Positions 1 to 64,000 of a stretch of DNA of 64,000 bases are shown here, in pieces. The notes beneath the pieces were generated by a model. It ran no database searches. It worked only from the letters and a program-made list of their open reading frames with translations, and was not told the DNA's origin. Made by a program: the position numbers and the translations under genes. Each line of letters begins with the position of its first letter. Position 1 is the first letter of the stretch. Origin of the DNA: Spinacia oleracea (Eukaryota > Streptophyta > Magnoliopsida > Caryophyllales > Amaranthaceae); contig NC_079488.1 of the NCBI RefSeq assembly GCF_020520425.1, positions 7,975,747-8,039,746 of the forward strand, read 5' to 3'.

Positions 1-690
1 GACAAATTAATAAATAATATTAATTTCATAATTTTAGGGCGAAAAATCGAAAATTTATTATTCAATTGATTTCCGATTAACATGGATTCAAGTCTAGGTC
101 ATAAAAATTTAAAATTTAACATAAATTTACAATTTTTATGGTGGTTTTTAATCATAGGTATCTAATTAAATTATAATTAATTATGAAAATCAAATTAATT
201 CTAAATTATTCTAATTTTCAACAAATTAATCATAATTACAAATTAGATCGCATAATTAACAAGGCTAGGCATTCAAACTTGTTAAACATATGCAGTAGGT
301 CAATCAAAAATTCAAGATTTATCAACAAGAATCGCAAATATTTAATTTAACATCTTAAATTTACGAAATTTTGCATTCGAAAAACTAAAACCTCCGAAAA
401 GTCATAGTTAGGCTTCGAATTTGAGAATTCTGGGTTCGGCCGAAATTTTTTTTTTTTGTCAAAATTTTAGAATGCCTTTTACATGCGGAATTGACACAAA
501 AATCACTCAATTTGGATGAGTAACGAAGAAACTGCCGAAAAACTGCGTACGTATAATTAAATAAACGCAATTTGCAATTAATTAACAATTACGAAAATTA
601 ATCACCCCTTTTAATTCTTGCAAATTTGTAATATTTAACCATGTTCATGCAATTTAGATTATGAAAATAATAAGAGGCTCGTGATACCAC
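1..690 (-). mobile_element. Partial copia internal region (PBS and leader) of a second tandem unit
   Basis: This stretch is nearly identical to 9119-9809, the primer-binding site and start of the leader of the copia element to its right. Read on the minus strand it begins just after the LTR at 691-2070 with a site containing TGGTATCA (about 677-690), followed by AT-rich leader. It therefore belongs to another copy of the same retrotransposon that shares the LTR at 691-2070 and continues beyond the left edge. No gene is present; small reading frames here are chance. Confidence 0.85.
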
Positions 691-2070
691 TGTTAGGTTA
701 TGATACATATGACAATTCATAAATCATGCGGAAAAACCATAAAGCCAGGAAAACATATTATTTACGCATAATCATTTAGCATAGTTTAGATGCATACTCT
801 TTGTTGCGTGCCCTCCCTAGCTGCGCCCGAACCGAACAAGAACAAGTCTTTAGGACTCCAAGTGTCGTCCCTCCGTAGATAGTCCACAGCACGTCCGGAT
901 CCGCCTTAAGAATGACCAACTAGAATCGCCCTTAAGGTTCTACTTATTTTCGGCTAAATGGGCAAGAGTTATGGCTGATTTTGTGCTTAAAAATCCTAGC
1001 TTTGAATACTTGAAAACTTATGTATAAACAATGACCCTAGGCCCTTATTTATAGAGGTATGGAAAGAGAATTGGAATCCTATTAGGATACTAATTTATTT
1101 AATTAGAATCCTGCTAGGACTCTATTTAAATAAACTTTATCTAATAGGTTTAGGATTTAATCTTTTATTGAATCCCGATAGCTTTAGGATTCGCACACGA
1201 GCATCGCACGAGCACCGTACACCCGCGCAGGCCTTGCGGCCCACGCTGAGCGCACAGCGCTCGGCCCATGCTTTTGTCCGCGCTCGCCCATGGCTTCGGC
1301 TGGGCCTGGCTTGCGCTGGGCCTGGTCGAGGCTTTGGCGTGTGTTGGTGATGTGTGTGGCTTGCGGGGCGATGGCCTGGCTTCGTGCTGGGCCTTCGTCT
1401 AGCGAGCCTCGTCCGATGCTAATTCGTACGATACGCTTTCGATTAAATTCCCGATTCCGGAATTTATTTCCGATACGAACAATATTTAATATTTCCGATT
1501 CCGGAATTAATTTCCGTTTCGAACAAATATTTAATATTTCCGTTTCCGGAATTATTTTCCGATTCCGATAATATTTCCGTTTCTGACAATATTTCCGTTT
1601 CCGGCAATATTTCCGATTCCGGCAATATTTCCATTTCCGATAATATTTTCCGATACGTACCATGTTTCCGTTTCCGGCAACATCTACGACTTGGATAATA
1701 TTTATATTTCCGATACGATCCATATTTCCGTTTCCGGCAATATCATCGTTTCCGGAGTATTCATTTCTTGCCTGTGACGATCTCAGCTCCCACTAAAACC
1801 AAGATCCGTCGATTCCGAATATCCATAGATGGAGTATTTAATGCCATTAAATACTTGATCCGTTTACGTACTATTTGTGTGACCCTACGGGTTCAGTCAA
1901 GAGTAAGCTGTGGATTAATATCATTAATTCCACTTGAACTGAAGCGGCCTCTAGCTAGGCATTCAGCTCACTGGATCTCACTGAATTATTAACTTGTTAA
2001 TTAATACTGAACCGCATTTATTAGACTTAACATTGAATGCATACTTGGACCAAGGGCATTATTTCCTTCA
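691..2070 (-). repeat. Copia LTR (3' LTR of copy A, also 5' LTR of the left unit)
   Basis: Starts TGTTAGG and ends CCTTCA on the plus strand, so on its coding strand it reads TGAAGG...CCTAACA. It holds a GC-rich segment (about 1195-1400), an array of degenerate CGGAAATATT-type words (about 1435-1760) and a TATA box on the minus strand (TATTTATA at 1046-1053). Length 1380 bp. Confidence 0.93.
1046..1053 (-). promoter_or_regulatory. TATA box in copia LTR
   Basis: The minus strand reads CTCTATAAATAAGG here. The same box occurs in the other LTRs of the family, about 355 bp from the LTR end next to the primer-binding site, as expected for the retrotransposon promoter. Confidence 0.6.
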
Positions 2071-3022
2071 GTCTCCCACTTGTCCTTAGGGACAAGTGTG
2101 CATTTCCTAATTCCTTTGTCGCTCGATGCTTGCTCTTGAACATAAGGTAAGAGTTGTCATCCTTATTATGTCCAGAGGTGTTCCTCGGTTTCAGAGTTCA
2201 ACTGATCAAATAAACAGATAATCAAAGCCTATGATTCATCCGAGCACGGCCATGCATTTCACAGTTTCTAGCACTCCGAGTGGCCTTGTACAACTTTTAA
2301 GCATCTCATCCCGATTTATGGGAGGACAATCCCAATCTTGCGATCTTGAGATTAGACTTCGTTTGATAGGTGATTACCTGAGCGTTGCCTTTATAGCCTC
2401 CTTTTACGGTGCGACGGTTGGTCAACGTCAAAGCAACCAGTTCTCAAACAAGTAATCTCAAATCACTCAGGTATTGAGGATTTAGTGTCTAATAATTTTA
2501 ATGAAATTTACTTATGACAGATTCTCATCTCTTACAGTAAAGTTTCATAGGTCTTGTCCGATACTAGTCTTCCCAAAGTAAGTATCTATGCAAATGATTA
2601 TGACATTGCCATGTCCACATAGTTCAAGAAACAGAACTACTAGTCATCTTGCATTCTAATCGTCTAACGTTTTCTATGCGTCCAATTTTATAGAAAACTC
2701 CGACTAGGGACCATTTTCAACTTTTGACATTCAAGTTCACTTGATAGACATTTCTTAGTCACAAGACTGGTCCTGACAGTCTATCTTGAATATATTGTCA
2801 AATTGAAGGGACTCATCATTTAATAAACCACAAATTAAATGGAAAAATGAATTCTTTTCATTTATTGTGAATGATTAACCAATAATGTTTTACAAAGATT
2901 TAAACTCTAAAGCTTTAAAACATTAAACAGGAATATCAAAGCCATTCTCCAATATGCTTGATTCCCATAGCTGCAGTGTGCGAGTTGTGCTTCGCCTGCG
3001 GCAGAGGTTTAGTCAATGGATC
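2071..3022 (-). other. 3' untranslated region of copia copy A
   Basis: About 0.95 kb between the gag-pol stop and the 3' LTR. It matches 36122-36985 of copy B in reverse complement. It ends at the purine-rich tract adjoining the LTR, the presumed plus-strand priming site. No coding potential is evident. Confidence 0.75.
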
Positions 3023-6000
3023 TTATATGTTGTCATCAGTTCCAATCTTGTTTATCTCGACTTCTTTTCTTTCAACGAACTCTCGTAGAAGGTGAAATCT
3101 ACGAAGTACATGCTTGACTCTCTGGTGGTGTCTAGGCTCCTTTGCCTGTGCAATAGCTCCGTTATTATCACAATACAGGGCTATTGGTTCTTTAATGGAG
3201 GGGACTACACCAAGTTCACCTATGAACTTCCTTAGCCATATAGCTTCCTTTGCTGCTTCATGTGCAGCAATGTACTCCGCTTCAGTTGTAGAATCCGCAA
3301 TGGTGCTTTGCTTAGCAATTTTCCAGCTTACTGCACCCCCGTTGAGGCAGAAGACAAACCCAAACTGTGATCTGAAATCATCTTTGTCGGTTTGGAAACT
3401 TGCGTCTGTATAGCCTTTAACAATTAATTCATCATCTCCACCATAGACCAGGAAGTCATCTTTGTGCCTTTTCAGGTACTTCAGAATATTCTTGGCAGCA
3501 GTCCAATGCGCCTCTCCTGGGTCTGACTGGTATCTGCTCGTAGCACTGAGTGCGTACGCAACATCCGGGCGTGTACATATCATAGCATACATTATTGAAC
3601 CAATCAATGATGCATATGGAATCTCATTCATTCGTCTACGCTCATCAAGTGTTTTTGGGCACTGAGTCTTGCTTAGAGTTATTCCATGAGACATGGGTAG
3701 GTAGCCTCGCTTGGAGTCTGCCATCTTGAACCTATCAAGAACCTTATTGATATAAGTGCTTTGACTAAGTCCAATCATCTTTTTAGATCTATCTCTGTAA
3801 ATCTTGATGCCCAATATGTACTGTGCTTCTCCTAAATCTTTCATCGAAAAACATTTCCCAAGCCAAATCTTGACAGAGTTCAACATAGGAATGTCATTTC
3901 CGATAAGTAATATGTCATCGACATATAATACTAGGAAAGCAATTTTGCTCCCACTGACCTTCTTGTATACACAAGATTCGTCTGCGTTCTTGATGAAACC
4001 AAAGTCACTGACTGCTTCATCAAAACGTATATTCCAGCTTCTGGATGCCTGCTTCAATCCGTAGATTGACTTCTTTAGCTTGCATACCTTTATAGCATTC
4101 TTTGGATCCTCAAAACCTTCAGGCTGTGTCATAAACACAGTTTCTGTTAAAACGCCGTTTAAGAAAGCAGTTTTGACATCCATCTGCCATATTTCGTAAT
4201 CGTAATATGCAGCGATTGCTAACATTATCCGAATAGACTTTAGCATTGCAACTGGTGAAAAGGTTTCATCGTAATCCACACCGTGGACTTGCCTGTAACC
4301 TTTTGCAACCAATCTAGCTTTGAAAACTTCAAGTTTCCTATCCTTGTCCTTTTTCAGTTTGAAAACCCATTTGCTTCCAATGGCTTGGTAGCCATCTGGC
4401 AAATCGACCAAATCCCATACTTGGTTTTCAGACATGGAGTCTAATTCACATTGCATGGCTTCTTGCCATTGCTTGGAGCTAGGGCTCGTCATAGCTTGTT
4501 TGTAAGTCGCAGGTTCATCACTTTCAAGTAATAGAACGTCATAGCTCTCGTTCGTCAAAATACCTAAGTACCTTTCCGGTTGAGATCTATATCTTTGCGA
4601 TCTACGCGGGGTAACATTTCTAGATTGACCATGATTCTCACCAGATTCTTCTAAAGATCTCTGAGTTTCATCCTGAATGTCATCTTGAGCATTCTCTAGA
4701 GTTTGTTGTTCGACTCGAATTTCTTCGAGGTCTACTTTTCTCCCACTTGTCATTTTGGAAATGTGATCTTTCTCCAAAAAGACACCATCTCGAGCAACAA
4801 ACACTTTGTTCTCAAATGTATTGTAGAAGTAATACCCCTTTGTTTCCTTTGGATAGCCCACAAGGATACATTTGTCAGATTTTGGATGAAGTTTGTCTGA
4901 AATTAATCGTTTGACGTATACTTCACATCCCCAAATCTTAAGAAAAGACACATTTGGAGGCTTTCCAAACCATAATTCGTATGGAGTCTTTTCGACAGCT
5001 TTAGACGGAGCTCTATTTATAGTGAGTGCAGCTGTATTTAGTGCATGTCCCCAAAATTCTAATGGAAGTTTGGCCTGACCCATCATTGACCTGACCATGT
5101 CTAGCAAGGTTATGTTCCTCCGTTCCGACACACCGTTCCATTGTGGTGTTCCAGGAGGAGTCAATTCTGATAGAATTCCACATTCTTTCAGATGGTCATC
5201 AAATTCATAGCTCAGATATTCACCGCCTCTATCAGACCGCAGTGCCTTAATCTTCTTGCCTAATTGATTCTCTACATTCTGAAATTCCTTGAATTTGTCA
5301 AAGGATTCAGACTTATGCTTCATTAGGTAGACATAACCATATCTACTGAAGTCATCAGTGAAAGTGATAAAGTAGCTGAAACTACCTCTAGCATTTGTAC
5401 TCATTGGTCCACATACATCTGTATGGATTAAACCCAATAGTTCATTTGCTCTTTCTCCAACTTTAGAGAAAGGTTGCTTTGTCATTTTGCCAAGTAAACA
5501 TGATTCGCATTTACCATAATCCTCTAAGTCAAATGGTTCTAGAATTCCTTCCTTTTGAAGTCTTTCTAAGCGTTTCAAGTTTATATGGCCTAATCGACAA
5601 TGCCACAGATAGGTGAGATCTGAATCATCCTTTTTGGCCCTTTTGGTATTTATGTTATAGACTTGTTTGTCGTGATCTAGTAAATAAAGTCCATTGACTA
5701 ATCTAGCAGATCCATAAAACATCTCTTTAAAATAAAACGAACAACTATTGTCTTTTATTAAAAAGGAAAATCCCTTTGCATCTAAGCAAGAAACTGAAAT
5801 GATGTTTTTAGTAAGACTTGGAACATGGAAACACTCTTCCAGTTCCAAAACTAGCCCGGAGGGCAACGACAAATAATAAGTTCCTACAGCTAATGCAGCA
5901 ATCCGTGCTCCATTTCCCACTCGTAGGTCGACTTCACCCTTGCTTAACTTTCTACTTCTTCTTAGTCCCTGTGGATTGGAACATAAGTGTGAGCCACAAC

Positions 6001-6919
6001 CTGTATCTAATACCCAAGAAGTTGAATTAGCAAGTATACAGTCTATAACGAAAATACCTGAAGATGGAACGACTGTTCCGTTCTTCTGATCTTCCTTTAG
6101 CTTTGGACATTCTCTTTTGTAATGGTCTATTCCATCACAATAAAGACAGCTTGATGTGGACTTGTCCTGCTTTGATTTAGCATCGCCCTTGGACTTTCCA
6201 CTTTTCTTGAACGGTCTCCTTCTAGCCTTGAGTAAATCTTTGGCTTCACAGTCCAGTATTATTTCAGCCTTTCCGACAAGGTGAACAAATTCTGCAACTG
6301 TTTCTTCTCTTGGTTCACTTAGGTATAGTTGCTTGAAGCGACCAAACCCACTGTGTAGTGAATTGAGCAAGATAGAGACTGCCATCCTTTTGCTTATTGG
6401 TGTTCCTAGTAGACTTAGGCGATCAAAGTATGAACACATAAGATCCACATGGTACCTCAGTGGGACGCCTACCCTCTGTTTAGTGCGAAGGAGCTGAACA
6501 TGTGTTTCTTGGACTTCCATCCTATAACACCTGTTGGGAGAACTAACCTTTAGACCAGACATTGATTCAATCAACTCATGGACGTTCAGGTCCCTGTCCT
6601 CCGTGCTTCCACGACAAATATCCCTCAGATTCTTGATGAGCGTAAAAGGTTCATAGGCTACAAACCTTCTAGCCCAATCATCAGGGATATTGTTCAGCAT
6701 GAGACTCATAACCTTTTTGAGATCCGCATCCCAGGCGTAAAATCTCTCAGGGGTCATGTCTCTGGCATAGTAGCTTGGCATGGGATGTGATATTACATAC
6801 TCAAGTCCATTGAGTTTGACTATTTCAACTAGCTTAGCTTCCCATTCAAGAAAATTTGCCAGGTTACGCTTGACCATAAGCTCAGAACCCATGATGATGT
6901 TTTGATTGTTGTTTGCCAT
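3023..6919 (-). pseudogene. Copia gag-pol polyprotein, copy A, premature stop near the C-terminus
   Basis: One frame encodes Gag, protease, integrase, reverse transcriptase and RNase H in copia order. I chose the ATG at 6919 (protein begins MANNNQN), which copy B shares; the upstream in-frame ATG at 6997 is not aligned in copy B. Visible motifs: CCHC knuckle (CLYCDGIDHYKREC), protease LDTGCGS, integrase HHCC zinc region then HTDVCGP, RSDRGGEY and NGVSERRN for the DDE triad, RT core YVDDILL, RNase H YTDAS and TEAEY. Against copy B it ends early: a TCA-to-TAA change at the stop at 3023 removes about 35 C-terminal residues. It also has a 3-bp deletion in the integrase (FQNVEN against FQSEVEN). 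Lineage is probably Tork-like, but I cannot confirm that by eye. Confidence 0.92.
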
Positions 6920-8369
6920 ATTTAAAACTACAATTGAAAAGAATAAACAAATAAATAACCATTCACAGTTTCTCTTAATAAACTTAAATTCTAGCATACA
7001 TGCATAATTTAATGTTCATTAAGCATTTTATTCAAGTTATGTGTTCCGGCAGGTGTGAATAGAATGATTCCAAGATCCTAAAATCATTGAAGAACTAAGC
7101 ACAGTTTGTCGACTTAATCCTAAAACATCTTAGGTAAGCAAAAGCCTTTTGCTAATAGTCTAGAAACTATTCTTGGTTGATAGGTACGTCTAAGAACTTA
7201 TTAGGTAAACCTATCGATTTTTCCACGACATAAAAGGACTCCTTACTTATATCGTTGAGTTTCACCAAAACTAACATGTACTCACAATTATTTGTGTACC
7301 TTGCCCCTTTAGGACCAATAAGTAACACCTCGCTGAGCGAAAACTGTTACTAGATTGATGTAAAGGATATCCAAGCAAGTGTATATTTTGGCATGGCACC
7401 TTATAACTCAATATTTAAGTTTGGAACTTAAGGCTCTTACTATGTTGGTTAGATTTTAAGTGAACTAAAATCCTTAATCATGCAACATAATCAAGCTTTT
7501 GATCTCATGCATTTTAAGACATATTTAAAGGAAATAAATAACTTAAAACATGCATAAGATAAATGTGATCTAGTATGGCCCGACTTCATCTTGAAGCTTT
7601 AACTTCAAAGTCCGTCTTGAAAATCTCCGTGGGAGGCACCATTTTCTTCAAATAGAATAAGCTATAATTAAGACTAATTACAACTATTTGATGGTACGCA
7701 GACCATATTTGAATTGAAAAACAACTTTGGTACTTTAGACCAATTACATTCAAATTAATGGTACGTAGACCATATTTCTATCCTATTTGGGCCATACTAG
7801 TCACTTCATAACCTGCAAAACAGTACATATACAATATATACCATTCACCCATTCATTATCATGAATGGCCCACATAGCTGGTTAGTAAAACACATTATGC
7901 ATCACGTAAACATTTGCAGCAATTAATCAAGGGCACCAATAATCTACCAATTATTTAGTCCTTATTAATTCTAATCAAGTTGTTTTAACCTTAAGGATTT
8001 GTAGACCTAATCAAGAGTTTATGACTAAAAAGGGCTCCCACTTAAACCAATAAATTCATATGCTTTACTAATTTTAAACATAAAAATGTATTTCTAGTCT
8101 AACCGGAAACATACAAATTTAATTAAAATTTAAAGCTCATATAAATTTATAATTGAATCCACAAAGTTTAATTTAATTTCAGTCGTATTTAAATTAATTC
8201 ATGATTTTAATTTTAGTAAAATAATTAGAATAAATAAAATTTATTATAATTACAATATTCAAAATTAAAATCCAAGAAAATAATTTAAATTATTAATTTT
8301 AAAATTAATTAAAATTACGTAAACTGAAAATTTCAAATTAAAATTTCAAAACGATCTAATCGCAACGCA

Positions 8370-9030
8370 ACAATCCCACGCAACGCACGCCCATGGGCCA
8401 CACGCACACAGCCATCGCTGGCCATGTGCGCGCAGCCCATGCGCTGCCTCGCATCGCTGCTGCTCACCATCGCAAGGCATCACGCATGGTGCTCGCTGCG
8501 CGCGCCAGCGCTCGACGCACGAGCATGCTGCCGCAGCCCATCGCTGGGCGCAGCGCTCGTCGCACGTCACAACACGCACCCGCACGCCATCGCTGGGCGC
8601 AGCGCTCGTCGCACGCACAACAAGCACTCGCACGCCATCGCTGGGCGCAGCGCTCGTCGCACGCACAATAGCGCTCGCACGCCATCGCTGGGCGCAGTGC
8701 TCGTCGTACGCACAATAGCGCTCGCTGCGCGCGAGCGATCGATGCTTGGCGCAGCACTCGTGGCACGCGAGCTTACGCTCGCTGCGCGCGAGGCTCCGCA
8801 CGCTTGCACGAGGCAGTGCGCGCTGTGGCGCAGCTCGCTTGCTGCCCACACGCGACTGCTCGTGCCTTACTCTCGCCCTCGCCCATTCGCCCATTGCACA
8901 CAGCCCACGACACAAGGCAGGGCTGCTGCCTTGTGCTCGTGCACCATGGCCTTGCTCATTGCATTCGTACCGCATGGGCGACGAGCTCCCTTGCTCGTCG
9001 TCACATGCCCGCACTATACAACACCCCTTA
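8370..9030. repeat. GC-rich minisatellite block in copia leader
   Basis: Short words such as GCTGGGCGCAGCGCTCGTCG are iterated, with clear 47-48-bp periods at 8583-8725 and looser repeats on either side. The equivalent block of copy B (30240-30690) is built from different, 21-23-bp units. This is therefore a fast-changing part of the element. Confidence 0.75.
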
Positions 9031-9794
9031 AGGGTAGCACGTAGCGTCCATTGCTTTGTGCGTGCAAGTTATATGAGCGAATCGCATAAAAATTTAAAAT
9101 TTATATTCAAAATTAATGACAAATTAATAAATAATATTAATTTCATAATTTTAGGGCGAAAAATCGAAAATTTATTATTCAATTGATTTCCGATTAACAT
9201 GGATTCAAGTCTAGGTCATAAAAATTTAAAATTTAACATAAATTTACAATTTTTATGGTGGTTTTTAATCATAGGTATCTAATTAAATTATAATTAATTA
9301 TGAAAATCAAATTAATTCTAAATTATTCTAATTTTCAACAAATTAATCATAATTACAAATTAGATTGCATAATTAACAAGGCTAGGCATTCAAACTTGTT
9401 AAACATATGCAGTAGGTCAATCAAAAATTCAAGATTTATCAACAAGAATCGCAAATATTTAATTTAACATCTTAAATTTACGAAATTTTGCATTCGAAAA
9501 ACTAAAACCTCCGAAAAGTCATAGTTAGGCTTCGAATTTGAGAATTCTGGGTTCGGCCGAATTTTTTTTTTTTTTTGTCAAAATTTTAGAATGCCTTTTA
9601 CATGCGGAATTGACACAAAAATCACTCAATTTGGATGAGTAACGAAGAAACTGCCGAAAAACTGCGTACGTATAATTAAATAAACGCAATTTGCAATTAA
9701 TTAACAATTACGAAAATTAATCACCCCTTTTAATTCTTGCAAATTTGTAATATTTAACCATGTTCATGCAATTTAGATTATGAAAATAATAAGA

Positions 9795-9809
9795 GGCTCG
9801 TGATACCAC
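9795..9809 (-). promoter_or_regulatory. Primer-binding site of copia copy A
   Basis: The minus strand reads GTGGTATCACGAGCC immediately after the LTR end CCTAACA. TGGTATCA matches the start of the usual plant initiator-methionine tRNA site (TGGTATCAGAGC). An extra C then breaks the match. All visible copies share this form. Confidence 0.7.
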
Positions 9810-11190
9810 TGTTAGGTTATGATACATATGACAATTCATAAATCATGCGGAAAAACCATAAAGCCAGGAAAACATATTATTTACACATAATCATTTAGCA
9901 TAGTTTAGATGCATACTCTTTGTTGCGTGCCCTCCCTAGCTGCGCCCGAACCGAACAAGAACAAGTCTTTAGGACTCCAAGTGTCGTCCCTCCGTAGATA
10001 GTCCACAGCACGTCCGGATCCGCCTTAAGATTGACCAACTAGAATCGCCCTTAAGGTTCTACTTATTTTCGGCTAAATGGGCAAGAGTTATGGCTGATTT
10101 TGTGCTTAAAAATCCTAGCTTTGAATACTTGAAAACTTATGTATAAACAATGACCCTAGGCCCTTATTTATAGAGGTATGGAAAGAGAATTGGAATCCTA
10201 TTAGGATACTAATTTATTTAATTAGAATCCTGCTAGGACTCTATTTAAATAAACTTTATCTAATAGGTTTAGGATTTAATCTTTTATTGAATCCCGATAG
10301 CTTTAGGATTCGCACACGAGCATCGCACGAGCACCGTACACCCGCGCAGGCCTTGCGGCCCACGCTGAGCGCACAGCGCTCGGCCCATGCTTTTGTCCGC
10401 GCGCGCCCATGGCTTCGGCTGGGCCTGGCTTGCGCTGGGCCTGGTCGAGGCTTTGGCGTGTGTTGGTGATGCGTGTGGCTTGTTGGGCGATGGCCTGGCT
10501 TCGTGCTGGGCCTTCGTCTAGCGAGCCTCGTCCGATGCTAATTCGTACGATACGCTTTCGATTAAATTCCCGATTCCGGAATTTATTTCCGATACGAACA
10601 ATATTTAATATTTCCGATTCCGGAAATTAATTTTCGTTTCGAACAAATATTTAATATTTCCGTTTCCGGAATTATTTTCCGATTCCGATAATATTTCCGT
10701 TTCTGACAATATTTCCGTTTCCGGCAATATTTCCGATTCCGGCAATATTTCCATTTCCGATAATATTTTCCGATACGTACCATGTTTCCGTTTCCGGCAA
10801 CATCTACGACTTGGATAATATTTATATTTCCGATACGATCCATATTTCCGTTTCCGGCAATATCATCGTTTCCGGAGTATTCATTTCTTGCCTGTGACGA
10901 TCTCAGCTCCCACTGAAACCAAGATCCGTCGATTCCGAATATCCATAGATGGAGTATTTAATGCCATTAAATACTTGATCCGTTTACGTACTATTTGTGT
11001 GACCCTACGGGTTCAGTCAAGAGTAAGCTGTGGATTAATATCATTAATTCCACTTGATCTGAAGCGGCCTCTAGCTAGGCATTCAGCTCACTTGATCTCA
11101 CTGAATTATTAACTTGTTAATTAATACTGAACCGCATTTATTAGACTTAACATTGAATGCATACTTGGACCAAGGGCATTATTTCCTTCA
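9810..11190 (-). repeat. Copia LTR (5' LTR of copy A)
   Basis: A 1381-bp near-copy of 691-2070, differing at about ten positions by eye, with the same CGGAAATATT-word array (about 10555-10880) and a TATA box near 10165. Outside it lies LINE sequence beginning CTTAG. Confidence 0.93.
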
Positions 11191-11195
11191 CTTAG

Positions 11196-12124
11196 AAGGT
11201 CCTTATCGTTCACCTCCCCCGTATTATCTTCCTTGTCAGTCCTCTTCTCACACTCCTCCTTTTCCTTCTCCTCCCTCGTGCCAGTGCCCGAACAATTAGG
11301 GTAAAGAAGCGAATTCACTGTCACAGGTTTTGCTACAAACAGGATTTTCCTAGCTGCTGTAATCTCCTTCACTTCCTCCGCATTATGCATTCTACCCTTC
11401 TGGGGCGACGCCTTCAACCAATTTCCCCACCCTGGGCCTCGTTTTTTTTGTTCCTCTGTAACTGTGCAACAATCCCTCTCACTGTGCCCCATTACACCGC
11501 ACATGAAGCAAAAAAACGGGAGACGTTCATACTTGAGCTTCACCTTTACAATCTTCCCCTCCCTATTCACCACATTCTGGGTTCTACGTAAGGGTTTGTT
11601 AACATCCATCATAACCCTCATCCTCCTGTCCTTTATAGGCCTAAAATATCTTCCTCAATTTCAAGCAACCCCCCGATGTTTGCCGCAATAGCTTTAATGT
11701 GAGCATCCGATCGACAATTAAACGGTAAATTTTCAATTCGTACCCAAAACGGAGAGTTATTAAGTACTACAGCATTAGGCTGCTCATTACTTGTGATGTC
11801 ATTGAGTATAAGTAGACACTGCTCGAAACACCATGGTCTCCCCGCCATTACTTTCTCCTTATCGCGCCAATGGAAAAATTGAAAGACGAATCTACCCGAG
11901 CCAATGGTACGAATGATCACCTTCCCCACCAAAGACCACGCCTGACTCATCGTTCGTTTAAACCCTTCAACATTGTATGCCCTATCTGTCAACAACTTCC
12001 CCACGAGCATGAGAGAAACCCTCTCATCTGATTCCGTAGAATCTACCGCACTGAGGTCCACCAGATCGTTTTCTTCATCTTCCAACTGTAAATTTGAGTA
12101 TTTTTCGACAATTTCATCGGCCAT
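11196..12124 (-). pseudogene. LINE ORF1 (gag-like, DUF4283 and CCHC knuckle), truncated and frameshifted
   Basis: The minus-strand frame from ATG 12124 (MADEIVEK) encodes a DUF4283-type domain, ending in a stop at 11633. It continues in a shifted frame with a CCHC_4-type knuckle (CFMCGVMGHSERDC, about 11500), the usual layout of plant L1-like ORF1 proteins that bind LINE RNA. A one-base shift near 11635-11650 separates the halves. The 3' part, including any reverse transcriptase, is cut off by copia copy A at 11190. The downstream remainder would lie left of the window. Confidence 0.8.
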
Positions 12125-13178
12125 ACTGACCGGAGATTCAACCACGGCGTGATAGGGTTTCCCTTTTTTTCGAGGTAGCAAACCCTTTCTTTCGAGGGAG
12201 TTTTCCTTTTTAGGTCAGAGGTGGGGTTAATTGATTGAATGAGTGTTGACTAAATAACAGTGAGATAATTTTTTTACTTTTCTTAATAGCTTTTTTTTTC
12301 CTTTTTTGATAGCTTATAACGACTGAATCAGTTTTTAAAATGAATCTTCCTTATTTAATAACTTTTCATTTTTTAAAATGAATAATTATTTATTAGCTTT
12401 TTAAAACAATAACAATAGCTTTTTAAATCAATAAATAATCATATTTTGAAAGTATGAAGGGTAAATTGGTCTTTTAAATGAGGACACCAAAAGTGATATT
12501 ACCGAAAAGACCTCAGCTCTTCCTTTATATAATAGAGATTAATGAAGGCGCGTTTGAGTCTGGTTTTAAGAAATAACCCATAACTCGTATCTCTTTCATT
12601 TCAAATCGAAATTGGGCATATGATATTTGGATAGGAAAATTATATGAAGGTATATCCAACAAAGAATGATTCATTGGGTATCAAGAGTTTATGGATATCA
12701 ATATATCATGAGCTCTATTTTTGTCATGACAGGCTTATTTGACCTTTTAGCGGACCACGAGCCTATTATTGCAAATTTGCAATGTTCATGAATTGTTATG
12801 AATAAATTGGGTAGGTTTGTTCATCAAGCGAGTTCAGTTCACGTATGTCAGATCCAGATTAATTAACAAACGGTAAAATTTAAACAAATGAAATTAATTA
12901 GGTTGGGAAGTACGCTTTTAAAGTGTCTACAATGAATAAAATATTTCTTCACTTACCTTTCATAAACTTGTTTAATTCTCACTTTTACCTGCGGAGTACT
13001 TACACACCAAATTAACCAATTTTATATAATTACCTGAAAATTTGTGCATTTTCAATTATTGTATTGTCCTTGTTCTCTTCATCATGTCTGGTCCAATTTA
13101 TCTACTTTCTGGTCTGTTTTGTTTTTTTTGTTGGGTATTTTTTATTTTTTCTGGTATGGTCCAATTTGGTTCTATCTT
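12125..13178. other. Intergenic, no gene seen
   Basis: AT-rich sequence with homopolymer runs. It may include the LINE 5' UTR (12125-12240). I see no convincing reading frame, RNA gene or paired termini. Confidence 0.6.
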
Positions 13179-14301
13179 GGCCTTGTTTGGTAGAGAGAGG
13201 TTTGGGGCAAAATTAGAGGTTTTAAGTATAGGGGTGTTTGGTAGATAGAGGTTTGGAAAAGATTATTTGGCTCAATCCTCCGTTTTGAAATACGCTGCTC
13301 AAAGCAACGTTTTCTTCAGAGGATTTTAGTCCAATATTGTAAAAGACTATTTTGCCCATACTTAACCTACATCTTTTCGGTCTTCAGTCATTTGCTTGCC
13401 TAGTTGCCTGCCTCCTCTTCAAATCCTCTTCATCCTCTCCTCTTATCTCCCATGTCAGATCTGGAAATACAAGGGAGGAGCTTGTAAAATCTGATTACCA
13501 TCAAAGAGGTTAGTTGTTTAATTTATATTTATGTCGGTTTTTCACTTTCATTCCCAATATATTAACAAAAATATATGCAAGTTGGTAAATTAAATAGTTT
13601 TTGGGGTTTTTTTTCCTCAAAAAATTCGTATGAATTCGTTTATCTGGGTTTGTTTGGTAGATGAGAAAGGGTTCGTTTTTGTTGTTGTTAATACTAATTA
13701 GTCAATTAAATACGTTCTTTTGTTGGGGCATTGAAAAATATTGTTTCCAATTCATCTGGAAATAACAAACCCTTACTCATCTGATTGATTCTCTTTGATA
13801 AAATCATAGAACAATTCATTTATACGGAGTATTTATTTACATTATTATGTGTCACAATATAACTATGATACTCCTCTATCAAACACACATTTGACCGCAA
13901 ACCAACAAAAATAAATTATAGGTTTCAGTTTTATGAGAATATGAAAAGAGTGGTGAACATTTGACCGCAAATCAACAATAAGGGGTTCAATACTTCAGTT
14001 TGGCATTGTATTTTGGTTACTCCGTATATGTTAAATAACCGAATACTAAGTTTTTCGCACTTTAACTGATTATGAATGTGTAATTGTTATTGTTTGACTT
14101 TGTAATAATGAATTTGGTTCATTGTCAATTCAACCGGTTCTATCTAATTGCTGGAATAAGAAATGCAACTAGTTTATGCCTGAAATGATTTTATAAGTTT
14201 ACAGTAAGATAAGAATAGATTTTCTATTAGAATTTCCCGATAAATTGAGCTTGTTTTCCTATTTATTAATTACTTAAAATTTGTTTTGATAAGCATAGAA
14301 G

Positions 14302-15491
14302 ATGGCGCAAAACAACCAGAAGGACAATGAGGGAAGTGAAGGTTCGATGAGAGAGATAGGTCGAGCTAGTTGGTCTAGAGAAACTTTACACATATTCTGT
14401 GATTTGTGTATTCAATTTGCCGAAAGGAGTAAGGGTAAAAAAGGTGCTACAGTCTCACAAAGAATGCCATGGAAGGTGATCGAAGTGGAGTTCACTAAAA
14501 GAACGAGGTTGGCATACGACAAGAACAAACTGAAAAACAAATGGGATTGGATGAGAAATCGATGGAGTCTTTGGAGAGCACTTAAAGGAAAAAACCGGAT
14601 AAGGTTGGGATCATGAAAAAGGAACAATAAGTGCTAGTGACGAATGGTGGAAGAACAAAATTGAGGTTAGCTAATTTATATCAAATTTAATAACTCACAT
14701 AGAAAATTAAACACAAAAGGTTAATTGCAAGATAATTTTTTTTTCTTTCTTTATAGGAAAATATGCATTTTAAAGCTTTTCAATTTGAAGGTATTGAGCC
14801 TGAACATGAATACAAGATGGAACAACTATTTGGAGTTTCAGTTGCTCAAGGGGGGCTTAAGTATACTCCTGTTCAACGCTCAAAACAAGTCTCCCCTTTT
14901 GTTTATATCCCCCTTCCACCCCTTGGTGCTGGTAATCTTAGTCATGGTGGTAATGCTAGTAATATGCCACCCGAGTATGATGATCAAATGAGTGAGAATG
15001 GTGGTATCATTCATACCCAAACTAACATGGATTGGCATGATACTTTTCATGATTCTACTCCAAATCCTTCCCCATCTCCTTCTCCTCCTCCACAATCAAC
15101 TGAACGTGGAGCTAGAGGAACTAAAAGAAGTTCTGAAAATGATGTTGCAGAGAGCTCAAAAAGTTGTAGGACAGAATCTGGTAGTAGAAAAGGAGGAGCG
15201 GCACTATTGATGGAAAAGCTAGATACAATGGTGAAAGTTGTTACTGAGAGGAACATCAAGGATATGGAATTGATGAACCTTGAAGCACGGACACTCAATG
15301 ACTCGTCTAATACACTTGCTGAGTCATTGGCAAAGTTGGTGTCTATGGATGGCTTAATTCCTGGTAGCCCGGAATTTTGTTTTGCTTGCACCATGATCGA
15401 AGATCCCCAAAAAAGGATACTTCTCAATGGAATGCCAGATGACAACACAAGGCTTCAATGGATAAAATATTTGTTTGAGAAGAGTGGGTGA
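14302..15491 (+). pseudogene. PIF/Harbinger ORF1, Myb/SANT-like DNA-binding protein, broken
   Basis: Exon 1 (14302-14665) begins MAQNNQKDNEG and holds a Myb/SANT-like region with the typical DKNKLKNKWDWMRNRW stretch. A frameshift and an in-frame TAA near 14595-14605 break it before the conserved GWDHEKGTISASDEWW segment. An intron (14666-14756, GT/AG) precedes exon 2 (14757-15491), which ends in a Ser/Pro-rich linker and a helical C-terminus. In this superfamily ORF1 binds the element ends and helps the transposase enter the nucleus. Host-gene status is less likely because of the transposase next to it. Confidence 0.75.
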
Positions 15492-15826
15492 ACAATGAAC
15501 TAACTTTAGTCTAGTATTAGTACTACCCGGGTTTTATCATCGGGTATTAATGTGTATGGGTAGTATCTAGATTACAACTCTCAGTTAGTATTCTCTATTG
15601 GATGGAACTTTTAATTGGTTTTATTATTGGGATGTAAGGCATTAATATGCATACTTGTTTCAGTTTTGCAATTTTGGTATGTATATGCAACCTGATAACA
15701 TTGATATTTTGTAACTATGAATGCAGTATGAACGTATGTAATGCTTGTGACACATATTTGTGTTTGGTGTTTCTTTAATATAATATAATTTAATGGAATG
15801 ATATTGTATTGAATATACTTGCAGGT

Positions 15827-17180
15827 ATGGATTTGTGTGCTATACGCAATAGAATAAGAAAGAGGCGTAAAAACAGCGCATTTTGGGACTCTGTGGCATG
15901 TGCACTAGGTTATACTTCTATTTATTATGTAAAGTACATTTACAAAATACCATGCATGACTTCATTTCAAAAAGTAGAAAATTGGATGCATGAAATGTTA
16001 ACTGGTCATGAAAAATGTTGTTTTAACATGTTTAGAATGACACGATGCACATTTCGACAATTATGCATTGATTTAGAAAGTAAGTATGGGTTGTTACCTT
16101 CGGAGAGAATGTCAATTTTAGAAAAAGTGGGGTTATTTGTTTACATTCTTAGTAAGGCACAGTCAAACCGAGATGCTCACGAGAGATTTCAACACTCCGG
16201 TGAAACTGTAAGCAGAATTTTTAAAGAAGTTTTGGATGCCATGGATGGTTTATCAAGAGATATACTAAGGCCGAGAGATCCTGAGTTCAAGGAAATCCCT
16301 TCACAAATTGTAGATGATACTCGATATATGCCACATTTTAAGGTAATTATTTGTACATTTGTTGTTTTTCATATCTTACTTAGATGTTATATTAATTTTA
16401 TCATACTAGGATTGCATTGGAGCCATTGATGGCACTCATATAGATGTTATAATTGCTGAAGAGGATCAATTGCGATATAGAGGAAGGAAAGGAACACCTA
16501 CACTTTGATTTGCTTTTTACTTACGTGCTAACCGGTTGGGAGGGATCGGCTCATGACTCTCGTATCTTTCTTGATACTATTGGCAATCCAAGTCTTAACT
16601 TTCCAAAACTTCCTCCTGGTAATCTGCATCATTCATTTCACTTACTCTCTTTGATATTTTTATCAATGCATTTTAATTATATACGGGTCTTTTCATGATA
16701 GGAAAATATTACTTGGTAGATAAAGGGTATCCGGAAAGAGAAGGGTATTTGACTCCCTACCACAAGAAAAGGTATCATCAAACCGAATTTCACGGGGCAA
16801 TTCCAAGAGGGCCTCGAGAAATTTTCAATCGTGCCCACTCTTCCTTAAGGAGTTGCATTGAGCGGTCATTTGGAATTTTGAAGGCACGATGGGAAATATT
16901 AAGAACTATGCCAAAATATTCATTACAAGACCAAAATAGAATTGTTTGTGCTTGTTTTGCATTGCACAATTACATAAGATTAAGCAAAGTTCCTGACCCG
17001 GGATTCAAGATCATAGATGAAGACCCCACTTTTATTCCTCCTGAAGTATCTATGGATGTCGAGTGTGGTTCTACACAGGAAGTTCAACGTGTGAGTACTA
17101 ATGAAATGACAAAAGTTCGTGAGGAAATTACTACTAGTTTAATGAGAAGTAGACGACGACGACGACGTCGCTCTTCATAA
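15827..17180 (+). pseudogene. PIF/Harbinger DDE transposase, internally deleted
   Basis: Start taken at ATG 15827 after a plausible splice acceptor (TTGCAG). Exon 1 runs to 16342, intron 16343-16409, exon 2 16410-16618, intron 16619-16701, exon 3 16702-17180. The protein has the helix-turn-helix N-terminus, then DCIGAIDGTHI with the first catalytic Asp, SAHDSRIFLD, YYLVDKGYP and CIERSFGILKARW with the catalytic Glu. After GRKGTPT about eight codons normally present (QNVMAAC-like) are missing and the frame shifts, so the gene is dead. It ends in an Arg-rich tail. The stop TAA coincides with the left edge of the insertion at 17181. Confidence 0.85.
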
Positions 17181-17517
17181 ACATTAGACCTGATCAAATG
17201 GCGGGCCGGCCCGGGCTTGAGCGTAAAAAATCAGCCCGCTATGTCGGGCCGGGCAGGGCCGGGCCGGGCTAAGATTCGAGCCAAAATTTTGTGCCCAAAC
17301 CCGTTATTTTCGGGTCGGGCCTACCGGGCTTTTCGAGCCATTTTCGGGCCGGGCCAAATTTATAACTAAAAAGTGTATTTTTGTGTTTCCCAAACCCGCC
17401 CAAAAAAATAAAATTTTCGGGTCGGGTCGGGCCGGGCCCGGAAATCGGGCCGGAAAATTCTGCCCAAACCCGCAAAAAATTCGGGCGGGCCGGGCTCATC
17501 TTGATCAGGTCTAATGT
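17181..17517. mobile_element. GGGCC-rich non-autonomous element with inverted ends
   Basis: Ends are ACATTAGACCTGATCAA and its near-complement TTGATCAGGTCTAATGT. TAA flanks both sides (17178-17180 and 17518-17520). The interior iterates GGGCCGGGC, CAAACCCG and TTCGGGC words with no coding capacity. The TAA duplication would suit Harbinger-type MITEs, but the inverted repeat may extend further, so class is uncertain. Confidence 0.6.
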
Positions 17518-17573
17518 TAATGTGTTGCTTGTTCGAATAAATGTTTAGTAGTGTTTTTTTTATATAAATTTTA

Positions 17574-18006
17574 CTCCCTCCGTTCCTAAATGATGTATCC
17601 ATTTGGAAAAGGGTGGTGTTTTTAAGAAAATTGGAATCTTAATTTGTATTGGTATAAGTGTAATGATTGAGTGTAAGAAAAATGATTGTATGTAAGAGAT
17701 TATAATTAAAAAAAAAAAAAAAAAAAAAAAGAAATAAGGTAAGAGAGGGGAGTGATAATGATGGGTGATAAAGGAGGTGAGAGAGTGGGTATATGGGGAA
17801 CGGAAAAGAATTAAATAATGGAGTGGAGAAATTTAGGTGGGGAATCTTTAGGTATTTTGGTATTTTGGAAATCTTTAGGTATTTTGGTAATTAGATAGAA
17901 AGGTAAGGGTATTTTAGGATAAAATGTATGACCAAAAATAAAAACGGATACAACAAAAAGAAACGCTTAAAATGGAAACGGATACATCATTTAGGAACGG
18001 AGGGAG
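17574..18006. mobile_element. Stowaway-type MITE
   Basis: Begins CTCCCTCCGTTCC and ends GGAACGGAGGGAG, flanked by TA on both sides (17572-17573, 18007-18008), the hallmark of Tc1/mariner-derived Stowaway elements. The inner arms also pair (AAATGATGTATCCATTT and its complement near 17990). A run of about 25 A lies at 17707-17731. Confidence 0.85.
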
Positions 18007-18989
18007 TATGTTGTTGTACTAGGATTTTACATGGACTTCTTTTCATTGTTATGCATTGATCAAAATGTTTAATTTTACGATGTCATATATGTTGCTACTA
18101 ATTGTATGAGTTGCCATTTACTTGACAATTATTTAGGTGATTAAGAAAGTGGTGTTAAATAGCGTTTTATACCAAAATAAGATTTGCTTGAAGTTATATG
18201 CATAAAGATAAATTGGGAAAAGAAAGACAAACTATTACTATGGTGATTAATGATAAATAGTGTTTAACTATAAGCCTTGTTAGCCATGAAACTCTTCATT
18301 TTATGTTAGTGAATTTTTGACAATTTTTAGTGCGTTATTATTTTCAATTCTTACAACAATTTGTTAAACAAATAAGTGTTTAGAGCATAAAAATTATTCA
18401 TAACCATAAAATATTTATCCTTAAAAAAATTGTATTTGGAATTAGCAATTCATCATTTACAACTTAACTATTGAGAAATAAAATAAATAACACAAATTAA
18501 AGAGCAATGTCCATAAATGTCATTTTACACAATCAAATAGCTAACAGCTTTTAGCAACCAGCTAAGTGTTACCAAACACATTCATATAAACAGTTAGTCA
18601 AATCAGCAGTCAAATCTGCTAAACAAAAAGTTAATCAGCTAACTGCTAATGTAAACAGTAAACAACTAACCTCTAACCTCTTGTTACCAAACAGGGCCCT
18701 TATCTAATTTTTATGATCTGATCTAATAAGTATTAAGAATAAAGTAAAGAAAACAAAACAAAACAGAAATCTATCATTTTAAATGGTTAATCATAGATTC
18801 ATAGCCTACAAAAAGATCTCCAATTCTTCCATACTGGATGAATGGTTGGTGGCAGTGTTGGCCCCACCATAACGAAATTGTTGAACATTAATCGTAATTT
18901 TCTAATTTTTATTTCTTTTATTTTTAACATAGGCTATTCTATTAGATTCTTACTCTTCTCAATAATTTCTCATTTTATCTCCTCCAAAA
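18007..18989. other. PIF right flank and upstream region of the GDSL gene
   Basis: 18007-18699 is the right arm of the PIF element, ending in repeated TTAGCTG/CAGCTAA words and ACCAAACAGGGCCC. 18700-18989 is the 5' flank of the GDSL gene; no clear TATA box or other site stands out. Confidence 0.5.
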
Positions 18990-21900
18990 ATGGCTGGTCG
19001 CACCTCATTATATCTCCCCTTCATTTTAGCAGCAGCAGTAATCCTCTGCTACGCAGCTGTATCATTACCATCCACCTTCAATCCCATCAGAATTGCATCA
19101 TCATCAGACGGTCTTAATCACTTGCAATCATCCCCTCAACAAAATCCCAGGTTTTTTCCCCTTTAATTAATTACCTCACTGTTTCATTCATAATTTGCTG
19201 CATTCCCAAGTTCTTTTTATCATAATTAATTAATTAAGCTTTCTTTTATTGTTTGGGTGTTGTCTGTATAGTATTGTACGTATTTGCAGATCCAGTTTGA
19301 TGATTAAATTAGTGATGCAATGTTAGATTTGTAATTTTGTATTATCCCCTAACTGCGTTTCTAATAATGCGTTGACTGTAGAGGCTAAGGCCTTTTCTTT
19401 CCACCACTTTTATCATTTTCTACCTAAAAGTCTAAAATCATGTATACCCGAAAGTAGTGATGGCCGTGGGCCGGGTCAGGCCTGGGCCCATTTAAATAGG
19501 AAAGAGCATGAAAATATATGGTACGATTTCATCCGACAAATCACACTGAATTTAGTAAAAAAGAAAAGGTTTGGGGACGACGGTTCGACCCGATATGATA
19601 AATCATGCTAAAATAGTAAAATTAGGCTTAGGTACGACGGATCGACTCGAGGGTCTGTAGACATGTGCCCTATTTTAAAATTTTCGGCCCAGTACGGTTC
19701 GACACGATGTAGAAATCCGGCCCGGTCTATAGTCATCTTTACACGAATACAATTTTTTTTAATCAAGGGGGTCTTGCACAAAAGACCGTCTTGGTGTCAT
19801 ATAAGTCAAGCAATGAAATCAATTAGTTAATCAGTGAAACTAATTAAATAAACAATGGAACTAATTAGTTAAGCACTAAAAATAATTAGTTAATCAATGA
19901 AACCAATAAGTTAAACAATTAAAGTGGTCTTTCTGGTAAGGCGGTCTTATACAAAAATAGCCGTTACTTGAAAGCAAACTTATGTTCTATTGTAATGACA
20001 ACAACGAATCCAAAGTTAGACTAGTCGAAAAGATTTCACATTCCAACCTAATCTTTAATTAGGTTTGGAGATTCAATCCCCACAAGGGGCATTTTTAGGG
20101 AAGGATTTTCCTTATCATTCCCTTTCATTTCATTATTTCAAAGTGTCTAACTCGTTAATCCGGGCGAAATTAACACAAAAATACACCACTACATCCGAAC
20201 ATTTAGAACTTTGACTTTGAATACATCTATACATGTGACGTCTAAAACTTTGTCATGAAAATACATAGAGACATCTAAAACTATCTTGAACATACCCAAT
20301 TTGTAACACTTGAGTCAGTTAATTAGTGTATAATCCTACCGCCTCTTTTAGTTTGCCCTATTTACCTCCGTTTTAAAATGATCTTTTCCCTTTTTATTTT
20401 AGTGTGTTTTACAATAATAAATAAATTTGAATCTTACGTCAATTATTTGTGATCTTAATTTTTCTATTGTGTATGTTATTATATACTCCCTCCGTCCCGG
20501 AATACTTGACATGTTTTCCTTATCGGGCCGTCCCTTAATACTTGACCTGTTTCTAAAAATGAAAATATTTTAACAATATTATATTATTTCTCACTCCACC
20601 CCTATTAACCCACCTACCCCCTACTCCATACAAAAAATAATTAAAAATTCAACCCCTACTCTCCCCCAACCCCACCTCTTAACCCACCTCCCACTAACTA
20701 CATTAAAATAATACCCCACTATCAACTACTACCTATTAAATTAAATAAGTCAATTCAAGTTCCTTAAACTCTGTGCCGGGGGTCGAGTATTCCGGGACGG
20801 AGGGAGTACTCATCAAGTACCCAATTTGTAACACTTGAGTCAGTTAGCGAACTTAGCGTATACTCCTTTTGTCTCTCTTTATTTGCCCCAGTTTCTTTCT
20901 TTGTTAATCTGTTTTTAAAATGATCTTTACATTTTTCTTGTTTTAGTTTGTTTTATATAATAAATAAATAAATAAATAAATTTGAATATTAACTCAATTC
21001 TTTGTGATCTTAATTAAAATTTTCTTTTGTCTTATTGTCTATGTTTTCTATACTCACACCATCCTCTGTTCTTGATGATGGATACACATATAATTTATGC
21101 ATTTCCAGAAGAACAACAACCATCGAAGCTATCTATCAGTTTGGAGATTCAATGTCAGATACAGGCAACTTCATTCGTGAACATCCAACTTCTAACTTTG
21201 CAAACTCACCCTATGGCCTTACATTTTTCCACAAGCCAACCGGTCGCTGCTCCGATGGACTTCTCATCATTGACTATTTCTGTAAGAATTCCATTCGTTG
21301 GCTGTTCTAATTCTATGCATATTAGCTAGATTTGTTACGAGCCTAGCTGCTCGGCCTTCCCCTGTACGGCAAAGATGGTTGTGGATCGGGCCCAAGCCAA
21401 GCCCATTCTACATCGTGCCGGGCAGGTTCGGAAATTTCAAAACATGGTTCAGACCAATGGGCCGGGGCGGGCCGTCGTGCCTAAGCCAATTTTTCTAGAC
21501 TAGCGTGCTTTGTTGAGTCGAATTATGTCGTGAAAAATGTTGCCCGACCCACGACTTCGTGCTCATTTCGGGCCGGGCCGGGCCGGGTTTTTTCGTGTTA
21601 AGTTAGGACGCGGATCGGCCCGGCCAACAACCATCTTTATATGGTCCAGGCCCACGGGCTGGGTCGGGCCATCATGCCTTTGCCTTTTTTCTAAATTTAG
21701 GCGTGTTTTGTCGGGTCGGGTCGAATTATGTCGTGCTTTTTCCAAAAAAATTGCTGTCAAGACCTGACCCACGGCCCACGACTTCATGCTCGTTCCGGAA
21801 TGGACTTTTTTGTGTCGGGTAAGGACTTGGGCCGGGCCGGCCCACAACCATCTTTACATGTACCACGACCTTATTCTCTCCACCTGATTTGGTATACTTT

Positions 21901-24900
21901 TTCTACTTTATGTCTGTTCTAGTTTGAATTTTTTTCGCGAGTGTTTTTTTGTCTTTTTTGGTCCGGTCTAGTCTGATCTAATAAACAATACAATTAAGGT
22001 GAACGAGAATAAAAACGTACTCAGTATTAATTGCTATTGGTTCCTATCGGTGCAGCCAGGTTCTTCAAGCTGCCATTTCTTGATCCTTATCATAACAGAG
22101 AGGGTAACTTCACTCATGGTGTAAACTTTGCTGTTGCTGCAGCCACTGCAATGAACTGTTCTACATTAGCTATGAAAGATATTAAAAACTGTCCAACAAA
22201 TAGTTCCTTATTAGTGCAGCTTGATTGGTTCAAGTCCCATCTTCATTCCATCTGCTCTACTGCATCAGGTAACATATTCTCAACTTAGCCATTACTCCCT
22301 TTGTATTTATTTAAGGCATACACGTGGTCGATCACGGTATTAAGAAGAAGAATTGAATGAAATAAATTAATAAAACAAGTGAAGTTAGGGTAAATATTTT
22401 AATAAGTAAAACAAGTGGAGACCGTGTCATTTTAAAGGGGTGGGGGTAAGGAAGTCTTGGCCTCAAGTGACTTGTGTCCATATGGACACAAGTGGCTTGT
22501 AATTGGTACACGCTAATTTGGTATCGGTACTAAGACTAGTATAATATTGGTATTCCAATACATTACTAAGAAGTACCAATACAAATTATTTGTGTTATTG
22601 GTACTGATATATGCTGTGTTGGTACTAAAAATAATTGTATTTGAGTCACTTGTGTCCATATGGACACAAGCCACTTGAGGTTTAGCAATCCTCGGGTGGG
22701 GTGGGGTGGGGTGTAGTTCTGAAATTATTTGTTTAATAGGGGGTGGGACATAGGATATACTTCCTCCATTTTTCTTAATTGCACCATATTAGATTTCACG
22801 CTTGCCAATGCACTATTTTAACTATTAATATCTGTCATTATAAACTTGAAAAAATTATAAAAATTTGATAATTTGAAAGTATATTTCGAGACGAATCTAA
22901 CTAGATCCCACATGAATATATTTTTCATTACATATAACTTACAAAAAATAACTATATAAGTATATGTGAATAGTGTCAAAACCTAAATGGTGCAATTGAA
23001 AAAAAATGGAGGAAGTATTAGATAGGTTATTTAATTAGATTGTGGGGTTGGTAAGTTACTAAAAATAACAAGTGTATCTCTTAAATAAATACAGCCGGAA
23101 AAAACAAGTGTATCACTTAAATAAATACGAAGTGATTACATATTTAGCAATAAAACTGCGGTTTAATTCGTACAAATAAATATGGATGTGGGCCGGCCCG
23201 GCCCGAGGCAAGACCCGACCAACACGGAAAAGCCCGACCCGACACAAAGCACGAAGTCGTGGGGGGGAGGGAGGGGCGCATTTTTTGGAAGAAACACGGC
23301 AAGTCTTGGCCCGACACATGAGCCTGTACCACATTTGCAATTTTTGGCTCGGGTTGACCCGTTACAAAACGGGTTTGTGTGTGCTTGGGCCCGTTTTAGC
23401 CTACAACCCATTGGATTGGTCCGAACCCCAATCCAGCCCACGACCCATTGGCTTGGTCCGAACCCCGATCCAGCCCACAACCTTTACGTACAAGTAAATA
23501 ACACTTGTTCTTTATTTAGTAGTAAAATATAAACTCTAGGAAGATTGTAAAAGTCAAACTGGATTACTGAAAATTGAAGTATAAAAACTTGATAACCAAA
23601 TTCTCTATATTAATTTGTAATTTCAGAGTGCAAAGAAAAACTTGCAACGGCACTTATTATGATGGGTGAAATCGGAGGAAACGACTATAATTGGGCATTT
23701 TTTCAAGGAAATCCAATAGAAGACATCTATAAAATGGTGCCTGAAGTTGTGCAGGTTATAAAAGAGACCATAAAGGTGAATACGTTCTCAAATTTTTAGA
23801 AATACAATTACTAAGTTATTTGCCTTATTGTTGTACTTACATATTATGAGCTGGTATTAAAAATGGTTGTATTGGGTGACTTATGTTCAATTTGGTCACA
23901 AGTCACTTGATGTTTAGAAAACCTCATATCTATGCTAACTGTTGTTCATGCAGGAAGTTATTAATCTTGGTGCCATCCGAATTGTTGTCCCGGGAAACTT
24001 TCCGATTGGTTGCATGACATGTTACCTTGACATGTTTAAAACAAATGACGCGAGCAAGTATGATGAACTCCAATGCCTAAAACATTTGAATGCCTTTGCG
24101 GTATTTCACAACAATCAAATACAACAAGCTATTGGAGAAATTCAAGAGGATTACCCATATGTAACAATTGTTTACGCAGACTATTACACAGCCTTGCGAG
24201 AAATCCTTCGAAATGCCACTTCTCTCGGTTAGTATACCCTAAACTGTTAAAATATGCATTGAATCGATCAAGTCTCTTACTGCAAAAGAGACCTGTATTC
24301 TATAATCAGTAATCAGTATTTATCTCCTCCGCATGTGGACGTAGCTAATACATTGCTAGAGTATAGCCATACATTACCCAATGCAATGGTGATCATCATA
24401 TGCTTAATTAATATCCATCTCTTCCACCTCACTTATGCCCAATCCCCATACCCACTTATGCAGTTATGCCCATAATTCCCATTGATTGCCTTTAACTTTG
24501 TGGTCATAGTTGATGAAACTAGTACTCCATTTCACTCATCATTCACGTGTAAATGACAAACAAAAAAATTAGAAGAAAAAATAAACCTAGTGGTCCAATA
24601 TAATTTTGACAACTGGCGCAATCAAAGCTTTTGTCCACCCTTGTCCAAAGATCATGGCCATGACCTAGGCAAAGCTTTTCTTTCTCCTAAAATAAGGGCC
24701 GGCAATTTCTGACCCGACCTGATAACTCTACTTGAACCCAACCTGAAATTATTGAGAGAAACCCCAACCAACCTGAACTGAACCTGATTAACTTGAAATC
24801 GACTCGATTTGACCCATTTGTCATATTTTGTAGTAATATTAAGTTTTACAATGTTTTTGATATTTTTGACACAACCCGAAATCCACCTGAAACCAAACCA

Positions 24901-25416
24901 GAACCTGATCCATTGACCCGTATTACCACCCCTTGGTGAAATCTGATATTTTAAGTATTTTTTTACACTATATCTCCTTATGCCCAACTCTTATGGGCAA
25001 CCGATGGGAATACTCTTAGTGAACCACGTTAAATCTGTGTGTTCTTATTTACGCTCTTAATTGTGTTTCTTACTTAGGTTATAACATAAACACTTCATAA
25101 TCTGATGTCTAACGCTTCATGTCATGATATTAATTATGTGATTGTTTTTATAGGGTTTGATAAAGATGTTATGCAAATAGCTTGTTGTGATCATTGCGGA
25201 AGTAAAAGAGGTCCTATTTGCGAACATCCTTACAAACACGTGAGTTGGGACGGAATTCATTTGACGCAACATGTTTATCAACTTATGGCGGAATGGTTGA
25301 TAGAACATACTCATAGTAACATTTTTCATGACAATATTTCTAGTGTTAAACGTTTGAACTATTCTTTTCCTCTTATTATTTTCATTTCACTAGTTATATT
25401 TATATGTTTAGGATGA
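18990..25416 (+). CDS. GDSL esterase/lipase (acetylajmalan-esterase-like), six exons
   Basis: A secreted SGNH-type serine hydrolase. Exons by splice consensus and frame: 18990-19150, 21109-21281, 22056-22268, 23627-23775, 23954-24227, 25154-25416, giving 410 codons plus stop with all junctions in phase. An N-terminal signal peptide (first ~25 residues, hydrophobic LPFILAAAVILCYAA) is visible. Block I is FGDSMSDTGN with nucleophile Ser68. Block III GGND holds Asn201. Block V WDGIHLT holds Asp356 and His359. Family members hydrolyse acyl esters of varied plant metabolites; the substrate cannot be read from sequence. The region before block V (IACCDHCGSKRGPICEHP) is shorter than usual, and the protein ends in an unusual hydrophobic stretch of about 20 residues (LIIFISLVIFICLG). 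All introns have GT/AG ends, and most hold MITEs. No break is seen, so I treat it as a working host gene. Confidence 0.88.
19449..19745. mobile_element. GGGCC-word element in GDSL intron 1
   Basis: GC-rich islands of GGGCCGGGTC and CGGCCCGGTC words at either end of an AT-rich middle. The ends GTAGTGATGG and (reverse complement) GTAAAGATGA are related to the termini of 21366-21860. No clean target duplication. Edges approximate. Confidence 0.45.
20486..20806. mobile_element. Stowaway-type MITE in GDSL intron 1
   Basis: Ends CTCCCTCCGTCCCGGAATAC and GTATTCCGGGACGGAGGGAG are perfect complements, flanked by TA at 20484-20485 and 20807-20808. Non-coding, Tc1/mariner-derived. Confidence 0.9.
21366..21860. 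mobile_element. GGGCC-word element(s) in GDSL intron 2
   Basis: AAAGATGGTTGTGG at 21371-21384 is repeated inverted at 21842-21855, and a further copy of the right end (AACAACCATCTTTA) lies near 21625. Two related units may therefore be joined or nested. The interior iterates GGGCCGGGCC, CGTGCTTT and GTCGGGTCGGG words. TGTAC occurs just outside both ends, but no clear duplication. Confidence 0.55.
22454..22692. mobile_element. MITE with CCTCAAGTGACTTGTGTCC termini
   Basis: The inverted terminal sequence CCTCAAGTGACTTGTGTCC recurs near 22645-22680 as its complement. Each arm is itself a palindrome centred on TGTCCATATGGACA. GGGTGGGG words on both sides could be the target duplication. The superfamily is not assigned. 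A partial relative lies at 23862-23935. Confidence 0.6.
22760..23015. mobile_element. Stowaway-type MITE
   Basis: CTTCCTCCATTTTTCTTAAT at the left and AAAAAAAATGGAGGAAG at the right, flanked by TA (22758-22759, 23016-23017). Internal arms TTGCACCAT / ATGGTGCAA also pair. Confidence 0.85.
23182..23486. mobile_element. GGGCC-word element with 13-bp flanking repeat
   Basis: Interior of GGGCCGGCCC, GACCCGACC and CCCATTGG words. Flanks CGTACAAATAAAT (23169-23181) and CGTACAAGTAAAT (23487-23499) match at 12 of 13 positions, a likely decayed target duplication. Ends ATGGATGTGGG and (reverse complement) TAAAGGTTGTGGG are similar to the ends of 21366-21860. Confidence 0.6.
23862..23935. repeat. Fragment of the CCTCAAGTG MITE in GDSL intron 4
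   Basis: Contains GGTGACTTATGTTCAATTTG and GTCACAAGTCACTTGATG, a diverged single arm of the element at 22454-22692. It ends TTTAGAAAACCTC, comparable with TTTAGCAATCCTC there. Confidence 0.5.
24690..24932. mobile_element. GACCCG/AACCTGA-word element in GDSL intron 5
   Basis: Repeats of GACCCGACC, AACCTGAA and CAACCTG words. Ends AGGGCCGGCAATTTCTGACC and (reverse complement) AGGGGTGGTAATACGGGTC are imperfect inverted repeats. No clear target duplication. Confidence 0.45.
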
Positions 25417-25688
25417 AAATAGGCATACTTGGTAAAGACCTCTATGATAAAACTCTTTTATACATCTCTATTCTATAAAGGGTGGAAAATTTCGAGGGTG
25501 ACTTTTTTGGGTGTCCACTCCCGTGTGAATACATATAATACCTCTGTTAATGTTATACCAAATACTCCGTATTATTTTAAGGAATAATTAACATTCCTAT
25601 ACTTAATACTTCATGTTGGATAAACTTTTACAACATATCCAACTAGGGGTGTAAATTGAGATAATACTAAATAAAGGCCCATAATTAG

Positions 25689-26114
25689 TGTTCCGGTGTT
25701 ATAAAGATGGAAACAATGGGCTTCGAATGAAGGCCCCTTTCGTATGTGTTGAAGATCTTGCTTGCTTGAATGAGTCGAGTCCGAATTCACCTGCACAAGA
25801 GCAAAGTCACTAGCCTCGGGGGTGTTTCCGAGGAAAGCCCCTCCGATGCCTAAGTAAGAATGATGCTCGGATTCTAGAGAGAAGTTCTCTAGAAGAGTAG
25901 TCTTAAGGCGATAAATTGGACGTCCCTTGAGGTGTGAGCCTTGGCGGCCTATTTATAGTGTTTGCATAATAAATGCCCATAGGTCATTTATTGCTATTGG
26001 GCCTTGGGCCTTGATGGATGGCTGACTAGCCATTGGTAGGTTTGATGCTGTTGTTTAGAGCCATTGGGCTTTGGACTTAGTGGCCCAATTGAGAATCAAT
26101 TGGGAGCCCAAACA
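25689..26114 (-). repeat. Gypsy 3' LTR
   Basis: TGTTCCGGTG...GCCCAAACA, 426 bp, matched by 47461-47886. It carries the CTATTTATAG box that, on the minus strand, is the element's TATA box. Confidence 0.93.
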
Positions 26115-26293
26115 ACATGCCCCCCAGACCCGGTCCATTTAGAATTAAATGGGTGGGTTTCCAATTGTCAGAAGTCCAAAAGTTCCCTCTCTTTTTTTGA
26201 AAAGGGATGATTTGCATTGATGACAAGTGTTGGGATTTGCATTGTGTCGTGGAGATCGTGGGTTGAAAAGAAGTTGATACGCTTCCCTTTTCT

Positions 26294-26300
26294 ATAAATA
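26294..26300 (+). promoter_or_regulatory. TATA box for the antisense gene of the gypsy element
   Basis: TATAAAT in the context TTCTATAAATACCGGGCGC, 255 bp upstream of the ATG at 26555, followed by a CT-rich leader. It lies outside the LTR, so the antisense gene appears to have its own promoter. A GT at 26472 after CGGAAAAAG could be the donor of a 5'-UTR intron. Confidence 0.55.
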
Positions 26301-26554
26301 CCGGGCGCTAAACTTCCTTCAAACTTTACTTTCTCTCTCTTTTAGACAAACTTCCTCTCTTTTTCCGGCGATCGCGGTTTTCGAGTTTCTTCAGATCTAC
26401 GAAATTCAGCCAGCTTTAGACTTCGGGAACTTGCGTCGTTCGTTTTATCGGCGAATTCCGCTTCGGAAAAAGGTAATTTGTTTCTGAATTCTCCTTACTT
26501 CTTCGTTCTTTCTTCTACTCCTCAATCTAAACCCTAGACCGAGAATTCGCGACC

Positions 26555-29500
26555 ATGGCAAAGAATAAGGGCAAAAGTAAGTTCGTCGTTGGCTCCTCTA
26601 GTGAGAGGGAGGATGTGCCTTCGGGAAAGGTACAGAAAACTTCGAGGGGTCGGCCTTCGGAGAGGCCGGTGGAGAAACGTTCGACTGGTTGGGACGCTTC
26701 CAAAGATGATGTTGTTGGCGGGTCTGGCGTGTCTGAACGCGCTACTTCTGGTAAGAAAGCTGGTTCTTCGGGTGTATGCCGTCCTTACCCTGAGTTTCTA
26801 GTTCATTGGACTGAAGCTGATCCGAAGGGCAAGTATGCCCCGATCTTGCATGAGACTACCAAGATCGATGGTCCGTTGGAGAAATCGGTCAATGGTGACT
26901 GGTTGGTGGAGGCGAAGCTGGGGAACTACCATCGGAGGGCCGAGGAGCTATACGGAATCCAGCACGCCTTGGGGTACTGGTGTGAGCTTCCTGATCAGGA
27001 GCGTCCTCGGGTGACTCATCCGCCGAGGGGGTTCATCTCTGTGTACACTCATCACTTGGAGAACGGTCTCCGTTTTCCCTTGGATCCATTCATTTCCGAG
27101 CTCCTGGTGTCGTACAACATCAGTTTGGCCCAACTTACACCCAAATCTATGAGGCACATCATCGGATTTAGATGGGTGTGCGATTTTGTTAACTTTCCCT
27201 GCTCTGTCGCCGTTTTTCGCGATCTCCACGATCTGTCTTTCAATCATGCTTCCAAGGGTGATGGGTATGGTTGGTGTACCATCATCAACAAGAAATCCCG
27301 AAGGAGAGGGGAGCCGAACTATATTACGGCATACCCTTACCTCAGTTCTGACCATAAGTGGAAGACGGAGTGGTTGCTTGTTCGCGTGCCGACGGATCCG
27401 AAGCATCCCAATTTTTATCGCCCTCCGAATTGGTTTGTGACTCCTGATCCTGATATGGGAGGCGTGGCTGCTCCGGATCGGAACCATCACCACTACGTGG
27501 ATCTCCTCCAGTGGTTTTTGGCTCGGGAGGACAACTACAAACTGCCGTCTAGCTGGCTCCCGAACCTCAACTACATCTTGCGGGAGGACATTCTTGCTGT
27601 CGCCGGTCTCAGCAGGATTTTTGACAGGGGTAGGTGTCTTTCGGCTGGGACCGTGTTTCAGTGAGTTTGTCCTCCTCCTTTTTCCCTCGTCTTACTGACT
27701 CGTTTTTGTGCTTTGTTTCTGCAGAGTACGGCTTTAGCTGCCTTGATCCTGTGATTTTGGGCATCTCTTTGGATCTGAAGACTATTCACGACTCGGCTCC
27801 TGATTACAAGTTCGGGAAAGAGAATCCTCGTAATCCTCGTTTGAAGGATTACGTGTTGTTGAAGGAAATAATGCCCTTGGTCCAAGTATGCATTCTATGA
27901 TAAGTCTAATAAATGCGGTTCAGTATTAATTAACAAGTTAATAATTCAGTGAGATCAAGTGAGCTGAATGCCTAGCTAGAGGCCGCTTCAGTTCAAGTGG
28001 AATTAATGATATTAATCCACAGCTTACTCTTGACTGAACCCGTAGGGTCACACAAATAGTACGTAAACGGATCAAGTATTTAATGGCATTAAATACTCCA
28101 TCTATGAATATTCGGAACCGACGGATCTTGGTTTCAGTGGGAGCTAAGATCGTCACAGGCAAGAAATGAATACTCCGGAAACGATGATATTGCCGGAAAC
28201 GGAAATATGGATCGTATCGGAAATATAAATATTATCCAAGTCGTAGATGTTGCCGGAAACGGAAACATGGTACGTATCGGAAAATATTATCGGAAATGGA
28301 AATATTGCCAGAATCGGAAATATTGCCGGAAACGGAAATATTGTCAGAATCGGAAATATTACCGGAATCGGAAAATAATTCCGGAAACGGAAATATTAAA
28401 TATTTGTTCGAAACGGAAATTAATTCCGGAATCGGAAATATTAAATATTGTTCGTATCGGAAATGAATTCCGGAATCGGAAAATTTAATCGGAAGCGCAT
28501 CGTACGAATAAGCATCGGACGAGGCCTGCCGGACGAGGCCCAGCACGAAGCCAGGCCATCGCCCAGCAAGCCAGGCGCGCCGCACAAACAGCCACGCCAG
28601 GCCCAGCGCAAGGCCAGGCCCAGCAGGCTGCGCGCAGCGCGCAGCGCGCACAGCGCGCACAGCGCGCACAGCACGCACAGCACGCGCAGCGCACAGCGCG
28701 CACAGCACGCGCAGCGCGCAGCGCGCGCGGGCGCTGAGTGGGCTGCTGCTCGCGCGCACGCATGGGGCCCATCGTGGCTGCCGTGCGTGTGTGTGCAAGT
28801 GTTTGTGTTCGTGCACGTTTCCTAAAACATGCAGAGTTCGGTTAATGATTAAATTCCTAATTCTATTTGATAAATTAATTAAATTAGAGTTCTTGTATGA
28901 TTCTAGGTTTAATTAATTTGTATCTGAATAGGATTTCGATTCCCTTTCCATACCGCTATAAATATGAGGCTAGGGCTCACAATTTATAACACAAGTTTCA
29001 AAGTATTCAAAGTGAGTTTTTGAGAGAAAAATGCAGTCACACATTTGCCTATAAAGTGCCGAAAATAATAGTACCTTAAGGGCGATTCTAGTTGGTCAAT
29101 CTTAAGGCGGATCCGGACGTGCTGTGGACTATCTACGGAGGGACGACACTTGGAGTCCTAAAGACTTGTTCTTGTTCGGTTCGGGCGCAGCTAGGGAAGG
29201 CACGCAACAAAGAGTATGCATCTAATCTATGCTAAATGATTATGTGTAAATAATATGTTTTCCTGGGTTTATGGTTTTTCCGCATGATTTATGAATTGTC
29301 ATATGTATCATAACCTAACAGTGGTATCACGAGCCCCTTATTATTTTCATAATCTAAATTGCATGAACATGGTTAAATATTACAAATTTGCAAGAATTAA
29401 AAGGGGTGATTAATTTTCGTAATTGTTAATTAATTGCAAATTGCGTTTATTTAATTATACGTACGCAGTTTTTCGGCAGTTTCTTCGTTACTCATCCGAA

Positions 29501-32500
29501 TTGAGTGATTTTTGTGTCAATTCCGCATGTAAAAGGAATTCTAAAATTTTGACAAAAATAATATTTTTCTGCCGAACCCAGAATTCTCAAATTCGAAGCC
29601 TAACTATGACTTTTCGAAGGTTTTAGTTTTTCGAATGCAAAATTTCGTAAATTTAAGATGTTAAATTAAATATTTGCGATTCTTGTTGATAAATCTTGAA
29701 TTTTTGATTGACCTACTGCATATGTTTAACAAGTTTGAATGCCTAGTCTTGTTAATTATGCAATCTAATTTGTAATTATGATTAATTTGTTGAAAATTAG
29801 AATAATTTAGAATTAATTTGATTTTCATAATTAATTGTAATTTAATTAGAAACCTATGATTAAAAACCACCATAAAAATTGTAAATTTATGATAAATTTT
29901 AAATTTTTATGACCTAGACTTGAATCCATAACAATCGGAAATCAATTGAATAATAAATTTTCGATTTTTTCGCCCTAAAATTATGAAATTAATATTATTT
30001 ATTAATTTGTCATTAATTTTAAATATAAATTTTAAATTTTTATGCGATTCGTTCATATAACTTGCACGCACGAAGCAATGGACGCTTCGTGTTACCCTTA
30101 AGGGGTGTTGTATAATGCGGGCATGCGACGACGAGCAAGGGAGCTCGTCGCCCGTGCGGCACGAATGCAATGAGCAAGGGCGTAGTGCACGAGCACAAGG
30201 CAGCAGCCCTGCCTTGTGTCGTGTGCCACGACCAATGGACGAATGGGCATGGGCGTAGGGCGAGCCAAGGCAGTCGCGTGTGGGCAGCAAGCGAGCTGCG
30301 CCACAACGCGCGCTGCCTCGCACAAGAGCGCGCAGCGAGCGCAAGCTCTCGTGCCACGAGCGCTGCGCCTAGCATTGCTCGCGCGCACAGCGAGCGATGT
30401 CGCCCGCCCAGCGAGCGATGTCGCGCGCCCAGCGAGCGATGGCTCGCGCGCCCAGCGAGCGATGTCGCGCGCCCAGCGAGCGATGGCTCGCGCGCCCAGC
30501 GAGCGATGTCGCGCGCGCACTGCGAGCGATAGCCCGCGTGCGATGAGCGCTGGCGCGCGCAGCGAGCACCAATGCGTGCGGAGGCTTGCGATAGGGATGC
30601 AGCAGCTATGCGACGAGCGCATGGGCTGCGCGCGCATGGCCAGCGATGGCTGTGTGCGTGCGGCCCATGGGCGTGCTACGCGTAGGGTGTTTGCGTTACG
30701 ATTAGATCGTTTTGAATGTTTAATTTGAAAATTTCAGTTCACGTAATTTTAATTAATTTTAAAATTAATAATTTAAATTATTTTCTTGGATTTTAATTTT
30801 GAATATTATAATTATAATAAATGTTATTTATTCTAATTATTTTACTAAAATTAAAATCATGAATTAATTTAAATGCGACTGAAATTAAATTAAACTTTTT
30901 GGATTCAATTATAAATTTATATGAGCTTTAAATTTTAATTAAATTTGTATGTTTCCGGTTAGACTAGAAATACATTTTTATGTTTAAAATTGGTAAAGCA
31001 TATGAATTTATTGGTTTAAGTGGGAGCGCTTTTTAGTCATAAACTCTTGATTAGGTCTACAAATCCTTAAGGTTAAAACAACTTGATTAGAATTAATAAG
31101 GACTGAATAATTGGTAGATTATTGGTGCCCTTGATTAATTGCTGCAAATGTTTACGTGATGCATAATGTGTTTTACTAACCAGCTATGTGGGCCATTCAT
31201 GATAATGAATGGGTGAATGGTATATATTGTATATGTACTGTTTTGCAGGTTATGAAGTGACTAGTATGGCCAAATAGGATAGAAAATATGGTCTGCGTAC
31301 CATTAATTTGAATGTAATTGGTCTAAAGTACCAAAGTTATTTTTCAATTCAAATATGGTCTGCGAACCATCAAATAGTTGTAATTAGTTATAGCTTATCC
31401 TATTTGAAGAAAATGGTGCCTCCCACGGAGATTTTCAAGACGGACTTTGAAGTCAAAGCTTCAAGATGAAGTCGGGCCATACTAGATCACAAATATCTTA
31501 TGCATGTTTTAAGTTATTTATTGTTTTAAATATGTCTTAAAATGCATGAGATCAAAAGCTTGATTATGTTGCATGATTAAGGATTTTAGTTCACTTAAAA
31601 TCTAACCAACATAGTAAGAGCCTTAAGTTCCAAACTTAAAAATTGAGTTAAAAGGTGCCATGCCAAAATATACACTTGCTTGGATATCCTTTACATCAAT
31701 CTAGTAATAGTTTTCGCTCAGCGAGGTGTTACTTATTGGTCCTAAAGGGGCAAGGTACACAAATAATTGTGAGTACATGTTAGTTTTGGTGAAACTCAAC
31801 GATATAAGTAAGGAGTCCTTTTATGTCGTGGCAAATTCGATAGGTTTACCTAATAAGTTCTTAGACGTACCTATCAACCAAGAATAGTTTCTAGACTATT
31901 GGCAAAAGGCTTTTGCTTACCTAAGATGTTCTAGGATTAAGTCGACAAACTGTGCTTAGTTCTTCAATGATTTTAGGATCTTGGAATCATTTTATTCACA
32001 CCTGCCGGAACACATAATTTGAATAAAATGCTTAATAAACATTGAATTATGCATGTATGCTAGAATTAAAGTTTATTAAGAGAAACTGTGAATGGTTATT
32101 TATTTGTTTATTCTTTTCAATTGTAGTTTTAATATGGCAAACAACAATCAAAACATCATCATGTGTTCTGAGCTTATGGTCAAGCTGAACCTGACAAATT
32201 TTCTTGAATGGGAAGCTAAGCTAGTTGAAATAGTCAAACTCAATGGGCTTGAGTATGTACTGTCACATCCCATGCCAAGCTACTATGCCAGAGACATGAC
32301 CCCTGAGAGATTTTACGCCTGGGATGCGGATCTCAAAAAGGTTATGAGTCTCATGCTGAACAATATCCCTGATGATTGGGCTAGAAGGTTTGTAGCCTAT
32401 GAACCTTTTACGCTCATCAAAAATCTGAGGGATATCTGTCGTGGAAGTACGGAGGACAGGGACCTGAACGTCCATGAGTTGATTGAATCAATGTCTGGTC

Positions 32501-35500
32501 TAAAGGTTAGTTCTCCCAACAGGTGTTATAGGATGGAGGTCCAAGAAACACATGTTCAGCTCCTTCGCACTAAACAAAGGGTAGGCGTCCCACTGAGGTT
32601 CCATGTGGATCTTATGTGTTCATATTTTGATCGCCTAAGTCTACTAGGAACACCAATAAGCGAAAGGATGGCAGTCTCTGTCTTGCTCAATTCACTACAC
32701 AGTGGGTTTGGTCGCTTCAAGAAACTATACCTAAGTGAACCAAGAGAAGAAACAGTTGCAGAATTTATTCACCTTGTCAGAAAGGCTGAAATAGTACTGG
32801 ACTGTGAAGCCAAAGATTTACTCAAGGCTAGAAAGAGACCATTCAAGAAAGGTGGAAAGTCCAAGGGCAATGCTAAATCAAAGCAGGACAAGTCCACATC
32901 AAGCTGTCTTTATTGTGATGGAATAGGCCATTACAAAAGAGAATGTCCAAAGCTAAAGGAAGATCAGAAGAACGGAACAGTCGTTCCATCTTCAGGTATT
33001 TTCGTTATAGACTGTATACTTGCTAATTCAACTTCTTGGGTATTAGATACAGGTTGTGGCTCACACTTATGTTCCAATCCACAGGGACTAAGAAGAAGTA
33101 GAAAGTTAAGCAAGGGTGAAGTCGACCTACGAGTGGGAAATGGAGCACGGATTGCTGCATTAGCTGTAGGAACTTACTATTTGTCATTGCCCTCCGGGCT
33201 AGTTTTGGAACTGGAAGAATGTTTCCATGTTCCAAGTCTTACTAAAAACATCATTTCAGTTTCTTGCTTAGATGCTAAGGGATTTTCCTTTATAATAAAA
33301 GACAATAGTTGTTCGTTTTATTTTAAAGAGATGTTTTATGGATCTGCTAGATTAGTCAATGGACTTTATTTATTAGATCACGACAAACAAGTATATAACA
33401 TAAATACCAAAAAGGCCAAAAAGGATGATTCAGATCTCACCTATCTGTGGCATTGTCGATTAGGCCATATAAACTTGAAACGCTTAGAAAGACTTCAAAG
33501 AGAAGGAATTCTAGAACCATTTGACTTAGAGGATTATGGTAAATGCGAATCATGTTTACTTGGCAAAATGACAAAGCAACCTTTCTCTAAAGTTGGAGAA
33601 AGAGCAAATGAACTATTGGGTTTAATCCATACAGATGTATGTGGACCAATGAGTACAAATGCTAGAGGTGGTTTCAGCTACTTTATCACTTTCACTGATG
33701 ACTTCAGTAGGTATGGTTATGTCTACCTAATGAAGCATAAGTCTGAATCCTTTGACAAATTCAAGGAATTTCAGAGTGAAGTAGAGAATCAATTAGGCAA
33801 GAAGATTAAGGCACTGCGGTCTGATAGAGGCGGTAAATATCTGAGCTATGAATTTGATGACCATCTGAAAGAATGTGGAATTCTATCAGAATTGACTCCT
33901 CCTGGAACACCACAATGGAACGGTGTGTCGGAACGGAGGAACAGAACCTTGCTAGACATGGTCAGGTCAATGATGGGTCAGGCCGAACTTCCATTAGAAT
34001 TTTGGGGACATGCACTAAATACAGCTGCACTCACTATAAATAGAGCTCCGTCTAAAGCTGTCGAAAAGACTCCATACGAATTATGGTTTGGAAAGCCTCC
34101 AAATGTGTCTTTTCTTAAGATTTGGGGATGTGAAGTATACGTCAAACGATTAATTTCAGACAAACTTCATCCAAAATCTGACAAATGTATCCTTGTGGGC
34201 TATCCAAAGGAAACAAAGGGGTATTACTTCTACAATACATCTGAGAACAAAGTGTTTGTTGCTCGAGATGGTGTCTTTTTGGAGAAGGATCACATTTCCA
34301 AAATGACAAGTGGGAGAAAAGTAGACCTCGAAGAAATTCGAGTCAAACAACAAACTCTAGAGAATGCTCAAGATGACATTCAGGATGAAACTCAGAAGAT
34401 CTTTAGAAGAATCTGGTGAGAATCATGGTCAATCTAGAAATGTTACCCCGCGTAGATCGCAAAGATATAGATCTCAACCGGAAAGATACTTAGGTATTTT
34501 GACGAACGAGAGCTATGACGTTCTATTACTTGAAAGTGATGAACCTGCGACTTACAAGCAAGCTATTACGAGCCCTAGCTCCAAGCAGTGGCAAGAAGCC
34601 ATGCAATCTGAATTAGACTCCATGTCTGAAAACCAAGTATGGGATTTGGTCGATTTGCCAGATGGCTACCAAGCCATTGGAAGCAAATGGGTTTTCAAAC
34701 TGAAAAAGGACAAGGATGGGAAACTTGAAGTTTTCAAAGCTAGATTGGTCGCAAAAGGTTACAGGCAAGTCCACGGTGTGGATTACGATGAAACCTTTTC
34801 ACCAGTTGCAATGCTAAAGTCTATTCGGATAATGTTAGCAATCGCTGCATATTACGATTACGAAATATGGCAGATGGATGTCAAAACTGCTTTCTTAAAC
34901 GGCGTTTTAACAGAAACTGTGTTTATGACACAGCCTGAAGGTTTTGAGGATCCAAAGAATGCTAAAAAGGTATGCAAGCTAAAGAAGTCAATCTACGGAT
35001 TGAAGCAGGCATCCAGGAGCTGGAATATACGTTTTGATGAAGCAGTCAGTGACTTTGGTTTCATCAAGAACGCGGACGAATCTTGTGTATACAAGAAGGT
35101 CAGTGGGAGCAAAATTGCTTTCCTAGTATTATATGTCGACGACATATTGCTTATCGGAAATGACATTCCTATGTTGAACTCTGTCAAGATTTGGCTTGGG
35201 AAATGTTTTTCGATGAAGGATCTAGGAGAAGCACAGTACATATTGGGCATCAAGATTTACAGAGATAGATCTAAAAAGATGATTGGACTTAGTCAAAGCA
35301 CTTATATCAATAAGGTGCTTGATAGGTTCAAGATGGCGGACTCCAAGCGAGGCTACCTACCCATGTCTCATGGAATGACTCTAAGCAAGACTCAGTGCCC
35401 AAAAACACTTGATGAGCGTAGACGAATGAATGGGATTCCATATGCATCATTGATTGGTTCAATAATGTATGCTATGATATGTACACGCCCGGATGTTGCG

Positions 35501-38500
35501 TACGCACTCAGTGCTACGAGCAGATACCAGTCAGACCCAGGAGAGGCGCATTGGACTGCTGCCAAGAATATTCTGAAGTACCTGAAAAGGCACAAAGATG
35601 ACTTCCTGGTCTATGGTGGAGATGATGAATTAATTGTTAAAGGCTATACGGACGCAAGTTTCCAAACCGACAAAGATGATTTTAGATCACAGTCTGGGTT
35701 TGTCTTCTGCCTCAACGGAGGAGCAGTAAGCTGGAAAAGTGCTAAGCAAAGCACCATTGCGGATTCTACAACTGAAGCGGAGTACATTGCTGCACATGAA
35801 GCAGCAAAGGAAGCTATATGGCTAAGGAAGTTCATAGGAGAACTTGGTGTAGTCCCCTCCATTAAAGGACCAATAGCCCTGTATTGTGATAATAACGGAG
35901 CTATTGCACAGGCAAAAGAGCCTAGACACCACCAGAGAGTCAAGCATGTACTTCGTAGATTTCACCTTCTACGAGAGTTCGTTGAAAGAAAAGAAGTCGA
36001 GATAAGCAAAATTGGAACTGATGACAACATATCAGATCCATTAACTAAACCTCTGCCGCAGGCGAAGCACAACTCGCACACTGCAGCTATGGGAATCAAG
36101 CATATTGGAGAATGGCTTTGATGTCTCTGTTTAATGTTTTAAAGTTTTAGAGTTTAAATCTTTGTAAAACATTATTGGTTAATCATTCACAATAAATGAG
36201 ATGAATTCATTTTTCCATTTAATTTATGGTTTATTAAATGATGAGTCCCTTCAATTTGACGATATATTCAAGATAGACTGTCAGGACCAGTCCTGTGACT
36301 AAGAAATGTCTATCAAGTGAACTTGAATGTCAAAGGTTGAAAATGGTCCCTAGTCGGAGTTTTCTATAAAATTGGACGCATAGAAAACGTTAGACGATTA
36401 GAATGCAAGATGACTAGTAGTTCTGTTTCTTGAACTATGTGGACATGGCAATGTCATAATCATTTGCATAGATACTTACTTTGGGAAGACTAGTATCGGA
36501 CAAGACCTATGAAACTTTACTGTAAGAGATGAAAGTCTGTCATAAGTAAATTTCATTAAATTATTAGACACTAAATCCTCAATACCTGAGTGATTTGAGA
36601 TTACTTGTTTGAGAACTGGTTGCTTTGACGTTGACCAACCGTCGCACCCTAAAAGGAGGCTATAAAGGCAACGCTCAGGTAATCACCTATCAAACGAAGT
36701 CTAATCTCAAGATCGCAAGATTGGGATTGTCCTCCCATAAATCGGAATGAGATGCTTAAAAGTTGTACAAGGCCACTCGGAGAGCTAGAAACTGTGAAAT
36801 GCATGTCCGTGCTCGGATGAATCATAGGCTATGATTATCTGTTTATTTGATCAGTTGAACTCTGAAACCGAGGAACACCTCTGGACGTAATAAGGATGAC
36901 AACTCTTACCTTATGTTCAAGAGCAAGCATCGAGCGACAAAGGAATTAGGAAATGCACACTTGTCCCTAAGGACAAGTGGGAGACTGAAGGAAATAATGC
37001 CCTTGGTCCAAGTATGCATTCTATGATAAGTCTAATAAATGCGGTTCAGTATTAATTAACAAGTTAATAATTCAGTGAGATCAAGTGAGCTGAATGCCTA
37101 GCTAGAGGCCGCTTCAGTTCAAGTGGAATTAATGATATTAATCCACAGCTTACTCTTGACTGAACCCGTAGGGTCACACAAATAGTACGTAAACGGATCA
37201 AGTATTTAATGGCATTAAATACTCCATCTATGAATATTCGGAACCGACGGATCTTGGTTTCAGTGGGAGCTAAGATCGTCACAGGCAAGAAATGAATACT
37301 CCGGAAACGATGATATTGCCGGAAACGGAAATATGGATCGTATCGGAAATATAAATATTATCCAAGTCGTAGATGTTGCCGGAAACGGAAACATGGTACG
37401 TATCGGAAAATATTATCGGAAATGGAAATATTGCCAGAATCGGAAATATTGCCGGAAACGGAAATATTGTCAGAATCGGAAATATTACCGGAATCGGAAA
37501 ATAATTCCGGAAACGGAAATATTAAATATTTGTTCGAAACGGAAATTAATTCCGGAATCGGAAATATTAAATATTGTTCGTATCGGAAATGAATTCCGGA
37601 ATCGGAAAATTTAATCGGAAGCGCATCGTACGAATAAGCATCGGACGAGGCCTGCCGGACGAGGCCCAGCACGAAGCCAGGCCATCGCCCAGCAAGCCAG
37701 GCGCGCCGCACAAACAGCCACGCCAGGCCCAGCGCAAGGCCAGGCCCAGCAGGCTGCGCGCAGCGCGCAGCGCGCACAGCGCGCACAGCACGCGCAGCGC
37801 ACAGCGCGCACAGCACGCGCAGCGCACAGCGCGCACAGCACGCGCAGCGCGCAGCGCGCGCGGGCGCTGAGTGGGCTGCTGCTCGCGCGCACGCATGGGG
37901 CCCATCGTGGCTGCCGTGCGTGTGTGTGCAAGTGTTTGTGTTCGTGCACGTTTCCTAAAACATGCAGAGTTCGGTTAATGATTAAATTCCTAATTCTATT
38001 TGATAAATTAATTAAATTAGAGTTCTTGTATGATTCTAGGTTTAATTAATTTGTATCTGAATAGGATTTCGATTCCCTTTCCATACCGCTATAAATATGA
38101 GGCTAGGGCTCACAATTTATAACACAAGTTTCAAAGTATTCAAAGTGAGTTTTTGAGAGAAAAATTCAGTCACACATTTGCCTATAAAGTGCCGAAAATA
38201 ATAGTACCTTAAGGGCGATTCTAGTTGGTCAATCTTAAGGCGGATCCGGACGTGCTGTGGACTATCTACGGAGGGACGACACTTGGAGTCCTAAAGACTT
38301 GTTCTTGTTCGGTTCGGGCGCAGCTAGGGAAGGCACGCAACAAAGAGTATGCATCTAATCTATGCTAAATGATTATGTGTAAATAATATGTTTTCCTGGG
38401 TTTATGGTTTTTCCGCATGATTTATGAATTGTCATATGTATCATAACCTAACAGTTGTCTCCTTCGGGTGTTGCTCGGATATCCGAAGTTCGAGCTGATC

Positions 38501-40566
38501 CGTGGGATTCTGCCTCCTCTCCCGAAGCTGTTCCAGTGAAGGTTGTGCTTCCTGATTTGAGGACAACTTCAGATCCGGTGAGTGTTTCTGTAGGCTTGGT
38601 TTTTGTTTGTCTTTTCTTTCTTTTTGGTTGGCCGTCGGCTAACGTCTTGGTCCTGGACCATCTTTCTAGGGTCCTGGGACTGACGCTGTGCCGCGTGCCG
38701 TTCCTTCGGTTTCATCTCCGGCTCGGATAGATATCTCTTTATCTAGGAACCGGGTACTTCACCCTTTTTCTTTATTTCCTCCTTTGTCTTCCTCTAAATT
38801 TATTGACCCTTGGTCTCCCTTTTTAGGATCAAAGGAAAAGGAAGGGTAGCACTCTTCTGAGGTCTTCCGCGCATCCGAAGAAGGCGAAGGCTTCTCAGTC
38901 CTCGGAGAAGGTATTTGCTCTGACTTGGAGTTTTCTTGTAGTCCGTCTTTCCCTTTTTCGAAGCTAATCTTTGAACGCTTGTTTTGTAGGAAACGGTTTC
39001 GGAAGACATGCCTCCTCCCAAGAATCTCCTTCACTTCATGCCCTTGCCAGGGCAGAAGTTAAAGAGTGTGGTGGTTGCGGAACCGCCGCCCGTGGATCAA
39101 CCGTTGGCTGAGGAAGATACCATCCCCTCTCCGCTGAAGCCGTCTACTGCTTTAGGGATCGAGATCCAGGATATCACCAAGGTGATGGAGGCGATTGAAG
39201 CCGACCTTGTTCCTGGCTCGGATGCCCCTATCGTGGCCGAGAAGAAGAAGGAATCTGCTGACGTTTCTCTCGAAAGAGAGAGAAGTCCAGATAAGGAGAT
39301 GGTGGACTTCACTGGCCCTAATGTTGAGGTTCCCGAGGCTGAGAAGGAAGTTCCCTCTGCTGAGGAGGAGCAGCCCGAACAGGGTCTGACGAGGAAGAGG
39401 CGCCACTCGACCTTGGTTTCTACTTCGACCTCGGCCCTGGATAGATTGATCCATGCTGACCCTTGCTCGGATGTTCCGCTAAAACGGATCCCCGAGGAAG
39501 TAAGGGAGGCGATGGCTCGCTATGCTAGGGTTCCGGTTTTGGGGGAGAATCCCATGGCTCACGTGGGATCTTTGGTGGGTCCCGAAGCTGCTCGGGAGAA
39601 TCTTCTTCGGGCCAACCCGCAGTGGAGGGTTCCTGGAGCTGAAGAGAGGAACCCGGCTATGATGGCCCAGTACTATCTGAATGAGGTAAGTGTTGGATTT
39701 TCTCTTTGAGTTGTGTTTTTGTTTTATGTTTTTCCTACTTTTGCTCATCTTTCCTTCGCTCCCAGGCTGTTTTCTGGTCCTCGTTCGCTTCCGAGTGTAG
39801 CTCGGTTGAGGAGAGACAACTGAGGAGATATCAGGAGGCTTATGCTCGTGATATTCCAATCTTGGACCAGAAGGCTGGGCAGCTCTTCTCCGAGCTTGTG
39901 GAGGTCAAGCAACTGTACCTTCAGTACAGTCGTGAGGCTAGAGCTTCAGCTGAGCAGATCGGGGCCGAAGTTGGGAAGCTCACCTTCCAAGTCGAAGAGG
40001 ATGCTGAAAAAATAGCTTCCTCCGACAAGGAGAGGAAAGATATGGCCGCCAAGTTTGCGAGCGAACTTGAAGAAAAAGACAGACTTCTCAAGGAGATGAC
40101 GTCTAAATTTGAGGCGGCCGATAAGCAGAGCCAGGATGCGGAGGCGAGGCTACATCAGTTTGTCAAGCATCAGGAGATAATTCAGAACCAAGCTGACAAG
40201 GTGCCTGTTCTCCAGCTGAAGATCCGAGAGAAGGATGCGGCCATTCGGAAGTTGGAGCAAGAGAGAGTTGACCTCTACACTGCTGATCAGTGTAGAGAGC
40301 AGTATTGGAATGGCATCCTGGGTGCTCGGCGCATGTTTGCGAAGCATATGCCTCATTTCCCTTGGAATGAGAAAGTTCCTCTCTGGATGCGGGCCCAGGA
40401 TCACTTGGTGGAGTGCCAGGCTGATCGAGACGAAGCTGAAGCTGAACGCCAAGCTGCTCTTGCAGAGGCTCGGGCCCAGAAGGCGAATTCCGAAGGTGAC
40501 ACTACTGCTGGGGGTTCTTCGAAGGATGCTCCCCTAGGGGCTGCTCCTGAGACTCCCAAGAGTTAG
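26555..40566 (+). CDS. Antisense extra gene of the Tat element (gypsy-type transposon domain plus coiled coil), split by copia copy B
   Basis: Start ATG 26555 in good context (GACCATGGC). Exons that keep one frame: 26555-27629, 27725-27859 continued at 38459-38577, 38670-38753, 38827-38910, 38990-39685, 39766-40566, totalling 997 codons plus stop, all introns GT/AG. Exons 1-2 hold the 'putative gypsy type transposon' domain (PF04195-like; FPLDPFISELLVSYNISLAQL and GFRWVCDFVNFP). Exons 3-5 are basic, then acidic and Pro-rich. Exon 6 is a long coiled coil rich in Glu, Lys and Ala. Such antisense extra genes are known in Tat-lineage elements, but their function is unknown. The copia insertion at 27860 separates exon 2, so this copy cannot be expressed whole unless the copia is spliced out. 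I see no other break. Confidence 0.8.
27860..29320 (+). repeat. Copia 5' LTR, copy B
   Basis: 1461 bp, TGAAGG...CCTAACA. Contains the CGGAAATATT-word array (about 28180-28500), a GCGCAGCGCGCACA-type repeat (about 28630-28730) and a TATA box (CTATAAATAT, 28956-28965). Confidence 0.96.
28956..28965 (+). promoter_or_regulatory. TATA box of copia copy B
   Basis: CTATAAATAT about 355 bp before the LTR end. It corresponds to the minus-strand box at 1046-1053 in copy A. Likely promoter of the genomic RNA. Confidence 0.65.
29321..29335 (+). promoter_or_regulatory. Primer-binding site of copia copy B
   Basis: GTGGTATCACGAGCC directly after the LTR. TGGTATCA fits the initiator-methionine tRNA site, but the following CGAGC carries an extra C relative to the usual GAGC. 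Confidence 0.7.
29336..32133 (+). other. Leader of copia copy B with GC-rich tandem repeats
   Basis: 2.8 kb without a recognisable protein. A GC-rich block at 30240-30690 contains units of CAGCGAGCGATG-type words, spaced 21-23 bp (starts near 30388, 30409, 30430, 30453, 30474, 30497). The rest is AT-rich and matches 6920-9794 in reverse complement. Confidence 0.75.
32134..36121 (+). pseudogene. Copia gag-pol polyprotein, copy B, one-base frameshift
   Basis: From ATG 32134 (MANNNQN) the frame covers Gag with CCHC knuckle (CLYCDGIGHYKREC, residue ~257), protease LDTGCG (~303), integrase zinc region (~440-480) and DDE motifs HTDVCGP (~499), RSDRGGKY (~563), NGVSERRN (~596), to a stop at 34419. 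A single extra A near 34395-34397, relative to copy A, shifts the frame. Reverse transcriptase (YVDDILL, near 35134) and RNase H (YTDAS near 35645, TEAEY) continue in the next frame to the normal stop at 36121 (ending HIGEWL). The shift sits in the linker between integrase and RT. With both LTRs nearly identical, the mutation is probably recent. Confidence 0.93.
36122..36985 (+). other. 3' untranslated region and purine tract of copia copy B
   Basis: Non-coding stretch between the gag-pol stop and the 3' LTR. It ends in GGACAAGTGGGAGAC, the plus-strand priming tract. It matches 2071-3022 of copy A. Confidence 0.75.
36986..38453 (+). repeat. Copia 3' LTR, copy B
   Basis: 1468 bp. Same as 27860-29320 except for a different number and order of GCGCACAGC-type units at about 37755-37860 and one base near 38165. 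Confidence 0.96.
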
Positions 40567-40899
40567 GGATTCGGGCAGTCGTCTTCTTCAGAGTCGGTCG
40601 GTTCCAGTTGAGGACTTCCGAATGTGTGCTTGCCTTTCCCCCTTTTGCCTCGGCGCTGCGTTGTACTTGTTTCTTTTTGCATTCTTAGTACTTCGGTAGG
40701 CCGGTATTGTCTGTTGATGGCTGCCGATTTTAACTGTTTTATTTTGTTTTCAATTTTTGAGGGTCCTCGGGTATGTACCGAGCTGTTTGATGTATTTGTA
40801 CTTCCCCCGAATATTGAATGAAAAATGAATGTTTGTTACTTGGCTGCCTCTTTTCAATTTTTTGCACTTCCGGAGTTTTAAGTCTTTGAATCCGTAGAT

Positions 40900-41300
40900 T
40901 TTCGAGCTCTTCTTTCTGTAGACTTGCTAAGAAACCCTTTGATTTTGCGAGTTCTTCAAATCCGTAGATCTGTTAAGAGACTCTTTAATTTTGCGAGTTC
41001 TTCAAATCCGTAGATCTGTTAAGAGACTCTTTAATTTTGCGAGTTCTTCAAATCCGTAGATCTGCTAAGAGACTCTTTAATTTTCCGAGTTCTTCAAATC
41101 CGTAGATCTGCTAAGAGACTCTTTAATTTTGCGAGTTCTTCAAATCCGTAGATCTGCTCAGAGACTCTTTAATTTTGCGAGTTCTTCAAATCCGTAGATC
41201 TGCTAAGAGACTCTTTAATTTTGCGAGTTCTTCAAATCCGTAGATCTGCTAAGAGACTCTTTAATTTCCAGACTCTTCAAATCCGTCGATCTGCTCAGAG
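40900..41300. repeat. 46-bp tandem array at the convergent 3' ends of the gypsy element
   Basis: About eight copies of a 46-bp unit (GCGAGTTCTTCAAATCCGTA then GATCTGCTAAGAGACTCT and TTAATTTT). Units start at 40947, 40993, 41039, 41085, 41131, 41177, 41223 and 41269, near-identical in the middle and diverged at both ends. The array lies between the antisense gene stop (40566) and the pol stop (41688). Tandem repeats here are known in Tat/Ogre elements and can seed satellite DNA. Confidence 0.92.
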
Positions 41301-41687
41301 GTCTGGATTGTTCTTCCGATCTCTTGTAGTTCGGAAACCTGGGCAAGAGATCACTAGTCTGCCTCTTAGTTATGACTTTGGCGATCCGTGGATCTGAGCC
41401 GAAGTTTTATAACTTGATTCGAGCGACTGTTTGTTGCGAACAAGGTTTATCTGGGTATCGCGAATCCGAGGATTCTGGACGATTCCCCGAAGTGTATGAT
41501 TTGGTCATTTCTTGCATTTTATCAAGGAATGGGCAAAGTCAACCTGCTTTTAGTCTCGGATTGATCAGATCCGAGGCTGCATGTATATATAAAGGGACAG
41601 TAAATATAGAGATAGGTTTAATGAAACACATGGTGCCAACGGCTTTCCTCTTCTCATTAAACAACTTACTTGGCTTACAGACAGAGA

Positions 41688-44600
41688 TCATACAAAATAT
41701 TTCTTGAGAACATCGGTATTCCAATGGTTCTTCAAGATTGTTCCATCTAACTGTTTCAGCATAAACGTGCCTGGCCTTTTTTCGGAATGGATGATGTATG
41801 GTCCTTCCCAAGTGGCTGAGAGTTTGCCATGGATCCGTCCTTTCTGAACCGAGGCGGCGTTTCTGAGTACTAGATCACCGACTTTTAGGGGTCTAGCGTT
41901 GACTCTTCGATTGTAATGCTTGTTGACCCTCTGCAAATAAGCTGCGTTGAGTGTCCTCGCATCGTTCCGAGCTTCGTCTAGTAGGTCGAGAGCTTCGGAC
42001 AGAAGTTGGTTGTTGCTTTCTCCTTGGAGCCCATCATACCTGTTGTATGCCTGGATCCTCAAGCTTTCTGTTCCGATTTCCACAGGGATGACAGCTTCGG
42101 ATCCATATACAAGGTGGAACGGTGTTTGCCCGGTAGCTTCTTTCTCGGTGGTCCGAAGGGACCATAGCGTTCCGGGTAGCTCTTCTAACCACTTGTTTTT
42201 GTCATCCTCGACTCTTTTCTTGAGTGCGTTGAGGATGATTTTGTTAGCAGCTTCGGCTTGCCCGTTGCTTTGTGGGTGGCAAACTGCCGAGTAAGCTAGG
42301 TGTATGCCGAACTATTTGCACCATTTTTGTAGCGGGGTGTTGTCGAACTGTTTCCCGTGGTCGAAAACCATCAGTCTTGGTATGCCGAACCTTGTGATGA
42401 TGTTCTGCCATATGAACTTGCGGACCTGAGGTTCGGTGATGGAGGAGACAGCTTCAGCTTCGATCCATTTGCTAAAATAGTCGACTCCTACAATCAACCA
42501 CTTCCTCTGGTTCGTAGCTGAGGGGAAGGGACCAATGATGTCTAACCCCCACTGTGCGAATGGTAAAGGATACAGTGTTGATTGTAAGGTTTGAGCTGGT
42601 TGATGGATAGCTGGTGCGAACTTTTGGCATTTCTCGCACTTCCTTGCCATATGCTTTGCCTCGGAAACCATAGTGGGCCACCAGTATCCGGCCCGAAGGG
42701 CTTTGTGTGCCAATGTCCTGCCTCCGATGTGGTTTCCGCATATCCCGAGGTGGATTTCTCTTAGGATGTAGTCAGCGTCTGTTGGACCCACACATTTTAG
42801 CAGCGGAGCGGAGAATGATTTCCTCATGAGCTCTCCTTCGGCGCTGATGATGAACCACTTGTTGAATCTTTTCAGTTTTCTCGCCTGTAGCTTATCTTCG
42901 GGAAGTTCTCCCCTTTCTTTGTATGCAATTACTGCGTCCATCCAGCTGGGTTCGGTACGTAAACTGCATACTGTGGTGGGTAACAAGTCAATGCTTCTCT
43001 CTTGGTGAACTTCCACGTGGACAGACCTGTTTAGGTCGATGAGTGTTGAGCTTGCGAGTTTTGACAGTGCGTCTGCTTGCGTGTTTTGTCCTCGGGGGAT
43101 GAGAATGACTTCAAAGGATCTTAACTTTGACGTTAAGGATTTAATTTTTGCTAAGTAAGCTGTCATGCTGGGCCACTTGGCCTCATACTCCCCTCGGATC
43201 TGGTTGGCTACAAGCTGGGAATCAGTTTTGAGGCAAACATGCTCGGCTTCCAGGGATAAGCAAAGCTCTATCCCTGCGATTGCGGCCTCATATTCGGCTT
43301 CGTTGTTAGTTGCTTTGAATCCGAACTTCAATGCATACTCTATGCTTTTCCCCGTTGGGGGGATTAGTACAACTCCTGCTCCTGAGCCGTTTACTGTGGA
43401 AGATCCGTCAGTGAAGACCTCCCAAGTGCTTTTCGTATCATCCAGCATTTCCTGGTATGAGCACTCGGCCAAGAAGTCTGCCAACGCCTGTGCTTTGATG
43501 GCGGTCCTCGGCTGATATTTGATGCCGAACTCTGATAGTTCGAAGGCCCAGGCAGCCAATCTTCCTGACCTCTCTATTTTGTCGAGTACTTTCTCGAGCG
43601 GTTGGTCAGTTAGTACTGTGATCTGGTGGGAGTCGAAGTATGGCCTCAGTTTTCGTGCAGCTACCACCACTTCATATGCAACTTTCTCGATGAGCGGGTA
43701 CCGAGTTTCGGCCCCTGTGAGTGTTCGGCTGGTGAAGTAGATGGGCTGTTGCTTCTTCTCTTCTTCCCGAAGAAGCACTGCGCTGACGGTTCCAGGGCTG
43801 ACTGCGACATATAGGTACAGGGTTTCCCCCTCCTTTGGTCTGGCCAGTGTCGGCAGTTGAGCTAGGTGGGCTCTGAGTTGCTGAAGAGCCTCTTTTTGCT
43901 CCTGCTCCCATATCAGTTCGGGATCCACCTTCCTCGGGACCCCATTTTTCTTGACTGGTTCTGCTTCTCCCCCGGGGAGGCTCTTTGGTTTTAGTGCTTT
44001 GAAGAAGGGGGCTCCCTTGTCCGAGGCTTTTGATATGAACCTTGTTAGTGCTGCTAACCTGCCGGTTAGCCTCTGCACGTCTCTCTTGGTCCTCGGCTCG
44101 GGTAAATCCAACGCCGCTTGGACTTTATCCGGGTTCGCATCGATTCCTCTTTCGCTCACCATGAATCCGAGGAACTTCCCTGACTTCACCCCGAAGACAC
44201 ATTTTTTTGAGTTCAACTTCATGCTGTATTTCCTCAGATTTCCGAAGGTCTCTGCCAAGTCTCTGACATGGTCTTCCTCCTTGATGCTTTTTACGATGGA
44301 GTCATCCACATAGACCTCGACATTCCTCCCTTTCTGGTCGGCGAAGACGTGATCAACTAGCCTCTGGTAGGTTGCGCCGGCATTTTTCAAGCCGAAAGGC
44401 ATCATTTTGTAGTTGAACACTCCTGCGCTCGTGATGAATGCTGTCTTTGCCCTGTCGTCGGGGTGCATGAACACTTGATGGTAGCCTGAAAAGGCATCCA
44501 TGAAGCTGAGCAGTGCATGGCCGCTGGTGGAGTCAACCAATTGATCTATCCTTGGCAGGGGATAGCAGTCTTTGGGGCAGGCTCGGTTCAGATCTGTGAA

Positions 44601-46184
44601 ATCCACGCACATTCGCCAAGAGCCGTTCGCTTTCTTGACCATCACCACGTTGGCCAACCATTTTGGGTACATGCATGGCTCGATGAATCCGGCCTCCTGC
44701 AACTTTTTCACCTCTTCGGCGATGGCTCTGTTTTTCTCCGAGGAGTAATTCCTCTTCTTTTGTTTGATTGGCCGAGCTTCAGCGTTGACGTCCAGCTTGT
44801 GACAAATCAGCTTCGGATTTATCCCTGGCATATCTGCTGCTGACCATGCAAAAATGTCTTTGTGATCCCTGAGTAGTTGGATCAAATCGATTCGGAGCCC
44901 CGAGCTTAGGCCCTTGCCTATTCGGACGCTCCTGTCTGAACCTTCTTCGAGGAAGATATCCTCCATTTCCTGATCTGGTTCAGGAGACAGGGTTTCGGGG
45001 CGGGCATCGACCTCTGCGGGAGATAAGCTGCTCGTGCCTGCTTTTCTCCTTTTTGCCTCACTCTCCTCTCCTGGAGCATCTTTCTCCGCCTCCGAACCGT
45101 CTCCTAATTTGGGCTTTCGGACGGCGGTGTGGCAGGTTCTTCTCGCAACCTCTTGATCACCTCTAATTCGTTCGGCGAATCCTGCGTCCGAGACGTATAT
45201 CATCAGCTGATGGTATGTGGAGGGGACTGCCTGCATCTTGTGAATCATGGTTCTTCCCATGATTACGTTGTATACGGAGTCGCAGTCCATCACCAGAAAT
45301 TCGTCCCGAAGGGTTTTTGCTGCTTGGCCTTCGCCCACTGTGACTGGCAAGGTGATCTTTCCTCGAGGGATAGCTGCGGATCCGTTGAATCCGATCAGGG
45401 GGTAACTGACTTTCGTCAATGCTTCCTCTGACTCTTCGAGGATCAGTTGCTCGAAGCAGTTTCTGAAGATGATGTTGACGGCACTTCCTCCGTCGACCAA
45501 CACTCGGTGTACGTTGTGGTTATTGAGGTCCATGGAAATGACTAGAGGATCGTCATGTTTGTACTGGACTCCGAAGCAATCATCGGCAGTGAAGGTCATG
45601 TTCGGGGGGTGTGGTTGGTTGTCTCCCACTGTGCTGAAGTTGACTCGATGGGTGAGAGCTCTTAGGTGTTTCTTGCTGGCCTGGCCAGACTTCTGTCCCC
45701 CGAACACCACTAGGATGTCATTCTTCTTGTGCCCTGTTGCTTCGTAGACCCTTTTCTGGGGTTGCTCGTGTTGTTTGCCACTTGCGGCCTTTTCTTTTTC
45801 CTCCCTTCGGTCTAACAAGTATTGTTTCAGGTAGCCTCGGCGAACGAGGTCCTCAATGTTGTCTTTCAGCGAGTTGCATTCTTCGGTGTGGTGACCGAAG
45901 TCATCATGAAACTCGCACCATTTGTTCTTGTTTCTCCGAGCTGGGTTGGACTTGAGCTTCCCAGGTAGTTTCCACTTTTCATCATTTCTGTTGAGGCTAA
46001 AGATTTCTTTTCGGGGCAGAGTTAGTGGAGTGTAGTTAGTGTATCTGGGTTGAAGTTCACCCCTTCTCCCGTCTTTCTTCGGGCTCATCTCTCTAACTCC
46101 TACTTTCTCCTTCCCTTTCCTTGAGCCGCCCTCGGGCTTGCTCTGGGTATTTTTTGTGTCTCTCGGATCCGACGATCCTTTCAA
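41688..46184 (-). pseudogene. Tat gypsy pol (protease, RT, two RNases H, integrase) with a nonsense codon
   Basis: The frame opens at 46184 (no ATG; it overlaps gag by about 90 bp in another frame) and runs to a stop at 42312, then on in frame to 41688. Domains: zinc-knuckle-like CEFHDDFGHHTEEC (residue ~90), protease LVDGGSAVNI (~228), RT with YVDDSIVK (~623), RNase H, a second RNase H (FTDGSSTVNGSGAGVV, ~921), integrase with HHCC region, GLDIIGPFP (~1211) and a changed MVFDHGKQF where DNG is usual. The TAG at 42312 replaces a codon after KWCK, before the catalytic Glu region. The C-terminal integrase continues beyond (KPLRVGD-like region, end near KKYFV). The gag-pol frame change is either a mutation or a programmed shift; the second Tat element here has one continuous frame, which favours mutation. 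Confidence 0.9.
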
Positions 46185-47391
46185 CCTTGCAGCGGTCGGC
46201 TATTTTGGAGGGGTTTTTCATCGAGAGCTTATCACGGAATTTCCCTTCCTGGAGCGCGTGTTTCAAGGCGAATATGGCCACATCTGGCTGTAAGTTTGGT
46301 ATGTTTGTTGATTCCTTCATGAATCTGGCCATGAACTCTCTTAGACTTTCGTCTTTTTCTTGTTGGATTGAGGTCAGTTCTGCCGTGGTTCGCTCGGGGC
46401 GATTGTTGCTCACGAACTGTGTGCAGAATCTCTTTTTCAGCTTCTTCCAGCTTTTGATCGATCCCTTCGGCAGCGATCTAAACCATTCTCCCGCCACTCC
46501 GGTTAGCGTGGTTGGGAAATATTTACACCAACATGCTTCGGAGTAGGGACTCAAGAACATTTGCTGCTCGTAGGAGATGACATGATCCCTTGGATCCGTG
46601 ATTCCGCTATACGTCAGGTGTGCTGGCAGTCTTACCTTTGGTATCTCTTCCCTGATCAGCTCGTCCGAGAAAGGGGATGACGTGGGAGTCATGATTCTTT
46701 TCCCGAGTCTAGCCCTGATGCCCTCGTTCGCCGAGGTTCTGTGATTAGAACGTTCGGGCGTACGATGGGGGCTAGGGGTTCGATCATGCCTCCTGTCTCT
46801 TCTTCTTTCTCGGCTACTGACCTCGGGTCGTTCGCCAGATCTGCTTGATTCGCCTACCCCGAGTCTCGTATGGATCGAGGGTCTTAACCTTGAGTGGACC
46901 GAGGGCCTCAACCTACTGAGCACCGAGCTTCGGATCCGAGTGTTACGAGTAGTCGATTCGCTTTGGAGAGCTGTTGGAGTAGGCGATGGTTTTGCAAACC
47001 AATCTGGTTGTTGTTGTGCCCTTTTTTGGGTGTCCCACGTGCTTTCCATCCATCTCGACGTCAGGTGTGTTCCTGTCAAGGGAAGGAGCTCTCGTTCGGG
47101 TCTGGACACTTCTACACTGGGCTGCTCGTTCAGCCTTCGCCTGGTCCTCCTCTCTTCTCTGCGGTCTTTTGCCAATCCTTGCTGCTTCTCATTGAAGAGG
47201 AAGTTTTGCATGATGGTCATGGCCGCAGTGAGCTCTTCCCTAGTTGGAATCGGAGGTCCTGCGTTTGTGGCGGTCGTAGCTCTGCTTGGCTGTGACCTCG
47301 CCACCGATTGAGGGTGCTCCTCTTCGTCAGATTCCGAATCTGACCGCACTATCATATCGTCCTCATTGTTGTTGATAACATCATTAACCAT
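46093..47391 (-). CDS. Tat gypsy gag
   Basis: Start ATG 47391 (MVNDVINNNEDD), 432 codons. The N-terminal half is charged and low in complexity, with a duplicated SVLSRLRPSVHSRLRPS segment. The retrotransposon gag core is TYSGITDPRDHVISYEQQM to QPDVAIFALKHAL (about residues 265-400). Gag packages element RNA in the particle. The frame ends inside the start of pol at 46093. Confidence 0.85.
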   Translation of the reverse strand: MVNDVINNNEDDMIVRSDSESDEEEHPQSVARSQPSRATTATNAGPPIPTREELTAAMTIMQNFLFNEKQQGLAKDRREERRTRRRLNEQPSVEVSRPERELLPLTGTHLTSRWMESTWDTQKRAQQQPDWFAKPSPTPTALQSESTTRNTRIRSSVLSRLRPSVHSRLRPSIHTRLGVGESSRSGERPEVSSRERRRDRRHDRTPSPHRTPERSNHRTSANEGIRARLGKRIMTPTSSPFSDELIREEIPKVRLPAHLTYSGITDPRDHVISYEQQMFLSPYSEACWCKYFPTTLTGVAGEWFRSLPKGSIKSWKKLKKRFCTQFVSNNRPERTTAELTSIQQEKDESLREFMARFMKESTNIPNLQPDVAIFALKHALQEGKFRDKLSMKNPSKIADRCKVERIVGSERHKKYPEQARGRLKEREGESRS

Positions 47392-47440
47392 TTTGCAGAA
47401 AGAGGTGGTTAATGTCTTTCAAAGGCTTTGAAGTGTTCTT

Positions 47441-47460
47441 CCCCACAGACGGCGCCAAAT
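47441..47460 (-). promoter_or_regulatory. Primer-binding site of the Tat gypsy element
   Basis: Directly inside the 5' LTR the minus strand reads ATTTGGCGCCGTCTGTGGGG. TGGCGCCGT is typical of Tat/Athila-type primer sites. I do not assign the tRNA. Confidence 0.75.
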
Positions 47461-47886
47461 TGTTCCGGTGTTGTAAAGATGGAAACAATTGGCTTCGAAT
47501 GAAGGCCCCTTTCGTATGTGTTGAAGATCTTACTTGCTTGAATGAGTCGAGTCCGAATTCACCTGCACAAGAGCAAAGTCACTAGCCTCGGGGGTGTTTC
47601 CGAGGAAAGCCCCTCCGATGCCTAAGTAAGAATGATGCTCGGATTCTAGAGAGAAGTTCTCTAGAAGAGTAGTCTTAAGGCGATAAATTGGACGTCCCTT
47701 GAGGTGTGAGCCTTGGCGGCCTATTTATAGTGTTTGCATAATAAATGTCCATAGGTCATTTATTGCTATTGGGCCTTGGGCCTTGATGGATGGCTGACTA
47801 GCCATTGGTAGGTTTGATGCTGTTGTTTAGAGCCATTGGGCTTTGGACTTAGTGGCCCAATTGAGAATCAATTGGGAGCCCATACA
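47461..47886 (-). repeat. Gypsy 5' LTR
   Basis: 426 bp, followed by ATTAG at 47887. CTATTTATAG at 47721-47730 reads as a TATA box on the minus strand, about 155 bp into the LTR. Confidence 0.93.
47721..47730 (-). promoter_or_regulatory. TATA box in gypsy 5' LTR
   Basis: Minus strand CTATAAATAG in a GC-richer context (GGCCGCC follows). Likely promoter for the gag-pol transcript. Confidence 0.6.
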
Positions 47887-48143
47887 ATTAGTATTTCACA
47901 ATAAGTTTTAAATTACATTATGCCTATACAAAGTACATAAATAAAATTTCAAAATTTTGGGCTTAATTGGGATTTTGAACTCCAAAAGGTTAAATCTAAG
48001 TCCAGTCCAAAAATAATTGGACTTGAAAATTTGAGTCCAAGTTCGATTCAAAAGTTTTCAAGTTTGATCTAGTTGACAAGTTTGGACTGGACTGGATTGG
48101 ACTATGTACTTTTCTAAATCCACTTACGCCCCTATATCCAACT

Positions 48144-48691
48144 TTATTGAACAAACATGACAACACAACATATATGAATCTGATACGAAAAAAGCTAGTT
48201 AATGTTATAGGTTTCCAAAACGTTTAATTAAACGAGTTAACACGATATATTTTATTAAACGGGCTGGGTTAAAGTTGAGATTTCCAATTCCATTTATGTT
48301 CAACAAGAATACGAACACGTCCCTATACGACAAGTTTGCCGGCCATATCATATCATGCAACTCGGGTACGTAGCTAAACCTTTTAGCTTAAGGAGTATCC
48401 TAGTGTGTGTATTAGTTTATTCAATAGTTTCCTATTTATTATTATGATTTTAATTTTACTTATTGTATTTGTATAAGGAAAACATTAGATTTACTCCTTT
48501 TACAAAATCCTTTTCCGCGTATCACAGAAAACATTAGATTCATATCCTACTCAAAATTGGAATAGGAATTGGAATCTGAATCAAATACCCAAATATTTTC
48601 TACTAAATAAACCCAAAACCCTCCCTCTAATTAATCCCATAAAAATCGTTGATAACACAACTCAATAAGTTGAAATTAATTAAATTACAAT
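48144..48691. other. Upstream region of the RING-H2 gene
   Basis: AT-rich, no repeat or gene recognised. CCATAAAAATCG at about 48637 is a weak TATA candidate 50 bp before the ATG. Confidence 0.45.
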
Positions 48692-49453
48692 ATGAGAATA
48701 GATACTAATAATAATGTTACACTCGATGAACACGACGACATTGTAATACCTTGTAACCATCATCGTACTCTATCATCATCTAAGAAAATACTCGAAGCTC
48801 GATTAATATTCGACGAATACCAATGCTTAGTTTATTATCATACAAACGGTAAACGATTAGTGAGTACCCGAAATAGACAATCGGATCCTCTCTCTTTCAA
48901 TCCGTTTTGCCATTACTGCAACCACGAAATTTTTACTGCGGTAAAATGTTATAACATGTCTGCTGATGAGATGAATCAGAAGTTGTTAAATTTAAGGAAC
49001 AAGATGCTTGATGAAGAGATTGCCATGCGTTTATCACGTGATAGTAGTGAGAAATTAAACAATGTTTATGAGTATAAGGTTGTTTGTTTTGATCTTGATG
49101 AACGAGTTTGTGATGAGGAGGAGTTTAGGGCTTGGGTTAGTGATGGAAATCGAGGTTTTAAGGAGGAGGATGTACCAATTATTCAAGGGTTGGAAAGGGT
49201 TAATAATAATGTTGATGATGATGTTGTTGTTGATGATGATAATTGTGGTATTTGTCTACAAAATTTGAAAACCCTAGATATCGAAGTGGACCAAGATCTC
49301 GAGGTTGATGTTATTCCGAAGACGTTTTTGGCAATATTGCCTTGTAAGCATGTTTTTCATGAGCCCTGTGTGATTCGATGGCTTCTTAAAAATCATATTT
49401 GCCCTTTGTGCCGCTATGAGTTGCCGCGCCCGCCCCCGCTCATGTCAGACTGA
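48692..49453 (+). CDS. RING-H2 finger protein, probable E3 ubiquitin ligase
   Basis: Intronless frame of 253 codons from ATG 48692. The C-terminal RING-H2 has CGIC (residues 185-188), a long 29-residue spacer, CKHVFHEPC (218-226) and CPLC (237-240), the C3H2C3 order of RING-H2 fingers. Such domains recruit E2 enzymes to transfer ubiquitin. The N-terminal half has an extra Cys pair ([10 protein letters not shown], about residue 73) and an acidic low-complexity stretch ([13 protein letters not shown]) before the RING. The specific target is unknown. It stands alone between transposon nests, with no frame damage, and is probably a host gene. Confidence 0.82.
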
Positions 49454-49796
49454 TAGTTTCAATCGTCCTGGTTCTACACTCTGATCGTATGGTTCGTGTA
49501 GCGGCACCGTTACGGTTGTGAGCTGAGGGTGTGTTAGAGTTATGGTATTTTAGAGTTTTAGTATCTTTAGGAAATTAGAGTTTGTTAGTTTATTTAATAA
49601 ATTTAATATTGTTAGGATCTTATGTCGTTAATTATGTAATGTTATGGTTTCATATACAAACCCATGCTTTATCCAACTTATGATCAGGGTTGTCAAGTTA
49701 TTTTATTTAGGGATTATCGTTCCATATTTTACGTATTTTAACATAACTTACATACTTTAACTTGATTTTTATTCCAACATACAATACATTTTTAAA
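49454..49796. other. Downstream flank of the RING-H2 gene
   Basis: AT-rich 3' flank, including likely 3' UTR. No gene, RNA or repeat recognised before the Mutator-like sequence begins at 49797. Confidence 0.5.
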
Positions 49797-49997
49797 GGCA
49801 AATTTGAGAGAAACAATCTTTGTTAAAAAATTATGCGAAGAAAAAACTTAAATCAAACAAAATTGCGAGAAACAACCAAAACTTATTTTCAGGCATTGAC
49901 TTAAAAAATCCGGCATTTGACTTGCACATGTTCTTCATTTTTCCTATTCACGCCCAATTTCCCTCCAAATTCCCATATATAAGCAAATTAAAACCTT

Positions 49998-52429
49998 GGC
50001 AAATTTGCCAAAAACAACCTTTTATAACTATTTTTTTGCAAAAAACAACCTTTTATAATTTTTTTTGCAAAAACAGACCTAAAAGTAAAAATAATTTGCA
50101 AAAGGCAGTCTTTTCCCATTTTCAGGCGTTGACTCTCAATTCTCCGGTTTGACTTGGCATGTGATGGTCACGGAGGCCGGTTTTTCATATTTCCACCATT
50201 TTCCCTCCATTTTTCCCACCATATAAAAACCCACTCCCTTAAAACCTAAAAAAAAAATGGAAAGACAAAAGGAAGGTGAAGGAACGCCATTAATGAAGCT
50301 CTGCAAACAACAAACCTCCATTGAATGTTGTAAGTCATTCAATTCCAAATGTCACTTTCTTCAACTACTTAAAATTAAATCATGTTTAATTGTCATTTTT
50401 GGGTAAAAATTCAGAACTTTTTGCACTCATTTTATTCCGTTTTTGGCTCTGAATTTTCTTGCTTTGTTGTACTTCAATGGCACCCAAAAAAGGAAAGAGG
50501 AAGGTATTAGGTTATGACAAATATAAAACTTATATTTCATGCGGAAAAACCATAAAGCCTACAGGAATCCAAATTAATTGCCACATAACAATTAGCATAA
50601 TTTAGGATGCATACATTCGAAGCGTGCCTTCCCTACCTGCTCCCAAACCGAACAAGAACAAGTTTAGGACTCCAAGTGTAGTCCCTCCGTAGATAGTCCA
50701 CAGCACGTTCGGATCCGCCTTAGATTTAATTAACTAGAATTCAACCTAAGGTTTTAAGTTATTCGAATATAATTTGTGGCAAATTATTAACTTTAGTTTT
50801 AACCTTAAAACTATATGAATACTTGAATTGATGTATTATAAATTGTGAATGCCATCACCTATTTATAGGGTAGGATCATCGGAACTAGAAACCTACTAGG
50901 ATTCAATTAATCTAATCTTATTAGAATTAGATACTAATTAAATCTATTAAGTTATGTTTAATTCAACAACTAACTCTAGTAGTTTTAGGAAATTAATCTT
51001 TAATTGAACTAATCCTAATCGCTTAAGTATTCGATGCATGCACGAACTCAACGCACACACACTCACAACCCACGAGGGGCGCTGGGCGCGCGCGCGGAGT
51101 GCTCGGCCCAGCAGCGCTGCAGCCCACGCTTGGGCGTGCCAGCCTGCTGGCCTCGTTGGGTCCGACCTTGCGCTTTGCTTGGCTGGGCCTTGCGGTGCTT
51201 GCGGGCTGCTTGCTGCCATGCTGCGCGCGGGCTTTGCTAGGCGCAGGCCTGGCTTCGTGCTGGGCCTTGCGTCTAGCAAGCTCGTCCGATGTTCATTTCG
51301 TACGACGCGCTTCCGATTAATTTTCCGATTCCGGAATTCATTTCCGATTCGAACAATATTTAATATTTCCGATTCCGGAATTAATTTTTGTTTCGAACAA
51401 ATATTTAATGTTTCCGATTCCGGAATGATTTCCCGATTCCGACAATATTTCCGATTCCGACAATATTTCCGTTTCCGGCAATATTTCCATTTCCGATAAT
51501 ATTTTCCGATACGTACCATGTTTCCGTTTCCGGCAACATCTTCGACTTGGATAATATTTATATTTCCGATACGATCCATATTTCCGTTTCCGGCAATATC
51601 ATCGTTTCCGGAGTATTCATAATTTGCCTTTTGACGATTTCAGCTCCCACTGGAACCGAGATCCGTCGATTCCGAATATCCATAAATGGAGTATTTAATT
51701 CACTTAAATACTTGATCCGTTCACGTACTATTTGTGTGATCCTACGGGTTCAGTCAAGAGTAAGCTGCGGATTAATATTATTAATTCCACTTGAACTGAA
51801 GCGGCCTCTAGCTAGGCATACAGTTCACTTGATCTCACTGGATTTATTAACTTGCATAATTAATTAATACCGAACCGCATTTATTAGACTTATCATTGAA
51901 TGCATACTTGGACCCAGGACATTATTTCCTTCAGAAGGCATTAACATGGTCCTGCAATTCCATCAACAAAACAGAATCAATTCACAAAATTGGGGGAAAA
52001 ACCCTAAGTTTCGTACATTAAAATTAGGTAAAACTAATGAACAAAACTTACTAAAAATTAGTGGTTGAGTGTCAAAAATCACTTAGTATAGCAGCATGAA
52101 GAATGCGGATGAAGCAAGAAGAGAGGAAAAAAATTGGTGGAGGATGAGGAATGAGGATAAAGAACAGAGAGAAAGCTGTAATTTTGGGGTTTTATTTTGG
52201 CTCCAAAATGGGTTTAAGTGATAAAAAGGGAGGGAAAGTGGGTGCCATAACTCCATAAGTAAAACCCGGCCAAGTCAAATCGGAGATTTGAGGGTCAACG
52301 CTTGAAAATGGGAAAAGGCTGCCTTTTGCAAATTATTTTTACTTTTAGGTCTGCTTTTGCAAAAAAAATTATAAAAGGTTGTTTTTTGCAAAAAAATGGT
52401 TATAAAAGGTTGTTTTTGGCAAATTTGCC
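49998..52429. mobile_element. Mutator-like non-autonomous element with 9-bp duplication
   Basis: Inverted termini of about 165 bp starting GGCAAATTTGCCAAAAACAA at each end (inner border near TTTGACTTGGC). Perfect 9-bp duplication TAAAACCTT (49989-49997, 52430-52438). Without the solo LTR it is 998 bp. 9-bp duplications and long inverted repeats are diagnostic of Mutator-like elements. No transposase. A plus-strand ATG at 50478 (MAPKKGKRK) opens a short frame cut by the solo LTR. Confidence 0.9.
50505..51933 (-). repeat. Solo LTR of the copia family
   Basis: 1429 bp with perfect GAAGG duplication (50500-50504, 51934-51938) and no internal region, the product of LTR-LTR recombination. First bases are TA instead of TG (TATTAGG), otherwise the family ends are kept. 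It contains the CGGAAATATT-word array (about 51310-51620) and a TATTTATAG box at 50860. It is more diverged than the other LTRs here. Confidence 0.93.
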
Positions 52430-52748
52430 TAAAACCTTAAAGAAAAAATATGCAAAACCTTTGAACTTTTGTGTTGCGCCATTAATGAAGGATGTGTCAT
52501 CAATGAAAATCCAATGAATATTGTAAGTCATCAATGCTCTTCTTCAAGTACATAAATTGATGATTTTTTTCCCCTTTTTGGTATATTTTTCTGACTCTTC
52601 TAACTATTCTTCTGTGCTCTTCCCTGCTCTGCTCTACTGTAAATAAAGGAAAATGCATCAACTTAGACCCAAATCAGCCTTCTCAGACACCATTCATTCT
52701 TGGCACCATCAACCTTCATCATGTCCTTGTTCTACTTCAACATATCAA

Positions 52749-53044
52749 GCTCTTCAGCTAGCCTATCCTTCTCATGCTCAACACATGTTAATTTGTTCCT
52801 CATAATGTCTAGATCAGTTGACAGCCTATGATTTTCTATTACAAGCACATTAGTAACATCCCTTTGCCAATCAACTATATATACCTTCACCAACCCAATC
52901 AAGTTTTTTGCTCCCCCTTTGCCCAGTCTCGGGATCGTAGAATTTGAAAGCTACAAACTTTCTTCTCGGATTTTCATGAGTCAGAGCAGTCTTCTTAGCA
53001 ACAGGAAACCCACATCCAAATTTCACTACCTTCATAGGAGCCAT
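52749..53044 (-). pseudogene. GRF-zinc-finger-like protein fragment with coiled coil, frameshifted
   Basis: From ATG 53044 (MAPMKVVKFGCGFPV) the frame gives a region resembling plant GRF-type zinc fingers (CGFPV, then THENPRRKFVAFKFYD and KKLDWVGEG). Only one of the expected Cys ligands is clear. A frameshift at about 52880 leads to a stop. In the neighbouring frame, VDWQRDVTNVLVIENHRL and MRNKLTCVEHEKDRL continue as a coiled coil, ending near 52749. GRF-like genes are often carried by or near Mutator-like elements. Probably a dead captured copy. Confidence 0.55.
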
Positions 53045-53382
53045 GGTTACTGCAACTGCACCAATTAACAAATGTCAATTTCAGCCAAATCAATTTAATT
53101 CAAAAATTTGGGGGAAAAAACCATAACTTTCCTGCATTTACAATTCCACAAAGTTAATACACCAAACTTACCAAAATCTAGATGTAGACATTCAAACTAT
53201 GATGGTGAATGATTGAATTGAGAAAACAAAAACCTTTGGAGCTTGCAATTTCTTCGATTTTGTATGAGAAGGGACAAAAAAATCGTGTTTTTGGGAAGAA
53301 CAACAGAAAGAACAGAAATGTCCGTGATTCTGTTTTTTTTTTTTTAGGAGAAACGGCCATTTCTTCTAAATATGAAAAAATA

Positions 53383-54872
53383 TGCCACATTTCCCCCTTC
53401 CTATTGGGTAGACTCCCTAGAAACGGCCACATATTTAATTAATATTCTTCCCACCAAGACACTTGCTAACACTTCCCCTGCCGAAGTTTTGTTTCGCAAA
53501 ATCCCCTCTTATGAGCATATTAGGATTTATGGGTGTCTATGTACGACCCCACATAAGCTAGCTCCGCAGTCCACTCCTTGTGTATTTTTAGGATATCCCA
53601 TCCAACCATAGGGGTTATAAATGCTTAGATATTTCTTCCATGAAAATATTTATTTCCCGCCAAGTTACTTTTGATGTGCTTACCATTCCGTTTCGTAATT
53701 TGGGCTATTTTAAGGCAATCGATTATTCATTCCTAGACACAAACGAGCCTAGCCCACTCATGTCACACATGTTGCGCCAACATATGGCTGTTGGCCCAAT
53801 TCACGGCAGCCCAGTTGTACATCCAATGGATGTTACTGGTGCTCCTTCACCGAGACAGGGCCTTGGGCCTGAGGAATCCGCCAAGCCCAGTTCGCGTGTT
53901 ATTATGAGCCAACATTCATCCCATGTGCCAACCTGTGCAGCTGGTCCCCTCCCTTGGCCAAACCAACCGTCAGCCCAGGCCGAGCAACTGACACCTACAC
54001 TTCACCAAATGACCCAATCTAATCCAATCCCATGTCATACGGTCCAACAGACCTCTCCCCCCACAAATTCTTCCCAGCGGCCCAATCTAACCCCAGTCCA
54101 GTTTTAGTTGGACCAGACCTCCCCTCTCTTGTCCGTCACCCAGTTGGCCATCGTACCCCGAGATCTCCTCAGCTCTGCTACACTCCACCTCCCCTTCGGG
54201 GGTTACGCCCCATCCAGCCCACCAGACTGGCCCCACCTTCGCCCCGCGTCACTAAACATGGTATTGTTAAACCAAATCCAAAGTATGGCCTCGCTATGCA
54301 ACCAATGGGCCCAGCCTTACACCGCTCACCCATTCCGAAAAATTACAAACAAGCCTTGACTGGCCATAATTGGAATGCGGCAATGCAAGATGAATATGGT
54401 GCTTTAATTAATACTTGGACATGGGAATTTGTGCCTAAACCTACGGGGGTGAATATTGTTAATTGCATGTGGATCTTTTCTTATAAAGAAAATGAAAAAG
54501 GTTCCCTTCTACGGCACAAAGCTAGACTTGTTTGTGATGGCAGGTCACGGGAAAGGGAGTTGATTGTGATGAAACATTTAGCCCGTTGGTCAAACCGGAA
54601 ACTATTCGAACCGTTTTGGGCCTTGCTACGACAAGGCGTTGGTCTATTCACCAACTTGATGTTAAAATGCTTTCTTACATGGTGATCGATTTACTAGTGA
54701 CAGTTTATATGCATCAACCACTAGGTTTTGTTGAGAGACGGGCTCCCGACTATGTTTGTTTGCTTCGTAAGGCACTATATGGCCTAAAACAGGCACCCCG
54801 TGCATGGTATCAACGGTTTGCACATTTTCTACTACTTATGGGTTTTGTCATTGAAAAAAGTGACACTTATTT
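53383..54872 (+). pseudogene. Copia (RE/Tnt-like) integrase-RT fragment, multiply frameshifted
   Basis: A different copia lineage from copies A and B. It starts within the integrase C-terminus (PPSYWVDSLETATYLINILP, HKLAPQSTPCVFLGYP), then RGYKCLDISS in a shifted frame, a Pro/Ser-rich linker, and RT (NYKQALTGHNWNAAMQDEY, IHQLDVKM, LLRKALYGLKQAPRAWYQRF). Frameshifts lie near 53605, 54100 and 54550, and no LTRs are visible. It is cut at 54872 by a CACTA terminus. Confidence 0.88.
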
Positions 54873-54888
54873 CACTAGTGGAAAAACA

Positions 54889-55245
54889 GTCATTTGCGTC
54901 GGTCGTTTAAGCCCATTTACGTCGCACATTGGTGCGACGCAACTGGCAGCGACGCAAATGAAAAAAGTCATTTGCGTCGCACATTTGGGTGGCGCAAATA
55001 AGAGTCATTTGCGTCGCACTTTAGCTAATATGCGACGCAAATGACTTTTTTTTTTAACATATTAAAAAGTCATTTGCGTCGCAGTTTAGCTAAACTGCGA
55101 CGCAAATGACTTTTCAATATGTTAAAAAAAAGTCATTTGCGTCGCAAATTAGCTAAAGTGCGACGCAAATGACCTTTCATCATGTTAAAAAAAAAAGTCA
55201 TTTGCGCCGCAGTTTTAGCTAATCTGCGACGCAAATGACTTTTGA
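54889..55245. repeat. Subterminal hairpin array of the CACTA element
   Basis: GTCATTTGCGTCGCA and its complement TGCGACGCAAATGAC alternate to make four near-perfect hairpins at about 55004-55045, 55064-55112, 55124-55175 and 55191-55243. Loops resemble TTTAGCTAAA, and the units are separated by T- or A-rich spacers with TGTTAA. Less regular copies precede them from 54889. Repeated subterminal motifs are transposase-binding sites in CACTA elements. Confidence 0.85.
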
Positions 55246-55503
55246 ATATTCTAAAAAAATTGAGCTGCTGATTTTATTTAATCCACAAATTAATTAAATA
55301 AAACAAGCAGCTTTCAGTACTAGTATATTCAGAGCATAAAAATAAATGTAAACTAGGTGAAATATCGGCAATGTTTCCTTTGTAATTTTGACCCTCCCCA
55401 ATACCGGGAATGTTGTAATACAAAATGTGAAAGTCTTAGTTTTATTTCCTTTAGCTCACACCAACAATATACAAATTAACACTCAATTTCAACAATAAGT
55501 CCA

Positions 55504-56972
55504 CTATGAAAAAAGTCCCCTAAGAATGCATGGAGAAGCCAATATTTTTGCATTTACTGCCTTACTTCTTGATGACCTTAAAGGTTTCACACTAGGCTCT
55601 TGCTCCAAATATGAATAGATGTCTTTAGCCTGATAAAACATTAAAACAATGGACAATTATGGACTTTCACCTGTAATCCAGTAATTAACACACAAACCAC
55701 CTTGGAAATTAAAGCAATTATCACTTTTCACATGATAAACGGTTGTTCTTGACCTAAATATTCTAGTTTTAAAAAGAATCAAACACACACAAGGCTAGCC
55801 ATAACCAGAAAAGTTGACTGCCGGACTGCCCGTATCCAGAGCCACTAGACACCATGATTTTGGTGTCCCTACAGACACATTGGCGTAATATAAACTGAAA
55901 ATAAAGGAAAATTTGCCAAATACAACCTAATAAAGTTCTCTATTTGTCAATTTCAACCTCAAATTTCAAATTTTGCCAATTACAACCTTAAACTTGGACA
56001 TCTATTTTAAATTACAACCCAAAACCATTTTCCGGCAAAAATCACCGGAAGATGATGTCATAATGTGATTAAAAAAAATTCCGAAGTACATAATATCTAT
56101 AAAAAATATTTTTTTTTTGATTTTTTTTTTGTTTTAATTCTTATTTATCGATTTAATTTTTTTATAAAAATTATGTAATTGTTTTTTTTTAATAACATTA
56201 TGACATCATCTTTCGGTGATTTTTGGCGGAAAATAATTTCGGGTTGTAATTTAAAATGGAGATATAAGTTTAAGTTTGTAATTGGCAAAATTAGAAATTT
56301 GAGGTTGTAATTGGCAAATAGAGAACTTTATTAGGTTGTATTTGCCAAATTTTCCATATGAATATTATCCATTTAAGTGAAAGTTATTTTTCTTCTTATT
56401 CAACCTCTACTCAACAAAACTCTCACAAGCAATCACAAGATTCACAACCATAGTATTTCCATATCCCTCAATATTCACAGATCAGAAACACAATATCAAG
56501 AACCAACATAATCTTAAATATGATAGTATAAGAATAGTGTTTATTAATTAGTTCTTGCACTTTTATCATGGTATGACAAAAAGTACCTCAGCGTTTTCCA
56601 TTTTCAGAAACTTCAGGGGAAATGAAGCTACAAAGGAGAAAGTAAGATAGAGTTACCTGTATGACACTATGAGCAGAAAACCTTGACCTACTGCTGTGGA
56701 AACTGACATGAACCTTCTCCCACGGAACCCGAGATAAACCTGTCACCAGTTCCTCTGCAAGTAACCAACCCAAAGTAAGAGATGAACAAAACAAGTTTCA
56801 AAATCAAACAGCAAAATACATTTGGTTCATAAACGTATGTACCTTCTATTTTGTCACAGCTACTATGATCTTCTTCTGATGCAACCTCATTCGGTTCTCG
56901 TGCTTCACGAAGCTCCTCGTAGACTGTATGAGGGTATTTCTCATTAAGTGAATCTTCCAGCAGAAACACCAG
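55504..56972 (-). pseudogene. Three-exon 3' fragment of an unrecognised gene
   Basis: Minus-strand exons 56972-56843, 56754-56657 and 55629-55504 have GT/AG borders and matching phases (0-1, 1-0, 0), giving 117 codons and a stop. The product includes LVFLLEDSLNEKYPHTVYEE, LSRVPWEKVHVSFHSSRSRF and AKDIYSYLEQEPSVKPLRSS. I do not recognise the family. The first exon follows an acceptor (GTTGCAG), so upstream exons are missing. A Mutator-like MITE sits in the last intron. It is either captured by the CACTA element or a truncated host gene; frame and splice sites are undamaged. Confidence 0.6.
55906..56355. mobile_element. Mutator-like MITE with long inverted repeats
   Basis: GGAAAATTTGCCAAATACAA at the left and its complement at the right. 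Arms pair for roughly 170 bp around a T/A-rich centre. The terminus resembles that of the element at 49998 (GGCAAATTTGCCAAAAACAA). A clear 9-bp duplication is not visible. Confidence 0.75.
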
Positions 56973-57603
56973 CTGCAACACCAGAAGCAGATGAACGAGA
57001 TGAGTTGGTAGCAGGAAAAGAGGAGAGTACAATTAGGTAGAGGCAGCGACAGATCCAGGATTTTTGTATTGGGTGGGCCGAAACAAATGTATTGTTAATC
57101 GATTTTTTTTTTTTTGACAATTAATATCTTTTGAAAGTAGACTGAAGTGAAAATATATTAAATTAAATAAAAATAATATTTCAATGCTTATCTTTTTGGA
57201 TTGATCTTGTTGACATATATGATATATATATAGAATTTTAATAAAATAATATGATGCCACGAAGATAAAATTTGCATACTTCGTATAACAATACAAATAT
57301 AATTTGGTCCTTTTCCTATATATAGACATAAAACCTTTTGAATATGCACATAAAATTTTAAGTATTAGTATCAGTAGCGGTTAAGATTGAAGGTTTGTAT
57401 ACTATAAGTCCCATATTAGAATCTCTCCCCTATTCGTAATTTATTTAGCGATTTATTTAGCGTCTTTGACTCATTCGTATCTAAAATAAAAATTGTTGAA
57501 AATATAAATATTTTTTTATTGTTAATTTTTTTTTAATGAATATATTCAATCCTTTGCAAAGGTTATATGCTCCCCTAGCAATGAAAATAAGATAGACATG
57601 AGT

Positions 57604-57966
57604 AGACCTGGTTATTGGACAGGGTAGTCCAATGGATATAGGGTTAGGGTCAAGTTAATAAGGCTTTTATTGGGCAGGGCTCTTATTGGACAGGGCCTTT
57701 ATTGGAAAGGGTCATTATAGGGTCAAACTTATACTACAATTATTTTGAAAATTAAAATAGTAATGATACAAAAAATTACGTGTATAGCTTCGTATTTACT
57801 TGTACTTGCACATGGCTCTTTTGTTTTTCATTTTTCATTGCTCGTTTATTGACCCGCCCACTAATGACCCGCGACCCGCTTTTGACCCGTCCATTATCGA
57901 CCCGCTAAAAATGACCCTTTCAATACCCGACCCTCTTTTGACCCGCCCCACCCGATAACCAGGTCT
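57604..57966. mobile_element. GACCCG-word element with 10-bp duplication
   Basis: Inverted ends AGACCTGGTTAT (57604-57615) and ATAACCAGGTCT (57955-57966). Perfect 10-bp duplication AGACATGAGT (57594-57603, 57967-57976). Interior iterates GGACAGGG/TTATTGG words on the left and GACCCGCCC/TTTTGACCCG words on the right. Non-coding. Confidence 0.8.
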
Positions 57967-57991
57967 AGACATGAGTCAGGTAATTTAGAAG

Positions 57992-58089
57992 AGAAAGAAA
58001 TGCAAATAGGAAAACAATAAAATGAGAAAGAAATGCAAATAGGAAAACAATAAAATGAGAAAGAAATGCAAATAGGAAAACAATAAAAG
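57992..58089. repeat. 33-bp tandem repeat, three copies
   Basis: Units beginning AGAAAGAAATGCAAATAGGA start at 57992, 58025 and 58058 and are almost identical. The region lies within the hAT-type element. Confidence 0.9.
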
Positions 58090-58274
58090 GGGATTTGGCT
58101 TCCTCGAACCAGCACAAGCACCCGGAAGTCTTTTCAGTTGACAGCTACCACCTTAGCCAAATTATATATTGTGTATATTTACACAGAACATACTACTTAT
58201 ATTGTGGATTATGGGGCGGGCCAAGGCCCACCCACGCCCCCCTTGTATCCGCCGTTGGGTAGAGGCTATGCAAC

Positions 58275-58436
58275 TTAAGAAATGCTGCATTTTCCTTCAA
58301 TCTCGGCTGATATGCGGGGTTGTGACGGAAGTTCATTTATGACAGAGAGCATAGTTTTCCAGAGACATATGCCAATCTGATCATCTCGCAGTAAGGTATT
58401 CACATGCCCAATACTATCACCAAGTTCGAGCAATTC
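58275..58436 (-). pseudogene. Exon fragment resembling the pre-RING region of an MBR1/BIG BROTHER-like E3 ligase
   Basis: After an acceptor (CAG) at 58437 the minus strand gives 53 codons, including ELLELGDSIGHVNTLLRDDQ and EIEGKCSIS then a stop. ELLELG.xIGxVNTxL with following KCSIC is typical of the segment just before the RING in plant RING-H2 ligases of this type. Here the second ligand is Ser and the RING is absent. Match made from memory, so tentative. Could be another gene. Confidence 0.4.
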
Positions 58437-58490
58437 CTGTTTCCATCAGAAAGAAATGCAACATACATAAAAAAAAACACGAATACCATC

Positions 58491-58910
58491 TGTGCGGGTA
58501 TGCTACCAGCTGGCTGGTAGCATCGCCAAGCTGTTAAGGATAAAAGCAAATAATCCTTAACGGCAGTTATTATTCCCTACCAGCATCTCTTACAAGCCGG
58601 TAGGGAGGAGGCACGTGACCAAACCAAGAGGTCAACGGGTCGCTATCAATCGGGTAGGACCCATTTGTCCGTATGCCCGACCCGCGCCTATATATATGGG
58701 CTTCATTTATGACAAAAGGTACGCAAACACAATCATTTCCACTAAAACCAAAATACTTATTACTCATCATACCTGACTTTAGCATCGGGGGGATCCTCGA
58801 ATCACCCTCGAGGCTAGTTCATCTTTGTTATCTGCGCAGGATATCATCAGGATAACAGCAACACTCGACCAGCAAGACATCTCCAACCGTTCCCAAATCT
58901 TACCGGAACA
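58491..58910 (+). repeat. 5' LTR of the second Tat gypsy element
   Basis: About 420 bp bounded by TG and CA, with inverted-repeat words (GCTACCAGCTGGCTGGTAGC; CCTTAACGG and CCGGTAGGG) and a TATA box (TATATATAT at 58689-58697). No second LTR lies in the window, so the limits rest on TG/CA ends and the adjacent primer site. Confidence 0.75.
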
Positions 58911-58962
58911 ATTGGCGCTAGAAGGAGGGGATCTCCCAATCTTGTCCAGTAAATCAGCCATC

Positions 58963-61900
58963 ATGGATACCAACAACAAAAAACCTAGAAAAAACAACAA
59001 TCTCCCACAATCAGCAGTGATCACACCAACATCAGTAGCACAACCCACCGCAGTCAAACCTTCTCTCTTACCTGTCTCAACCAGCCAAGTCACACCACTT
59101 ACCAATCCTCCCCCAAAAACACTCAAGTCACAGATAAGCATTGCCCCCCCAGGTTTAGAAGACCCGAACGACGTGATCATAGAGGACGAAACGTCCATGG
59201 AAGAAAGGGCACAGGATTCCCCATCACCCCCACAGATTCAGAGCAACCTCTCGGCGTTGTCCCAAAGGTTCACACCACAACAGCTGCTGACGGCTTCGGC
59301 CGTCATGAAAGCAATGGCTGAACTGTCCTCAAGGAGGACAGAGGGAAATCAGATCGTGGTTACCGGCAGTCGCCCGGGTGCGATGCCGGTTAGAAATATC
59401 TACGAAACCCTAGAGCATGAAGTGGTACTGCCAGCACAACCTGAACCAATACTTGTACACAGTGAAAATCCGGGCAGAAGAAAAAGGCATAGCTCTCGGC
59501 GCAGAGAAAGGTCCACTAGACGCCGAGAGTCGGTGTCAGAACAAGAAGGATCGTTTCCTGCTGGTAGGGAATCGACACCGTATCACGAGGAGTACATCGT
59601 ACAGTCTCCACAACCGGGTTGGAACAGATATGAAGGATATCTACCTCATCAGGAGCCGATGAGGCGAACCATACACCCCAAAGATTCCCCACTCTGCAGG
59701 GGTATACTGGAGCAACCTATGGAGAAAGTGAAGATGCCGACGTGCAAATACAACGGAACCACAGACCCCGAAAATCACTCCACCGCTTTCGAACAACACA
59801 TGATGCTGTATTCTGACTCAGATGCCATGTGGTGCAAAGTGTTCCAAACCACATTATCAGGGGTGGCAGTCGATTGGTATAAAAAGTTACCGGCCGGATC
59901 GATATTCAGTTTTCGGCAGATACAAGAAGACTTTGTGAGGCGATTCATTAGCAAGGTTGAACGAAAGAAAACATCTGGAGAGCTGATGTCAATCTCACAA
60001 AGGCCGAAAGAACCGCTGAGAGAGTACCTTACTCGGTTTAACAACGAATCCATCACAATACCAGATTTACAGCAAGAAATAGCCGTCTTGGCTCTGTTGA
60101 GAGGGATGCAAGAATGCGAGTTCAAAAGATACCTGGGAAGAAAATCATTTACCTCGCTGGGGGAGGCCTTGAGAAAATCAAACGAGTATATCAGGAGTGA
60201 TGAGCTGATGCTAATGTCACCCCTGGGGGGAAATCAGGCAGTACAATCGGCCAAGAAGGATCATGTTCCCATACAGCAACACAATTACCGGAAAGATAAC
60301 GGTAGAAAGGAGGGCCATCAGCAGAGAGGGGGATATCCGAATAGACAACAGCCGGTAGGGGCTTATCAGGTGTACACTCCCCTGAACACCGCCAGAGCCA
60401 CGATCTACGTAGTAAATAAATCGGCAGCGTGGAGAAAACCGTTACCGATGGATGCCCCAGGTAACAATAAGAACTTTTGTGCTTTTCATAATGATCATGG
60501 TCATTACACGGAGCATTGTAAAGAGCTCAAGGATAACATCGAAGAGCCGGTAAGAAGGGGATACCTATCCCAGTACAGGGTTCGACAGGAAGGCCAGGGA
60601 GGAAATAATAGACAGGGCAGTTCGCATAGTCATGCCCCATATACACCTACTCAGCCAGGGTATGTACAGCCCACTGGTAGGATTGAGCAGGCACCACCAT
60701 CCCGGCAAGAAATCCGGTCATTACCGGAAACAGGCAAAGATGGGGCCGATAGGGGAAAGAGACCCACGATTTGGGTGATCTCTGGAGGGCCCGTGCATGG
60801 AGGTACAGTCAGCGGGGCGATAAGAAATCTAGAGGAGCACAGGCACTTGGTAAGTTACCATAGCGCAAGGAAATGGCCGGAACCAATCCCCCTACCGGTC
60901 ATCACATTCACCTCGGACGATTGTCGCGGCATTATATATCCCCATGATGACCCGCTGGTATTGGAACTCGAGATAGCAAACTTCCACGTCAAGAGATGCC
61001 TGATTGATGGAGGCAGCTCTGCGAACATCATATTTTGGGAAGCTTTCACCCAGCTGAACATAGATCACGGAGAGTTAGCAAGGGTGTGCTATCCCGTTAT
61101 CGGATTCTCTGGGGCCAGCGTCTACCCAGAGGGCAGTATCCGTTTACCGGTTCAAGTGGGTAGAGGATTGTCAGCCAGGGACTTAATGGTCGACTTTTTG
61201 GTGATAAAAGTACCAGCAGCGTATAACGTAATAATTGGTCGACCATTCATTCATGACGCACAGGAGGTGGTGTCCACATATCATTTGACCATGATATATC
61301 TCTCAAATCTGGAAAGAACAGAAAGGGTACATGGCAGTCAGGAGACTGCCAGATCGTGTTATCTGACAGCGATAAAGGCACCAGGAAGGATGGTGCCGAA
61401 AACCAACCTTGCCCGAGAAGCAAACATGCCAACCAAAAGAAAGAGAGGGGATCTGAGCATGGAAAATTTTGATGAAAGGCCGGTTTGCGTCCCAAGGCCG
61501 GCTGCAGATGGAGAAACTCGGGAAATTGAATTGGTAGAAGGAGTTCCAGAAAGAACGGTACGAATAGGTGCCGATATGGAGGCAGATCAGCAGGTCAATC
61601 TTATCGGCCTGTTACGAGAAAATGCAGACGTCTTTGCCTTCTCTGCAGATGAAATGCCCGGTATCAGCCCAGACATCATAGTGCATCGTCTGAATGTAGA
61701 CAAGTCAGTCAGGCCGGTAAAGCAAAAGAAGAGAAATTTCTCCAATGAAAAAAATGCTGCAATAAAAGAAGAAGTGGAAAAACTGCTGGAAGCAGGGTTC
61801 ATAGAAGTTTGTGACTACCCCGAATGGTTGGCCAACGTAGTCATGGTAAAAAAGTCAAATGGCAGTTGGCGAATGTGCGTAGATTTTACCAATCTGAATG

Positions 61901-63409
61901 GGGCGTGCCCCAAGGACTGCTATCCATTGCCACGAATCGATAGACTGGTAGATTCAACAAGTGGCCACGCTCTTTTGAGTTTCCTGGATGCCTTCTCAGG
62001 GTATCACCAAGTCAGCTTGTGTAAAGCCGATAGAAAGAAGGCCGCCTTCATCACAGATTCAGGGGTATACAGCTATAAGGATATGCCATTTGGGCTGAAG
62101 AATGCAGGAGCAACCTACCAGAAGTTGGTGGATAGGGTATTTGCTTCCCAGAAAGGGAGGAACATAGAGGTATATGTGGATGACTCAATAGTTAAAAACC
62201 GATTGGCCAGCGACCACAACGACGACTTGAGAGAAACTTTCGAAACTCTGAGGAGGTTCAAGATGAAGTTAAACCCCAAGAAATGTGTATTCGGGGTCCG
62301 ATCAGGAAAGTTCCTGGGTTTCCTAGTAAGCGAAAGGGGGATCGATGCCAATCTAGATAAGGTAGATGCAATTATGAATCTACCAGAACCCGGTTGCATA
62401 AAGGACGTGCAAAAGTTAACAGGAAGAATGGCCGCATTGACCCGGTTCATTAGCAAATCAGCAGACAGGTCGTTGCCCTTTTTCAACGTGTTAAAGCAAA
62501 ACAAGAAATTCAAGTGGGGAGAAACAGAAAAAGCAGCCTTTGAGGCAGTAAAACGGCACCTGCAAGTCCTACCCACAATAGCTCGACCAGTGGAAGGGGA
62601 CACGCTGCAGCTATACATATCTGCTTCTCAGCACACAGTAGCAGCAATTCTGATCATAGAGAAAGATAAAACACAGATACCGGTGTACTTTGTCAGCCAC
62701 ATCCTGCAAGAAGCAGAAACGAGGTACTCCTTGATAGAAAAGTTGGGGTTGGCAGTATTGATTGCAGCCAGAAAGCTGAGACCTTACTTTGATGCACACG
62801 GAATCCAAGTCCTCACAAACTACCCACTGGAAAAAGCAATGCAAAAAATGGACACATCAGGTAGACTCCTAAAATGGGCGATTGAACTATCAGAGTTTCA
62901 CATGGAGTATCGGCCCAGAATGGCTATAAAAGCCCAAGCACTGTCTGACTTCATAGTCGAAGCATCATACCAGGAGGAGGAAATAAAGGAAGGAATATGG
63001 GAAGTAGCAGTAGACGGCTCGGTCACCAAATCAGGGGCAGGAGCAGGGGTAATAGTTACCTCACCAGAAGGAGACCAGTTCGAGTATGCTATTATGTTCT
63101 CTTTCCAGGCATCAAACAACGAGGCAGAATACGAAGCTGCAATCGCTGGCATACAGATCTGCACGACAGCTGGTGCTCGTAGGCTCATGCTCACAACCGA
63201 CTCACAGCTGGTAGCAAACCAGTTCTCAGGAGAATATGAAACGAAGAAAGAATCCATGAAACGATACGCCGAAAAGCTTAAACAGTCAGTGGCACAGTTG
63301 GAAAGCTTCGAAATAAAATTAGTACCCCGACCAGAGAACATGTTGGCAGACTCCCTGTCAAAACTGGCCAGCTCAAGTGCTCTGATAAAGTCAGTAATGA
63401 TGGAAGTCA
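58963..63409 (+). CDS. Gag-pol polyprotein of the second Tat element, truncated by a copia insertion
   Basis: ATG 58963 (MDTNNKKPRKN) is the first after the primer site; the open frame further upstream lies in the LTR. Order: Pro/Ser-rich N-terminus, gag core (CKYNGTTDPENH, residue ~259), zinc-knuckle-like FCAFHNDHGHYTEHC (~505), protease LIDGGSSANI (~680), RT with MCVDFTNLNGACPKDCYP and YVDDSIVKN (~1070), RNase H, then a second RNase H (EVAVDGSVTKSGAGAGVI, ~1350; NNEAEYEAA, LTTDSQLVANQ). Two RNases H mark the Tat lineage. No stop or shift is seen before 63409. There the copia LTR starts, and the frame runs on to a chance stop at 63453. Integrase would lie beyond the window. Confidence 0.92.
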
Positions 63410-64000
63410 TGAAGGAAATAATGCCCTTGGTCCAAGTATGCATTCTATGTTAAGTCTAATAAATGCGGTTCAGTATTAATTAACAAGTTAATAATTCAGT
63501 GAGATCAAGTGAGCTGAATGCCTAGCTAGAGGCCGCTTCAGTTCAAGTGGAATTAATGATATTAATCCACAGCTTACTCTTGACTGAACCCGTAGGGTCA
63601 CACAAATAGTACGTAAACGGATCAAGTATTTAATGGCATTAAATACTCCATCTATGAATATTCGGAACCGACGGATCTTGGTTTCAGTGGGAGCTAAGAT
63701 CGTCACAGGCAAGAAATGAATACTCCGGAAACGATGATATTTCCGGAAACGGAAATATGGATCGTATCGGAAATATGAATATTATCCAAGTCGTAGATGT
63801 TGCCGGAAACGGAAACATGGTACGTATCGGAAAATATTATTGGAAATGGAAATATTGCCAGAATCGGAAATATTGCCGGAAACGGAAATATTGTCAGAAT
63901 CGGAAATATTGCCGGAATCGGAAAATAATTCCGAAAACGGAAATATTAAATATTTGTTCGAAACGGAAATTAATTCCGGAATCGGAAATATTAAATATTG
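63410..64000 (+). mobile_element. Copia LTR (partial), third insertion of the family
   Basis: Starts TGAAGGAAATAATGCCCTTG and follows the copy B LTR almost base for base, including the CGGAAATATT-word array, to the right edge. Left flank AGTCA (63405-63409) is one copy of the expected target duplication. Only 591 bp of the LTR are in the window. Confidence 0.93.

Follow-up and report, generated by a model that had tools for sequence, protein, structure and literature searches.

Knowledge of antisense open reading frames (ORFs) in Retand-type retrotransposons goes back to the late 1990s (as dated by the references of PMC7264820), and their function is unsettled. A Ty3/gypsy element of Spinacia oleracea raises the question of whether such frames can be the exons of one spliced gene and, if so, what its product would do for the element. 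The element lies in a window of 64,000 nucleotides, the whole stretch of DNA analysed here (assembly GCF_020520425.1, contig NC_079488.1, positions 7,975,747 to 8,039,746), for which an initial annotation had proposed a six-exon gene with its own TATA promoter, transcribed against gag-pol. This proposal was followed through the anatomy of the locus, its copies and diverged relatives in the same genome, the predicted protein and published accounts of comparable elements.

Anatomy of the element and its antisense gene

The host element is bounded by two LTRs (25689-26117, 429 bp; 47461-47886, 426 bp) that share 98.8% identity across 427 aligned bases, and the target site duplication (TSD) ATTAG flanks it at both ends. 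It carries gag and pol (RT, RNase H and integrase) in gypsy order, as in the Retand lineage of the Tat group, as well as the long region between pol and the 3' LTR with an antisense Transposase_28 (TRP28) frame that is typical of Retand elements. The open frame of pol terminates within the match to the integrase core. By coordinates, and with an inserted copia-type element excluded, the internal region measures ~10,744 bp and the pol-3' LTR region ~4,970 bp when the end of pol is taken as 41688. On the basis of this structure and of a match to a published cluster, the element would be classified as a member of the Retand lineage of Ty3/gypsy (Tat group).

The antisense gene consists of six predicted coding exons on the plus strand, in the region that separates the 3' LTR from the end of pol (Table 1). 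Its exon lengths sum by coordinates to 2994 nt, so that the initial description of six exons with GT/AG junctions in a single frame of 997 codons, apart from the copia insertion, holds together with a terminal stop codon. The TATA box outside the LTR is likewise where it had been reported, as are the CT-rich leader and, after it, the ATG at 26555 in the context ACCATGG; the feature start had been set at 26294, which is one base inside the box and needs correction. The last seven bases of TATAAATA, ATAAATA, are kept in all 29 other copies analysed, and the ATG in 28 of them. The six coding exons stand, and a further GT..AG intron is probably contained in the 5' UTR, where the GT at the place of 26473 and the CCCTAG are found in 29/29 copies. 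This leader is poor in indels (0.66/kb in blastn alignments of the 29 copies to the window).

The two halves of exon 2, separated in the window by the copia insertion, were both found in 18 of 20 five-kb copies and are contiguous in all 18. The introns are T-rich (T 44-54% in the 20 copies). For intron 1, the donor GTAGGT at 27630 fits the frame and occupies the same position as in the diverged relatives; an alternative, GTGAGT at 27661, was discarded, as the frame continuing from it would reach a stop no more than five codons into exon 2.

Table 1. Coordinates of the features in the window (strand relative to the forward strand of the contig)
Feature	Position	Strand	Remarks
TATA box TATAAATA	26293..26300	+	175 bp outside the LTR (25689-26117)
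Putative 5'-UTR intron	26473..26537	+	65 nt, GT..CCCTAG
Coding exon 1	26555..27629	+	basic N-terminus, Transposase_28 (PF04195); ends in phase 1; omega 0.178
Intron 1	27630..27724	+	GT..AG, phase 1; kept in 25/27 scorable copies
Coding exon 2, first part	27725..27859	+	upstream of copia insertion
Coding exon 2, second part	38459..38577	+	downstream of copia insertion
Intron 2	38578..38669	+	phase 0; GT..AG kept in 26/26 scorable copies
Coding exon 3	38670..38753	+	found in 27/29 copies
Intron 3	38754..38826	+	phase 0; GT..AG kept in 27/27 scorable copies
Coding exon 4	38827..38910	+	basic NLS-like stretch QRKRKG..HPKKAK
Intron 4	38911..38989	+	phase 0; GT..AG kept in 26/27 scorable copies
Coding exon 5	38990..39685	+	second basic stretch RKRRH
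Intron 5	39686..39765	+	phase 0; GT..AG kept in 18/19 scorable copies
Coding exon 6	39766..40566	+	coiled-coil-like; contains the stop codon
Ty3/gypsy element, Retand-type	25689..47886	-	LTR ends and TSD assigned by visual inspection of the flanks
gag ORF	46093..47418	-	441 aa; Retrotrans_gag PF03732, E 3.1e-17
pol ORF	42312..46199	-	1295 aa; RT, RNase H, integrase core
Copia-type LTR element in exon 2	27860..38453		TSD GTTGT
Tandem array	40918..41300		46 bp x 8.3 copies; flanked by the 3' ends of the antisense gene and pol

Conservation among copies and diverged relatives

Copies of the family were taken from a DNA search of the genome with exon 1. The best 40 of its 722 candidate places, one of them in the window, were scored and proved 96-99% identical. 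Of the 39 others, 29 were analysed, comprising 20 five-kb pieces and nine shorter loci that mostly stop short of exon 6, which lowers the counts there. GT..AG was retained at 122 of the 126 scorable instances of introns 1-5, with instances left out of the scoring when a flanking exon was not found. A rough sum based on introns ~3% different from the window would lead one to expect about 15 changed four-base splice sets among the 126; four were observed, one of them through an insertion. Intron lengths stay within 14 nt of the commonest length except in one copy, whose intron 5 carries a larger insertion. Indel events, counted copy by copy in blastn alignments to the window, amount in the coding exons of the 29 copies to 9 in 75,439 aligned bases (0.12/kb), as against 6.45/kb in the introns, a roughly 50-fold difference; the corresponding rates per kb for the LTR, the promoter stretch and the 3' stretch are 5.63, 8.36 and 2.13, respectively.

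Substitutions point in the same direction as indels. All-pairs Nei-Gojobori comparison of 20 copies and the window yields an omega of 0.218 for the antisense gene, with values by exon of 0.178 (exon 1), 0.338 (exon 2), 0.290 (exons 3 and 4 together), 0.262 (exon 5) and 0.219 (exon 6). As a yardstick, pol pieces from nine copies and the window have an omega of 0.125 (of 12 pieces fetched, three produced no match, and one covers another stretch of pol); for the antisense gene, the same 12 copies and the window give 0.219. Variants confined to one row (private) are expected to be largely post-insertion mutations, and those present in at least two rows (shared) to derive from the replicating lineage. 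In the 20 copies and the window, the shared variants comprise 42 nonsynonymous, 91 synonymous and no stop changes and the private ones 188, 143 and 16, respectively. Relative to a neutral N/S expectation of 2.41, derived from the noncoding mutation spectrum, the ratio is 0.19 for shared and 0.55 for private variants (Fisher P 1.2e-6 between the two classes); private variants also lie below the neutral value, a point counted against the explanation favoured below. When all 29 copies and the window are considered, one stop occurs among variants seen in two to three rows. Judged from these substitution patterns, purifying selection has preserved the reading frame along the line of copies that replicate. 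The initial annotation had named a dN/dS near 1 with frequent frame breaks in other family members as one outcome that would speak against the gene; this outcome was not observed, and the annotation's view of a selected gene of spliced architecture opposite gag-pol is upheld.

Individual copies are often damaged. Among gap-free rows of the 20 copies and the window, the named frame is free of premature stops in 14/18 rows for exon 1, 17/18 for exon 5 and 10/17 for exon 6, the last exon thus carrying a premature stop in 7/17 rows; the other five frames are open in no gap-free row of these three exons. By such counts the open frame exceeds chance expectation. Under a strict test of length and stops, every piece is open in 3 of the 17 copies with all pieces in hand. 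Since all 16 stop variants in the 20 copies and the window are private, the stops and broken pieces are read as decay after insertion.

Diverged relatives were sought with the PF04195 profile, the best 150 of 2698 candidate places in the genome being scored and all 150 lying above the cut-off. Five were chosen, representing two families (L053, L054 and L055; L051 and L052), whose exon 1 shares 26-31% identity with that of the window over 207-231 aligned positions. The place and phase of intron 1 are identical in all five: a few residues past a homologous motif, which reads VAGL in the window and AVGL in the relatives, lies a phase-1 GT donor, and a T-rich stretch then leads up to an AG. In the L053-L055 group, to which the frame check was applied, the next exon continues in frame. 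The pair L053-L055 has a dS of 0.859, a dN of 0.084 and an omega of 0.098 over 343 gap-free codons of exon 1, and an omega of 0.210 over 53 codons of exon 2; for the pair L051-L052 the omega is 0.360 over the whole and 0.252 from the GVVIS word onward. Between L053 and L054, a young pair, the omega is 0.647, which speaks against uniform constraint and is read here as reflecting mostly post-insertion changes.

Further along, L053 and L054 contain additional GT..AG stretches that correspond to intron 2 (69 and 64 nt) and intron 3 (80 nt in each). Visual inspection also shows an exon with the basic words KKRP and KPKRP followed by a coiled-coil-like exon, which is the order seen in the window. 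Downstream of the gene in L052, L053 and L054, pol is encoded on the opposite strand, so the gene is antisense there too; the L051 and L055 pieces contain no pol match. In the L053 and L054 pieces, the stretch from the AP part of pol to the gene gave no RT or integrase match. Since TATAAA is absent from the first 500 bases of all five relatives' pieces, the promoter box is possibly not shared between the window's family and those of the relatives.

Predicted product and competing explanations

The predicted protein begins with a Transposase_28 domain in exon 1 (PF04195, E 8.1e-11, 42.4 bits against a curated cut-off of 26.2), encoded antisense to gag-pol, and the gypsy-type transposon domain that the initial annotation had mentioned for antisense frames of Tat-lineage elements is thereby found here. 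The basic stretches of exons 4 and 5 are nearly invariant among copies, and the former presumably resembles a nuclear localisation signal (NLS). Residues 20-165 of exon 6 display a 3.5-residue hydrophobic periodicity that was reached by none of 5000 shuffles. A match of exon 6 to PF09094 (E 0.032) fell below the cut-off and was dismissed as chance. Exon 1 was compared with the sequences of solved structures, with a best E of 0.36 and no resemblance, and a single-sequence AlphaFold2 model of part of exon 1 (mean pLDDT 32.6) was discarded.

The sequence evidence indicates that a real multi-exon protein gene almost certainly lies opposite gag-pol. In the proposed mechanism, RNA polymerase II would start at the internal TATA box and produce an antisense pre-mRNA, from which the host spliceosome would remove the five coding-region introns and probably the one in the 5' UTR. 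The mRNA would encode a protein of ~1000 residues with a TRP28 domain, nuclear-localisation-like stretches and a C-terminal coiled coil, through which the protein, once in the nucleus, might dimerise. Such a dimer could bind DNA or RNA of the element and regulate its transcription, RNA export or integration, a step for which retroviral antisense and accessory regulators serve as the model. A nuclear dimer seems the likeliest form of action in view of the Transposase_28 domain, the basic stretches, the coiled-coil periodicity and the nuclear product of the Grande gene23. The persistence of introns, which had initially appeared hard to square with reverse transcription, presents no such difficulty: the packaged genomic RNA is the complementary strand, on which these segments are not introns and would be copied like any other sequence. 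Given the gene, a regulatory role of its product, as suggested by motifs and analogy, is reasonably likely, and the explanation as a whole, a spliced antisense gene that makes a nuclear regulator of the element, is assigned a probability of about 0.6.

On a rival explanation, the gene is real and spliced, with a product that acts as a structural or replication helper in the particle, in the pre-integration complex or in integration targeting. A long coiled coil would suit a scaffold, and the presence of the gene in L053 and L054, whose pieces lack the RT/integrase match, suggests that it may serve elements that borrow pol; the near-invariant basic stretches of exons 4 and 5 and the nuclear location reported for the Grande counterpart (in the account given by PMC7264820) weigh against a helper role, although both would be compatible with a nuclear pre-integration complex. 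A helper function is accordingly regarded as possible but rather unlikely. It has also been proposed in PMC7264820, among the sections covered here, that antisense transcripts act mainly as RNA, either as a source of dsRNA and siRNA or by interfering with gag-pol, in which case the frames would be a by-product. An RNA role does not predict an asymmetry between codon positions, whereas the shared variants are in excess at third positions, omega is 0.22 and indels are rare in exons compared with introns, and this explanation is therefore considered very improbable.

A further explanation takes exon conservation to be only apparent, the copies being young and picked for their similarity to exon 1; all 29 do come from the 40 best matches to that exon. 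Exons 2-6 lie outside that query, yet they carry 0.14 indels/kb against the rate of 6.45 in introns of the same copies, and an independent search of the genome with exon 5 returned, among the best 40 of 599 candidates (own included), 39 that span 696 bases and one that spans 695. The L053-L055 pair, with an omega of 0.098 at a dS of 0.86, also speaks against this explanation, and little credence is left for it.

A broader proposition, somewhat favoured over its negation, is that the separate antisense ORFs of Retand elements in flowering plants (TRP28, Smc-like coiled-coil and others) together make up a single ancient gene, spliced at intron positions that the elements share. Retand would then be a lineage with a conserved multi-exon antisense regulator that is kept even after loss of RT and integrase. 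If the ORFs are exons of one gene, catalogues built with ORF finders cut one protein into pieces, and the full protein could be used for profiles, structure prediction and experiments. The locus would also be a clear case of introns that remain stable in a retroelement by virtue of their place on the non-packaged strand, and of a selected accessory gene that elements without their own polymerase apparently retain.

Comparison with known antisense genes and spliced retroelements

The closest published counterpart is the Retand cluster 'Spinacia oleracea 1' of Vicient 2025 (PMC11963269), which, in the parts of that paper covered here, is listed with 54 copies, an LTR of 425, an internal region of 10,719 and a pol-3' LTR region of 4,850, and with one tandem array and an antisense TRP28 ORF between pol and the 3' LTR. 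The window element, with its LTRs of 429 and 426, internal region of ~10,744 and single array, very probably belongs to this cluster. The same source analysed 63 clusters and detected 104 antisense ORFs; 97% of clusters had a long pol-3' LTR region (range 2,933-6,566 bp) and an antisense TRP28, for which DNA binding is predicted. Its ORFs are ORF Finder predictions of at least 600 bp and, in the parts covered, are handled unspliced, without splice structure or selection, both of which have been analysed for the gene in the window; the word 'intron' occurs zero times in the main text. Exons 1, 5 and 6 each lie within an open frame longer than 600 bp, so that a survey of this kind would list them as separate ORFs.

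Two other plant systems are described in PMC7264820, again as far as the portions covered extend. Grande gene23 of maize (Gomez-Orte et al. 2013) is an antisense gene between pol and the 3' LTR, with its own promoter and a nuclear product; the accounts give no exon structure, and it is likened to the window gene by description. Retand ORF4 of Silene latifolia (Kejnovsky 2006) is antisense, contains Transposase_28 and is reported to show weak ubiquitous expression; the description there is of an ORF, without exons. The authors of this source (Vicient and Casacuberta 2020) called for a search for antisense and spliced transcripts.

HBZ of HTLV-1 and APH-2 of HTLV-2 arise, according to the sections of PMC3185765 covered, from spliced antisense mRNAs whose products regulate transcription. 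They start in the 3' LTR, whereas the window gene has its TATA box outside the LTR as well as six coding exons; a Pfam scan of exons 1, 5 and 6 found no bZIP, and the HBZ and APH-2 proteins are, as far as tested, unrelated to that of the window gene. Introns in plant LTR retrotransposons are known from Ogre and EVADE, where alternative splicing generates subgenomic forms of the element's own RNA (PMC12786077, parts covered); in the window element they lie instead within the antisense gene.

A search of the literature returned no description of a multi-exon antisense TRP28 gene, and an earlier account of its introns may exist. Already in print, within the portions covered, are an antisense gene with its own promoter and nuclear product (Grande) and the antisense TRP28 ORF of 'Spinacia oleracea 1'. 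What the window adds, on the best reading of its sequence, is that such antisense ORFs would be the exons of one spliced gene under selection.

Pol content of the diverged relatives

In L053 and L054, two genomic pieces that carry diverged relatives of the antisense gene, the AP part of pol is situated downstream of this gene on the opposite strand (piece positions about 3200-4701), with the pol matches covering residues 162-363 and 199-363, respectively, as numbered on the pol frame of the main element. Neither RT nor integrase was matched within either piece; therefore, this family apparently lacks its own RT, while the antisense gene appears to be retained nonetheless.

Pol terminus and leader divergence in the main family

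The integrase core match contains the end of the main element's pol frame (window 42311-42312, minus strand). For the adjoining open frame (41688-42311), the Pfam scan yielded sub-cut-off matches only. Among the 20 other genomic copies of this family (L031-L050), eight (L038, L041-L044, L046, L047, and L049) were contrasted with the remaining 12: relative to the window, their 5' leaders have diverged by ~10%, but exon 1 by only ~3%. Such leader divergence could reflect either neutral leader evolution or recombination.

Additional repeats in the window

The copia-type copy at 1-11190, which may extend leftwards beyond the window, has the opposite orientation to the copy within the antisense gene. 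The second gypsy pol is followed by a copia LTR that starts at 63410, and shares about 51% identity with the first pol.

Coordinates of additional repeat features
Feature	Window position	Strand	Content
One copia-type family, copies or pieces	1-11190; 27860-38453; 50507-51934; 63410-64000		
Short tandem array	54996-55259		units with words resembling CATTTGCGTCGCA, also in reverse complement
Second gypsy pol	60301-63351	plus	RT and RNase H
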